Part shown: piece by piece, positions 1 to 64,000 of the stretch
Layout: each line of letters begins with the position of its first letter
How positions within the stretch are numbered: the stretch's first letter is position 1
Source: Cladocopium goreaui
Lineage: Eukaryota > Sar > Dinophyceae > Suessiales > Symbiodiniaceae
Direction of reading: 5' to 3'
Assembly (NCBI GenBank): GCA_947184155.2
Contig: CAMXCT020000475.1
Location: 7,861 to 71,860 of the forward strand
Length of the DNA stretch: 64,000 nucleotides
Notes under the pieces: generated by a model
The model's input: only the letters and a program-made list of their open reading frames with translations
The model's database searches: none
What the model was told of the DNA's origin: nothing
Translations under genes and position numbers: made by a program

Positions 1-310
1 CCTTCACTGCCATGGTGTTTTGGTGTGGCGGAGGGCTGTTTTCAGCACCGGGAAAAGGTTGGCAAAATTGGCAAAAGACTATTTTTAATAGGATTTCAGA
101 AGGGACGTTAGACACTTTTTTGGTGCGATTTCGTGGCGTGTCCGTCCTTCACTGCCATGGTGTTTTGGTGTGGCGGAGTATTGGCAAAAGACTATTTTTA
201 ATAGGGTTTCACAAGGGACGTTAGACAGTTTTTTGGTGCGATTTCGTGGCGTGTCCGTCCTTCACTGCCATGGTGTTTTGGTGTGGCGGAGGGCTGTTTT
301 CAGCACCGGA
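1..310. repeat. Imperfect tandem repeat of about 111-147 bp
   Basis: The segment CCTTCACTGCCATGGTGTTT starts at 1, 148 and 259. It is followed each time by TTGGTGTGGCGGA and, in two copies, by GGGCTGTTTTCAGCACCGG. The intervening part (GGCAAAAGACTATTTTTAAT) is also repeated. Nothing coding is convincing here; the short open frames follow the repeat. Confidence 0.8.
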
Positions 311-410
311 GGCAGTACAACGGGAAACGCCGACCCCGGCAGACGCAAGGGGGAGCGCGCCAGGGAATAATACTTTTGACCCTTGTTTCGGACTACTACC
401 ACTTCGCCAG

Positions 411-503
411 CTACTACTACTACTACTTCTTCTTCTTCTTCTGGAATTGCCTTTTGAACAGAAGGGGTAGCAGGAGCAGGAGCAGCAGCAGCAGGAGGAA
501 AAA
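411..503. repeat. Trinucleotide microsatellites (CTA/CTT, then AGC/AGG)
   Basis: A CTACTACTACTACTTCTTCTT run lies at 411-442 and an AGGAGCAGCAGCAGCAGGAGG-type run at 469-503. They are separated by about 25 bp of nonrepetitive sequence. Confidence 0.8.
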
Positions 504-557
504 GTAGCTAAATTACTTTACTTCGTGTGATCCCCACCATGACATTTATACATTTTC

Positions 558-925
558 TTACTGGCAAATCTTCAGGCATTCTATCTGACATATCTTCTGG
601 CATTCAATCTGGCATTCTATCTGGCATATCTTCTGGCATATATTCTGACATATCTTCTGGCATTCTATCTGACATATCTTCTGGCATATATTCTGACATA
701 TCTTCTGGCATATCTTCTGGCATATCTTCTGGCACATCTTCTGGCATATCTATCTGGCATATCTTCTGGCATATTTTCTGGCATTCTATCTGGCAAATCT
801 TCTGGCATTCTATCTGGCATTCTATCTGGCATATCTTCTCGCATATTATCTGGCATTCTATCTGGCATTCTATCTGGCATATCTTCTGGCATATCTTCTG
901 ACATTCTTTCTGACATTCTTTCTAA
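558..925. repeat. 12-bp minisatellite (TCTGGCATATCT)
   Basis: About 30 copies of a 12-bp unit TCTGGCATATCT, with variants TCTGGCATTCTA and TCTGACATATCT. Because 12 is a multiple of three, it stays open as SGIS-type repeats in one frame and as a reverse-strand frame. This is repeat-driven, not evidence for a gene. Confidence 0.9.
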
Positions 926-964
926 CTTTCTTCTGCACATTCTTTGTCCCATATCTTCCTACAT

Positions 965-1164
965 GAGGTCCGGCAGGGAACACTTGGCGTGGATACTCGC
1001 GGTTGAGGTCCGGCAGGGAACACTGGGCGTGGATGGTCGTGGTTGAGGTCCGGCAGGGAACACTGGGCGGGGATGGTCGTGGTTTAGGTCCGGCAGGGAA
1101 CACTGGGCGTGGATGGTCGTGGTTGAGGTCCGGCAGAGAACACTGTGGATCGCGGGTCGCAGTT
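965..1164. repeat. 40-bp tandem repeat, five copies
   Basis: The motif GAGGTCCGGCAGGGAACACT starts at 965, 1005, 1045, 1085 and 1125, giving an exact 40-bp period. The fourth copy begins TAGG instead of GAGG, and the last copy degenerates after AACACTGTGGAT. Confidence 0.93.
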
Positions 1165-1291
1165 GAGCAAGGACGACGAGGACGACGAGGACGACGAGGA
1201 GGACGAGGAGGAGGAGGAGAGGAGGACGAGGCAGGAGGAGGCGGAGGAGGAGGAGGAGAAGGAGGAGGAGGAGAAGGAGGAGGAGGCAACT
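1165..1291. repeat. GAC/GAG purine-rich trinucleotide tract
   Basis: A run of GACGACGAG changes into GAGGAGGAG and GGAGGAGAAGG. It gives acidic open frames on the plus strand that I treat as artefacts. Confidence 0.85.
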
Positions 1292-1427
1292 GACATAAAA
1301 TCTAACAACCCTCACCTGGCAGGTGGGGAATAAATCAAAATAATGCGGCTCTAGTGAGACTAAGCCCCAAGAATTTTAGAGTTCTTTGGTGTGTCCAAGC
1401 TATTCAAAGCTTAGGAATCAGCAAAAT

Positions 1428-1910
1428 ATGATTGTGGTCGACCTGTGCGGGCAAGATCGAGCAAGCGGAGCAATTCCAGGCACGGCACACATCCCGGCCA
1501 TGGATTTGCTGAAAGAGATCGGGACGTACGTGGAGAAGTTTCGGCACCAGCCGATTGTGACATTTTTTTGCCAATATTCGGCGCATAGGGCTCCGACAGT
1601 GGCTTGATGCATTTGTAGCAATACACTGTTTCTGTTTTTGTTTTTGGTTTCAATTGGTTTACCATGGTTTACCACCCTTCAAAAGCATTCAAAAGCGACA
1701 TTTTCCGGAGGGGAAAACCAAAGCAACAAGGTCGCCAACTTCTTCAGAAAGAGCTGCCCGTCCAAGCAGCGCGTCATGGTGCTTGAAGGAGGCTTCAGGG
1801 GATGGGAGGCCCATGACCTCCCTATCCAGCAGATGGAGACGACAATGTCTCAGATGGCGTGTGACCAGCTGGCCTTGAAGATTGGCCAGAATGTCTCGAA
1901 GGTCAACTGA
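1428..1910 (+). CDS. Rhodanese/CDC25-like domain, 5'-truncated first array copy
   Basis: Two exons: 1428-1598 (57 codons) and 1731-1910 (59 codons plus TGA). They are joined by a 132-bp GT-AG intron (GTGGCTTG...CAACAAG, phase 0). The joined protein has a rhodanese fold signature: an IVVDLCGQD strand, GAIPGTAHIP, the loop FFCQYSAHRAPT with a CX5R active-site pattern, and the C-terminal LEGGFRGWE signature. The ...C-X5-R-A-P loop and GGF-GW ending are like CDC25/ACR2-type rhodaneses (arsenate reductase or dual-specificity phosphatase families). The true substrate cannot be told. ATG 1428 may be internal, since upstream exons expected from the other copies are missing; sequence left of 1331 belongs to unrelated repeats. 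The intron phase and the continuous VANFF join support the model. Confidence 0.7.
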
Positions 1911-3161
1911 TGAGCTTTCATGACCAGCCACAGTCGAATACCTGCCCAATCATTGTCTATGGCAATCACAGTTGAATACCTGCAGTCAATTGCAGTCAGT
2001 ATCACCCCTGGGTCGAGGCCAACATTGCTTCACCCACAAAACGCTGAAGCGCAGAGAACTGTAGAAAACAGAGTGGTCAGTCACGATTAGTCAAGGTTGG
2101 TCTGACATGGTGTCGAGTCTTTTTTTTGGTTCCTTGTGGCGTTGTGGCTGACGGCCATCACAAGCAGCGCGCCATTTTGAGACGAAAGCAGATTCCCGGC
2201 TGAGGTGGACATCTCTTTGCAATATCTACCGCTCCTCAGCCGAGTGCTTTCAGCTACCTGAGGCTCCAGGCGGGGCCACGGCACTCAGAGGTTTGCCTTG
2301 GTCGGGCTGGCTGGGTGGTTTGAAGATGTTTCAAATTTGTTGCATATTTGACATGTCAATCATTTGAAGGATATGATATGATTATGTGCTTAATTAATCA
2401 ATATTTGCTTAGTAACAGAGGCACTGCCTGTTGCATCTGTTGCGCCCAGCCCAAAAGCAGCCAGGGTATAGCGATGTGCCATGATCGACTAGTGCATACT
2501 CATGACATCTCATGACGATGGTGGTGATGATGATGGTGACGACGATGATGATCCTTTCAGGTTTAAGACGGGTTTGGCATGTTTTGCCAAGTTGAGTCTG
2601 ATGCCAAGTATGAACTGCTATGCGTATGTACCCATGATGATGATGATGATGATAGATGATAGATGATAGATGATAGATGATAGATGATAGATGATAGATG
2701 ATAGATGATAGATGATAGATGATAGATGATAGATGATGATGACGATGACGATTGCGATTGCGATGACTTGCTATGATTTGCCGTTTTTTGCCAAGTAAAG
2801 TCTGACGCCAGGCAGCCTTGGCTTGGAGGCCTTACGTTTGGGACCTGAGGAAATGTCTGACTAAGACATCATGTGTGAGTTATCTAGAGAAGTGGAAAAA
2901 GCAGTCTGGACAGGCATTCTGCCGGAAGGAAATCAACATGGATTTACCTATGAGTTCATACGTTCAAAACTGCAGTCTTGAAGCAAAGTCCTTTCCCTGT
3001 GTTTAAGGAAGGGGAAAGGGTGAGCCAAAAGCAAGACATGTGATATCATGATCATGAGATCTTTAGGTCGAAGCAAACCGAATAGGTTTCGTTCTGCAGC
3101 AACTTCCACATCTCAACGCCGAGCCATTCAGCACCGGATAGCCTTGGCTTTTCTGCGCTTT
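1911..3161 (+). other. Array spacer (noncoding), first copy
   Basis: No convincing gene. It contains a conserved stretch with GAATACCTGC repeats, TTGCTTCACCCACAAAACGC, an AT-rich patch (GTGCTTAATTAATCAATATT) and a GATGAT-rich tract. The same spacer is repeated in each unit, with indels. The sequence of an intact spacer is what shows that the break at 15921/55366 is an insertion. Confidence 0.7.
2636..2745. repeat. ATGATAG heptamer expansion in spacer microsatellite
   Basis: All units carry a short GATGATGATGACGACG tract here (about 5396-5445, 8047-8100, 10730-10800, 13320-13395 and 55615-55670). Only the first unit has expanded to about a dozen ATGATAG heptamers. Confidence 0.85.
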
Positions 3162-3179
3162 GCTTTTTCCTTTTTAGCC
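3162..3179 (+). promoter_or_regulatory. Candidate 3' splice (cis or spliced-leader) acceptor before the first ATG
   Basis: A pyrimidine-rich run TTTGCTTTTTCCTTTTTAG ends two bases before ATG 3180. The same arrangement precedes ATG 5870, 8526, 11223 and 56109. In dinoflagellates such a site just upstream of the start codon is typical of spliced-leader trans-splicing. An ordinary intron acceptor is equally possible from sequence alone. Confidence 0.45.
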
Positions 3180-4658
3180 ATGCAGATGCAGATGATGAAT
3201 CCGATGCAGCCGATGCAGCAGATGCAGCCACGCTTGGTGCTGCAGCAGGCTGTGCTCAAGCAGCCAGCGGTGCTGTCGCATGCGCGGCCAGCGCAGCCGT
3301 GGCTTGGACAGGTGCATCAGCTTGGTCAGTTGAATCCTGCGCGGCCCATGGCGATGCCAGTGGCGATGCCAACGCCCATCGTGAAGGCCGTGGTCAAGCC
3401 CGTGGCCAGGCCATTACGTTGGGTTTATGCTGCCCCTATGCAGCGCAACCAAATCAACCAAGGACGCACCAATCAGGTGGTCCTCCGGTGCCAAGAGCTT
3501 GTGGCGACGAAGGTGATGGCTCCGGAACAGAAGGAGCTTCCCAAGGAGCTTCCCAAGGAGCTTCCCAAGGAGCTTCCCAAGGAGCTTCCCAAGGAGCTTC
3601 CCAAGGAGCTTCCCAAAGAGGCCGGGTGTGTTGGGGATGCCCCATCGACTTTTAAGTTTTTTGGGAATTTAGCCTCTTCCGGTTTTGTCAAGAGTCAAAA
3701 TGATCAAAATGTTAATTTGTTATAATTTGTTCATATTTGTTCCAGTTGGTTTGCCTCCCACGCAAAGCAGGTGGTGTCCATGCAGGTGAAGCCACGGCGC
3801 AAAGAGCTCCCGCTGATTGAGGGTCAAGTCCCCAAAGATGCCGGTGTGGATGGCATGCACCCAATCGATTTCAAAGCGTTTTGGGAGCAGAGCCTCTTCA
3901 AGTTTTTGTCAAGTATATAATAGTTAATTTATGTTCATTTGTTCCAGTCGCCTTCGCCGCAAGCCTGCAAGCCTTGGGTTCCAAGAGATTCTCTCATGAT
4001 CTCTCATGTTATTTTACCCCATGGGAGGTACAGTATGTATGGCATTGCTTTTGCATTGGTTTTGCATGTTTTGGTTTCACAAAATAAATCAAAATAATGC
4101 GGCTCTAGTGAGACTAAGCCCCAAGAATTTTAGAATTCTTTGGTGTGTCCAAGCTATTCAAAGCTTAGGAATCAGCAAAATATGATTGTGGTCGACCTGC
4201 GCGGGCAAGATCGAGCAAGCGGAGCAATTCCAGGCACGGCACACATCCCGGCCATGGATTTGCTGAAAGAGATCGGGACGTACGTGGAGAAGTTTCAGCA
4301 CCAGCCGATTGTGGCATTTTTTTGCCAATATTCGGCGCATAGGGCTCCGACAGTGGCTTGATGCATTTGTAGCAATACACTGTTTTTGTTTTTGGTTTCA
4401 ATTGGTTTACCATGGTTGACCACCCTTCAAAAGCATTCAAAAGCGACATTTTCCGGAGGGGAAAACCAAAGCAACAAGGTCGCCAACTTCTTCAGAAAGA
4501 GCTGCCCGTCCAAGCAGCGCGTCGTGGTGCTTGAAGGAGGCTTCAGGGGATGGGAGGCCCATGACCTCCCTATCCAGCAGATGGAGACGACAATGTCTCA
4601 GATGGCGTGTGACCAGCTGGCCTTGAAGATTGGCCAGAATGTCTCGAAGGTCAACTGA
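3180..4658 (+). CDS. Q/M/P-rich protein with rhodanese/CDC25-like C-terminus, array gene 1
   Basis: Exon a starts at ATG 3180, right after a TTTTTAG acceptor. It encodes MQMQMMNPMQ, a Gln/Pro/Val-rich region (KAVVKPVARPLRWVYA) and seven KELP tetrapeptides; the open frame ends at 3725, but the donor was not resolved. Exon b (about 3746-3901) follows TTCCAG and encodes VVSMQVKPRRKELP...PKDAGVDGMHPIDFKAF. Its PKDAG/DFKAF part resembles the end of exon a (PKEAG/TFKFF), so this module was duplicated. Rhodanese exons are 4182-4352 and 4479-4658, with a 126-bp phase-0 GT-AG intron. The CX5R cysteine (codon at 4323) is present. The N-terminal part is unrecognised; the rhodanese part suggests a CDC25/ACR2-like sulphur- or phosphate-handling fold. 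The exon b/c borders remain uncertain. Confidence 0.6.
3530..3621 (+). repeat. 12-bp coding VNTR (KELP repeat)
   Basis: The unit AAGGAGCTTCCC encodes Lys-Glu-Leu-Pro. Counts differ between array genes: seven here, three near 6220-6260, five near 8886-8950 (last one KELL), five near 11565-11625 and four near 56448-56497. All changes keep the frame. Confidence 0.9.
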
Positions 4659-5404
4659 TGAGCTTTCATGACCAGCCACAGTCGAATACCTGCCCAATCA
4701 TTGTCTATGGCAATCACAGTTGAATACCTGCAGTCAATTGCAGTCAGTATCACCCCTGGGTCGAGGCCAACATTGCTTCACCCACAAAACGCTGAAGCGC
4801 AGAGAACTGTAGAAAACAGAGAGTGGTCAGTCACGATTAGTCAAGGTTGGTCTGGCATGGTGTCGAGTCTTTTTTTTGGTTCCTTGTGGCGTTGTGGCTG
4901 ACGGCCATCATAAGATCACAAGCAGCGCGCCATTTTGAGACGAAAGCAGATTCCCGGCTGAGGTGGACATTGCAATATCATGCAAGATCTACCGCTCCTC
5001 AGCCGAGTGCTTTCAGCTACCTGAGGCCCCAGATGGGGCCACGGCACTCGGAGCTTTGCCTTGGTCGGGCTGGCTGGGTGGTTTGAAGATGTTTCAAATT
5101 TGTTGCATATTTGACATGTCAATCATTTGAAGATATTTGAAGGATAAGATTATGCTTAATCAATATTTGCTTAGTAACAGAGGTACTGCCTGTTGCATCT
5201 GCTGCGCCCAGTCCAAAAGCAGCCAGGGTATAGCGATGTGCCATGATCGACTAGTGCATACTCATGACATCTCATGAAAGTGGTGGTGATGATGATGGTG
5301 ACGACGATGATGATCCTTTCAGGTTTAAGACGGGTTTGGCATGTTTTGCCAAGTTGAGTCTGATGCCAAGTATGAACTGCTATGCGTATGTACCCATGAT
5401 CATG

Positions 5405-5435
<31 letters not shown>

Positions 5436-5869
5436 TGACGATTGCGATTGCGATGACTTGCTATGATTTGCCGTTTTTTGCCAAGTAAAGTCTGACGCCA
5501 GGCAGCCTTGGCTTGGAGGCCTTACGTTTGGGACCTGAGGAAATGTCTGCCTAAGACATCATGTGTGAGTTATCTAGAGAAGTGGAAAAAGCATTCTGGA
5601 CAGGCATTCTGCAAATAAACAATCAGCATGGATTTACCTATGAGTTCATGAGTTCAAAACTGCAGTCTTGAAGCAAAGTCCTTTCCCTGTGTTTAAGGAA
5701 GGGGAAAGGGTGAGCCAAAAGCAAGACATGTGATATCATGATCATGAGATCTTCAGGTCGAAGCAAACCGAATAGGTTTCGTTCTGCAGCAACTTCCACA
5801 TCTCAACGCCGAGCCATTCAGCACCGGATAGCCTTGGCTTTTCTGCGCTTTGCTTTTTCCTTTTTAGCC

Positions 5870-7319
5870 ATGCAGATGCAGATGATGCAGATGATGCATC
5901 CGATGCAGCAGATGCAGCCACGCTTGGTGCTGCAGCAGGCTGTGCTCAAGCAGCCAGCGGTGCTGTCGCATGCGCGGCCAGCGCAGCCGTGGCTTGGACA
6001 GGTGCATCAGCTTGGTCAGTTGAATCCTGCACGGCCCATGGCGATGCCAGTGGCGATGCCAACGCCCATCGTGAAGGCCGTGGTCAAGCCCGTGGCCAGG
6101 CCATTACGATGGGTTTATGCTGCCCCTATGCAGCGCAACCAAATCAACCAAGGACGCACCAATCAGGTGGTCCTCCGATGCCAAGAGCTTGTGGCGACGA
6201 AGGTGATGGCTCCAGAACAGAAGGAGCTTCCCAAGGAGCTTCCCAAGGAGCTTCCCAAAGAGGCCGGGTGTGTTGGGGATGCCCCATCGACTTTTAAGTT
6301 TTCTGGGAATTTAGCCTCTTCCGGTTTTGTCAAGAGTCAAAATGATCAAAATGTTAATTTGTTATAATTTGTTCATATTTGTTCCAGTTGGTTTTGCCTC
6401 CCACGCAAAGCAGGTGGTGTCCATGCAGGTGAAGCCACGGCGCAAAGAGCTCCCGCTGATTGAGGGTCAAGTCCCCAAAGACGCCGGTGTGGAGGGCATG
6501 CACCCAATCGATTTCAAAGCGTTTTGGGAGCAGAGCCTCTTCAAGTTTTTTCAAGTATATATAGTTAATTTATATTAATTTATGTTCATTTGTTCCACTC
6601 GCCTTTGCCGCAAGCCTGCAAGCCTTGGGTTCCAAGAGATTCTCTCATGATCTCTCATGTTATTTTACCCCATGGGAGGTACAGTATGTATGGCATTGCT
6701 TTTGCATTGGTTTTGCATGTTTTGGTTTCACAAAATAAATCAAAATATTGCGGCTCTAGTGAGACCAAGCCCCAAGAATTTTAGAATTCTTTGCTGTGCC
6801 CAAGCTATTCAAAGCTTAGGAATCAGCAAAATATGATTGTGGTCGACCTGCGCGGGCAAGACCGAGCAAGTGGAGCAATTCCAGGCACAGCACACATCCC
6901 GGCCATGGATTTGCTCAAGGAGACCGGGTCGTACGTGGAGAAGTTTCGGCACCAGCCGATTGTGGCATTTTTTTTCCAATATTCGGCGCATAGGGCTCCG
7001 ACGGTGGCTGGATGCATTTGTAGCATTTTTTTGCAATACACTGTTTCTGTTTTTGGTTTGGATTGGTTTACCATGGTTTACCACCCTTCAAAAGCATTCA
7101 AGAGCGACATTTTCCGGAGGGGAAAACCAAAGCAACAAGGTTGCCAACTTCTTCAGAAAGAGCTGCCCGTCCAAGCAGCGCGTCGTGGTGCTTGAAGGAG
7201 GCTTCAGGGGATGGGAGGCCCATGACCTCCCTATCCAGCAGATGGAGACGACAATGTCTCAGATGGCGTGTGACCAGCTGGCCCTGAAGATTGGCCAGAA
7301 TGTCTCGAAGGTCAACTGA
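5870..7319 (+). CDS. Array gene 2, rhodanese-like domain lacking the catalytic cysteine
   Basis: Same structure as array gene 1: exon a 5870-6367 with only three KELP repeats, exon b from about 6388, rhodanese exons 6833-7003 and 7140-7319 with a 136-bp GT-AG intron. Two differences stand out. The codon of the CX5R cysteine is TTC (6974-6976), giving FFFQYSAHR, so a thiol-based reaction is not possible. One extra T after the exon b acceptor (TTGGTTTTGCC against TTGGTTTGCC in other units) shifts frame unless splicing uses the later AAGCAG. The tail of exon b is also shortened (AAGTTTTTTCAAG). Either a pseudoenzyme or a decaying gene; the frame of both rhodanese exons is otherwise intact. Confidence 0.55.
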
Positions 7320-8525
7320 TGAGCTTTCATGACCAGCCACAGTCGAATACCTGCCCAATCATTGTCTATGGCAATCACAGTTGAATACCTGCAGTCAATT
7401 GCAGTCAGTATCACCCCTGGGTCGAGGCCAACATTGCTTCACCCACAAAACGCTGAAGCGCAGAGAACTGTAGAAAACAGAGTGGTCAGTCACGATTAGT
7501 CAAGGTTGGTCTGACATGGTGTCGAGTCTTTTTTTTGGTTCCTTGTGGCGTTGTGGCTGACGGCCATCATAAGATCACAAGCAGCGCGCCATTTTGAGAC
7601 GAAAGCAGATTCCCGGCTGAGGTGGACATTGCAATATCTACCGCTCCTCAGCCGAGTGCTTTCAGCTACCTGAGGCTCCAGACGGGGCCACGGCACTCGG
7701 AGGTTTGCCTTGGTCGGGCTGGCTGGGTGGTTTGAAGATGTTTCAAATTTGTTGCATATTTGACATGTCAATCATTTGAAGGATATGATATGATTATGTG
7801 CTTAATTAATCAATATTTGCTTAGTAACAGAGGCACTGCCTGTTGCATCTGTTGCGCCCAGCCCAAAAGCAGCCAGGGTATAGCGATGTGCCATGATCGA
7901 CTAGTGCATACTCATGACATCTCATGAAAGTGGTGGTGATGATGATGGTGACGACGATGATGATTCTTTCAGGTTTAAGACGGGTTTGGCATGTTTTGCC
8001 AAGTTGAGTCTGATGCCAAGTATGAACTGCTATGCGTATGTACCCATGATCATGATGATGATGATGATGATGACGATGATGACGACGGCGATGACGATTG
8101 CGATTGCGATGACTTGCTATGATTTGCCGTTTTTTGCCAAGTAAAGTCTGACGCCAGGCAGCCTTGGCTTGGAGGCCTTACGTTTGGGACCTGAGGAAAT
8201 GTCTGCCTAAGACATCATGTGTGAGTTATCTAGAGAAGTGGAAAAAGCATTCTGGACAGGCATTCTGCAAATAAACAATCAGCATGGATTTACCTATGAG
8301 TTCATGAGTTCAAAACTGCAGTCTTGAAGCAAAGTCCTTTCCCTGTGTTTAAGGAAGGGGAAAGGGTGAGCCAAAAGCAAGACATGTGATATCATGATCA
8401 TGAGATCTTTAGGTCGAAGCAAACCGAATAGGTTTCGTTCTGCAGCAACTTCCACATCTCAACGCCGAGCCATTCAGCACCGGATAGCCTTGGCTTTTCT
8501 GCGCTTTGCTTTTTCCTTTTTAGCC

Positions 8526-9998
8526 ATGCAGATGCAGATGATGCATCCGATGCAGCCGATGCAGCAGATGCAGCCACGCTTGGTGCTGCAGCAGGCTGTG
8601 CTCAAGCAGCCAGCGGTGCTGTCGCATGCGCGGCCAGCGCAGCCGTGGCTTGGACAGGTGCATCAGCTTGGTCAGTTGAATCCTGCGCGGCCCATGGCGA
8701 TGCCAGTGGCGATGCCAGTGGCGATGCCAACGCCCATCGTGAAGGCCGTGGTCAAGCCCGTGGCCAGGCCATTACGATGGGTTTATGCTGCCCCTATGCA
8801 GCGCAACCAAATCAACCAAGGACGCACCAATCAGGTGGTCCTCCGATGCCAAGAGCTTGTGGCGACGAAGGTGATGGCTCCAGAACAGAAGGAGCTTCCC
8901 AAGGAGCTTCCCAAGGAGCTTCCCAAGGAGCTTCCCAAGGAGCTTCTCAAAGAGGCCGGGTGTGTTGGGGATGCCCCATCGACTTTTAAGTTTTTTGGGA
9001 ATTTAGCCTCTTCCGGTTTTGTCAAGAGTCAAAATGATCAAAATGTTAATTTGTTATAATTTGTTCATATTTGTTCCAGTTGGTTTGCCTCCCACGCAAA
9101 GCAGGTGGTGTCCATGCAGGTGAAGCCACGGCGCAAAGAGCTCCCGCTGATTGAGGGTCAAGTCCCCAAAGACGCCGGTGTGGAGGGCATGCACCCAATC
9201 GATTTCAAAGCGTTTTGGGAGCAGAGCCTCTTCAAGTTTTTGTCAAGTATATAATAGTTAATTTATGTTCATTTGTTCCAGTCGCCTTTGCCGCAAGCCT
9301 GCAAGCCTTGGGTTCCAAGAGATTCTCTCATGATCTCTCATGTTATTTTACCCCATGGGAGGTACAGGTACAGTATGTATGGCATTGCTTTTGCATTGGT
9401 TTTGCATGTTTTGGTTTCACAAAATAAATCAAAATATTGCGGCTCTAGTGAGACCAAGCCCCAAGAATTTTAGAATTCTTTGCTGTGCCCAAGCTATTCA
9501 AAGCTTAGGAATCAGCAAAATATGATTGTGGTCGACCTGCGCGGGCAAGACCGAGCAAGCGGAGCAATTCCAGGCACGGCACACATCCCGGCCATGGATT
9601 TGCTGAAAGAGATCGGGACGTACGTGGAGAAGTTTCAGCACCAGCCGATTGTGGCATTTTTTTGCCAATATTCGGCGCATAGGGCTCCGACAGTGGCTTG
9701 ATGCATTTGTAGCAATACACTGTTTTTGTTTTTGGTTTCAATTGGTTTACCATGGTTGACCACCCTTCAAAAGCATTCAAAAGCGACATTTTCCGGAGGG
9801 GAAAACCAAAGCAACAAGGTCGCCAACTTCTTCAGAAAGAGCTGCCCGTCCAAGCAGCGCGTCGTGGTGCTTGAAGGAGGCTTCAGGGGATGGGAGGCCC
9901 ATGACCTCCCTATCCAGCAGATGGAGACGACAATGTCTCAGATGGCGTGTGACCAGCTGGCCTTGAAGATTGGCCAGAATGTCTCGAAGGTCAACTGA
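8526..9998 (+). CDS. Q/M/P-rich rhodanese-like protein, array gene 3
   Basis: Exon a 8526-9059 begins after the TTTTTAG acceptor and encodes the MQMQMMHPMQ start. It has an extra AMPV tetrapeptide (a 12-bp duplication near 8700) and five KELP-type repeats, the last altered to KELL. Exon b starts at about 9080. Rhodanese exons are 9522-9692 and 9819-9998, with an intact CX5R loop (FFCQYSAHRAPT) and the LEGGFRGW motif. This is the best preserved copy together with array gene 1; the exon borders between b and the rhodanese part are inferred only by comparison among units. Confidence 0.6.
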
Positions 9999-10730
9999 TG
10001 AGCTTTCATGACCAGCCACAGTCGAATACCTGCCCAATCATTGTCTATGGCAATCACAGTTGAATACCTGCAGTCAATTGCAGTCAGTATCACCCCTGGG
10101 TCGAGGCCAACATTGCTTCACCCACAAAACGCTGAAGCGCAGAGAACTGTAGAAAACAGAGTGGTCAGTCACGATTAGTCAAGGTTGGTCTGGCATGGTG
10201 TCGAGTCTTTTTTTTGGTTCCTTGTGGCGTTGTGGCTGACGGCCATCATAAGATCACAAGCAGCGCGCCATTTTGAGACGAAAGCAGATTCCCGGCTGAG
10301 GTGGACATTGCAATATCTGCACTACCGCTCCTCAGCCGAGTGCTTTCAGCTACCTGAGGCCCCAGACGGGGCCACGGCACTCGGAGGTTTGCCTTGGTCG
10401 GGCTGGCTGGGTGGTTTGAAGATGTTTCAAATTTGTTGCATATTTGACATGTCAATCATTTGAAGGATATGATTATGTGCTTAATTAATCAATATTTGCT
10501 TAGTAACAGAGGCACTGCCTGTTGCATCTGTTGCGCCCAGCCCAAAAGCAGCCAGGGTATAGCGATGTGCCATGATCGACTAGTGCATACTCATGACATC
10601 TCATGACGATGGTGGTGATGATGATGGTGACGACGATGATGATCCTTTCAGGTTTAAGACGGGTTTGGCATGTTTTGCCAAGTTGAGTCTGATGCCAAGT
10701 ATGAACTGCTATGCGTATGTACCCATGACC

Positions 10731-10761
<31 letters not shown>

Positions 10762-11222
10762 CGACGACGACGACGACGACGATGACGATTGCGATTGCGA
10801 TTGCGATGACTTGCTATGATTTGCTGTTTTTTGCCAAGTAAAGTCTGACGCCAGGCGGCCTTGGCTTGGAGGCCTTACGTTTGGGACCTGAGGAAATGTC
10901 TGCCTAAGACATCATGTGTGAGTTATCTAGAGAAGCGGAAAAAGCATTCTGGACAGGCATTCTGCAAATAAAAAATCAGCATGGATTTACCTATGAGTTC
11001 ATAAGTTCAAAACTGCAGTCCTGAAGCAAAGTCCTTTCCCTGTGTTTGAGGAAGGGGAAAGGGTGAGCCAAAAGCAAGATATGTGATATCATGATCATGA
11101 GATCTTTAGGTCGAAGCAAACCGAATAGGTTTCGTTCTGCAGCAACTTCCACATCTCAACGCCGAGCCATTCAGCACCGGATAGCCTTGGCTTTTCTGCG
11201 CTTTGTTTTTTCCTTTTTAGCC

Positions 11223-12702
11223 ATGCAGATGCAGATGATGCATCCGATGCAGCAGATGCAGCCAAGCTTGGTGCTGCAGCAGGCTGTGCTCAAGCAGCCA
11301 GCGGTGCTGTCGCATGCGCGGCCAGCGCAGCCGTGGCTTGGACAGGTGCATCAGCTTCGTCAGTTGAATCCTGCGCGGCCCATGGCGATGCCAGTGGCGA
11401 TGCCAACGCCCATCGTGAAGGCCGTGGTCAAGCCCGTGGCCAGGCCATTACGATGGGTTTATGCTGCCCCTATGCAGCGCAACCAAATCAACCAAGGACG
11501 CACCAATCAGGTGGTCCTCCGATGCCAAGAGCTTGTGGCGACGAAGGTGATGGCTCCAGAACAGAAGGAGCTTCCCAAGGAGCTTCCCAAGGAGCTTCCC
11601 AAGGAGCTTCCCAAGGAGCTTCCCAAGTTGGGGATGCCCCATCGACTTTTAAGTTTTTTGGGAATTTAGCCTCTTCCGGTTTTGTCAAGAGTCAAAATGA
11701 TCAAAATGTTAATTTGTTATAATTTGTTCATATTTGTTCCAGTTGGTTTGCCTCCCACGCAAAGCAGGTGGTGTCCATGCAGGTGAAGCCACGGCGCAAA
11801 GAGCTCCCGCTGATTGAGGGTCAAGTCCCCAAAGACGCCGGTGTGGAGGGCATGCACCCAATCGATTTCAAAGCGTTTTGGGAGCAGAGCCTCTTCAAGT
11901 TTTTGTCAAGTATACAGTTTGCAATAGTTAATTTATGTTCATTTGTTCCAGTCGCCTTTGCCGCAAGCCTGCAAGCCTTGGGTTCCAAGAGATTCTCTCA
12001 TGATCTCTCATGTTATTTTACCCCATGGGAGGTACAGGTACAGTATGTATGGCATTGGTTTTGCATAATTTTGCATTGGTTTTACATGTTTTGGTTTCAC
12101 AAAATATATAAATCAAAATAATGCGGCTCTAGTGAGACTAAGCCCCAAGAATTTTAGAATTCTTTGGATTTCTTTGGTGTGTCCAAGCTATTCAAAGCTT
12201 AGGAATCAGCAAAATATGATTGTGGTCGACCTGCGCGGGCAAGACCGAGCAAGCGGAGCAATTCCAGGCACGGCACACATCCCGGCCATGGATTTGCTGA
12301 AAGAGATCGGGACGTACGTGGAGAAGTTTCGGCACCAGCCGATTGTGGCATTTTTTTGCCAATATTCGGCGCATAGGGCTCCGACGGTGGCTGGATGCAT
12401 TTGTAGCATTTTTTAGCAATACACTGTTTCTGTTTTTGGTTTGGATTTGTTTACCATGGTTTACCACCCTTCAAAAGCATTCAAGAGCGACATTTTCCGG
12501 AGGGGAAAACCAAAGCAACAAGGTCGCCAACTTCTTCAGAAAGAGCTGCCCGTCCAAGCAGCGCGTCGTGGTGCTTGAAGGAGGCTTCAGGGGATGGGAG
12601 GCCCATGACCTCCCTATCCAGCAGATGGAGACGACAATGTCTCAGATGGCGTGTGACCAGCTGGCCCTGAAGATCGGGAAGGATGTCTCGAAGGTCAACT
12701 GA
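11223..12702 (+). CDS. Array gene 4, rhodanese-like, with 13-nt deletion in exon a
   Basis: Exon a starts at 11223 and has five KELP repeats. A 13-nt deletion at about 11626 then fuses CCCAAG directly to TTGGGGATGCC, changing frame; the frame ends at 11669 instead of reading PKEAGCVGDAP. If exon a normally ends before this point the gene may still be functional, otherwise it is broken. Rhodanese exons 12216-12386 and 12523-12702 are intact, with CX5R. The C-terminal helix reads IGKDVSKVN where other copies have IGQNVSKVN. Confidence 0.5.
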
Positions 12703-13331
12703 TGAGCTTTCATGACCAGCCACAGTCGAATACCTGCCGGTATTGTGATGTGAAATTGTCAGGATCACCCCTTTGTCGAGGCCAACATTGCTTCGCCGGG
12801 AAAACGCTGAAGCGCACTGAACAGAGAAAAAATCAGAGTGGTCATGGTTATATAGTCATGGTTAGAGTCAATGCTGCTCAATGCTGATCTCGAATGGTGT
12901 CGATTTTCTTTTGAAGCTTGTGACGTTGTGGCTGAGGGCCTAAGTAGCATCCCGTTTGAGACGAAACCATTTTTGGATCCAGTTTGATTGCCAGCTGAGG
13001 TGGGCATATCTTTGCAATATCTACCACTCCTCAGCCGAGTGCTTTGAGCTACCTGAGGCTCCAGACGGGGCAGCAGCACTCGGAGGTTGCTTTGGTCGGG
13101 CTGGCTGGGTGGTTTGAAGATGTTTCAAATTGTTTCAAATTTGTTGCAATCTTCATGTTTAATGTATTTTAATGTACAGTTTCCATGATATTTACTTCCT
13201 AACAGAAGTTCTGCCTTTTGCACCCAACAGACCGATAGCACGTAGGATAGGCAGGCTATACCGATGTGCTATGATGGTATAGTGATGTGACTTGATCCAC
13301 TGCTAGTTACTCATGACATTTCATGATGATG

Positions 13332-13363
<32 letters not shown>

Positions 13364-14968
13364 GATGATGATGACATATGATGACGATGATTATTTTATA
13401 AGGCTTAGACATGCTTAGACTATTTGTCTCAGACTGATTTGCAATCCTTTGGCCAAGTCGAGTCTGATGCCAGGTCCTTGGTTTGGTGGCGTTACGTTTG
13501 GGACCTGAGGACACGGCTGCCAAAACTGAGTTGACCTAGATAAGTCCGGTAATTTAAGTAGAGTTAAGTATGGGTAAGTGGGAAAAGCACTCTGAAGAAA
13601 CAAAATCAACATGGATCTACCGTAGTTCAGAAGTTGATAGCTGCAGTTTTGAAGCAAAGTCATCTCTTTATTCCGCTTGCATGTAGGGAAGGGGAAAGGG
13701 TGAGCCAAAAAGCAAGACACTGAGACATTGTGAGATCTTCAGGTCAAAGTAGTGCTGCAGGTTTCCAGATCTCAGCACCGAGCCATTTAGCCTCGAATGC
13801 AGCCTGTTACAGTACTAATTATTGCATTTGCATTCCATTCTTTCCACTTCTTTCAATTATAGTCAATTAATTAATACTAATTATACATACCTTCCGGCAT
13901 TGTGATGCGAAATGATCAGTATCTCAGTAGCACCCCTTGGTCGAGGCCAACATTGCTTCGCCCACAAAAAACTGAAGCGCAGAGAAAATTGTAGAAAAAG
14001 CAGAGTGGCCAGTCATGGTTAGTCAAAGTTGGTTTTTAATAGTCTCGAGTCTTTTCTTTGGTCCCTTGCGGCCTTGTGACTGAGGGCCACCACCAGCAGT
14101 CCCCCATTGTGCCAGCTAAGGTGGACATGTCCTTGCCCGTAGAGGTCGTGATGGCGATATCTACCTACCTGAGGCTCCAGACGGGGCGGTGGTATTTGGA
14201 GGTTTCTTTGATAGGACTGACTGCCTGAGTTGTTTGAAGATGTTTCAGGACAGTTGCAAGATTTGTCACACGTTTTCCATATATTAGTATATTTACATTT
14301 TACTTCGTAGCAGGGGTCTTGCTATTTTGCACCCCGCTCAAAAGCAGCTATAGGGTACAGCGATGTACCATGATCAACTGCTAGCGCACACTCATGACAT
14401 CTCATGACAATGGTGATGGTGTTCTGAATGAGGATCATGACTCATGACGACGACGATGATGATCATCATATATCATCATCATGATGCTGACCATTTCAGG
14501 CTTAGAATGATTTGCTGGTTTGCCATTTTTTTGCCACGTTGAGTCTGACACCAGGCGGCCTTGGCTTGGTGGCGTTTGGTTTGGGGCCTGCAGCTGAGGA
14601 AATAGCTGCCTAAGATGATCTGTGAGTTGAGCTATAGATTAGATCAATTCGAAAAACACACTTCAGGAAGGAAATTTGTATTTTTCGACAAGGTTCTATT
14701 GTTGTTTCACGACATGGGTTTGTTCCTGGATGTTCCTGGAGTTCGTAGCTACAATTTGTTTAGTGTTTTGAAGCGAAGTCCTTTCCTCATCATCCTATAT
14801 AATCCGTTCCTTGCCTTTAGGGAATGGGAAAGGGTCAGCCAAAAAGCAAGACATGAGACATCCCGAGATCTTCAGGTCGAAGTAAGTGCTGCAGGTTTCC
14901 ACATCTCAACGCCGAGCCATTCAGCTTCGAGTCTGCATCGTGTTAGATTGTGTTGCGTTCTTTCCCGA
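12703..14968 (+). other. Decayed array spacers lacking the coding exons
   Basis: 12703-13830 is a diverged spacer that includes the sequence normally found just before exon a (GAGATCTTCAGGTC near 13731), but no exon a follows. At about 13888 a second diverged spacer begins (CTTCCGGCATTGTGATGCGA). One unit therefore lost its coding part. A GATGATGATG microsatellite lies at 13320-13395 and a small one near 14440-14480. No gene seen. Confidence 0.65.
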
Positions 14969-15493
14969 ATGCAGATGCAGCAGAAGATGCAGCCACGCTT
15001 GGTGCTGCGGCAGGCCGTGGTCAGGCAGCCAGTGGTGCCGTCGCATGCGCGGCCAGCGCAGCCGTGGCTTGGACAGGTGCATTAGCTTGGTCAGTTGAAT
15101 CCTGTGCGGCAGATGGCGATGCCAGTGGCGATGCCAACGCCCATCGTGAAGGCCGTGGTCAAGCCCGTGGTGAAGCCATTGCAATGGGTCTATGCGGCCC
15201 TGCTCCAAAGCACCCCAGGACGCAGCATCAATCCGAAGGTGGTCCTCTGTGGAAGGTGTGGTTTTGGCGTGTCTTGTTGCCCCAACATCGTGCCATGGAT
15301 CTCCTCAAGAAAATCGGGAAATATGTGGAGGAGTTTGTGGACCAGCAGGTTGTGGCATTGTTTTTGCCAGTATTCAGCTCACCGAGCCGAGCCCTATGCG
15401 CTGAATATTGGCAGAATGCCACGATCGGCTGGTCCCGAAACTTCTCCACATATTTCTGGCCAATCTTCAAGGCTAGCTGGTCACATGCCTTGT
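14969..15493 (+). pseudogene. Decayed copy of the Q/M/P-rich rhodanese-like gene
   Basis: ATG 14969 starts a shortened MQMQQKMQPRLVLRQAVV segment. The CAG codon conserved as Gln in HQLGQL has become TAG at 15083. The KELP region is lost, and sequence passes near 15290 into a rhodanese fragment reading MDLLKKIGKYVEEFVDQQVVA. The CX5R loop is destroyed, and the downstream part is an inverted copy of the same exon. It is clearly nonfunctional. Confidence 0.8.
15319..15455. repeat. Inverted repeat made from the rhodanese exon
   Basis: Arm 15319-15377 (AAATATGTGGAGGAGTTTGT...) and arm 15401-15455 (CTGAATATTGGCAGAATGCC...CTCCACATATTT) are imperfect reverse complements, with a 23-nt loop. Both arms derive from the TYVEKFRHQPIVAFFCQY part of the array gene. 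Confidence 0.8.
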
Positions 15494-15504
15494 GATAGGC
15501 TTAA

Positions 15505-15921
15505 ATATGGCAATCACAGTTGAATACCTGCAGTCAATTGCAGTCAGTATCACCCCTGGGTCGAGGCCAACATTGCTTCACCCACAAAACGCTGAAGCGC
15601 AGAAAACTGTAGAAAACAGAGTGGTCAGTCACGATTAGTCAAGGTTGGTCTGACATGGTGTCGAGTCTTTTTTTGGTTCCTTGTGGCGTTGTGGCTGACG
15701 GCCATCACAAGCAGCGCGCCATTTTGAGACGAAACCAGATTCCCGGCTGAGGTGGACATTGCAAGATCTACCGCTCCTCAGCCGAGTGCTTTCAGCCACC
15801 TGAGGCTCCAGACGGGGCCACGGCACTCGGAGGTTTGCCTTGGTCGGGCTGGCTGGGTGGTTTGAAGATGTTTCAAATTTGTTGCATATTTGACATGTCA
15901 ATCATTTGAAGATGATTATGT
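15505..15921 (+). other. Left half of the interrupted array spacer
   Basis: Matches the canonical spacer (about 1965-2395) up to GATTATGT and then ends abruptly at the inserted block. The matching right half starts at 55366 with GTGCTTAATTAATC. Confidence 0.85.
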
Positions 15922-16135
15922 TACGAAAGCCAGCCGATAGGCTAGGCAAAGTTGTTTTGGCGAACGAAGTGAGTATTAGGGGGTCTGGGGGGTGGTCGTG
16001 GCGTATGGTGCCAAAATCTCGAAATTAGTTGCAGTGGAGGGTGGCCAGATTGAACTTTTTTGGGGGGCATGTACCACTACGCAAAGAGGTGACGGTAGGC
16101 GTCGATTCCCCCTAGGTCCGTTGACTCCGGCAGGA
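15922..16135 (+). repeat. Element A left-end module
   Basis: Starts with TACGAAAGCCAGCCGATAGG and continues GCTAGGCAAAGTTGTTTTGG, CGAACGAAGTGAGTATTAGG and TTCCCCCTAGGTCCGTTGAC. Copies are found at 31152 and 40842, with a degenerate one at 17417. Its terminal 13 bases are the inverted complement of GGCTGGCTTTCGT at the right ends. Confidence 0.8.
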
Positions 16136-17095
16136 AAAAGGGAGGAAAAAACAAGGAAAATGAAGGAAAATCGTTGAAAACAGGGGGAAAATGGAGGAAT
16201 GCCAGGAAAAAGGTAAGAAAAAAAACGAGAGAAAAGGAAGCAAAATCGTTGAAAACGGAAGGAAAACGGAGGAAAATGGAGGAATGACAGGAAAAAGGAA
16301 AAGAAAATGGAGGAATGCCAGGAAAAAGGTAGGAAAAAAACGACAGAAAATGAATGAAAATCGTTGAAAACGAGTGAAAAATGGAGGAAAATGGAGGAAT
16401 GACAGGAAAAAGGTAGGAAAAAAACGACAGAAAATGAAGGAAAATCGTTGAAAACGGGTGGAAAATGGAGGAAAATTGAGGAATGACAGGAAAAAGGTAG
16501 GAAAAAAAGGAGGAAAATCGTTGAAAACAGGTGGAAAATGGAGGAACATTGAGGAATGCCAGGAAAAAGGTAGGAAAAGAACGACAGAAAATGAAGGAAA
16601 ATCGTTGAAAACGAGTGAAAAATGGAGGAAAATGGAGGAATGACAGGAAAAAGGTAGGAAAAAAACGAAGGAAAATCGTTGAAAACAAGAGGAAAATGGA
16701 GGAAAATGGAGGAACATGGAAGAATGCCAGGAAAAAAGTAGGAAAAAAACGACAGAAAATGAAGGAAAATCGTTGAAAACGGGGGGGAAATGGAGGAAAA
16801 TAGAGGAATGACAGGAAAAAGGTAGAATCGTTGAAAACAGGGGGAAAATGGAGGAAAATGGAGGAATGCCAGGAAAAAAGTAGGAAAACGACAGAAAATG
16901 AAGGAAAATCGTTGAAAACGAGTAAAAATGGAGGAGGAATGACAGGAAAAAGGTAGGAAAAAAACGAAGGAAAATCGTTGAAAACAGAGGGAAAATGGAG
17001 GAAAATGGAGGAATGCTAGGAAAAAGGTAGGAAAAGAACAATAGAAAATGAAGGAAAATCGTCCAAAGCAGGTGGAAAACGGAGGAAAATGGAGG
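16136..17095. repeat. Polypurine tandem repeat (GGAAAA-rich, ~70-80-bp units)
   Basis: Almost pure purine on the plus strand, with recurring GGAGGAATGACAGGAAAAAG and GAAAATCGTTGAAAACAGGG. The reverse complement yields long PFSSIF/FLHFPP frames without homology. Short stretches of it recur after each left-end module. Confidence 0.9.
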
Positions 17096-18185
17096 AACTC
17101 CGAAGCTCAACCGAGTGCCGCGTTCGTTGGGGTTCGGAACAAGAGAGTTTGCAAGGGGATGAGAAGTGATACTGAGGAACGATTGCAACTGCAGATGGTT
17201 TGGGCTTCTGTGTAGAGGGTAGAGTGTAAAGAGTGTAAAGAGTGTAAAGTGTGCAGTGAGGAGTGCGGTGAAAGAAACTGAAGGAAAATCGTTAACAGCA
17301 GGGGGAAAATGGAAGGCAATAGCGTTTGAAACACGTGGAGTGTACTGTGTGGAGTGACATACAATCTGTTACCCAGCATGGAGTGAGGAGTGTACAGTGT
17401 CACGTGTAAAATTACGGCTGGCTAGGCAAAGTTGTTTTGGCGAACGAAGTGAGTATTAGGGGGTCTGGGGGGTGGACGTCGCGTGTGGTGCCAAAATCTC
17501 GAAATTAGTTGCAGCGGAGGGCGGGCAAATTGAACTTTTTTGGGGGGCATGTACCACTACGCAAAGAGGTGACGGTAGGCGTCGATTCCCCCTAGGTCCG
17601 TTGACTCCGGCAGGAAAAAGGGAGGAAAAAACAAGGAAAATGAAGGAAAATCGTTGAAAACAGGGGGAAAATGGAGGAAAATGGAAGAATGACAGGAAAA
17701 AGGTAGGAAAAAAACGACAGAAAATGAAGGAAAATCGTTAAAAGCAGGGGGAAAACGGAGGAAAATGGAGGAACTCCGAAGCTCAACGGGGAGCAGCGTT
17801 CGTTGGGGTTCGGAACAAGAGAGTTTGCAAGGGGATGAGAAGTGATACTGAGGAAGGGGTGGCGAAGGGTTGCAAAGCAAGGATAACAATTCCAAAGGTG
17901 CTGCAGATGGTTTGGGCTTCTAGTACTGAGGATCATTACAGTAGGGGGTGGAGAGTGACTGCTGTGGGGGGAGTGTACAGTGTAAAGTGGCTCAACGGAG
18001 AGCAGCGTTCGTTGGGGTTCGGAACAAGAGAGTTTGCAAGGGCATGAGAAGTGATACTGAGGAAGGGTTGCAAAGCAAGGATAACAATTCCAACGGTGCT
18101 GCAGATGGTTTGGGCTTCTAGTAGACGATGAACCAGCGGGCTGAGGATCATTACATTACAGTAGGGGGTGGAGAGTGACCGTTGT
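17096..18185. repeat. Mixed repeats: element A 3' module fragments, short satellite, second left-end copy
   Basis: CTCCGAAGCTCAACCGAGTG (17098) and its relatives at 17772 and 17990 carry TTCGTTGGGGTTCGGAACAA and GTGCTGCAGATGGTTTGGGC. 17200-17410 holds heptamer-like satellite, and a truncated left-end module starts near 17415. No gene seen. Confidence 0.75.
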
Positions 18186-19494
18186 GGGGGGAGTGTACAG
18201 TGTAAAGTGTAAAGTGTAGAGTGTGGAGCGTAGAGTGTAGAGTGCAAAGGGCAGAGTGTAAAGTGTAAAGTGCAGAGCGTAAAGTGTAGAGTCTGGAGTG
18301 TCAAGTGTAAAGTGTAGAGTGTGGAGTGTGGAGTGGAAAGTGTAGAGTGTGGAGTGTGGAGTATGGAGTGTGGAGTGTGGAGTATAAGGTGTGGAGTAAC
18401 ATACAATCTTTCACCCACCATGGAGTGAGGAGTGTAAAGTGTAAAGTGTGGAGTGCAGAGTGTAGAGTGTAAAGTGTAGTGTGTAAAGTGTAGAGTGTGG
18501 AGTGTGGAGCGTACAGTGTAGAGTGTGGAGTGTCGAGTGTAAAGTGTGGAGTATGGAGTGTAAAGTGTAAAGTGTAAAGTCCGGAGTGTAGAGTGTAAAG
18601 TGTAGAGTGTAAAGTGTAGAGTGTAAAGTGTAACGTGTAAAGTATGGAGTGTAGAGTGAAGAGTGTAGAGTGTAAAGTGTAGTGTGTGAAGTGTAGAGTG
18701 TGGATTGTGGAGTGTGGAGTGCAAAGTGTGGAGTGTAAAGTGTAAAGTGCAAAGTGTGGAGTGTAGAGTGTAGAGTGTAAAGTGTAGAGTGTAAAATGTA
18801 GAGTGTGGAGTGTAAATTGTGGAGTGTGGAGTGTAAAGTCTGCAGTGAGGAATGAGGAGTGTAAAGTGTAAAGTGTAAAGTATGGCGTGTAGAGTGAAGA
18901 GTGTCGAGTGTAAAGTGTAGTGTGTCAAGTGTAGACTGTGGAGTGTGGCGTGTAAAGTGTAGAGTGTGGAGTGTGGAGTGCAAAGTGTGGAGTGTGGAGT
19001 GTAAAGTGTAAAGTAGAGTGTGGAGTGTAAATTGTGGAGTGTAAAGTCTGCAGTGAGGAATGAGGAGTGTAAAGTGTAAAGTGTAAAGTATGGCGTGTAG
19101 AGTGAAGAGTGTCGAGTGTAAAGTGTAGTGTGTCAAGTGTAGAGTGTGGAGTGTGGCGTGTAAAGTGTAGAGTGTGGAGTGTGGAGTGTAAAGTGTAAAG
19201 TGTGCAGTGAGGAGTGAGGTGTAAAGTGTAAAGTGTAAAGTATGGAGTGTAGAGTGAAGAGTGTCGAGTGTAAAGTGAAGTGGGTCAAGTGTAGAGTGTG
19301 GAGTGTGGCGTGTAAAGTGTAGAGGGTAAAGTGTAGTGTGTAAAGTGTAGAGTACGAGTGGGGAGTCTGGAGTATAAAGTATAAAGTGTAATGTGTAGAG
19401 TGTAAATTGTAGAGTATGGAGTGTGGAGTGAGGGGTGTACAGTGTAAAGTGTAAGGTGTGGAGTGTAGAGTGTAGAGTGTAAAGTGTAGAGTGT
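18186..19494. repeat. AGTGTRR heptamer satellite, tract 1
   Basis: Continuous 7-bp units AGTGTAA, AGTGTAG and AGTGTGG in irregular order. The plus strand is full of TAA/TAG stops; the minus strand is open in all three frames, which explains reverse frames of over 300 codons (TLHSTLYT type). Confidence 0.95.
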
Positions 19495-19740
19495 TCCAAA
19501 TCCTAGCCGGGAGGTCACGGGAGGTCACGGGAGCAAATTGCTGCCATTTGGCGGCCTCTCGGCCGCCTATTGAATTTCTCTTCTGGGATCATTGCGAAAA
19601 GGCCGTTTTGGGCCAAATCCTGGCCGGGGAGGTCACGGGAGGTCATGGGAGGTTACGGGAGGTTACGGGCGGTTATGGAGGAGGAAAACGGAGGAAAGTG
19701 GAGGAAGGGCAGGAAAAAGTGAGGAGAAAACCAAAGAAAA
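19495..19740 (+). repeat. Module C (satellite-associated unit), copy 1
   Basis: Recurring block with CTATTGAATTTCTCTTCTGG, GATCATTG, CGGCCGTTTTGGGCCAAATC, CTGGCCGGGAGGTCACGGGA repeats and a terminal GGAGGAAAACGGAGGAAAG stretch. It ends where the next heptamer tract begins. Confidence 0.85.
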
Positions 19741-20735
19741 GTGTGGAGGGTAGAGTGTAGGGTGTAAAGTGTAGAGTGTGGAGTGTAAAGTGTGGAGTGT
19801 GGAGTGAGGAGTTTAAAGTGTAAAGTGTAAAGTTTGGAGCGGAGAGTGAAGAGTGTAGAGTGTAAAGTGTAGTTTGTAAAGTGTAGAGTGTAGAGTGTCG
19901 ATTGTAAAGTGTGGAGTATGGAGTGTAAAGTGTAAAGTGTAAAGTATGGAGTGCAGAGTGTAAAGTGTGGAGTGTAAAGTGTCGAGTGTGGAGTGTAAAG
20001 TGTGGCGTGTAGCGTGTAAAGTGTGCTGTGAGGAGTGGGGAGTGTAAAGTGTAACGTGTAAAGTAGGGAGTGTAAAGTGTAATGTGTAGAGTGTAAGGTG
20101 TAGAGTATGGAGTGTGGTGTGGGAGGTTACGGGAGGTTACGAGCGGTTATGGAGGAGGAAAACGGAGGAAAGTGGAGGAACGGCAGGGAAAAGGTAGGAG
20201 AAAACCAAAGACAATGACGGAAATGTCACTTGTAAAGTGTAGAGTGTGGAGTGTGGAGTGGAAAGTGTAGAGTGTAGAGTGTAGAGTGTAGAGTGTAGAG
20301 TGTAGAGTGTGAGGTGTAGAGTGTAAAGTGTAGAGTGTGGAGTGTAAAGTGTGGAGTGTAAAGTGTAAAGTGTGCAGTGAGCAGTGAGGAGTGTAAAGTG
20401 TAAAGTGTAAAGTGTAAAGTGTAAAGTGTAAAGTGTAAAGTATGGAGTGTAGAGTGTCAAGCGTAGAGTGTAAAGTGAAGTGTGTCAAGTGTAGAGTGTG
20501 GAGTGCAAAGTGTAGAGTGGAAAGTGTAGTGTGGAAAGTGCAGAGCGTGGAGTGAGGAGTCTGGAGTGTAAAGTGTAATGTGTAGAGTGTAAAGTGTAGA
20601 GCATGGAGTGTGTGTGTACAGTGTAAAGTGTAAGACGTGGAGTGTAGAGTGTAGAGTGTAGAATGTGAAGAGTGGAGTGTGGAGTGTGAAGTGTGGAGTG
20701 TGGAGCGTTTTGCTGTGTTTGTGTCTGTTTGTGTC
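19741..20735. repeat. AGTGTRR heptamer satellite, tracts 2 and 3
   Basis: Satellite at 19741-20120 and 20225-20705, separated by a short remnant of module C (20121-20224, GGTTACGGGAGGTTACGAGC then GAGGAAAACGG). Confidence 0.93.
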
Positions 20736-21134
20736 TATGTCTGTCTCTGTATGGGAGGGAGGTTACAGTGGTTACAGTTGGCTACGGGAGGTTACGGGGA
20801 AGCATGGGAGCAACTTTCTGCCATTTAGCGGCCCTTCTTTCGGCTATTGAATTTCTATTCTGGGATCATTGGGAAACGGCCATATTGGTCCAAATCCTAG
20901 CCGGGAGGTCACGGGAGGTCACGGGAGCAAATTGCTGCCATTTGGCGGCCGCTCGGCAGCCTATTGAATTTCTCTTCTGGGATCATTGCGAAAGGTCACG
21001 GGAGGTCACGGGAGGTCACGGGAGGTTGGGGGGGGTTACGGGAGGTTACGGGCGGCTATGGAGGAGGAAAACGGAGGCAAGTGGAGGAACGGAAAAAAAG
21101 GTAGGAGAAAACCAAAGAAAATGACGGAAATGTC
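20736..21134 (+). repeat. Module C, copy 2
   Basis: Begins with GTCTGTCTCTGTATGGGAGG, then GGAGCAACTTTCTGCCATTT, two CATTTGGCGG-type segments, tandem AGGTCACGGG and the purine-rich tail ending ATGACGGAAATGTCAAGTG, which runs directly into the satellite. Confidence 0.85.
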
Positions 21135-22485
21135 AAGTGTAAAGTGTAGAGTGCGGAGTGTGGAGTGGAAAGTGTAGTGTAAAGTGTGGAGTGTGGAGTG
21201 TAAAGTGTGCAGTGAGGAGTGAGGAGTGTAAAGTGTGGAGTGTGGAGTGTAAAGTGTGCAGTGAGGAGTGAGGAGTGTAAAGTGTAAAGTGTAAAGTATG
21301 GAGTGTAGAGTGAAGAGTGTCGTGTGTAAAGTGAAGTGTGTCAAGTGTAGAGTGTGGCGTGTTCAAGTGTAGAGTGTGGAGTGTGGCGTGTAAAGTGTAG
21401 AGTGTAAAGTGTAGTGTGTAAAGTGTAGCGTATGGAGTGTGGAGTGAGGGGTGTACAGTGTAAAGTGTAAGGTGCAGAGTGCAGAGTGTGGAGTGTCAAG
21501 CGTAGAGTGTAAAGATGTGTAAAGTGCAGAGTGTGGAGTGTAAAATGTGGAGTGCGGAGTGAGGAGTAAAAAAGTGTAAAGTGTGGAGTGTAGAGTGTAG
21601 AGTGTAAAGTGTAGAGTGTAAAGTGTAGAGTGTGGAGCGTCAAGTGTGCAGTGAGGAGTGAGGAGTGTAAAGTGTAAAGTGTAAAGTATGGAGTGGAGAG
21701 TGAAGAGTGTAAAGTGTAGTGTGTAAAGTGTAGAGTGTGGAGTGTGGAGTGTAAAGTGTAGAGTGTGGAGTGTGGAGTGTAAAGTGTGGAGGGCGGAGTG
21801 TAAAGTGGAAAGTGCGGAGTGCAGAGTGTAGAGTGTAAAGTGTAGAGTTTAAAGTGTAACGTGTAAAGTATGGAGTGTAAAGTGTGGAGTGTGGAGTGTG
21901 GAGTGTAAAGTGTGCAGTGAGCAGTGAGCAGTGAGGAGTGCAAAGTGTAACGTGTAAAGTATGGAGTGTCGAGTGAAGAGTGTAGAGTGCAACGTGTAGA
22001 GTGCAACGTGTAGTGTGTAAAGTGTGGAGTGTAAAGTGTGGAGTGTGGAGTGCAAAGTGTAAAGTGCAAAGTGTGGAGTGTAGAGTGTAGAGTGTAGAGT
22101 GTAAAGTATGGAGTGTAAAGTGTGGAGTGTGGAGTGTGGAGTGTAAAGTGTGGAGTGTGGAGTGTAAAGTGTGCAGTTTGCAGTGAGGAGTGTAAAGTGT
22201 AAAGTGTAAAGTATGGAGTGTAGAGTGAAGAGTGTCGAGTGTAAAGTGTAGTGTCAAGTGTAGAGTGTGGAGTGTAAAGTGTAGAGTGTAAAGTGTAGTG
22301 TGTAAAGTGTAGAGTGTGGAGTGTGGAGTGTAAAGTGTAAAGTGTTGACTGTGTAAAGTGTAGAGTGTGGAGTGTAAAGTGTGTTGTGAGGAGTGTAGAG
22401 TGTAAAGTGTAGAGTGTAAAGTGTAGAGTGTAAAGTGTAGACTGCGGAGTGTGGAGCGTGGAGTGTAAAGTGTAGAGTGATGTGT
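21135..22485. repeat. AGTGTRR heptamer satellite, tract 4
   Basis: About 1.35 kb of the same heptamers, with occasional 1-2-bp slippage. Not coding. Confidence 0.95.
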
Positions 22486-23229
22486 GTATGTCTGTCTGTG
22501 TCTGTGTCTGTCTCTGCATGGGAGGGAGGTGACAGTTGGCTACGCGAGGTTACGGGGAAGCATGGGAGCAGCTTTCTGCCATCTAGCGGCCCTGGAGTGT
22601 GGAGTGTAAAGTGTGGAGTGTAAAGTGTAAAGTGCGGAGTGTAGAGCGTAGAGTGTACAGTAAAGTGTAGAGTGTAAAGTGTAGAGTGTGGAGTGTAGAG
22701 TGTGGAGTGTAAAGTGTGCAGTGAGGAGTGAGGAGTGCAAAGTGTAAAGTGTAAAGTATGGAGTGTAGAGTGCCGAGTGTAAAGTGTAGAGTGTAAAGTG
22801 TAGAGTGTAAAGTGTAGAGTGTAAAGTGTAGAGTGCTGTGTGTATGTCTGTCTGTGTCTGTGTCTGTCTCTGTATGGGAGGGAGGTGACAGTTGGCTATG
22901 CGAGGTTATGGGGAAGCATGGGAGCAACTTTCTGCCATTTAGCGGTCCTTCGGTCAGCTATTGAATTTCTCTTCTAGGATCATTGGGAAACGGCCATATT
23001 GGTCCAAATCCTAGCCGGGAGGTCACGGGAACTCTTCTGGGATCATTGCGAAACAGCCGTTTGGGGCCAAATCCCGGCCGGGAGGTCACGGGAGGTCATG
23101 GGAGGTTACGGTAGGTTACGGGAGGTTACGGAGGAGGAAAACGGAGGAAAGTGGAGGAACGGCAGGAAAAAGGTTGGAAAAAAACGAAAGAAAATGAAGG
23201 AAAATCGTGAAAAGCAGGGGGAAAATGGA
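22486..23229 (+). repeat. Module C copies 3 and 4 around a short satellite tract
   Basis: A truncated module C (22486-22592) is followed by 22593-22840 heptamer satellite. A longer module C then ends in AACGGAGGAAAGTGGAGGAA and a polypurine stretch at 23150-23229. Confidence 0.8.
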
Positions 23230-23806
23230 GGAACATGGAGGAACTCCGAAGCTCAACGGAGAGCAGCGTCCGTTGGGGTTCGGAACAAGATAGTTTGCAG
23301 GGGGATGAGAAGTGATACTGAGGAAGGGGGGGCGAAGGGTTGCAAAGCAAGGAGAAGTCCTCCAAAGGTGCTGCAGATGGTTTGGGCTTCTAATCTAGTT
23401 CATACGGGGTTGTAAGAGGACGTTTGAGGTGATAACCGAGAGCAGCGTCCGTTGGGGTTCGGAACAAGATAGTTTGCAAGGGGATGAGAAGTGATACTGA
23501 GGAAGGGGTGGAGAAGGGTTGCAAAGCCAGGATAACAATTCCAAAGGTGCTGCAGATGGTTTGGGCTTCTAATCTAGTTCGTACGGGATTGTAAGAGGAC
23601 GTTTGGGGTGATTGTAAGAGGACGTTTGGGCTTTTTGTATATGACGATTGAGTTTGAAATATGATGATTAACCAGTGGGTTGAGGATGCTTACTATAGGG
23701 ATCAACAGAGTAGCCCATTTAAACAACATTAGACAACTACCACGACATTTCTCTGCGGAAACAAAAAGATTCGGGCTCGGGGCTGGCTTTCGTCTCCCCT
23801 TCTCAG
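23230..23806 (+). repeat. Element A right-end module with terminal inverted repeat
   Basis: Contains two tandem copies of TCCGTTGGGGTTCGGAACAA...GCTGCAGATGGTTTGGGC, then CACGACATTTCTCTGCGGAA, GGCTGGCTTTCGT (23781-23793, inverted complement of the left end) and CTCCCCTTCTCAG (ends 23806). Immediately after it starts locus B sequence, TTGTATACTTGTG. Confidence 0.8.
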
Positions 23807-26800
23807 GTTGTATACTTGTGTATAGATGCACAAATAGTCATGACATTGTATTGCTTGTTTGCTGCTGCAGGACGAAAGTACTGCAATTGCCAAAGACGAT
23901 TTTTCTTTCAAGCCTTTGCAACACAGCGTGGGAAAATGTCTTGGACGAATTATCTCTTTGGGATGTGATCTCCATCTACCTGGCCCATGGGAGTTGGTGA
24001 TGCGCCACCGAGGCTGACGGCTCCGTTGGCCAACACAGCGAACGCTGGGAGCCCCGCTGGCTTCTTGGAGGAGTGGATTGAGTGCACTGAGTGGACTGAT
24101 TGGACGGGCCCATGATTCCAACATCCTAGGTGTCCAGCACGCAGCAGTTTTTTTTCACGGCAATTTTCGGTTCACTGTAGTAATTTAGATTAATTTAGGG
24201 ACAACCAAAGCTTGGGATGTTCCCTACTAGTATGTTGCACTGTGTGTTCATATCATTTCATATCCACATTTTCCACATTTCACTACTGTATGCCTTGTGG
24301 TCCAGGCCTTCACTCTTTGGATCACGATACATGTCACTTGGTAGCAAGCGGCGCAAGGCTTGGACCTGCTTTGGACCTGCTTTGGACCCGCTTGGAGCTG
24401 CGTGGAAGTTTATTTTTCCATACTTTTCCATCAAGGAACATCTTGATGCATCAAGCCATTCGTCAAGCTGGATGGAAGGAGGATAAACTATGAGGTTTTT
24501 CCAACACTCATGCTGCTATGCCTAGCTAGGTTGTACTAGATGTTCTTTTCGACCTGGCATCATGGGCGGAGCAGTCCAATCAGGCCAGAACTTCGGCCGT
24601 GCCTCAGAGCTGGTGATGCATTACCAACCCTCTTTAATCACTCAAACAAGTCTTAGAGATTTTTAGAGGTTTTTGATTATGTAAATTATGCAACTCGACT
24701 TATGTTTTGTTGGGATACTATAGTGAGACAATTTGTTGGCGACCAATTTGCTTGTAGTGAGAAACAAGAGAAACAAGCAGAGATACTCCTAGACTGGATA
24801 CCTCGTGATTTTAACACATGTTCAATCTGGTTGTGTGAAAACTCCAAAAACATAACTCTCACAGCAACTTGTTTATTCAGATGCAAGAGTCCATCGGCAC
24901 ACCATGCTTTTGCAGTTGATTTCACTGGGGCTGTCAATTCATTGGTTGATTTGGTTGGCCTCAGGTACTGCAGGAGGCTGGGTTGGAGAAGCTCTTGCAG
25001 ACATGTGAGAAGATTGTGAAGAAAATAGATCCTGAAGCTCGTCTAAGCATGGTTGGAATTAATTGAGATTTCATGAGATTCCGTATTTCATTGTTATTTG
25101 GCCTTGTTTCCACAGCAACTGATCACTTGCTTTCTCCATGTATCCAGTGGAACAAATAGTTGCAGTGAAGGAACGCATTCCAAGTTAGAATTATACTATG
25201 CCTCAAAAGAATTGTAGACCCGACTAGAGTTTCCAATCTCAAAGAGACAGTGGCAGCAGACCTGAGATCGAAATGATTGAAATCTAGCTACACTTGAGCT
25301 CACCGTATGCTTGCTTGTATGCTTGCTCATAGTAGGTTACGATCACAATTGAGCCACTTCAATTCAGAAACTAAAAGGATCTAAAAGGCATTGAAGCACC
25401 AAGGAATCGCCAGAGAAGCCACGCAACTTGAAGCAATTGTGGGCATTGGGAATTTTGGAGAACGTGTGGGCTTCGTATTTGGAATTAGTTTGTGTGGGTG
25501 CGAATCAAACTCAGCACTTCAGAGATCAACTGGCAAAATCAAAAGCTAGATGCGTCAACAAAACAATTTTCCGCACGCCCACATGCAGCCATCGCCCATG
25601 GATATTTGAAGCAGCAGGGTAGTTGACATGATGTGTGTCGCAGCCAAGGCAAGCGTCGCCGAATCACAGAAGCCGGAAACAGCAGCTGAACTGCACTTTG
25701 CTCTTCGCCTGAAGTGGCTGTCGAAGCCACATTTCAGATGAGCGTTTGCCAGTTGGCCAATTTGATGTGAGCGGGTCGTTTGTACCGTAGTGTCTGACTG
25801 ATTCGCCACGGATTGACTCGGATTGACATTGTCAGATCATCAGGAAAGACGTGGACGTGTGGACTTACAAAAGATGCCATGGAGCTGCCCTAAGATCTTG
25901 GAGGCATGGCTTTGTAGGTCCAGCACTTCATATTCTACGAACTGTAATTACAGGAGCGTTCGGAAGATGGCTTTCTATGTGTCGTCAAGTGGCAGTGTCT
26001 TGAAGCGAATTGCCGAGAGGTCACGGCGATGTAGCCCATGGATCTCATACTGCGCGTGGAATTTGCTCAGACAGGTAGAAACACTCTTGATTCTCTGGAT
26101 GACCTGGAACAGCGAGCCGAAGACTTGACCACTTCAAGCAATTGATGCTGGAATCAATTAGAATTGTAACACTGATGAGTTCCTACCCGAAGATTCAGCA
26201 AATTGTCCTTGAAGTGTAATGGCAATAACATACCAGCCAGTCAGATTTTCATCCACATGATTATGTCATCCAGAGACGCGGCCTCGAGTGTCGAGACTGC
26301 CCGAAGTCTTGTAGCAGTCTCATGTTACCAGGAGGAAGATGGAGTTGAGAACTAAAGCACAGGATTATTCTCACTCTTTAACATCTGCCAATGGCCCAGC
26401 CAGCAACGTGCAAGGTAGCATGGGATCTGCTGCGAGCTGATCCTGCAGGCAAAGTATGCCAAAGGTCACGCGGGAGGAGAGGGCGCAATTGCTAGGAGCG
26501 ACCTGACTTCTCAATTGCCATGGTTCCGGAATGTTTCAGGGCTGCTTGTTCTCATTAAAATCCACATGGGGTCCACCAAGAGTGATAGCACACTGCTGAT
26601 GCCCTGATCCCGCTCCTCCGGTCGGCGCTTGGGCGCCACCTCACATTGTAAAGAGCTGCAGGGTCATTTTGAGCCAGAGGGACTTGCGCCAGCGCCGCAC
26701 TCGCTTCACTTTGGGACCTTTGACAGATTCTTATTCTCGTTTTTCCAACCTCGCTCTTTCATGGTCTTTGTGAAACTTACAGCCTTTGGGGCAGCGCCTT

Positions 26801-27610
26801 AAAACTCCATTAGGACAGGATTAGGACAGGAACACATTTGCTTCGACAGCTTCGGTTGATCCCTGCAGCTACTGCAATGTGGAATTAGCTGAAAAGCAGC
26901 ACCATTGCACCATTGCACCATTGCAGTAGAAAAGGATGGTCTTGATGGCAGACCTGGTTTTGGAACCCGTCCCCGTTGTTCCACACAGGTATATAAGATT
27001 ATATAAGATTATTCCAAGCAACCTTGATATCGTTACGTGCTGGCCAGACTCCCGAAATGACAGAGCTGCGAAGGTATTGATGAGTGTTTGGTGCCTGGCT
27101 CTGCCACATTTCTGGCGCCGCCAAGAGGCTTCAAAGACAACGACATTTAAGATGCTGTATGTCACTGTATGTGTTGTGAGAGCTGAGAGCTTCTGAGTGC
27201 GATGGTTGGCTTGCACAGAGTCAGGATACAATACCTTCGTTCCCAATTCTCGTGCCTGAAATGTTATTTGATGTTAATTTGTTACTATTTATGCGGTATT
27301 ACATTGGTTTTACATAGTTTTGCTAAACGGCATTTGAATTTATGAAATCGCAACAAAAAACCAATGGACTTCCAGCACTAGACGTTAGTCCTCATCGTTC
27401 AAGACAGCTGGAGTTAAAAGATCAGGCTGGACCGCCAGGGTTTGAAACATGGCTGAATGGCAATTCGCGGGATTTGCCCTGGAGTGGCTTCCTGCCGAGT
27501 ATGCCTCAAACTCGGCGCCACGTGGGCGAAAGGCTGGGAGATTTTTTTTGGCGCATTGGAGGATTGGTTACAGTTGTGAAATCACTTCAGCATGAGACGA
27601 AACCAAGTAA

Positions 27611-27711
27611 TAATGTGGGTAAAGTGATAATAAACCATCCCCCAAATCACCAAAAATATGTGGTATAAACCATTCCCAAGCGGGTGGTTTATTATTGTTT
27701 TACCCACATTA
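27611..27711. mobile_element. Foldback (MITE-like) element in a candidate intron
   Basis: Ends TAATGTGGGTAAAGTGATAA and TTATTGTTTTACCCACATTA form roughly 29-bp inverted repeats around a 42-bp centre with CCATCCCCCAAATCACCAA. The second copy is at 40285-40385. The centre motif also occurs near 31645 (inverted), 41350 and 41768. Confidence 0.65.
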
Positions 27712-28109
27712 TATGAATATAATTGAATATAGAGATCGCAGTGAAAATGACCAGGCGGAAGTCTTCTTGGAACATGATGTGCCGAGAATGGCGGAAGCAG
27801 TTCACGAGCAGGCTAGGGGCTTCTGCATGCATTTCTTTGAACAAACGTGAACAAGTGAAACAAAGCAAAAAACACTTGTCGAGCAGGCTGCGGAGCAGTA
27901 CTGTGCAGTGCTGGACCTGTGGCAGGCTTGCTGTGGCAAGTTGGCAGTCTCATCACGAAAGGTAGCTCCAGAGGGGCTACCTTGAGTTTTACTTTACGAA
28001 GTAAAGGGGAGGGCGGCCAGCCCCGTTACCTGATTCTTCAGGAGATTGCTAGTCATTTTAGTACCCCCCCCCCCTCCACACCTCCCACGCACCCTAAGAG
28101 CAGACTCAA

Positions 28110-28390
28110 AACATTGTAATTTACAGTATTTTTGTTCTTTTCGGATCAAGAAACCACATTTTGCTACATGGTGAAACCTCCGTAAATACCAGTGTTTTTG
28201 CTAGGTGCTGGCCAAAAAACACTGTAAATACCGTGCTTTTTACTACCAGAGGCAAAAAACATCGTAAATACCGTGGTTTTGGGCTTCCGACCCGCCAAAA
28301 ACATTGGTATTTACGGTGTTTTTTGCTCCGAGAGATGCAAAAACACGCGAAAACACCACCGATTTGACGATTTTCGGCCACTACGGAACC
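28110..28390. repeat. Repeat family D (GTAAATACCG-type), copy 1
   Basis: Imperfect units of about 50 bp with CACTGTAAATACCGTGCTTT, CATCGTAAATACCGTGGTTT and an inverted CATTGGTATTTACGGTGTTT. Related sequence occurs at 48090-48720. Confidence 0.7.
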
Positions 28391-28396
28391 GAGCAA

Positions 28397-30463
28397 AAAC
28401 GCTGCAGGGGTAACACCAACACCAACACCACCACCAACAAGAACAACACCAACAGCAACAGCAACAGCAACAACAACAACAACGACGACGACGACCACAA
28501 CAACAACAACAACAACAACAACACCAACGCACAACGCACAACGCACAACGCACAACGCACAACGCACAACGCACAACGCACAACGCACAACACACAAAAC
28601 ACACAAAACACACACACAACACACACAACACACACAACACACACAACACACACAACACACACAACACACACAACACACACACAACACACACACAACACAC
28701 AACACACAACAACACACAACAACACACAACAACACACAACAACACACACAACAACACACAACAACACACACACACAACAACACACACACAACACACGCAA
28801 CACACACAACACACAACAACACACAACAACACACAACAACACACAACAACACACAACAACACACAACAACACACAACAACACAACAACTCAACAACAACA
28901 CACAACAACACACAACAACACACCACAACACACACAACAACACAAACAACACACAACAACACACCACAACACACAACAACACACAACAACACACAGCAAC
29001 ACACAGCAACACACACAACAACACAACAAGAAACAGAGACAACAAATCAACAACAACGACAAGGACAACAAGAAAAACAACAAAACAACAAACTAACAGC
29101 ACAGGGGGACAACAAACAACACACAACAACACACACACACAACAACACACACACAACACACGCAACACACACAACACACAACAACACACAACAACACACA
29201 ACAACACACAACAACACACAACAACACACAACAACACACAACAACACAACAACTCAACAACAACACACAACAACACACAACAACACACCACAACACACAC
29301 AACAACACAAACAACACACAACAACACACCACAACACACAACAACACACAACAACACACAGCAACACACAGCAACACACACAACAACACAAACAACACAC
29401 AACAACACACCACAACACACACACAACAACACACAACAACACACAACACACACACACAACAACACAACACCACACCACAACACACAACAACACACAACAA
29501 CACACAACAACACACAACAACACACAACAACACACAACAACACACAACAACACACAACAACACACAACAACACACAACAACACACCACAACACACCACAA
29601 CACACCACAACACACCACCACACACAACCACACACAACCACACACAACCACACACAACCACACACACAACCACACACAACCACACACAACCACACACAAC
29701 CACACACAACAACACACAACAACACACAACAACACACAACAACACACAACAACACACAACAACACACAACAACACACAATAACACACAATAACACAACAA
29801 CACACAACAACACACAACAACACACACAACAACACACAACAACACACACACACACAACAACACACAACAACACACAACAACACACCACAACGCACAACAA
29901 CACACAACAACACACGCAACACGCAACAAAACAACACAACAACAACACACAACAACACACAACAACACACACACACACAACAACACAAACAACACACAAC
30001 AACACACCACAACACACCACAACACACACACACACAACAACACACAACAACACACAACAACACACAACAACACACCACAACACACCACAACACACCACAA
30101 CACACAACAACACACCACAACACACCACAACACACAACAACACACAACAACACACAACAACACACAACAACACACACAACAACACAAACAACACACAACA
30201 ACACACCACAACACACCACAACACACACCAAACAGCAACACAACAGTCTATGAGTGTAACAGAACAACAGCACACAACAGCACACAACAGCACACAACAG
30301 CACACAACAGCACACAACAGCACACAACAGCACACAACAGCACACAACAGCACACAACAGCACACAACAGCACACAACAGCACACAACAGCACACAACAG
30401 CACACAACAGCACACAACAACAACAACAACAACACCATCAGCAGCAGCAGCAGCAACAACAGC

Positions 30464-30494
<31 letters not shown>

Positions 30495-30752
30495 GGAACA
30501 CAAACAATACCAACACCAACAACACGACCAACAACACCAACACCACCAACAAACCCAACCACACCAACAACACTAACAACACTAACAACACCAGAAACAC
30601 TACCACCACCAACAACACCAACAACACCAATACCAACAACACCAACAACACCAACAACAACACCAACAACACCAATACCAACAACACCAACAACACCAAC
30701 ACCATCAGCAGCACCAACACCACCAACACCACAACCACCACCAACCCTAACC
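28397..30752. repeat. AAC/AC compound microsatellite
   Basis: About 2.35 kb of ACACAACAAC, ACACACAAC, CACCACAAC and, at 30266-30415, about 15 copies of ACAGCACACA. The end turns into AACACCAACACC. The strand lacks G and T almost entirely, so both strands are open over hundreds of codons (QQHTTTHNN and CVLLCVVVCC types); these are not genes. A block of about 210 bp is duplicated (28790-29035 and 29150-29385). Confidence 0.97.
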
Positions 30753-31151
30753 ACATCGCCGAAGCCTTTCAGTGGCTTTTACCAGACTCCCCTTCATATT
30801 TTTGGAAAGAAAATGGCTGCGTCGCTTTTACCAGAATCCACTTTATGTTTTTTTCCCTGCCCTTTCCCCTTCATTTTTTCTTCGGTTCCTTTCTTGCTTA
30901 CCTACCTTTCGTGTTCCCCTCTCAAGTTGGTTCATGCGCCTTGATGCGCCTTGTGCGCCAGGCTATCCAGAGTGCCTTTTCGTGCTGCTGCACCCCGGTG
31001 GTCGATTGAGGCAAGAGCCATCGCGTAATATCGCCAAGGTGAAGTCCGGTGAAGTGCACAAAGTTCTGACATCATCTTCAATTTCAAACATGAAGTCTCG
31101 AAAGCTAGAAATAGGAATAGGCAATAGAAGAGTTTTACCCTTAGAAACTGT

Positions 31152-31600
31152 TACGAAAGCCAGCCGATAGGCTAGGCAAAGTTTTTTTGGCGAACGAAGT
31201 GAGTATTAGGAGGTCTGGGGGGTGGTCGTCGCGTATGGCGCCAAAATCTCGAAATTAGTTGCAGTGGAGGGTGGGTACATTGAACTTTTTTGGGGGGCAT
31301 GTACCACTACGCAAAGAGGTGACGGTAGGCTTCGATTCCCCCTAGGTCCGTTGACTCCGGCAGGAAAAAGGGAGGAAAAAAGCAAGGAAAATGAAGGAAA
31401 ATCGTTGAAAACAGAGGAGAATGGAGGCAAATGGAGGAATGACGGGAAAAAGGTAGGAAAAAAACGAAGGAAAATCGTTGAAAACAGGGGGAAAATGGAG
31501 GAATGCCAGGTAGGAAAAAAGCGACAGAAAAGGAAGGAAAATCGTTGAAAACCTGGGTAGCAAAAATGCGAATGCCACATGACACTGGCCCACAGGTAGC
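31152..31600 (+). repeat. Element A left-end module, copy 2, with short polypurine tract
   Basis: Starts TACGAAAGCCAGCC after TTAGAAACTGT of locus B and carries the same AAAGAGGTGACGGTAGGCTT and AGGTCCGTTGACTCCGGCAG sequences. It ends in polypurine units near 31550. Confidence 0.85.
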
Positions 31601-32064
31601 CATGAAAGACAGTATATTTATATATATATATATATATCCATAAAATTGGTGATTTGGGGGATGGTTTATGGCAGTCAGTGGATTCCAACCTATGCTAAAC
31701 TCGAATAGGATTGTTCATATCACGGTTGCTCCTCTAACTAGAAGACATAATTTAGTGGCTCCATTTTGGAGGCAGTTATCCACATCCAAGTTTATGGATT
31801 ATTTCTGTTTGGTTGCGACCACCCCTGGCACAATGACCAGCGCAAGAGTTGCTAGGCTAACATCGAAACAAACATGCTGTTACCATCCGTTACCTCGAAT
31901 GCCGAGTTTGGGGTACTGCTTGGGAGCTATGAAAGGGTGCCTTTTGACAAGTGGAGGACACTGTCATAACCAATCAATGTGTGTGTGTGTGTGTCTTGTT
32001 AAAGGGATGTGGCAAAGTCTATAATAAGCCTACCATTTGGGGAGGATTTTAATCCTATCCTACT
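31601..32064 (+). repeat. Repeat family E (single copy here, palindromic in copy 2)
   Basis: After a (TA)n run at 31618-31637 come TTGGTGATTTGGGGGATGGT, GGATTCCAACCTATGCTAAA, GGCTCCATTTTGGAGGCAGT and a (GT)n run near 31978. The same sequence appears at 41947-42303 and inverted at 41405-41760. A plus-strand frame of about 118 codons has no recognisable motif. Confidence 0.75.
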
Positions 32065-32400
32065 GGGAGGCATGGGAGCAACTTTCTGCCATTTAGCGGC
32101 CCTTCGGTCGGCTATTGAATTTCTCTTCTGGGATCATTGGGAAACGGCCGTTTTGGGCCAAATCCTAGCCGGGAGGTCACGGGAGGTCACGGGAGCAAAT
32201 TTCTGCTATTTGACGCCCCTCGACGACCAATTCAATTTCTCTTCTAAAATCATTGCAAAACGGCCGTTTTAGGCCAAATCCTGGCCGGGAGGTCACGGGA
32301 GGTCACGGGAGGTTACAGGCGGTTACGGAGGGAGAAACGGAGGAAAGTGGAGGAACGGCAGCAAAAAGGTAGGAGAAAACCAAAGAAAATGACGGAAATG
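32065..32400 (+). repeat. Module C, copy 5
   Basis: GGCATGGGAGCAACTTTCTG, CGGCCCTTCGGTCGGCTATT, tandem AGGTCACGGG and a purine-rich tail, running directly into the satellite at ATGACGGAAATGTCAAGTG. Confidence 0.87.
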
Positions 32401-34062
32401 TCAAGTGTAAAGTGTAAAGTGTAGAGTGTGGAGTGTGGAGTGGAAAGTGTAGTGTAGAGTGTAAAGTGTAGAGTGTAAAGTGTAGAGTGTGGAGTGTAAA
32501 GTGTGGAGTGTGGAGTGTCAAGTGTGCAGTGAGGAGTGGGGAGTGTAAAGTGTAAAGTGTAAAGTATGGAGTGTAGAGTGAAGAGTGTCGAGTGTAAAGT
32601 GTAGTGTGTAAAGTGTAGAGTGTGGAGTGTGAAGTGTAGAGTGTAAAGTGTAGTGTGTAACGTGTAGAGTGTGGAGTGTAAAGTGTAAAGTGCAGAGTGT
32701 AAAGTGTAGAGTGTGGAGTGTGGAGTGAGGGGTGCACAGTGTAAAGTGTAAGGTGTGGAGTGTAGAGTGTAGAGTGTGGAGTGTGGAGTGTAGAGTGTAA
32801 AGTGTAGAGTGTAAAGTGTAAAGTGTGGAACGAGAAGTGTACAATGTAAAGTGTAAAGTGTGGAGTGTGGAGTGTAGAGTGTAAAGTGTAGAGTGTAAAG
32901 TGTAGAGTGTAAAGTGTAAAGTGTGGAGTGAGAAGTGTACAGTGTAAAGTGTAAAGTGTGGAGTGGAGAGTGAAGAGTGTAGAGTGTAGAGTGTAAAGTG
33001 TAAAGTGTAGTGTGTAAAGTGTAGAGTGTGGAGTGTGGAGTGTAAAGTGTAGAGTGTGGAGTGTAGAGTGTGGAGTATGGAGTGTAAAGTGTAAAGTGGA
33101 AAGTGGGGAGTGTAGAGTGACGAGTGTAAAGTGTAGAGTGTGGAGTGTAAAGTGTAGAGTGTGGAGTGTAAAGTGTGGAGTGTGGAGTGTGAAGTGTGGA
33201 GTGTGGAGTGTAGAGTGTAAAGTGTAAAGTGTGGAGCGAGAAGTGTACAATGTAAAGTGTAAAGTGTGGAGAGTAGAGTGTAGAGTGTAAAGTGTAGAGT
33301 GTAAAGTGTAGAGTGTGGAGTGTAAAGTGTGGAGTGTGGAGCGTCAAGTGTGAAGTGTGGAGTGTAAAGTGTAAAGTGTAAAGTGTAAAGTATGGAGTGG
33401 AGAGTGAAGAGTGTAGAGTGTAAAGTGTAGTGTGTAAAGTGCAAAGTGTGGAGTGTAAAGCGTGGAGTGTGGAGTGTGAAGTGTAAAGTGTGGATTATGG
33501 AGTGTAAAGTGTAAAGTGGAAAGTGTGGAGCGTAGAGTGTAAAGTGTAGAGTGGAGAGTGTGGAGTGTAGAGTGTAAAGTGTAGAGTGTAGAGTGTAAAG
33601 TGTGGAGTGTAGAGTGTAGAGTGAAGAGTGTAGAGTGTAAAGTGTAGAGTGTGGAGTGTAAAGTGTGGAGTGTGGAGCGTCAAGTGTGCAGTGAGGAGTG
33701 TAAAGTGTAAATTGTAAAGTGTAAAGTATGGAGTGGAGAGTGAAGAGTGTAGAGTCTAAAGTGTAGTGTGTAAAGTGTAGAGTGCGGAGTGTGGAGTGTA
33801 AAGTGTAGAGTGTGGAGTGTAAAGTGTGGAGTATGGAGTGTAAAGTGTAAAGTGGAAAGTGTGGAGTGTAGAGTGTAGAGTGTGGAGTGTAAAGTGTCAA
33901 GTGTAGTGTGTAAAGTGTAGAGTGTGGAGTGTGGAGTCTAAAGTGCAAAGTGTAGAGTGTAGAGTGAAGTGTAGAGTGTAGAGTGTGGAGTGTAAAGTGT
34001 GGATCTGGAGTGTAAAGTGTGCAGTGAGGAGTGAGGAGTGTATAGTGTAAAGTGTATCCTTG
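32401..34062. repeat. AGTGTRR heptamer satellite, tract 5
   Basis: 1.66 kb of the heptamers. Higher-order repetition is visible: GAAGTGTACARTGTAAAGTG blocks and GGAGTGGAGAGTGAAGAGTG blocks recur at several hundred bp. The minus strand is open over 476 codons by repetition alone. Confidence 0.95.
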
Positions 34063-34650
34063 TGTACATTTCCACTATGAAATGGCTTGACCCATGTTCC
34101 ATTCCAGGGGCATTTTTCTAACAAAAGGATGCATTTTGTAAGGACATTTTTCTGGTCAACCATGCCATTTTGTAAAAAATGTGTTTTTTGCTTGGCGAAC
34201 CAACTTTCTTTACAAAATGAACTCGGGGCCAATCATTTCATAACGCAGTTTTGGGTTCATTTCAGGCAGTGCAAAAAAGGGTATTGAAATCTTGGCCATG
34301 TCCAGGAACCAGGGTTTCTTCTCTAATTTTTTTTGGGTTCCACCATTGATGTGTGAAGAACCGGCAAGACAGCACTAAGTCAACCAACCAGAAAAGGTGA
34401 TATCAAACTTTCTGGTTTTTTTTTTCCAAACTTTGGCGACTGGGAAAAAATTGTGGGGTTCCCTGGGGAAAGTTGGACTTGTACAAGTAAGACATGTTTC
34501 CAAACAAACAATTTTTTAATACACAAGCTTATACGATGATTGGGTTTGGGGGCCTGGAAATTAACTTGGGGCAACCATTTTGTAAGGAGCCGATTTTTGT
34601 TTTTCCCGAGAGCGCCTGCGAAGGGTTCTTCGTAAAAAAGCAGCCGTTAT
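34063..34650 (+). other. Non-satellite segment conserved in both duplicated copies
   Basis: Matches 44416-45010 at about 97%. It contains repeated ATTTTGTAAGGACATTTTTC and CATTTTGTAAAAA phrases. No convincing exon; frames of 60-111 codons run into the satellite. Confidence 0.6.
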
Positions 34651-34654
34651 AATA

Positions 34655-35215
34655 CATCTTCACACCTCACACTGCTCTACATCTTCACATCCTCACACCT
34701 GCTGATCTACATCTTCACACCCTCACACCTGCAGATCTACATCTTCACATCCTCACACCTGCTGATCTACATCTTCACATCCTCACATCTGCAGATCTAC
34801 ATCTTCACATCCTCACACCTGCTGATCTACATCTTCACATCCTCACATCTGCAGATCTACATCTTCACATCCTCACACCTGCTGATCTACATCTTCACAC
34901 CCTCACACCTGCAGATCTACATCTTCACATCCTCACATCTGCAGATCTACATCTTCACATCCTCACACCTGCTGCTGATCTACATCTTCACATCCTCACA
35001 TCTGCAGATCTACATCTTCACATCCTCGCACCTGCAGATCTACATCTTCACACCCTCACACCTGCAGATCTACATCTTCACATCCTCACATCTGCTGATC
35101 TACATCTTCACACCCTCACACCTGCAGATCTACATCTTCACACCCTCACACCTGCAGATCTACATCTTCACACCCTCACATCTGCAGATCTACATCTTCA
35201 CACCCTCACATCTGC
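34655..35215. repeat. 30-bp tandem repeat, about 19 copies (copy 1)
   Basis: Period 30, unit starting ATCTACATCTTCACATCCTC followed by ACACCTGCAG or ACATCTGCTG. Variation is confined to a few positions. The second copy is at 45012-45605. Confidence 0.95.
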
Positions 35216-35278
35216 GGATCTTCTCTCGCTCTTCTTTCTATCTCTCTCTTAAGGCCAGGGGCGGTGCCGCCGGAGCGC

Positions 35279-35570
35279 CACGAAACGCAACCCTTTCGCA
35301 CGAAATGGACGTTGGACGTCCAAAACCTAGGTAAAATTGCGATTTTGAAGCGTCCATCGCAACCCCTTCGCACGAAATGGACGTTGGACGTCAAAAATTG
35401 GTGAAAAATTGCGACTTTGATGCGTCCCCGGCAACCTTTTCGCACGAAATGGACGTTGGACGTCAAAAACTGAGGAAAAATTGCGATTTTACTTGGTCAA
35501 TCGCAACCCTGTCGCACGAAATGGACGTTGGACGTCAAAAACTGAGGAAAAATTGCGATTTTACTTGATG
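35279..35570. repeat. ~72-bp tandem repeat with GGACGTTGGACGTC, copy 1
   Basis: Units carry CGCACGAAATGGACGTTGGA, CGTCAAAAACTGAGG and AAAATTGCGATTTT. The reverse strand is open as a 24-residue periodic frame (NVHFVRKGCDGR). It lies directly after the 30-bp repeat in both duplicated segments. Confidence 0.9.
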
Positions 35571-35847
35571 GTGGCTACCTGCCGACATGCGCAGGCCAGT
35601 TCTGCGGCCGTACTGTGTTTCCACTGTTTTTTTGTTGCTCTGACCCTCAGCAAAACCCAGAAACGACTGGATAATGGATTATGCGAATCTCATGCCCGCG
35701 TCCTCATGCCTTTGGTGATACAAAGACCTTGTGAGGCCGCAGGCGGAAGCCTGCCTTGTGTCCTGCCTTGTGTGCTCCTCTCCCAAGCACGCTCTTGCCG
35801 CGAGGATCTCGAGCAGGCCCATGGGAAACGGCATTTTGAATTCTCAG

Positions 35848-36043
35848 CCGACAATATCCGGCGCTGAAATTTGGCAAGGTGGCTTGGACCCTTCGCCGGC
35901 TCCGCAAAGAAGCAAGCCTAGATCCCACACAAGCCAAGGTGGCAGTTGGGAAGGGTTGGAATTCAACTTTATGTGCTCTTAGAGAGTTGCCTGAAGCCCA
36001 CACAGACTTTGTAGTCGTGGCCTCGTTGAGTGCTGATGTTTGA
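35848..36043 (+). CDS. Locus B copy 2, candidate exon 1 (unrecognised)
   Basis: After the acceptor-like GAATTCTCAG (ends 35847) the frame is open to TGA 36041. It reads YPALKFGKVAWTLRRLRKEA, continuing DPTQAKVAVGKGWNSTLC and LPEAHTDFVVVASL. Composition looks like real protein, unlike the surrounding repeats. There is no ATG in this frame, so it should be an internal exon; its donor, possibly GTAGTC after GACTTT, is not settled. The other long frame here (35731-35982) looks less natural. Confidence 0.4.
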
Positions 36044-36113
36044 TAGGTTTTGGAAGCGGTACATCGGGTTGAATCTCTGGTGTTAGAGCCTTGGGATGCC
36101 TTGGGTCTTGCAG

Positions 36114-36173
36114 GACTTCTGCACAACTTTGCATGAGGCTGTGGAGTTCTTGCACAAGGAGATAAATATGAAT
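36114..36173 (+). CDS. Locus B copy 2, candidate exon 2 (20 codons)
   Basis: Bounded by the acceptor TTGGGTCTTGCAG and the donor GTGAGAC. It encodes DFCTTLHEAVEFLHKEINMN exactly in frame. It is too short for homology. A small further exon may follow at about 36323-36358 (after AATCTGCAG, before GTTGAGTG), encoding either GAAVGRNVLQPK or GSGRKKRASTK depending on phase. Confidence 0.4.
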
Positions 36174-36501
36174 GTGAGACTCCTTGGGTCAGTTGTTGTT
36201 GCTTTCAACATCCTTTGGACAAATCACATTAAATCAGAAACCAGAACGCCTCATAAGAGCGATGCTTTTTTGTCAATGTCAACCTGACCATTTTGACATG
36301 TATGCTGCAGCAATCTGCAGGGGGCAGCGGTCGGAAGAAACGTGCTTCAACCAAAGGTTGAGTGGATATTGTTCCAATACCCCCAGTGGACTGCATCCTG
36401 TTGTATCCTACAGCGTGGTATGACAATCGCTATATCAAAGTGGCCATTTGTGGGTATTTGGTATTCACCATTTTCAGACGCACCTGTATGTGTGTATAAT
36501 A

Positions 36502-39500
36502 TTGTATACTTGTGTATAGATGCACAAATAGTCATGACATTGTATTGTTTGTTTGCTGCTGCAGGACGAAAGTACTGCAATTGCCAAAGACGATTTTTCT
36601 TTCAAGCCTTTGCAACACGGCGTGGGAAAATGTCTTGGACGAATTATCTTTGGGATGTGATCTCCATCTACCTGGCCCATGGGAGTTGCTGATGCGCCAC
36701 CGAGGCTGACGGCTCCGTTGGCCAACACAGCGAACGCTGGGAGCCCCGCTGGCTTCTTGGAGGAGTGGATTGAGTGCACTGAGTGGACTGAGTGGACTGA
36801 TTGGACGGGCCAACATCCTAGGTGTCCAGCACGCAGCAGCTTTTTTTCACGGCAATTTTCGGTTCACTTTAGTAATTTAGATTAATTTAGGGACAACCAA
36901 AGCTTGGGATGTTCCCTACTAGTATGTTGCACTGTGTGTTCATATCATTTCATATCCACATTTTCCACATTTCACTACTGTATGCCTTGTGGTCCAGGCC
37001 TTCACTCTTTGGATCACGATACATGTCACTTGGTAGCAAGCGGCGCAAGGCTTGGACCTGCTTTGGACCTGCTTTGGACCCGCTTGGAGCTGCGTGGAAG
37101 TTTATTTTTCCATACTTTTCCATCAAGGAACATCTTGATGCATCAAGCCATTCGTCAAGCTGGATGGAAGGAGGATAAACTATGAGGTTTTTCCAACACT
37201 CATGCTGCTATGCCTAGCTAGGTTGTACTAGATGTTCTTTTCGACCTGGCATCATGGGCGGAGCAGTCCAATCAGGCCAGAACTTCGGCCGTGCCTCAGA
37301 GCTGGTGATGCATTACCAACCCTCTTTAATCACTCAAACAAGTCTTAGAGATTTTTAGAGGTTTTTGATTATGTAAATTATGCAACTCGACTTATGTTTT
37401 GTTGGGATACTATAGTGAGACAATTTGTTGGCGACCAATTTGCTTGTAGTGAGAAACAAGAGAAACAAGCAGAGATACTCCTAGACTGGATACAACATGA
37501 TTTTAACACATGTTCAATCTGGTTGTGTGAAAACTCCAAAAACATAACTCTCACAGCAACTTGTTTATTCAGATGCAAGAGTCCATGGGCACACCATGCT
37601 TTTGCAGTTGATTTCACTGGGGCTGTCAATTCATTGGTTGATTTGGTTGGCCTCAGGTACTGCAGGAGGCTGGGTTGGAGAAGCTCTTGCAGACATGTGA
37701 GAAGATTGTGAAGAAAATAGATCCTGAAGCTCGTCTAAGCATGGTTGGAATTAATTGAGATTTCATGAGATTCCGTATTTCATTGTTATTTGGCCTTGTT
37801 TCCACAGCAACTGATCACTTGCTTTCTCCACGTATCCAGTGGAACAAATAGTTGCAGTGAAGGAAAGCATTCCAAGTTAGAATTATACTATGCCTCAAAA
37901 GAATTGTAGACCCGACTAGAGTTTCCAATCTCAAAGAGACGGTGGCAGCAGACCTGAGATCGAAATGATTGAAATCTAGCTACACTTGAGCTCACCGTAT
38001 GCTTGCTCGTATGCTTGCTCATAGTAGTTTGCGATCACAATTGAGCCACTTCAATTCAGAAACTAAAAGGATCTAAAAGGCATTGAAGCACCAAGGAATC
38101 GCCAGAGAAGCCACGCAACTTGAAGCAATTGTGGGCATTGGGAATTTTGGAGAACGTGTGGGCTTCGTATTTGTAATTAGTTTGTGTGGGTGCGAATCAA
38201 ACTCAGCACTTCAGAGATCAACTGGCAAGATCAATAGCTAGATGCGTCAACAAAACAATTTTCCGCACGCCCACATGCAGCCATCGCCCATGGATATTTG
38301 AAGCAGCAGGGTAGTTGACATGATGTGTGTCGCAGCCAAGGCAAGCGTCGCCGAATCACAGAAGCCGGAAACAGCAGCTGAACTGCACTTTGCTCTTCGC
38401 CTGAAGTGGCTGTCGAAGCCACATTTCAGAAGAGCGTTTGCCAGTTGGCCAATTTGATGTGAGCGGGTCGTTTGTACCGTAGTGTCTGACTGATTCGCCA
38501 CGGATTGACTCGGATTGACATTGTCAGATCATCAGGAAAGACGTGGACGTGTGGACTTATAAAAGATGCCATGGAGCTGCCCTAAGATCTTGGAGGCATG
38601 GCTTTGTAGGTCCAGCACTTCATATTCTACGAACTGTAATTACAGGAGCGTTCGGAAGATGGCTTTCTATGTGTCGTCAAGTGGCAGTGTCTTGAAGCGA
38701 ATTGCCAAGAGGTCACGGCGATGTAGCCCATGGATCTCATACTGCGCGTGGAATTTGCTCAGACAGGTAGAAACACTCTTGATTCTCTGGATGACCTGGA
38801 ACAGCGAGCCGAAGACTTGACCACTTCAAGCAATTGATGCTGGAATCAATTAGAATTGTAACACTGATGAGTTCCTACCCGAAGATTCAGCAAATTGTCC
38901 TTGAAGTCTAATGGCAATAACATACCAGCCAGTCAGATTTTCATCCACATGATTATGTCATCCAGAGACGCGGCCTCGAGTGTCGAGACTGCCCGAAGTC
39001 TTGTAGCAATCTCGTGTTACCAGGAGGAAGATGGAGTTGAGAACTAAAGCACAGGATTATTCTCACTCTTTAACATCTGCCAATGGCCCAGCCAGCAACG
39101 TGCAAGGTAGCATGGGATCTGCTGCGAGCTGATCCTGCAGGCAAAGTATGCCAAAGGTCACGCGGGAGGAGAGGGAGCAAATTGCAGGAGCGACCTGACT
39201 TCTCAATTGCCATGGTTCCGGAATGTTTCAGGGCTGCTTGTTCTCATTAAAATCCACATGGGGTCCACCAAGAGTGATATCACACTGCTGATGCCCTGAT
39301 CCCGCTCCTCCGGTCGGCGCTTGGGCGCCACCTCACATTGTAAAGAGCTGCAGGGTCATTTTGAGCCAGAGGGACTTGCGCCAGCGCCGCACTCGCTTCA
39401 CTTTGGGACCTTTGACAGATTCTGATTCTCGTTTTTCCAACCTCGCTCTTTCATGGTCTTTGTGAAACTTACAGCCTTTGGGGCAGCGCCTTAAAACTCC

Positions 39501-40840
39501 ATTAGGACAGGATTAGGACAGGAACACATTTGCTTCGACAGCTTCGGTTGATCCCTGCAGCTACTGCAATGTGGAATTAGCTGAAAAGCAGCACCATTGC
39601 ACCATTGCAGTAGAAAAGGATGGTCTTGATGGCAGACCTGGTTTTGGAACCCGTCCCCGTTGTTCCACACAGGTATATAAGATTATATAAGATTATTCCA
39701 AGCAACCTTGATATCGTTACGTGCTGGCCAGACTCCCGAAATGACAGAGCTGCGAAGGTATTGATGAGTGTCTGCCACATTTCTGGTGCCGCCAAGAGGC
39801 TTCAAAGACAACGACATTTAAGATGCTGTATGTCACTGTATGTGTTGTGAGAGCTGAGAGCTTCTGAGTGCGATGGTTGGCTTGCACAGAGTCAGGATAC
39901 AATACCTTCGTTCCCAATTCTCGTGCCTGAAATGTTATTTGATGTTAATTTGTTACTATTTATGCGGTATTACATTGGTTTTACATAGGTTTGCTAAACG
40001 GCATTTGAATTTATGAAATCGCAACAAAACACCAATGGACTTCCAGCACTAGACGTTAGTCCTCATCGTTCAAGACAGCTGGAGTTAAAAGATCAGGCTG
40101 GACCGCCAGGGTTTGAAACATGGCTGAATGGCAATTCGCGGGATTTGCCCTGGATTGGCTTCCTGCCGAGTATGCCTCAAACTCGGCGCCACGTGGGCGA
40201 AAGGCTGGGAGATTTTTTTTTTTGGCGCATTGGAGGATTGGTTACAGTTGTGGAATCACTTCAGCATGAGACGAAACCAAGTAATAATGTGGGTAAAGCG
40301 ATAATAAACCATCCCCCAAATCACCAAAAATAGGTGGTATAAACCATTCCCAAGCGGGTGGTTTATTATTGTTTTACCCACATTATATGAATATGATTGA
40401 ATATAGAGATCGCAGTGAAAATGACCAGGCGGAAGTCTTCTTGGAACATGATGTGCCGAGAATGGCGGAAGCAGTTCACGAGCAGGCTAGGGGCTTCTGC
40501 ATGCATTTCTTTGAACAAACGTGAACAAGTGAAACAAAGCAAAAAACACTTGTCGAGCAGGCTGCGGAGCAGTACTGTGCAGTGCTGGACCTGTGGCAGG
40601 CTTGCTGTGGCAAGTTGGCAGTCTCATTGGTTCATGCGCCTTGTGCGCTAGGCTATCCAGAGTGCCTTTTCGTGCTGCTGCACCCCGGTGGTCGATTGAG
40701 GCAAGAGCCATCACGTAATATCGCCAAGGTGAAGTCCGGTGAAGTGCACAAAGTTCTGACATCATCTTCAATTTCAAACATGAAGTCTCGAAAGCTAGAG
40801 ATAGGAATAGGCAATAGAAGAGTCGAACCCTTAGAAACTG
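36502..40840 (+). other. Locus B copy 2: unrecognised intron-rich gene-like region
   Basis: Copy 2 of the duplicated locus, more complete than copy 1. Candidate coding segments on the plus strand: 36565 onwards after GCTGCTGCAG (AIAKDDFSFKPLQHGVGKCL), 37657-37743 after GGCCTCAG (LEKLLQTCEKIVKKIDPEAR), 38727-38837 (EFAQTGRNTLDSLDDLEQ), 40120 onwards (MAEWQFAGFALDWLPAEYAS), 40407-40521 and 40525-40860. Intervals are AT-rich, as for introns. No domain is recognised; helical, acidic sequence dominates. Some longer frames (36909-37178, 37394-37711 and 40013-40333) exist in both copies but are not clearly coding. Confidence 0.45.
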
Positions 40841-40860
40841 TTACGAAAGCCAGCCGATAG
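40407..40860 (+). CDS. Locus B copy 2, terminal coding-like region
   Basis: After GAATATAG the frame reads ENDQAEVFLEHDVPRMAEAV, then HEQARGFCMHFFEQT, TGA (40522), and in the same frame continues LVEQAAEQYCAVLDLWQACC, GYPECLFVLLHPGGRLRQEP and ends at TGA inside the adjoining element A left end (40858). Both copies have the TGA at CAAACGTGAAC, so it predates the duplication. It may mark a donor (AAC|GTGAAC) or a disabling mutation. Copy 1 has the 2.97-kb insertion inside this frame. Confidence 0.4.
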
Positions 40861-41170
40861 GCTAGGCAAAGTTGTTTTGGCGAACGAAGTGAGTATTAGG
40901 GGTCTGGGGGGTGGTCGTCGCGTATGGCGCCAAAATCTCGAAATTACTTGCAGTGGAGGGTGGGTACATTGAACTTTTTTGGGGGGCATGTACCACTACG
41001 CAAAGAGGTGACGGTAGGCTTCGATTCCCCCTAGGTCCGTTGACTGCGGCAGGAAAAAGGGAGGAAAAAAGCAAGGAAAATGAAGGAAAATCGTTGAAAA
41101 CAGGGGAAAAAAACGAAGGAAAATCGTTGAAAACGGGTGGAAACGGGTGGAAAATGGAGGAAGATGGAGG
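40842..41170 (+). repeat. Element A left-end module, copy 3
   Basis: TACGAAAGCCAGCC at 40842-40855 after TTAGAAACTGT, as in copy 1. The polypurine part is shorter and ends at GGAAGATGGAGGAATGGCTG. Confidence 0.85.
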
Positions 41171-41184
41171 AATGGCTGGTCATT

Positions 41185-42303
41185 ATGCCAGGGGTGGTCG
41201 CAACCAAACAGAAATAATCCATAAACTTGGATGTGGATAACTGCCTCCAAAATGGAGCCACTAAATTATGTCTTCTAGTTGAGGAGCAACCATGATATGA
41301 CCAATCCTATTCGAGTTTAGCATAGGTTGGAATCCACCGACTGCCATAAACCATCCCCCAAATCACCAATTTTATGGGTAGGATTTCAATCCTCCCCAAA
41401 TGGTAAGCTTATAATAGACTTTGCCACATCCCTTTATCAAGGCACACACACACATTGATTGGTTATGACAGTGTCCTCCACTTGTCAAAAGGCACCCTTT
41501 CATAGCTCCCAAGCAGTACCCCAAACTTGGCATTCGAGGTAACGGATGGTAACAGCATGTTTGTTTCGATGTTAGCCTAGCAACTCTTGCGCTGGTCATT
41601 GTGCCAGGGGGTCGCAACCAAACAGAAATAATCCATAAACTTGGATGTGGATAACTGCCTCCAAAATGGAGCCACTAAATTATGTCTTCTAGTTAGAGGA
41701 GCAACCATGATATGACCAATCCTATTCGAGTTTAGCATAGGTTGGAATCCACCGACTGCCATAAACCACCCCCCAAATCACCAATTTTATGGATATATAT
41801 AATATATTATTCAATATAATTGGTCTGGCAGCCTAGATTGGTCCCATATATATATTTATTTATATGTCTTTCATGTCTACGCGTGGGCCATGGTCATTTG
41901 GCATCACATTTTGCTACCCCCAGATCATCGGGAATGGTTTCAATGCAGTCGGTGGATTCCAACCTATGCTAAACTCGAATAGGATTGGTCATATCATGGT
42001 TGCTCCTCTAACTAGAAGACATAATTTAGTGGCTCCATTTTGGAGGCAGTTATCCACATCCAAGTTTATGGATTATTTCTGTTTGGTTGCGACCCCCTGG
42101 CACAATGACCAGCGCAAGAGTTGCTAGGCTAACATCGAAACAAACATGCTGTTACCATCCGTTACCTCGAATGCCAAGTTTGGGGTACTGCTTGGGAGCT
42201 ATGAAAGGGTGCCTTTTGACAAGTGGAGGACACTGTCATAACCAATCAATGTGTGTGTGTGTGTCTTGTTAAAGGGATGTGGCAAAGTCTTTAATAAGCC
42301 TAC
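41185..42303. repeat. Repeat family E as a large palindrome plus a partial third copy
   Basis: 41405-41760 and 41947-42303 are near-perfect reverse complements (arms about 356 bp, centre about 186 bp, with ATATATAATATATT near 41792). In addition 41185-41395 repeats the inner part of the left arm in the same orientation, including GGTCGCAACCAAACAG and ACCATCCCCCAAATCACCA. Confidence 0.88.
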
Positions 42304-42655
42304 TCCTATCCTACTGGGAGGCATGGGAGCAACTTTCTGCCATTTATCGGCCCTTCGGTCGGCTATTGAATTTCTCTTCTGGGATCATTGGGAAACGGCC
42401 GTCTTGGGCCAAATCCTAGCCGGGAGGTCACGGGAGGTCACGGGAGCAAATTTCTGCCATTTGGCCGCCCCTCGGCCGCCGATTCAATTTCTCTTTTGGG
42501 ATCATTGCAAAACGGCCGTTTTAGGCTAAATCCTGGCCGGGAGGTCACGGGAGGTCACGGGAGGTTACAGGCGGTTACGGAGGGAGAAACGGAGGAAAGT
42601 GGAGGAACGGCAGCAAAAAGGTAGGAGAAAACCAAAGAAAATGACGGAAATGCCA
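42304..42655 (+). repeat. Module C, copy 6
   Basis: Same order as the 32065 copy: GGAGCAACTTTCTGCCATTT, CGGCCGTCTTGGGCC, tandem AGGTCACGGG, purine-rich tail and entry into satellite. Confidence 0.87.
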
Positions 42656-44415
42656 AGTGTAAAGTGTAGAGTGTGGAGTGTGGAGTGGAAAGTGTAGTGT
42701 AAAGTGTAGAGTGTAAAGTGTAGAGTGTGGAGTGTAAAGTGTGGAGTGTGGAGTGTCAAGTGTGCAGTGAGGAGTGGGGAGTGTAAAGTGTAAAGTGTAA
42801 AGTATGGAGTGTAGAGTGAAGAGTGTCGTGTGTAAAGTGAAGTGTGTCAAGTGTAGAGTGTGGAGTGTGGCGTGTTCAAGTGTAGAGTGTGGAGTGTGGC
42901 GTGTAAAGTGTAGAGTGTAAAGTGTAGTGTGTACAGTGTAGCGTATGGAGTGTGGAGTGTAAAGTGTAAAGTGCAGAGTGTAAAGTGTAGAGTGTGGAGT
43001 GTGGAGTGAGGGGTGCACAGTGTAAAGTGTAAGGTGTGGAGTGTAGAGTGTGGAGTGTGGAGTGTAGAGTGCAAAGTGTAGAGTGTAAAGTGTAAAGTGT
43101 GGAGCGAGAAGTGTACAATGTAAAGTGTAAAGTGTGGAGTGTAGAGTGTAGAGTGTAAAGTGTAGAGTGTAAAGTGTAGAGTGTAAAGTGTAAAGTGTGG
43201 AGTGAGAAGTGCACAGTGTAAAGTGTAAAGTGTGGAGTGGAGAGTGAAGAGTGTAGAGTGTAAAGTGTAAAGTGTAGTGTGTAAAGTGTAGAGTGTGGAG
43301 TGTGGAGTGTAAAGTGTAGAGTGTGGAGTGTGGAGTGTAAAGTGTGGAGTATGGAGTGTAAAGTGTAAAGTGGAAAGTGGGGAGTGTAGAGTGACGAGTG
43401 TAAAGTGTAGAGTGTGGAGTGTAAAGTGTAAAGTGTAAAGTGTGGAGTGTAAAGTGTGGAGTGTGGAGTGTAACGTGTGGAGTGTAGAGTGTAAAGTGTA
43501 GAGTGTAAAGTGTAAAGTGTGGAGTGTGGAGTGTAAAGTGTGGAGTGTGGAGCGTCAAGTGTGCAGTGTGGAGTGTAAAGTGTAAAGTGTAAAGCATGGA
43601 ATGGAGAGTGAAGAGTGTAGAGTGTAAAGTGTAGTGTGTAAAGTGCAAAGTGTGGAGTGTAAAGCGTGGAGTGTGGAGTGTGGAATGTAAAGTGTGGATT
43701 ATGGAGTGTAAAGTGTAAAGTGGAAAATGTGGAGTGTAGAGTGTAAAGTGTAGAGTGGAGAGTGTGGAGTGTAGAGTGTAAAGTGTAGAGTGCAGAGTGT
43801 AAAGTGTGGAGTGTAGAGTGTAGAGTGTAAAGTGTAGAGTGTAAAGTGCAGAGTGTGAAATGTAAAGTGTGGAGTGTGGAGCGTCAAGTGTGCAGTGAGG
43901 AGTGTAAAGTGTAAATTGTAAAGTGTAAAGTATGGAGTGGAGAGTGAAGAGTGTAGAGTCTAAAGTGTAGCGTGTAAAGTGTAGAGTGCGGAGTGTGGAG
44001 TGTAAAGTGTAGAGTGTGGAGTGTAAAGTGTGGAGTATGGAGTGTAAAGTGTGGAGTATGGAGTGTAAAGTGTAGAGTGTGGAGTGTGGAGTGTAAAGTG
44101 TGGAGTATGGAGTGTAAAGTGTAAAGTGGAAAGTGGGGAGTGTAGAGTGACGAGTGTAAAGTGTAGAGTGTGGAGTGTAAAGTGTAAAGTGCAAAGTGTA
44201 ACGTGTAAAGTATGGAGTGTAGAGTGAAGAGTGTAAAGTGTAGTGTGTAAAGTGTAGAGTGTGGAGTGTAAAGTGTGGAGTGTGGAGTCTAAAGTGCAAA
44301 GTGTGGAGTGTAGAGTGTAGAGTGTGAAGTGTAGAGTGTAAAGTGTAGAGTAAAGTGTGGAGTGTGGAGTGTAAAGTGTGCAGTGAGGAGTGGGGAGTGT
44401 AAAGTGTAAAGTGTA
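42656..44415. repeat. AGTGTRR heptamer satellite, tract 6
   Basis: 1.76 kb, the counterpart of tract 5 with block rearrangements. The minus strand is open for over 600 codons. Not a gene. Confidence 0.95.
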
Positions 44416-45010
44416 TCCCTGTGTACATGTCCACTATGAAATGGTCTGACCCATGTTCCATTCCAGGGGCACTTTTCTAACAAAAGGATGCATTTTGTAA
44501 GGACATTTTTCTGGTCAACCATGCCATTTTGTAAAAAGTGTTTTTTTTTTTGCTTGGCGAACCAACTTTCTTTACAAAATGAACTCGGGGCCAATCATTT
44601 CATAACGCAATTTTGGGTTCATTTCAGGCAGTGCAAAAAAGGGTATTGAAATCTTGGCCATGTCCAGGAACCAGGGTTTCTTCTCTAATTTTTTTTGGGT
44701 TCCACCATTGATGTGTGAAGAACCGGCAAGACACCACTAAGTCAACCAACCAGAAAAGGTGATATCAAACTTTCTGGGATTTTTTGCCAAACTTTGGCGA
44801 CTGGGAAAAAATTGTGGGGTTCCCTGGGGAAAGTTGGACTTGCACAAGTAAGACATGTTTCCAAACAAACATTTTTTTAAGACACAAGCTTATACGATGA
44901 TTGGGCTTGGGGGCCTGGAAATCAACTTGGGGCAACCATTTTGTAAGGAGCCGATTTTTGTTTTTCCCGAGAGCGCCTGCGAAGGGTTCTTCGTAAAAAA
45001 GCAGCCGTTA
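44416..45010 (+). other. Non-satellite segment, second copy
   Basis: Counterpart of 34063-34650, with few substitutions and homopolymer length changes (for example TGTTTTTTTTTTTGCTT). No gene seen. Confidence 0.6.
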
Positions 45011-45011
45011 T

Positions 45012-45605
45012 AATACATCTTCACACCTCACATCTGCAGATCTACATCTTCACATCCTCACACCTGCTGATCTACATCTTCACACCCTCACACCTGCAGA
45101 TCTACATCTTCACATCCTCACACCTGCTGATCTACATCTTCACATCCTCACATCTGCAGATCTACATCTTCACATCCTCACACCTGCTGATCTACATCTT
45201 CACATCCTCACATCTGCTGATCTACATCTTCACATCCTCACACCTGCTGATCTACATCTTCACACCCTCACACCTGCAGATCTACATCTTCACATCCTCA
45301 CATCTGTAGATCTACATCTTCACATCCTCACACCTGCTGATCTACATCTTCACATCCTCACATCTGCTGATCTACATCTTCACATCCTCACATCTGCAGA
45401 TCTACATCTTCACATCCTCGCACCTGCAGATCTACATCTTCACACCCTCACACCTGCAGATCTACATCTTCACATCCTCACATCTGCTGATCTACATCTT
45501 CACACCCTCACACCTGCAGATCTACATCTTCACACCCTCACACCTGCAGATCTACATCTTCACACCCTCACATCTGCAGATCTACATCTTCACACCCTCA
45601 CATCT
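45012..45605. repeat. 30-bp tandem repeat, copy 2
   Basis: Same unit as at 34655 and about 20 copies, ending in the identical CATCTGCGGATCTTCTCTCG. Confidence 0.95.
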
Positions 45606-45664
45606 GCGGATCTTCTCTCGCTCTTCTTTCTATCTCTCTCTTAAGGCCAGGGGCGGTGCCGCCG

Positions 45665-46075
45665 GAGCGCCACAAAACGCAACCCTTTCGCACGAAATGG
45701 ACGTTGGACGTCCAAAACCTAGGTAAAATTGCGATTTTGAAGCGTCCATCGCAGCCCTTTCGCACGAAATGGACGTTGGACGTCAAAAATTGGGGCAAAA
45801 TTGCGACTTTGATGCGTCCATCGCAACCCTTTCGCACTGGGGAAAAATTGCGACTTTGATGCGTCCCCGGCAACCCTTTCGCACGAAATGGACGTTGGAC
45901 GTCAAAAATTGAGGAAAAATTGCGACTTTGAAGTGTCCATCGCAACCCTTTCGCACGAAATGGACGTTGGACGTCAAAAACTGAGGAAAAATTGCGATTG
46001 TACTTGGTCCATCGCAACCCTTACGCACGAAATGGACGTTGGACGTCAAAAACTGAGGAAAAATTGCGATGGACG
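45665..46075. repeat. ~72-bp GGACGTTGGACGTC tandem repeat, copy 2
   Basis: Five to six units, one shortened (TTTCGCACTGGGGAAAAATTG at 45829). It is longer than copy 1 and then passes into a 16-bp repeat rather than unique sequence. Confidence 0.9.
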
Positions 46076-46079
46076 CTTT

Positions 46080-46755
46080 CCTTTGTGTAAAAGTGTCTGT
46101 ATGTAAAAGCCTCTATGTGTATAAGCGTCTGTGTCTAAAAGTGTCTGTGTGTAAAAGCGTCTTTGTCTTGAAGTGTCTGTGTGTAAAAGCGTCTGTGTGT
46201 AAAAGCCCTTGTGTGTAAAAGCTTCTCTGTGTAAAAGGGTCTGTGCGTAAAAGCGTCTGTGGGTAAAAGCGTCTGTGTGTAAAAGCGTCCGTGTGTAAAA
46301 GCGTCTGTGTGTAAAAGCTCTTGTGTGTAAAAGCTTCTGTGTGTAAAAGGGTCTGTGTGTAAAAGCGTCTGTGTGTGAAAGCGTCTGTGTGTAAAAGCGT
46401 CTGTGTGAAAAAGTGTCTGTGTAAAAGCGTCTGTATGTACAGGAGTTTCTGTGTGTAAAGCCTCTGTGTGTGAAAGCGTCTGTGTGTAACTGTGTGTAAA
46501 AGGGTCTGTGTGTAAAAGCGTCTGCGTGTGAAAACGTCTGTGGGTAAAAGCGTCTGTGTGAAAAAGTGTCTGTGTAAAGGCGTCTGTATGTACAGGAGTT
46601 TCTGTGTGTAAAAGCCTCTGTGTGTGAAAGCGTCTGTGTGTAAAAATCTCTGTGTGTGAAAGCGTCTGTGTGTAAAAAGGTATGTGTGTAAAAGTGTCCG
46701 TGTGTAAAAGGTGTTTCTGTGTGTAAAAAGCTTCTGTGTGTGAAAGCGTCTGCCT
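46080..46755. repeat. 16-bp tandem repeat (GTCTGTGTGTAAAAGC), tract 1
   Basis: Around 40 units of GTCTGTGTGTAAAAGC with point changes. Three units make a 16-residue periodic reverse-strand frame (FTHRRFYTQTLLHTDA). Confidence 0.95.
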
Positions 46756-48085
46756 GGAGAACCAAAGTTGCAGGTTTTTTTAGGCAACTTTCAAAATTTA
46801 GGCAACTTTTCCAAAGCGGCACTAATTTGTGCAACTTCTCTGAAAATAGGCAACTTTCGTGAAAAACGCTCAATTTTGCAACTTTAAGTCTTCCAGTGCC
46901 TCTTGCACTGATTTAGGTGAGTCAGTTATAGGTGGTGTGGGTCTTAAACACCTTGAAGCTATCCTATTTCCAGGTTTGGTCTGGAGATACATGCAAGTTC
47001 AGCAAATGGGTTCTTTAAACGTCGATGTTTGCAAAAGCATATGCGCCGAAGTCTGATCTTATTGTTGCATGATTGAGAGCTTTCTCCCTTGCCCGAAAAC
47101 CCCTTCCCTTCTGTGCAACTCTGACCTTCACCGACGTTGAATTTATAGTCCGGCATTTGTGGTTTTTCTTGCTTTTCAATGTATAATTGCCTGACATTTT
47201 AACAGGTCTTCCCTTTGACCGCTGACAGTGGAGAATAGTGTTGGTTGGAGCACAAATCAAGGCGAAACTGGATAATTAAGCCATAGATACGCAGCGATAG
47301 ATCAAGATAGATAAAGTGTAGACAGAGCGTTCTTACCCCGTAGAAGAGTCGAAAGGACATTGATATGCGTAGTAGAAAGGGCATTTATTGCAGAGAAAAG
47401 GCGTGTCCTGCAACAGAGCCAGAGAAAGTCAGAATAGTACCGGGAGAATTGAAGCAGCAGAAGACGACCATAACATAATCCCATCGCAAGAAGCATATAG
47501 CCATTGTCACAACGACAGCAACTCTCTGCGTGCTATGGACTTTTGAGTGCAATGAGCAAGTGCACACGAATTACGTAGTGCTAAGCCAGCACATGTCACG
47601 GGGGATATTCAGAGGCGTCCTTTGTCCTGGCCCATGAGGGGTAGAAGGGGATTGCTTGCATTTTCCTTGTCACCGATGCCTGCCCGGACCCCAAAAAATC
47701 AAAAAAAATGAACATGCGAGTAAAAACGGCACCGTACACCATCGTACGAAAGTGAGAAAGTGGCGAAAAAAGGTGAGAAAGTGGTGAAAAAAAGTAATAC
47801 GAAACCGCACGCGAGAATTCTGAGCATTTCCATTGAAGTTCTTGCCCTGTTTCTTCCCCATGCTTGCACGCGCACATCCCACAGTGGCTTAAATTTGGGT
47901 TTGGATTCTGGATGCCGGCCAAAAACCTGTTCAAAGTTCAAATCCGCCCACACCGCTTTGGCGGTGAAGGCGTGCTTATTGGGGGGAAACAGCTACACGA
48001 AATGCTCAATCACATTTGTTAATATAGCAGTCGCTATATCAGCTTTAGCTGGGGGGGGGGCAAAAACGGTTTCGCACCGAGACCA
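46756..48085. other. Low-repeat stretch without a recognised gene
   Basis: 46770-46885 has five copies of a GCAACTTT-centred motif. A donor-like GATTTAGGTGAGTCAG (46911) and an acceptor-like TTTCCAG (46974) followed by GLVWRYMQVQQMGS suggest a possible exon at 46975-47056. The rest (47060-48085) has short frames on both strands, the longest 112 codons (47596-47934, minus), without a familiar motif. A G run lies at 48051-48060. Confidence 0.4.
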
Positions 48086-48089
48086 GAAT

Positions 48090-48734
48090 TAGGTGGTGTT
48101 TTCGACATTTTTCGAGGATTTTTGGGTGTCTGAGCGCAAGAGGGTATTGAAATGGAATTTTGGGTCATTTTGGTAGCTTTCCGGCAATGGAAAAACGGCC
48201 AAAAATGAAAAAAACATTGTACATAGCAAGATTTTGCAGGGTTTTTGGATGCCAGAGCATTGAAAACACTGCAAAAACAAGTGTTTGGGACTGACGTTAT
48301 AGCAAAAAACGTGTAAATTACCGTATGCTTGACTGGAAACATTACAAAAACACTGTCAAAAGCAATGTTTTGGAAGGATTTATTGCCTTTATGGCAAAAA
48401 ACGTGTAAATTACCGTCTGTTTGACTGGAAACATTGGAAAAACACTGTCAAAAACAATGTTTTGGAAGGATTTCTTATATATATATATGTTGGAGTTGGC
48501 TACCGGCATTGGAACATGGAAAAATTGAAGAAAACATTGTAAATAGCGGTATTTTCAACGGTTGGGGAGATAAGGGAATTGGAAGCATTGTCGAACATGA
48601 TGTTTTCGACCGGTTTTATGGCGACAAAAGTGTAAAGTACCGTGCTTTGAAGGAAACCATTGCAAAAACATGGAAACACATTCAAAGAACACGGGATTTG
48701 GGGAACTATCTAGGCGTCGTTGTCTAGCTATTTG
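48090..48734. repeat. Repeat family D, copy 2
   Basis: Repeated phrases GCAAAAAACGTGTAAATTAC, CTGGAAACATT, AAAACACTGTCAAAAACAAT and GTTTTGGAAGGATTT. The part 48578-48703 is repeated at 49091-49216. Confidence 0.75.
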
Positions 48735-49090
48735 AAATTCCGCAGCTTGGAGAGCCTCCAAGGGAGGGAAAGTGAAAATTCCATAGCTTGGGAAGCTGTC
48801 ACGGCGGGGAAAAGTGAAAATTCCCTAGCTTGGGAAGCCCCCACGGGGGGGAAAAGTGAAAATTCCCTAGCTTGGGGAGCCCCCACGGGGGGGGAAAGTG
48901 AAAATTCCATAGCTTGGGAAGCCCCCACGGGGGAAAAGTGAAAATTCCCTCGCTTGAGAAGCCCCCACGAAGGGGAAAAGCGAAAATTCCCTAGCTTGGG
49001 AAGCCTCCACGGGAGGGAAACGTGAAAATTCTCGCCTGGGAAGCCTCTACGGGGGGGAAAAGTGAAAATTGCTTAGCTTGGGAAGCCCCA
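48735..49090. repeat. 42-bp tandem repeat, about 8 copies
   Basis: Unit starts GGGAAAAGTGAAAATTCCCT and ends AGCTTGGGAAGCCCCCACG. It gives a 14-residue periodic frame (SENSLAWEAPTGGK). It is flanked on both sides by the same 126-bp D segment. Confidence 0.92.
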
Positions 49091-49215
49091 ATTGGAAGCA
49101 TTGTCGAACATGATGTTTTCGACCGGTTTTATGGCGACAAAAGTGTAAAGTACCGTGCTTTGAAGGAAACCATTGCAAAAACATGGAAACACATTCAAAG
49201 AACACGGGATTTGGG

Positions 49216-50105
49216 AAGCGTTTGTGTGTAAAAGCTCTTGTGTGTAAAAGTTTCTGTGTGTAAAAGGGTCTGTGTGTAAAAGCGTCTGTGTGTAAAGGCG
49301 TCTGTGTGTAAAAGTCTCTGTGTAAGCGTCTGTGTGTAAGCGTCTGTGTGTAAAAGGGTCTGTGTGTAAAAGGGTCTGTGTGTAAAAGCGTCTGTGTGTA
49401 AAAGGGTCTGTGTGTAAAAGCTTCTGTGCGTAAAAGCCTCTGTGTGTAAAGGAGTCTGTGTGTAAAAGCGTCTGTGTGTAAAAGCGTTTGTGTGTAAAAG
49501 TCTCTGTGCAAGCGTCTGCGTGTAAAAGCTTCTGTGTGCAAAAGCGTCAGTGTGTAAAGGAGTATCTGTGTAAAAGGTTCTGTGTGGAAAAGCGTCTGTG
49601 GGTAAAATCGTCTGTGTGTAAAAGCGTCTGTGTGTAAAAGCCTTTGTGTGTGAAAGTTTGTGTGTGTGTAAAAGCTTCTGTGGGTAAAAGCGTCTCTGCG
49701 TAAAAGGTTCTGTGTGTAAAGCCTCTGTGTGTGAAAGTGTGTGTGTGTAAAGGCGTCTGTGTGTAAAAGTGTCTGTGTAAAAGGGTCTGTGTGTAAAAGG
49801 GTCTGTGTGTAAAAGCGTCTGTGTGTAAAAGGGTCTGTGTGTGAAAGTCTCTGTGTAAGCGTCTGTGTGTAAAAGCCTTTGTGTGTGAAAGTTTGTGTGT
49901 GTGTAAAAGCTTCTGTGGGTAAAAGTGTCTGTGTGTAAAAGTGTCTGTGTGTAAAGGCGTCTGTGTGTAAAAGCGTCTGTGTGTAAAAGCCTCTGTGTAT
50001 AAAAGGGTCTGTGTGTAAAAGCCTCTGTGTGTGAAAGTGTGTGTGTGTGTGGAAAAAGCATCTGCGTGTAAAAGCGTCTGTGTGTGTAAAAGCCTCTGTG
50101 TATGA
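49216..50105. repeat. 16-bp tandem repeat, tract 2
   Basis: Same GTCTGTGTGTAAAAGC unit as at 46080. Higher-order blocks exist: the GAAAGTTTGTGTGTGTGTAA variant recurs near 49653 and 49888. Confidence 0.95.
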
Positions 50106-50690
50106 CGCATGTTATTTCATTATGACCCAAAAAAAAGCTCGGTACCATGATGCCGTGTATGACACATGTTATTTCATTTTTTTAATGGAAAAGCCTACAT
50201 AAATGGCCCAGAAAAGATCGATACCGTGATGCTGTAAATCACACATGTGACTATACTTCGCTAGTGAAATGTCTGCAAGCGTTTGCAAAAAAAAAGGTCC
50301 AATACCATAATGCAGTAAATGACACACAATATCTCATTTTATTCTGGGAATAGCCCACATATCAAAAAAGCTCGGTACCATGATGCCGTCCGTGTATGAC
50401 ACATGTTATTTCATTTTAGTATGGAAAATCCCACATAAATGGCCCAAAAAAGCTCGGTACCATGATGCCGTGTATGACACATGTTATTTCATTTTTTTAA
50501 TGGAAAATCCCACATAAATGGCTCAAAAAGATCGGTACCATGATGCTGTAAATCACACATGTGGCAATACTTCACTAGCGAATTGTCTGCAAACGTTTGC
50601 AACAGAGCTCCATGCCATCATGTGCTTGATGTCAAAAACAGAAAAGTTTGAGTTCAGGACCATAAAATGTCAGTGAGCGACACTCTTCAA
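50106..50690. repeat. ~60-170-bp repeat with CGGTACCATGATGCCGTGTA
   Basis: Four to five copies of ACACATGTTATTTCATTTTT and AAGCTCGGTACCATGATGCC. Two copies carry an extra CACACATGTG...CTTCRCTAGYGAA...GTCTGCAA insert. No gene seen. Confidence 0.85.
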
Positions 50691-51480
50691 AAGCTTCTGT
50701 GTGTAAAGGCCTCTGTGTGTGAAAGTGTAAGTGTGTGTGTGTGTGTGTTAAAAGAATCTGCCTGTAAAAGCTTCTGTGTGTAAAAGCGTCTGTGTGTAAA
50801 AGCGTCTGTGTGTAAAAGCTTCTTTGTGTAAAAGCGTCTGTGTGTAAAAGCGTCTGTGTGTAAAAGCTTCTGTGTGTAAAAGCCTCTGTGTGTAAAAGCG
50901 TCTTTGTGTAAAACCGTCTTTGTGTAACAGCGTCTGTGTGTAAAAGCGAGTGTAAGAGGCTTTGTGCGTAAAAGCGTCTGTGTGTAAAGGAGCCTGTGTG
51001 TAAAAGCTTCTGTGTGCAAAAGCGTCTGTGTGTAAGGGAGTCTCTGCGTAAAAGGTTCTGTGTGTAAAAGCCTCTGTGTGTGAAAGTGTGTGTGTGTGTA
51101 AAAGAAAAGCATATGTGTGTAAAAGTGTCTGTGTGTAAAAGGGTATGTGTGTAAAAAGGTCTGTGTGTAAAAGCGTCTGTGTGTTAAAGCGTCTGTGTGT
51201 AAAAGCTCCTGTGCGTAAAAGCGTCTGTGTGTAAAGGAGTCTGTGTGTAAAAGCTTCTGTGTGTAAGAGCTTCTGTGTGTAAAAGCGTCTGTGTGTAAAA
51301 GGTTCTGTGTGTAAAAGCGTCTGTGTGTAAAGGCCTCTGTGTGTAAAAACCTATGTGTGTAAAAGTGTCTAGTGTCTGTGTGTAAAAGCGTCTGTGTGTA
51401 AAAGTCTCTGTATGTAAAAGCTCCTGTGTGTAACAGCTTCTGTGCAAAAGCGTCTGTGTGTAAAAGGGTCTGTGTGTGAA
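50691..51480. repeat. 16-bp tandem repeat, tract 3
   Basis: GTCTGTGTGTAAAAGC units with a (GT)n run near 50730 and 51088; ends at GTGTGTGAAAAAACGGAGG. Confidence 0.95.
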
Positions 51481-52124
51481 AAAACGGAGGATTCGATGCA
51501 AACTAGTGCCTTAAGAATTGTACTTGTAATATACTGTCTTGATAATACTTGTCTTGCCTGCCTATAATGCATCTTTAATATATTGTCTTGCAATATAGTG
51601 TCTCAATACCAACAACAGAAGACCCTGCTCTCTCTCTCCCTCTCGCTCTCTCTCTCTCTCTCTCTCCCTCTCTCTTTCTCTCTCTCTCTCTCTCTTCCTC
51701 TCTCTCTCTCTCTCTCCCTCCCTTTCTCTCTATCTATGTCTCTCTGTGGGTGCAAGACAAGTGTCACATGATGCCCTTTATAACAAGCAGCACAGTGCAT
51801 ATGCATGGGTTGTCACATGTATCCTCTTCTTAATCAATCTTACTTTTCACAACCTATCCCTCCATAGCTCATATAAAATTCACCAACCATTCACCGACTA
51901 TTTTTTACGACTACCATACTCAGAGCTGCTTGAAAAACGTGTTTTTCGCTCTCGGGCCAACCGTCGTCTAGTTTTTTGGGGTTCACTGGTGTTTGCTGGG
52001 GAATCACACCAAGCCTGGTGCCCAGCCCATTTCGTAAACCCCTAACCATGGATGTTTGTAAGGTTAACTCCTGGGTCCCTTACAAAATGGTTGCCTTGGG
52101 TCAGGGGGGTAAATGTGCAGGGGG
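51481..52124. other. CT microsatellite and unique-looking sequence
   Basis: A (CT)n-rich run at 51630-51735, preceded by CTTGCAATATAGTGTCTCAA. The remainder has no gene; 52070-52105 (TTACAAAATGGTTGCCTTGG) resembles the inverse of the CCATTTTGTAAGGAGCC sequence near 34575. Confidence 0.6.
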
Positions 52125-52439
52125 ATTAAAGTGTAAAGTATGGAGTGTAGAGGGAAGAGTGTCGAGTGTAGTGTGTAAAGTGTAGAGTGTGGAGTGTAAA
52201 GTGTAGAGTGTAAAGTGTAGTGCGTAAAGTGTAGAGTGTGGAGTGTGGCATGTGGAGTGTAAAGTGTAAAGTGTAGAGTGTAAAGTGTAGAGTGTGGAGT
52301 GTAAAGTGTGGAGTGTAGAGTGTAAAGTGTAGACTGTAAAGTGTAGAGTGTAGAGTCTAGACTGTGGAGCGTGGAGTGTAAAGTGTAGAGTGTAAAGTGT
52401 AGAGTGTGAAGTGTAGAGTGCTGTGTGTATGTCTGTTTG
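52125..52439. repeat. AGTGTRR heptamer satellite, tract 7
   Basis: About 310 bp of heptamers between unique sequence and module C. Confidence 0.93.
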
Positions 52440-52705
52440 TGTCTGTGTCTGTATGGGAGGGAGGTGACAGTTGGCTACGCCAGGTTACGGGGAAGCATGG
52501 GAGCAACTTTCTGCCCCCCCTCGGCCGCCGATTGAATGTCTCTTCTGGGATCATTGCAAAACGGCCGTTTTAGGCCAAATCCTGGCCCGGAGGTCACGGG
52601 AGGTCACCGGAGGTTACAGGCGGTTACGGAGGGAGAAACGGAGGAAGGTGGAGGAACGGCAGCAAAAAGGTAGGAGAAAACCAAAGAAAATGACGGACAT
52701 GTCAA
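52440..52705 (+). repeat. Module C, copy 7 (shortened)
   Basis: GTATGGGAGGGAGGTGACAG, GGAGCAACTTTCTGCCCCCC (internal deletion), CGGCCGTTTTAGGCC, tandem AGGTCACGGG and ATGACGGACATGTCAAGTG, then satellite. Confidence 0.85.
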
Positions 52706-54635
52706 GTGTAAAGTGTAGAGTGTGGAGTGTGGAGTGGAAAGTGTAGTGTAGAGTGTAAAGTGTAGTGTGTAAAGTGTAGAGTGTGGAGTGTAAAGTGTGG
52801 AGTGTAAAGTGTGCAGTGAGGAGTGGGGAGTGTAAAGTGTAAAGTGTAAAGTATGGAGTGCAGAGTGCCGAGTGTAAAGTGTAGTGTGTAAAGTGTAGAG
52901 TGTGGAGTGTGGAGTGTAAAGTGTAGAGTGTAAAGTGTAGTGTGTAAAGTGTAGAGTGTGGAGTGTGGAGTGTCAAGTGTAGAGTGTAAAGTGTAGAGTG
53001 TGGAGTGTGGAGTGAGGGGTGCACAGTGTAAAATGTAAGGTGTGGAGTGTGGAGTGTAAAGTGTAGAGCGTGGAGTGTAGAGTGTAAAGTGTATAGTGTG
53101 GAGTGGTAAAGTGTGGAGTGAGAAGTGTACAGTGTAAAGTGTAAAGTGTGGAGTGTAGAGTGTAGAGTGTAAAGTGTAGAGTATAAAGTGTAGAGTGTAA
53201 AGTGTAAAGTGTGGAGTGAGAAGTGTACAGTGTAAATTTTTAAAGTATGGAGTGGAAAGTGAAGAGTGTAGAGTGTAAAGTGTGTTTGTGAAGTGTAGAG
53301 TGTGGAGTGTGGAGTGTAAAGTGTACAGTGTGGAGTGTGGAGTGTAAAGTGGGGAGTGTAGAGTGTAAAGTGTAGAGTGTAAAGTGTAAAGTTTGGAGTG
53401 AGAAGTGCACAGTGTAAAGTGTAAAGTGTGGAGTGTAGCGTGTAGAGTGTAAAGTGTAGAGTGTAAAGTGTAGAGTGTGGAGTGTAAAGTGTGGAGTGTG
53501 GAGCGTCAAGTGTGCAGTGTAAAGTGTAAAGTGTAGTGTGTAAAGAGTAGAGTGTGGAGTGTGGAGTGTGAAGTGTAGAGTGTAAAGTGTAGTGTGTAAA
53601 GTGTAGAGTGTGGAGTGTGGAGTGTGAAGTGTAAAGTGTGGAGTATGGAGTGTAAGGTGGAAAGTGTGGAGTGTAGAGTGTAAAGTGTAGAGTGCAAAGT
53701 GTAAAATGTGGAATGAGGAGTGTACAGTGTAAGTGTAAAGTGTGGAGTGTAGAGTGTAGAGTGTAAAGTGTAGAGTGTAGAGTGTAGAGTGTGGAGTGTA
53801 AAGTGTGGAGTGTGGAGCGTCAAGTGTGCAGTGAGGAGTGAGGAGTGAAAAGTGTAAATTGCAAAGTGTAAAGTATCGAGTGGAGAGTGAAGAGTGTAGA
53901 GTGTGGAGTGTGGAGTGTAAAGTGTAGAGTGTGGAGTGTGGAGTGTAAAGTGTGGAGTATGGAGTGTAAAGTGTAAAGTGTGGAGTGTAGAGTGTAGAGT
54001 GTGGAGTGTAAAGTGTAGAGTGTGGAGTGTAAAGTGCGGAGTGTGGAGTGTAAAGTGTGCAGTGAGAAATTGCGAAGTGCAAAGTGTAACGTGTAAAGTA
54101 TGGAGTGTAGAGTGCAGAGTGCCGAGTATAAAGTGTAGTGTGTAAAGTGTAGAGTGTGGAGTGTGAAGTGTAGAGTGTAAAGTGTAGTGGAGTGTGGAGT
54201 GTAAAGTGTAGTGTGTAAAGTGTAGAGTGTGAAGTGTGGAGTGTAAAGTATGGAGTGTGGAGTGTAAAGTGTAAAGTGCAAAGTGTGGAGTGCAGAGTGT
54301 AGAGTGTGAAGTGTAGAGGGTGGAGTGTAAAGTGTGGAGTGTGGAGTGTAAAGTGTGCAGTGAGGAGTGAGTAGTGTAAAGTGTAAGGTGTAAAGTATGG
54401 AGCGTAGAGTGAAGAGTGTCGAGTGTAGTGTGTAAAGTGTAGAGTGTGGAGTGTGGAGTGTAAAGTGTAGAGTGTAAAGTGTAGAGTGTGGAGTGTAAAG
54501 TGTGGAGTGTGGAGTGTAGAGTGTAATGTGTAGACTGTAAAGTGTAGAGTGTAAAGTCTATACTGTGGAGTGTGGAGCGTGGAGTGTAAAGTGTAGAGTG
54601 TAAAGTGTAGAGTGTGAAGTGTAGAGTGTTGTGTG
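52706..54635. repeat. AGTGTRR heptamer satellite, tract 8
   Basis: The longest tract, about 1.93 kb. Minus-strand frames up to 490 codons are due to the repeat. Confidence 0.95.
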
Positions 54636-55069
54636 TATGTCTGTCTGTGTCTGTGTCTGTCTCTGTATGGGAGGGAGGTGACAGTTGGCCACGCCAGGTT
54701 ACGGGGAAGCATGGGAGCAACTTTCTGCCATTTAGTGGCCCTGCGGTCGGCTATTGAATTTTTCTTCTGGGATCATTGGGAAACGGCCGTTTTGGGCCAA
54801 ATCCTAGCCGGGAGGTCACGGGAGGTCACGGGAGGTCACGGGAGCAAATTTCTGCCATTTGGCGGCCCCTCAGCCGCCTATTGAATTTCTCTTCTGTGAT
54901 CATTGAGACATGGCCGTTTTGGGCCAAATCCTGGCCGGGAGGTCACGGGAGGTCATGGGAGGTTACGGTAGGTTACGGGAGGTTACGGAAAACGGAGAAA
55001 AGTGGAGGAACGGCAGGAAAAAGGTTTGAAAAAAATGAAAGAATATGAAGGAAAATTGTTAAAAGCAGC
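54636..55069 (+). repeat. Module C, copy 8
   Basis: TCTGTATGGGAGGGAGGTGA, CCGTTTTGGGCCAAATCCTA, three AGGTCACGGG and a polypurine tail. It leads to the element A right end instead of satellite. Confidence 0.85.
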
Positions 55070-55365
55070 GGGAAAACGGAGGAACATGGAGGAACTCCGA
55101 AGCTCAACGGAGAGCAGCGTCCGTTGGGGTTCGGACCAAGATAGTTTGCAAGGGGATGAGAAGTGATATTGAGGAAGGGGGGGCGAAGGGTTGCAAAGCA
55201 AGGAGAAGTTTTCCAAAGGTGCTGCAGATGGTTTGGGCTTCTGTTCATACGGGATTGTAAGAGGACGTTTGGGGTGATAACTTCGATCATGGCCGCTACC
55301 ACGACATTTCTCTGCGGAAACAAAAAGATTCGGGCTAAGGGCTGGCTTCCGTCCCCCCTTCTCAG
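55070..55365 (+). repeat. Element A right-end module at the right border of the inserted block
   Basis: ACTCCGAAGCTCAACGGAGA, GTTGGGGTTCGGACCAAG, TACCACGACATTTCTCTGCG, then GGCTGGCTTCCGT (55340-55352), CCCCCCTTCTCAG, end. It is shorter than the copy at 23230 because the second tandem part is missing. Confidence 0.82.
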
Positions 55366-56618
55366 GTGCTTAATTAATCAATATTTGCTTAGTAACAGAG
55401 GCACTGCCTGTTGCATTTGCTGCGCCCAGCCCACAAGCAGCCAGGGTATAGCGATGTGCCATGATCGACTAGTGCATACTCATGACATCTCATGACGGTG
55501 GTCGTGACGATGATGGTGACGACGATGATGATCCTTTCAGATTTAAGACGGGTTTGGCATGTTTTGCCAAGTGGAGTCTGATGCCAAGTATGAACTGCTA
55601 TGCGTATGTACCCATGATCATTATCATGATGATGATGATGATGATGATGACGATGACGATGACGACTGCGATTGCGATTGCGATGACTTGCTATGATTTG
55701 CCGTTTTTTGCCAAGTAAAGTCTGACGCCAGGCAGCCTTGGCTTGGAGGCCTTACGTGTGGGACCTGAGGAAATGTCTGCCTAAGACATCATGTGCGAGC
55801 TATTGCGAGTTATCTAGAGAAGTGGAAAAAGCATTCTGGACAGGCATTCTGCCGGAAGGAAATCAACATGGATTTACCTATGAGTTCATACGTTCAAAAC
55901 TGCAGTCTTGAAGCAAAGTCCTTTCCCTGTGTTTAAGGAAGGGGAAAGGGTGAGCCAAAAGCAAGACATGTGATATCATGATCATGAGATCTTTCTGTCG
56001 AAGCAAGCCGAATAGGTTTCATTCTGCAGCAACTTCCACATCTCAACGCCGAGCCATTAGCACCGGATAGCTTGGGTTTTTCTGCACTTTGTTTTTTCCT
56101 TTTTAGCCATGCAGATGCAGATGATGCAGCCGATGCAGCAGATGCAGCCACGCTTGGTGCTGCAGCAGGCCGTGCTCAAGCAGCCAGCGGTGCTGTCGCA
56201 TGCGCGGCCAGCGCAGCCGTGGCTTGGACAGGTGCATCAGCTTCGTCAGTTGAATCCTGTGCGGCCCATGGCGATGCCAGTGGCGATGCCAACGCCCATC
56301 GTGAAGGCCGTGGTCAAGCCCGTGGCCAGGCCATTACGTTGGGTTTATGCTGCCCCTATGCAGCGCAACCAAATCAACCAAGGACGCACCAATCAGGTGG
56401 TCCCATGCCAAGAGCTTGTGTCGATGAAGGTGATGGCTCCAGAACTGAAGGAGCTTCCCAAGGAGCTTCCCAAGGAGCTTCCCAAGGAGCTTCCCAAAGA
56501 GGCCGGGTGTGTTGGGGATGCCCCATCGACTTTTAAGTTCTTTGGGAATTTAGCCTCTTCCGGTTTTGTCAAGAGTCAAAATGATCAAAATGTTAATTTG
56601 TTATAATTTGTTCATATT
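55366..56618 (+). other. Right half of the interrupted array unit
   Basis: Resumes the array spacer at GTGCTTAATTAATC, includes the GATGAT tract and exon a, and stops being array-like after TTGTTCATATTT (56618), where normal units continue GTTCCAGTTGG. No rhodanese exons follow. Confidence 0.85.
56109..56606 (+). pseudogene. Orphan exon a of the array gene (Q/M/P-rich), rhodanese part missing
   Basis: ATG 56109 follows TTTTTAG. It reads MQMQMMQPMQQMQPRLVLQQ with four KELP repeats and a 3-nt deletion (QVVPCQEL against QVVLRCQEL). The downstream exons are absent since the unit breaks at 56618, so the gene is 3'-truncated unless it joins new exons further on. Confidence 0.65.
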
Positions 56619-56639
56619 TTGAGTGTTTTCAAAAGGCTT

Positions 56640-57000
56640 GGTAGTCCGGGACCATTTCCGAAACCTTAAAATTGTTCATAATTGTTCAAAATTGTTTCAA
56701 CAATTGTTTAAAATTGTTCAAAATTGTTTCAACAATTGTTTTAAATTGGTCAAAATTGTTTCAACAATTGTTTTAAATTGGTCAAAATTGTTTCAACAAT
56801 TGTTTAAAATTGTTCAAAATTGTTTCAACAATTGTTTAAATTTTGTGAAAATTGTTCAAAATTGTTTCAACAATTGTTAAAAATTGTTCAAAATTGTTTC
56901 AACAATTGTTTTAAATTGTTCAAAATTGTTTCAACAATTGTTTTAAATTGTTTAAAATTGTTTCAGCAATTGTTCAAAATTGTTTCAACAAGTGTTTCAA
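56640..57000. repeat. 32-bp AT-rich tandem repeat with internal palindrome
   Basis: Unit starts AAATTGTTCAAAATTGTTTC and ends AACAATTGTTTT, about 9 copies. Each contains AACAATTGTT, a 10-bp perfect palindrome. Degenerate units go on to about 57110. Confidence 0.92.
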
Positions 57001-57110
57001 TTCTTGTATTTTCTTCAACACTTGTCTCAACAATTCTTCAAACTTTGTTGCTAAATGTTTCAACACATGTTTCAATTTGTTTAAAACTAAAACTGTTTCA
57101 ACGCTTGTTT

Positions 57111-58364
57111 AAACTTGCTCATTACCTAGCCTAGAACTGTTTCAAAAACTTCTTTTGGATCTATCATGAACGCAAAAAATGGTTCTACCCCTTTCAACAC
57201 AGAATGCTACTTGTTCCACCTGCTGTTGACAACGTTAGGTCTGCCAAAGGCAACATCACTTTCCACACCTGCTATCCCCTGGGAAGACTGCGCTCTGGCT
57301 GCTGTTTTTTTTTCTGAAGCTGGCTCACGCTCAGGAGTATCTATCCATGCCTGCCCGGCTCCTTTGCGCCTCAGCTGTGTGCTGTGGCACACATCACGGC
57401 AGAGAAGACATCTTCAGGTTCCATTACTTTGGCCCCGCTTCCAGCTGAGCGCTGTTTTGTGGCCAAGTTGCCTTGGTTCGGTGTCACTTTTCGTTTGCCA
57501 CATGCACTGAGTGCTGTTTTACGATCTAATTCCCTTGGTGTGGTATTGCTTTTCTTGCCACGCGCGCTGAGCGCCGTCTAGTAGTCAAGGTCCAATGTCC
57601 ATTGGTTTGGCGTGACTTTTCTTGCCAACCGCACTGTGCTGTTTTGGTAAGGCCAGCATTGCGGAGCGCCTTTTTTGTAACATGGTCCGAGACCTGCTGC
57701 GCTGCTAGTAAAACATGGCCACACGGCCTTGTAATGGGAGGCGCGCAGCATAAAGAACCAGACCAAAGGTCGCTAACCATCGATCTGACCCTGCTGCGGG
57801 TTTACTGGCTCAGGCTCTAACGGCCTCCAAAGCTCGCACAGGCAAATAAGGAGATGGATCCAAAGCAGGACCAATATGAATACAATCTCAATTGCCAGCA
57901 GTACATAGTAAAGGGTCCAGCTCATGGCCCACGAGGCACTGGCAAAGTCACAGGGGGATTAAGCAAGTGGATAGAGCCGCTCAAGCTACAGGGGAAGGAA
58001 CAAGGCATATAAGTTGCTTGGCTCTTGTTGGCTCGCACGTGACAGCTGAAGGAACAACTGTTGCGACTGCCACTGGCAAGCAAAGCACAGAAAAAATCTT
58101 GAAGATTTGCAAAACAAAACCTTTGAATTATACATTTTTCTTTCTAATTCAACCCAAGCGTTGCAAACATCACCTTTGCTGGCCACCTCAAGATGTGAGA
58201 TTCAAGATTGCCAAATCTAGCAAGAGTAGCGCTGACACAACATGAGCAACTAAAGCTCGGCTGCAAGTCTTTTTCTGCGCAAAGCGAAGCTTCTACAAAA
58301 GTAGCGGGCGCTGGCTGCGACAAATTTGCTGCAAACCAGGGCTGAGCCCGCAGCTTTCCAATTT
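57111..58364. other. Intergenic region between repeats and methyltransferase gene
   Basis: 57440-57650 has three diverged units of about 70 bp around GAGCGCTGTTTTGTGGCCAA and TTTTCTTGCCACGCGC. Frames such as 57166-57510 plus have no familiar motif. 58000-58364 is downstream of the methyltransferase stop and may include its 3' untranslated region. Confidence 0.5.
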
Positions 58365-60092
58365 TCACAAATCAGCGAGGATTCCCAATGCAGAGAGAGC
58401 ATCGGCTGTTTCTTCCCGTGTGGACGCTCGGGAATCAGGCCTGAACAGCAGGGAGGCCACAGCACTCTGCACAATCGCAAGCAACACTGGCAGAGCCATG
58501 GCATTCCCTGCAAGGTCAGCCATCAAACTTTCTGTCAGCCACTTCCTTCCTGGGCCAGACCGCTTTCGGACTGAGCCCCTTGCCGCAGAAGAGCATTCGT
58601 AGACATCGATGCCTTCTGTCTCTACCAGCTTCAGAAACAGAGGTGCTGGAAATCCTTGAAACAAAAGGGCTTCTTGACCCAACATCAATCTTGGAGGCTT
58701 AACCAGCTCGACAAAGAGCAGCTGACCTGGAAGCATTGTTGGGGCAATGTGCTTCTTGGTATCTTTGCACCAGCTGGCAGTGTGCACTCGTCCAAGCGAT
58801 TGGGAAACATTTCTGAAGCCAGCATCCGGAGCTTGAGCCCTGGACAAAGCCAGCACGTCCTGTTCCCTGGCTGTCAAGGTTTCAAACCACGGATTCAACT
58901 TGAGTTCTTCAGGGTATGGCTGTCCCCATCGCAACCCTTCAGCTTCTGCAAACTTCATGTGTTGGTCTGCCCAATTGCCCGAAGACTTGGGGCTCTTCGA
59001 TGCAGCCTTGGCGCTCTTCTCTTTCCTCTCCTCCAGAAAGGCTTCAACCTCGCCTGAGGCGGGATTTAGCAGCAAATCCTTGGCACAGGGCGGGGATCTC
59101 AGACAGGAGGCTACCATGTTGTTGAACATTTCAAAAGACTCGGTCAAAGACCTGGCTTGAGTGTGAAGCTTTGGGTTCACTTGGCGCACAAACAAAATAT
59201 AAAGCCGGCGCCTTCTGGCAGGCAAGCCGAAGGACGAAGCATCTGTTCGCAAAGGCTGGCCGCTATAGCCCAATTCTTTCATGGTTTGCATCAAGACATC
59301 CAAGTTGGATTGGGCATGTGCCCCAATTTGCTCCTCAAGCCCATCAACATTTTCGTACGTCACCAGCCCAGGTGAGTGAGCTGCAACATAGCTGGTAAAA
59401 CCGTGGTAAGTCTGCGCTGAGCCTCCCAATGAATTGCTCTGCTGGAACACCAACTTTTGTGTCTCCTTCTTTGGATTGGCCTTGCTGAAATCTTTGCAGG
59501 AGGACCCAATGACCAAAAGGTCACACCCAGGCACCGGGCAAAGTTTGCCATGAACAACGCAATGAGCTTCACAGCCGCCCAGCGTCTCGATGTCCTGGAA
59601 GATGCAGCTTCCAAGTTGAAGCAGCTCGCTTTCCCCGTCACTGCCTTCGGAAGCCGACTTCAAAGGGCTGAGGGCTGGCATCAAAGGTCCACAATCTAAA
59701 ACCGCTTGAATCCAACGCTGTTTGTCCTTGTTGCTCTCGCATGAGAAAAGGTGCTTCACGGAGAGCCGGAATCCGCAGGTCTCCGTGCTAAGGCTGTATG
59801 CTCTGGAAAGCGCTTCCATGACATAGAAAGCGCCCTCTGAGCCACTGCAAGCCGATGCCCATGTCAGAGACACGCAAGAGGCAACTTCAGCTTGTTCTGC
59901 AAACCTGCCTGGAAACATGGTTGCAAAACCTTTCAAATTCTCTTGTGCAAATTCATACAGGGCTTCGCCTGACGCAAGGGATTCTGCGTCTGCAACACGG
60001 CTAGAAGCCTGCTTAACCAACTCCAGGTCAAGAACCGCCTCTGCCTCTGATGCATGAGAGTCGCTTTTCTTGAGCACCCTGGATGGGGCCAT
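58365..60092 (-). CDS. C5 cytosine-specific DNA methyltransferase
   Basis: A 575-codon open frame without introns, expected to transfer methyl groups from S-adenosylmethionine to cytosine C5 in DNA. Motifs are in canonical order: motif I TWASACSGSEGAF (78-89, SAM binding), motif IV GSSCKDFSKANP (196-207, nucleophile Cys199), motif VI YENVDGL (246-252), motif VIII GLPARRRRLYIL (289-300), motif IX-like LGQEALLFQGFP (471-482) and motif X GNAMALPVLLAI (529-540). The usual PCQ-F-S is SCK-F-S here: Pro and Gln are replaced, Cys kept. The region between VIII and IX (about 305-440) would be target recognition; it includes a Lys/Ser-rich insert. There is no N-terminal chromatin domain, so it resembles short bacterial-type or dinoflagellate C5 methylases. 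ATG 60092 lies in CTTGCCATGGCC. Acceptor-like AG is present upstream (TTTCCCGAG). Confidence 0.88.
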   Translation of the reverse strand: MAPSRVLKKSDSHASEAEAVLDLELVKQASSRVADAESLASGEALYEFAQENLKGFATMFPGRFAEQAEVASCVSLTWASACSGSEGAFYVMEALSRAYSLSTETCGFRLSVKHLFSCESNKDKQRWIQAVLDCGPLMPALSPLKSASEGSDGESELLQLGSCIFQDIETLGGCEAHCVVHGKLCPVPGCDLLVIGSSCKDFSKANPKKETQKLVFQQSNSLGGSAQTYHGFTSYVAAHSPGLVTYENVDGLEEQIGAHAQSNLDVLMQTMKELGYSGQPLRTDASSFGLPARRRRLYILFVRQVNPKLHTQARSLTESFEMFNNMVASCLRSPPCAKDLLLNPASGEVEAFLEERKEKSAKAASKSPKSSGNWADQHMKFAEAEGLRWGQPYPEELKLNPWFETLTAREQDVLALSRAQAPDAGFRNVSQSLGRVHTASWCKDTKKHIAPTMLPGQLLFVELVKPPRLMLGQEALLFQGFPAPLFLKLVETEGIDVYECSSAARGSVRKRSGPGRKWLTESLMADLAGNAMALPVLLAIVQSAVASLLFRPDSRASTREETADALSALGILADL

Positions 60093-60494
60093 GGCAAGAA
60101 CGGCGGCGAAGAATCTCGGGAAATTGAATTAGATACTGTTTAAATGTATCTGCATCGATGTACCAACAACAGATTGTTATAAATGTTTCTTGCTTGGCTG
60201 TCGGCATTTTACCGGTCGTGCATATTGAAAAATGTCTGCATTTCAAAGGCGCTTGCTTCACAAACTTGAGCCAGCTGTGTGACAGGAAGCTGGCAAGGCC
60301 TTTTAGCACGGCACTTGGACAACACAGAAGTTGATCTGTTTGATTCCAGTGCTGCGGTTTCAATAGATCATGAGCAGAATAAACAAGGACAAATCAAACC
60401 TTAGCTGTGGCATGTTTAGCAAACTCTGCCACTAGCATAGAACATGAAATAAACTGATGAACTGAAGCAAGGAAACTGCTGGCAATTTTTTCTT
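60093..60494 (-). other. Intergenic, two minus-strand genes
   Basis: About 400 bp, AT-rich toward 60360-60480. A minus-strand frame (60028-60363) overlaps the methyltransferase start in another frame and is not credible. No terminator or other site recognised. Confidence 0.5.
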
Positions 60495-63400
60495 TCAGCT
60501 GCTGTCAGTCTTCAAAAATGCGCGGCAGGCGGGCGTCCAATCACTGGCCCCTGCGGCCTCTGCCCTTGCCTCGTCCACGTCCACGCCCATTGCCTGCGCC
60601 AGACTCTGTCTCAGCCTTGCGCTTCTTGGAAGTAGGCTCCTTGTCCTCTTCTGCCATGTCCCTGTCGCCCTCCTCACTAGTCTTAGCTTTCTTTGTCTTC
60701 TTGGCTTTGGACGCTTCCTTTTCTCTTTTGTTTCCTTTTGCTTCTCCTTCTTCTCTTTCTCTTTTTTGTTTTTTTTGTCTTTTTTGTCTTTCTTGTCTTT
60801 CTCTTTTCCCTTCTCCTCATTGCTCTTGTCAGTGGGACTTGCCTCCTTCGCAATGGAGGCGCTGCCAGCATCAGGGGTCTTGTGGTGTGCAGACGCCTCA
60901 TTCAAAACGTTCTGGGCCCTGTGCAACAGCTCAGCATCCGGCTTTTCACAGAGCTTCAGTGCGGCGACTTTCTGTTTGAGGGCTTCTGCCACGCTCTGCA
61001 GTTGCTTCCTGATCATCTTCCCTTCATCATTTGCCGAGCCCAATGACCCGTTGCGGAGAAGACACAAACCAGCCACCATGGCGACATGGACCGAGCCGCA
61101 GGCTGCTGACTTGAGCACCTTTTCGGTGAAACCGGCTTCTCCGCCTTCGTACTTGTGAAACAAAGCGCTGACGCCATTATGCCCTGGGTTGCCTGGTAGG
61201 CCGATGTCAGACAGCTGCTTCACAGCTGACACACCCTTCAGCCTCACCTTCTCGTTCTGGCCAATTTGCGCGACCAGGTCGGCGACTTGCTTTGTCACCT
61301 TGGCACCCTCTGTCCTGTATTCCGCTTCTTTGCAGCTGGGGTCGGGCAACTTTGCCAGCAAGCTCTCTAGCTGCGAGGCTGCATCCCAAGCGGTTGCGAA
61401 CTCCTTCTCACAAGCCTTGGACAAGCTTTGTGTGATCTGTGCTACAGTACTGGTCAACCATGCCAATGTGTCAGGGTGGCTAAAAGTAACCTGTTCCATG
61501 TCTTTGACCAACTTAGCGGAGGCCAGGCCTTCCCGCACTTGCTCCAAGAGCGGATTCAGCAAGAGCCAAAATTTTTGCAGCACTGCAGACAGCTGACACA
61601 TCACCAGCGGATCTTCGGAAGGGATCGGAAATTCTGCCACCTGCAGCTATCCAAGAAACAAAGCAAAGCTGGTGGTGTAGTGCCGTAGCAGCTTGTTTCC
61701 ATGCCAGCCACATTAAATCGCACATACATATCATATCGAATCATAACATACTAGACTATACTATACTGTTTTCTTAAACAGCTCAAACTTAAACTGAAAT
61801 TCAAAAACCCATGCATGCCATGCCCCGTGTCACAACTGGGCCGCTTGGATTGCACAACCATGCTGCACATACAGGAGGGCCTGCAGAAACAAGTCGACAA
61901 CAGCCTTCATTTCGTGAGAGGCAGGGATGCTCTGCAGCGTTTGGTCCCGCACTTGCTTGCTGAGGCCAGCCCCTAAAAGACCCTTGACGCATTTTGACAC
62001 GATTGGCCCCACCCTTTCCAAACCTTTTGAGAATAGACTCTCCAGGTCATGTTGAATGGGTGACAGAAACTGATCTTTGAATTTCTCAGCTACCCCTTCA
62101 GGCACGAAGCGTTGCACCAGGGCAACGCCCGAATCGGACCACTTCTGCAATGTCTCTGGCGACGCTGCTGGAACAGGAGGCAGATGGGAGAATGCCTTGT
62201 GCTTGTAGAAAACATGCTTGGCAACGTCAGCTGCCAGCTCAGACGCTGCTTTGAACTTGGCAACTTCATCGGCGGCTGCCGTCACCTTTGCCCAGACTTT
62301 GTGCTGCACAAAAGCTGTGGCCTTGAAGGAGAGCAAGGACTCATCTAAGTTGAGAAGGGCAAAGGCACCGCTGGCAAGGCTGACCAAACAGTCATTCGCC
62401 AAGGCCTCACAAAAATAAGTCCTCAGGATTGCAAGCGATGCAGGCAGCTGCAAGCAGCAGCTGGAAGGATGTCAGAGGGAAAAAAAAGGCAGAGAAGTGC
62501 TGGAATCATTGGGCACCTTGAACCTAGTGATGCACAGGCCTGCAAACATGAAAACAGTGGCCGCCACTACCAATGAAGAAACATATGTCTATATACTAGC
62601 TCCTGGGGGACAAAACATAGAAAAAAAAACTGCCCACAACTGCTTCACACAACTTCATGCCAAGTCGAGGCAGCCATTGCAGCCAAAAGTCAGATGGCTC
62701 TCCATGTTGTCCTTGCACACGATCCGCACCAGGTCAACAGACCGCTCGCTGACCTGCCTTTCCAACCTTTCCAGATCAACCAGCAAGCGACTTGAGATCT
62801 GGTCCCGCTTCTTCTTTTTCGACTCCTGAAAAAACGTGGTTTGCTTGGCGGCGTCCAAAGCTTCCACTGCTGGCTCAATCCGCTCCTGTACCGCAAGAAT
62901 GCCGGACTCAGCCTCTGGAGGGCTTTGCTTAGGCCAGGCGGCCAAGTGAGACACTGCTTTCTGCAAAACTTCCACCTTCTCTTCAAAAATCCTCTCTTTG
63001 TCCCCTTGCTCCACACGCAACTGGGCCACAGAAAGGAAAGCCTTTCCGGTGTCGTGTTGCAAGAAAAATTTCTGCAAAGCCGGGGCAGCGTCAAGCTTGT
63101 CTTTTTCCAAGCCCGTCAAGGCTTTAACCTCCTCCACCAGCATTCCAACATGGTCCTGCCCCAGCAAACAACGCACCGTCTTGACAGAGTCTGCCAGCTC
63201 CCTTGCCATGAAGTTTTGGCCATCCTTGTCACATGCTTTTGCTATCGCATCTGCCAAATCTAAACATTCACCCATTCTGGGAACTTCGCCACCTAGCTCT
63301 GGGACAGCCTTTCCAGGGGCGAGGAGAGCCAACTCACTGGCAGGAATTGCTCGCAAGCAAGCAAGCATGCGGTGCTCCACTTCCAGGGCGCTTTCTTTGG

Positions 63401-64000
63401 CCGCCGCTTCGGTTCCCAACAAGGCAGCCAACTGCTTCATTGGTTCGGACGGCAACGCAAATGCCTGGCAGAACCCGCTGTACTTCCCATACAGAAACTC
63501 TTTCTGGCTCTGAGCAACAACAAGCTTCAACCAATATAATGGACCCAGCTGAACACCACCAGCGGAAACTGCGTCATGGGCACTGATGTAAGCATCCGGG
63601 TCCAAGGTAGGAGCAATGACGTTTGAAAGAAGCTTCGCTGAAGCCTGGGCCAGGTTTCCAAGATCCTGCAAGGTGTCTAACTGCTTCTCAAAGGAATCCC
63701 GGTTGTTTGACTTTCCAACTCTGGTCACTGTGTCCTTTGCTTTTCTCGCTACTGTGTTGCAAGTGGAAATTCTTTGGGCAGCCTCCAAACGAAACTCTTT
63801 CATCTGGGTGGTGCTCTGCGGCTTGTCATCGAAACTTACTTCAGCAAGTTTCTGTTTTGCATCAGAAACGGCAGCTTCCAAAGTCTTCAAAGTGCGGTTG
63901 GCACGGCCATCCAAGGAAAGCATCCCATTGCTCTCAGGCACAGAGGTTGGGGCAAGGCTGGAAGCCTGTGTTGCCTTTGGCGTTTTCGCAATGCCGCTGG
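60495..64000 (-). CDS. Large multi-exon protein of unknown function (3' part, continues beyond window)
   Basis: Three exons read leftwards. Exon 1 is open from the window edge (64000) to about 62661. Exon 2 runs about 62447-61869 and exon 3 about 61640-60495. Exon 1 to 2 fits a GC-AG intron (GCATGAAG...GCTTGCAG, phase 0), joining ...CLDL to LPASLAIL. Exon 2 to 3 fits GTGCAGCA...AGCTGCAG, also phase 0, giving ...FLQALLY to VAEFPIPS. The result is over 1000 residues, mainly helical and Ala/Leu/Lys-rich, with no family recognised. The C-terminus has a Lys/Glu run (KEKDKKDKKDKKNKKEKEKK). After it the minus +2 frame (RDMAEEDKEPTSKKRK, then GNGRGRGRGKGRGRRGQ, stop about 60541) looks more natural than the annotated frame, suggesting an indel in the A/T run near 60765. 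Codon use looks genuine. Starts given by GTG or TTG codons are only frame edges. Confidence 0.6.

Follow-up and report, generated by a model that had tools for sequence, protein, structure and literature searches.

Long elements with introner-like ends and satellite interiors insert at a single T and share the strand of their neighbours in Cladocopium goreaui

Introners rank among the foremost candidates for mass intron gain and abound in dinoflagellates. In the account of Gozashti et al. 2022 (PMC9860276), introners of Symbiodinium microadriaticum have inverted repeats, generate 4-bp duplications, carry their own 3' splice site and take the 5' splice site from the duplication; the example described there is 115 bp long, and introner families over all species comprise from 5 to over 2000 copies, their median lengths lying between 30 and 654 nt. 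Introner elements of Amoebophrya, as Farhat et al. 2021 (PMC7789003) describe them, have 8-20-nt inverted repeats at the intron ends and a predicted hairpin, and the annotated introns show 3-5-nt direct repeats and very varied splice sites. The definition given for introner elements of Prorocentrum and Suessiales is similar to that used in Amoebophrya (PMC10666404, PMC10522408), introner elements are reported from other dinoflagellates too (PMC11114475), and P. glacialis is credited with thousands of introns that arose recently from introners (Roy et al. 2023, Curr Biol, as reviewed in PMC11453091).

The elements described here, from Cladocopium goreaui, resemble those of S. microadriaticum as published (PMC9860276) in having a dinoflagellate host, terminal inverted repeats (TIRs) and a pyrimidine-AG putative 3' splice site at the right end. 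Unlike them, they insert at one T that is mostly preceded by A rather than G (AT, not GT), measure 0.2 to more than 10 kb and have satellite interiors. With the Amoebophrya elements of PMC7789003 they share inverted repeats plus a hairpin, and they differ in their CTCA(A)G tails and one-base repeat. The likeness to P. glacialis, that of many recent copies in a dinoflagellate, is to the review's description only (PMC11453091).

The starting point is a window of 64,000 nt, the whole stretch of DNA analysed, which holds an insertion here called I1 (27954-30926, 2973 bp; Table 1). Comparison of the window with itself shows I1 missing at 40627/40628 in a second copy of its host locus, to which its left flank is 98.2% identical, and a third copy on another contig (C6162, 95% identical) lacks it as well. 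A sequence-only reading had described a 2.97-kb block absent from the second copy, ending in perfect inverted repeats with a polypyrimidine-AG sequence beyond the right one; its coordinates prove exact, and repeats and tail are as it described them. The inverted pair is perfect over 12 bp and coincides exactly with the boundaries that the empty copies define on their own. The empty site reads TCTCAT/TGGTTC and the filled site TCTCAT(CACGAAAGGTAG ... CTACCTTTCGTGTTCCCCTCTCAAG)TTGGTTC, so that a single T is the whole of the duplicated target. An extra 11 bp within 30927-30960, a near-duplicate of neighbouring sequence, adjoins I1 and is missing in both empty copies.

Table 1. Features of the window, in window coordinates
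Feature	Position	Strand	Basis or detail
I1 left terminal inverted repeat CACGAAAGGTAG	27954..27965	+	12 nt, 100% complementary to 30902-30913
I1 right terminal inverted repeat CTACCTTTCGTG	30902..30913	+	pairs with 27954-27965
I1 tail TTCCCCTCTCAAG, splice-acceptor-like; next base T	30914..30926	+	sequence
I1 hairpin 1: inner half of left TIR with adjacent sequence (AAGGTAGCTCC-AGA-GGGGCTACCTT)	27959..27983	+	sequence
I1 hairpin 2 (TTTACTT-tacg-AAGTAAA)	27988..28005	+	33-element anatomy comparison
I1 CA-rich satellite interior	28413..30733	+	period 10, 237 copies
Segment A, host of I1	23807..31151	+	window self-comparison
Segment A', second copy without I1	36502..40841	+	window self-comparison; six frames without Pfam domain
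Composite block, 39.4 kb, within one rhodanese-like array unit	15922..55365	+	empty sites in other units
E1, 7885 bp, TACGAAAGCCAGCC type, satellite interior; tail CTCCCCTTCTCAG at 23794-23806	15922..23806	+	
E2 left end	31152..31165	+	no right end found in window before 36502
E3	40842..55365	+	left end 40842; right TIR 55340-55352; tail 55353-55365

Five relatives of I1 (L024-L028) have its ends in common, the first ~95-123 bp being 98-100% identical and the last 184 bp about 95-99%, values obtained partly between the relatives themselves and not all against I1; the CA-rich middle varies in length among them. Hairpin 1 was also folded in one of these relatives, L024, which has the 5' end of I1. 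Near the position of hairpin 2, several other subfamilies have CTTGC-tttr-GCAAG or GTGC-ttca-GCAC, and the CAG type has short stems only.

The family extends through the 1.166-Gb assembly to which the window belongs (as contig C475), searched with the same patterns read backwards as a control. The end motif YACGAAAGSYAGS, which matches both ends of an element and has a few matches in bacterial contamination, occurs 4661 times against 439 for the control. Right ends of CAAG type (CTTTCGTN{3,20}CTCAAGT) number 2043 against 311, a tandem array on contig C139 included; those of CAG type (GCTTTCGTN{2,14}TTCTCAGGT) number 612 against 4, and CAG-type left ends (DTTACGAAAGCCAGC) 562 against 2. When both ends and the tail are demanded at about 200 bp, 10 matches are found against 0. 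The dinoflagellate spliced leader has 172 exact matches in the assembly and none in the control, marking the genome as that of a dinoflagellate. Contig C1 (7.4 Mb), the source of L002-L007, looks like a bacterial contaminant, with many kinase domains in long uninterrupted frames. One scan of viral contigs gave no match to the element pattern, and one scan of bacterial genomes gave a single planctomycete match, taken as chance.

Thirty-three complete elements with distinct flanks, 183-7885 bp long, were read from the first contigs listed (low contig numbers); they are not all independent, several belonging to one subfamily and the left flanks of L037, L042, L046 and L056 looking alike. Five other pairs (L047, L059, L063, L074 and a second pair in the window, at 54984) had been dropped because their left ends resembled chance matches, four of them having no T on the left. 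In addition, 46 of 100 listed CAG-type right ends have a partner within 16 kb on the same strand in the list of 100 left ends; these pairs, matched by coordinates only and including a few of the 33, span 0.67-12.1 kb. The genome search thus bears out the expectation, drawn from the window, of a genome-wide family with paired ends, a built-in polypyrimidine-AG tail (present in the 33 elements) and satellite cargo, which is seen in many copies. Many similar copies at different sites of one genome are what introners show; terminal inverted repeats, and empty sites that demonstrate mobility, are what non-autonomous TIR DNA transposons show, and both are found. Two 3.1-kb elements at different sites (L079 and L080) align in blocks of 917 bp and 2226 bp with 97.9 and 98.4% identity, and near-identity at different sites argues that the family has moved recently. 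Fifteen of the coordinate pairs, at 3.07-3.21 kb among the first 558 contigs, make up a homogeneous CAG-type subfamily that is a good target for dating a burst; on C158, C302 and C434 the spacing between left ends is about 3.06 kb, which suggests tandem copies.

Insertion at a single T recurs throughout. T stands on both sides in 17 of 17 complete elements found by a search that demanded no flank base (in four of them, of CAG type, the right T comes after a G that follows the tail), and T precedes the first base in 33 of 33, the T after the tail in this larger set being demanded by search or selection and so no test. Immediately before the left T stands A in 20 of the 33, T in seven and G in six; among 100 listed CAG-type left ends, whose pattern demands T and excludes C, a recount from the listing gives A 68, T 17 and G 15, three of the last being the window's own. 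A 4- or 5-bp target duplication is found in none of the 33, in which flank identity reaches 2 bp twice and 3 bp six times. Starting from the A of ACGAAAG, the ends form perfect inverted repeats of 8-14 bp. In 31 of the 33, the inner portion of the left repeat can pair with the sequence that adjoins it, and for 25 of the 33 shuffles match this hairpin in at most 1% of trials. Subfamilies have arms GGTAGC/GCTACC, GCTAGC/GCTAGC or GCCAGC/GCTGGC and the right repeat changes in step, so the left arm can either fold locally or pair end to end. The long E-type elements have their first 270-420 bp in common, followed by satellites.

The tails come in 19 distinct forms among the 33 elements, 13-24 nt long and ending in a CTCA(A)G that the search demanded, and 389 of 476 bases (82%) before the last four are pyrimidines; the resulting pyrimidine-AG is a putative splice site. 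CAAG-type tails end in CTCAAG, also the last six bases of the spliced leader, and the tail of L064 ends in TTTTGGCCTCAAG where the leader has TTTTGGCTCAAG; both likenesses could be chance.

The window also holds a block of 39.4 kb that had been described as a second insertion of the same design. Its outer ends are indeed as described, and its empty site, GATTATGT/GCTTAATT, is present in four other array units (for example at 2387/2388), but the description as one element does not stand: an additional right end (23781-23806, that of E1) and the left ends at 31152 and 40842 lie inside, so the block is a composite that includes two copies of segment A and no fewer than three elements. For the right end of E1 an empty site is present at the left border of A', and for the left end of E2/E3 one is present on C6162; the site of E2 is empty, as AGAAACTGT/CAATGC, in L060. 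Both ends of E3 probably belong to one element, and recombination between elements may have built the composite. The two copies of segment A (23808-27953 plus 30941-31151 in the first) are about 98% identical, with indels of 2, 8, 13, 3 and 11 bp between them; these indels, and the lack of any Pfam domain in the six frames of A', led to the rejection of segment A as a coding gene. The copy of segment A that hosts I1 keeps no reading frame and has the extra 11 bp beside the insertion.

Large satellites occupy 18191-22835, 34653-35221 and 46084-51483 of the composite, with units of 7 bp (GAGTGTA), 30 bp (TACATCTTCACATCC...) and 16 bp (TGTGTAAAAGCGTCTG). Around it, an array of ~2.69-kb tandem units encodes a rhodanese-like protein on the plus strand (1329-12738, 15506-15911 and 55366-56619), the name resting on a weak PF00581 match under the cut-off; by our reading of the sequence the composite interrupts one unit about 480 bp past the stop codon. 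A C-5 cytosine DNA methylase (PF00145, 1.2e-13) is encoded on the minus strand at 58368-60128, the direction of genes switching between about 56.6 and 58.4 kb of the window.

Published accounts describe one-directional gene blocks in dinoflagellates (PMC11453091; PMC9412976), and the orientation of the elements bears a close relation to such an organisation. Strand was compared over 83 CAAG-type places (86 of 100 listed, less three with chance-like tails) and all 100 listed CAG-type places, with 14 rows of the C139 tandem array left out. Among these listed places, right ends that are neighbours on one contig less than 100 kb apart lie on the same strand in 31 of 32 pairs (7/8 below 25 kb, 8/8 at 25-50 kb and 16/16 at 50-100 kb), against 15 of 27 beyond 100 kb (7/13 and 8/14 by bin). 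Agreement persists in 18 of 19 pairs 5-100 kb apart whose tails, sorted by eye, are of different class, and such pairs are most likely independent insertions. In the window, the elements and the genes of the rhodanese-like array are all on the plus strand.

The same agreement extends to genes elsewhere. Tallied by eye, an element and the nearest kinase or ion-channel domain share a strand on 11 of the 12 contigs that hold both (C23, C94, C175, C360, C435, C557, C3779, C55, C297, C137 and C202, at distances of 46-189 kb); C221, taken from the listed left ends, also agrees, making 12 of 13, and C2046, where element and kinase are on opposite strands, is the sole disagreement. When flanks are read in the direction of the element, their GC skew is positive for 31 of 40 on the right (p = 1.8e-5) and for 22 of 28 on the left, and in the window it is +0.080 for plus-strand genes and -0.084 for minus-strand genes, the link between skew and gene strand being drawn from these two blocks only. 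This strand agreement with neighbours and with gene domains is a new observation. Sense orientation relative to genes, seen here at up to 189 kb rather than within one gene, is what an introner should show and so supports an introner reading; this is the pattern to expect where survival is limited to sense copies, whose acceptor can be used.

Do the elements interrupt coding exons? Across 31 joined insertion sites there is no excess of open frame (mean 71.7 codons in frame, against 63.7 and 63.9 in the shifted frames and 64.2 antisense), and the sense frames at 22 of the 30 loci L030-L059 contain no Pfam domain at E 0.01; both tests rest on a small sample, drawn from low-numbered contigs, and are blind to many short exons. 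Taken with the frame lost at I1 and the AT before most elements, these results give no sign that insertions split recognisable coding exons, though many short exons would be missed. The right flank of L044 has a motif, GSFNPPHQGHL, that we take to be NMNAT-like, roughly 65 codons away on the element's strand and with no Pfam match at 0.01. Nor is any 5' splice site constant: most elements follow AT, and subfamilies differ in their internal GT or GC. The idea that a GT donor is generally taken over from the target is rejected, GT preceding only the 15 G-class ends among the 100 listed CAG-type left ends. A 4-bp duplication that could supply a donor, as in S. microadriaticum, is absent from all 33 elements. 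A universal 9-nt in-frame scar, YACGAAAGT, was likewise abandoned; it fits the GGTAG+CAAG and GCCAG+CAG subfamilies but would be 8 nt in GCTAG+CAAG.

The reading that we consider more likely than not is that I1 is a copy of a large, recently active, non-autonomous family of introner-like DNA elements, with the acceptor role of the tail, the enzyme and the selection on strand inferred. An element begins with YACGAAAG and ends with the matching inverted repeat and a pyrimidine-rich tail of 13-24 nt closing in CTCAAG or CTCAG. Insertion is at a single T, mostly after AT, with the T alone duplicated; a trans-acting enzyme would recognise the paired ends, perhaps aided by the left-arm hairpin. The tail would then act as a 3' splice site. 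Sense copies in one-directional gene blocks would be removed from transcripts or be harmless and antisense copies would be lost, which would give the observed strand agreement with genes. The interior between the fixed ends tolerates satellite growth, so that elements range from 0.2 to over 10 kb and composites reach tens of kb.

Could the tail have nothing to do with splicing? Non-autonomous TIR DNA transposons, or MITEs, have paired inverted ends and many copies, and the present elements resemble them in both respects and in having no coding capacity found. They might be ordinary transposons of this kind, the tail serving as the enzyme's right-end recognition sequence and the strand reflecting insertion bias or selection against other antisense effects. 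We regard this as possible, if clearly less probable than an introner-like origin. The paired ends and full-length mobility are typical of DNA transposons, and neither exonic insertion sites nor a conserved 5' splice site are in evidence. Yet a recognition sequence should be fixed, and the 33 elements have their 19 different tails, which keep mainly pyrimidine richness and the CTCA(A)G that the search demanded. Gene-sense orientation, a variable pyrimidine-AG tail outside the right repeat and satellite interiors of many kb also set the family apart from MITEs. Such strong strand agreement with neighbours and genes is unexpected for ordinary transposons, which should not respect one-directional blocks so strictly, whereas an element with a one-way splice acceptor would. 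In C. goreaui itself, according to PMC9412976, genes that break the blocks are enriched for DNA integration, and block-breaking transposable-element genes are without expression. As to the enzyme, no transposase family was found by Pfam in six frames of the long L013 element and L079, or in three more long loci; the latter do contain a reverse-transcriptase domain (RVT_2, 4.6e-11) and, likewise in a single frame each, three other families, from which, the elements there being bounded on the left only, no conclusion is drawn.

Movement through RNA or a single strand, by reverse splicing or by Helitron-like rolling circle, would make the terminal T the element's own and dispense with target duplication. 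One T only is common to both flanks, compatible with such insertion, local hairpins are present, and a route through RNA or a nascent strand would account for the strand agreement. A tRNA B-box-like motif (GGTTCRANNCC, at most one mismatch) also occurs in sense in 12 of the 33 elements, against one antisense and two shuffled; the 12 fall in about six subfamilies and include L008, L057, L029, L035 and L068. Against these points stand the paired, perfect inverted repeats of 8-14 bp, and the expectation of a donor at the start of a reverse-spliced intron. No tRNA is predicted by ARAGORN in 11 loci, and the number of A-boxes in sense (17) is not far from that in shuffled sequence (10; antisense 7), on which grounds a tRNA-derived SINE is rejected. 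Helitrons begin with TC, end in CTRR and insert between A and T; the present elements start with TC or TT (one with TG) and end in CTCAAG or CTCAGG, and in 13 of 33 the T follows G or T; TT starts and CTCAAG ends do not fit. Such a route is unlikely. A known structured RNA, self-splicing introns included, is rejected too, none of 87 Rfam matches at E up to 1 over 13 loci reaching its gathering score. As for misassembly, the interiors are very repetitive, mis-joined satellite-rich stretches might mimic insertions, and the assembly appears to hold bacterial contamination (C1). The exact termini nevertheless recur at different sites, some complete elements are only 183-288 bp long and an empty site lies on another contig, and we consider an artefact of this kind extremely improbable.

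On present evidence the family is best filed as a long, cargo-bearing, introner-like variant, its design and orientation being judged introner-like from the sequence. Searching the literature for CACGAAAG in connection with introners yielded no paper, a weak result as such sequences mostly sit in supplements. A bolder idea, which we put forward as speculative and doubtful, is that of giant mobile introns: co-directional insertion at a single T, an acceptor of their own, a left arm switching between hairpin and end-to-end pairing, possibly a short in-frame scar in some subfamilies, and satellite growth into introns of tens of kb within gene blocks.

The family separates insertion from being an intron, two things usually studied together, and the strand rule that it follows is strong up to about 100 kb. 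It also offers a route by which satellite blocks of great length come to be framed by small introner-like ends, which bears on the size of dinoflagellate introns and genomes.
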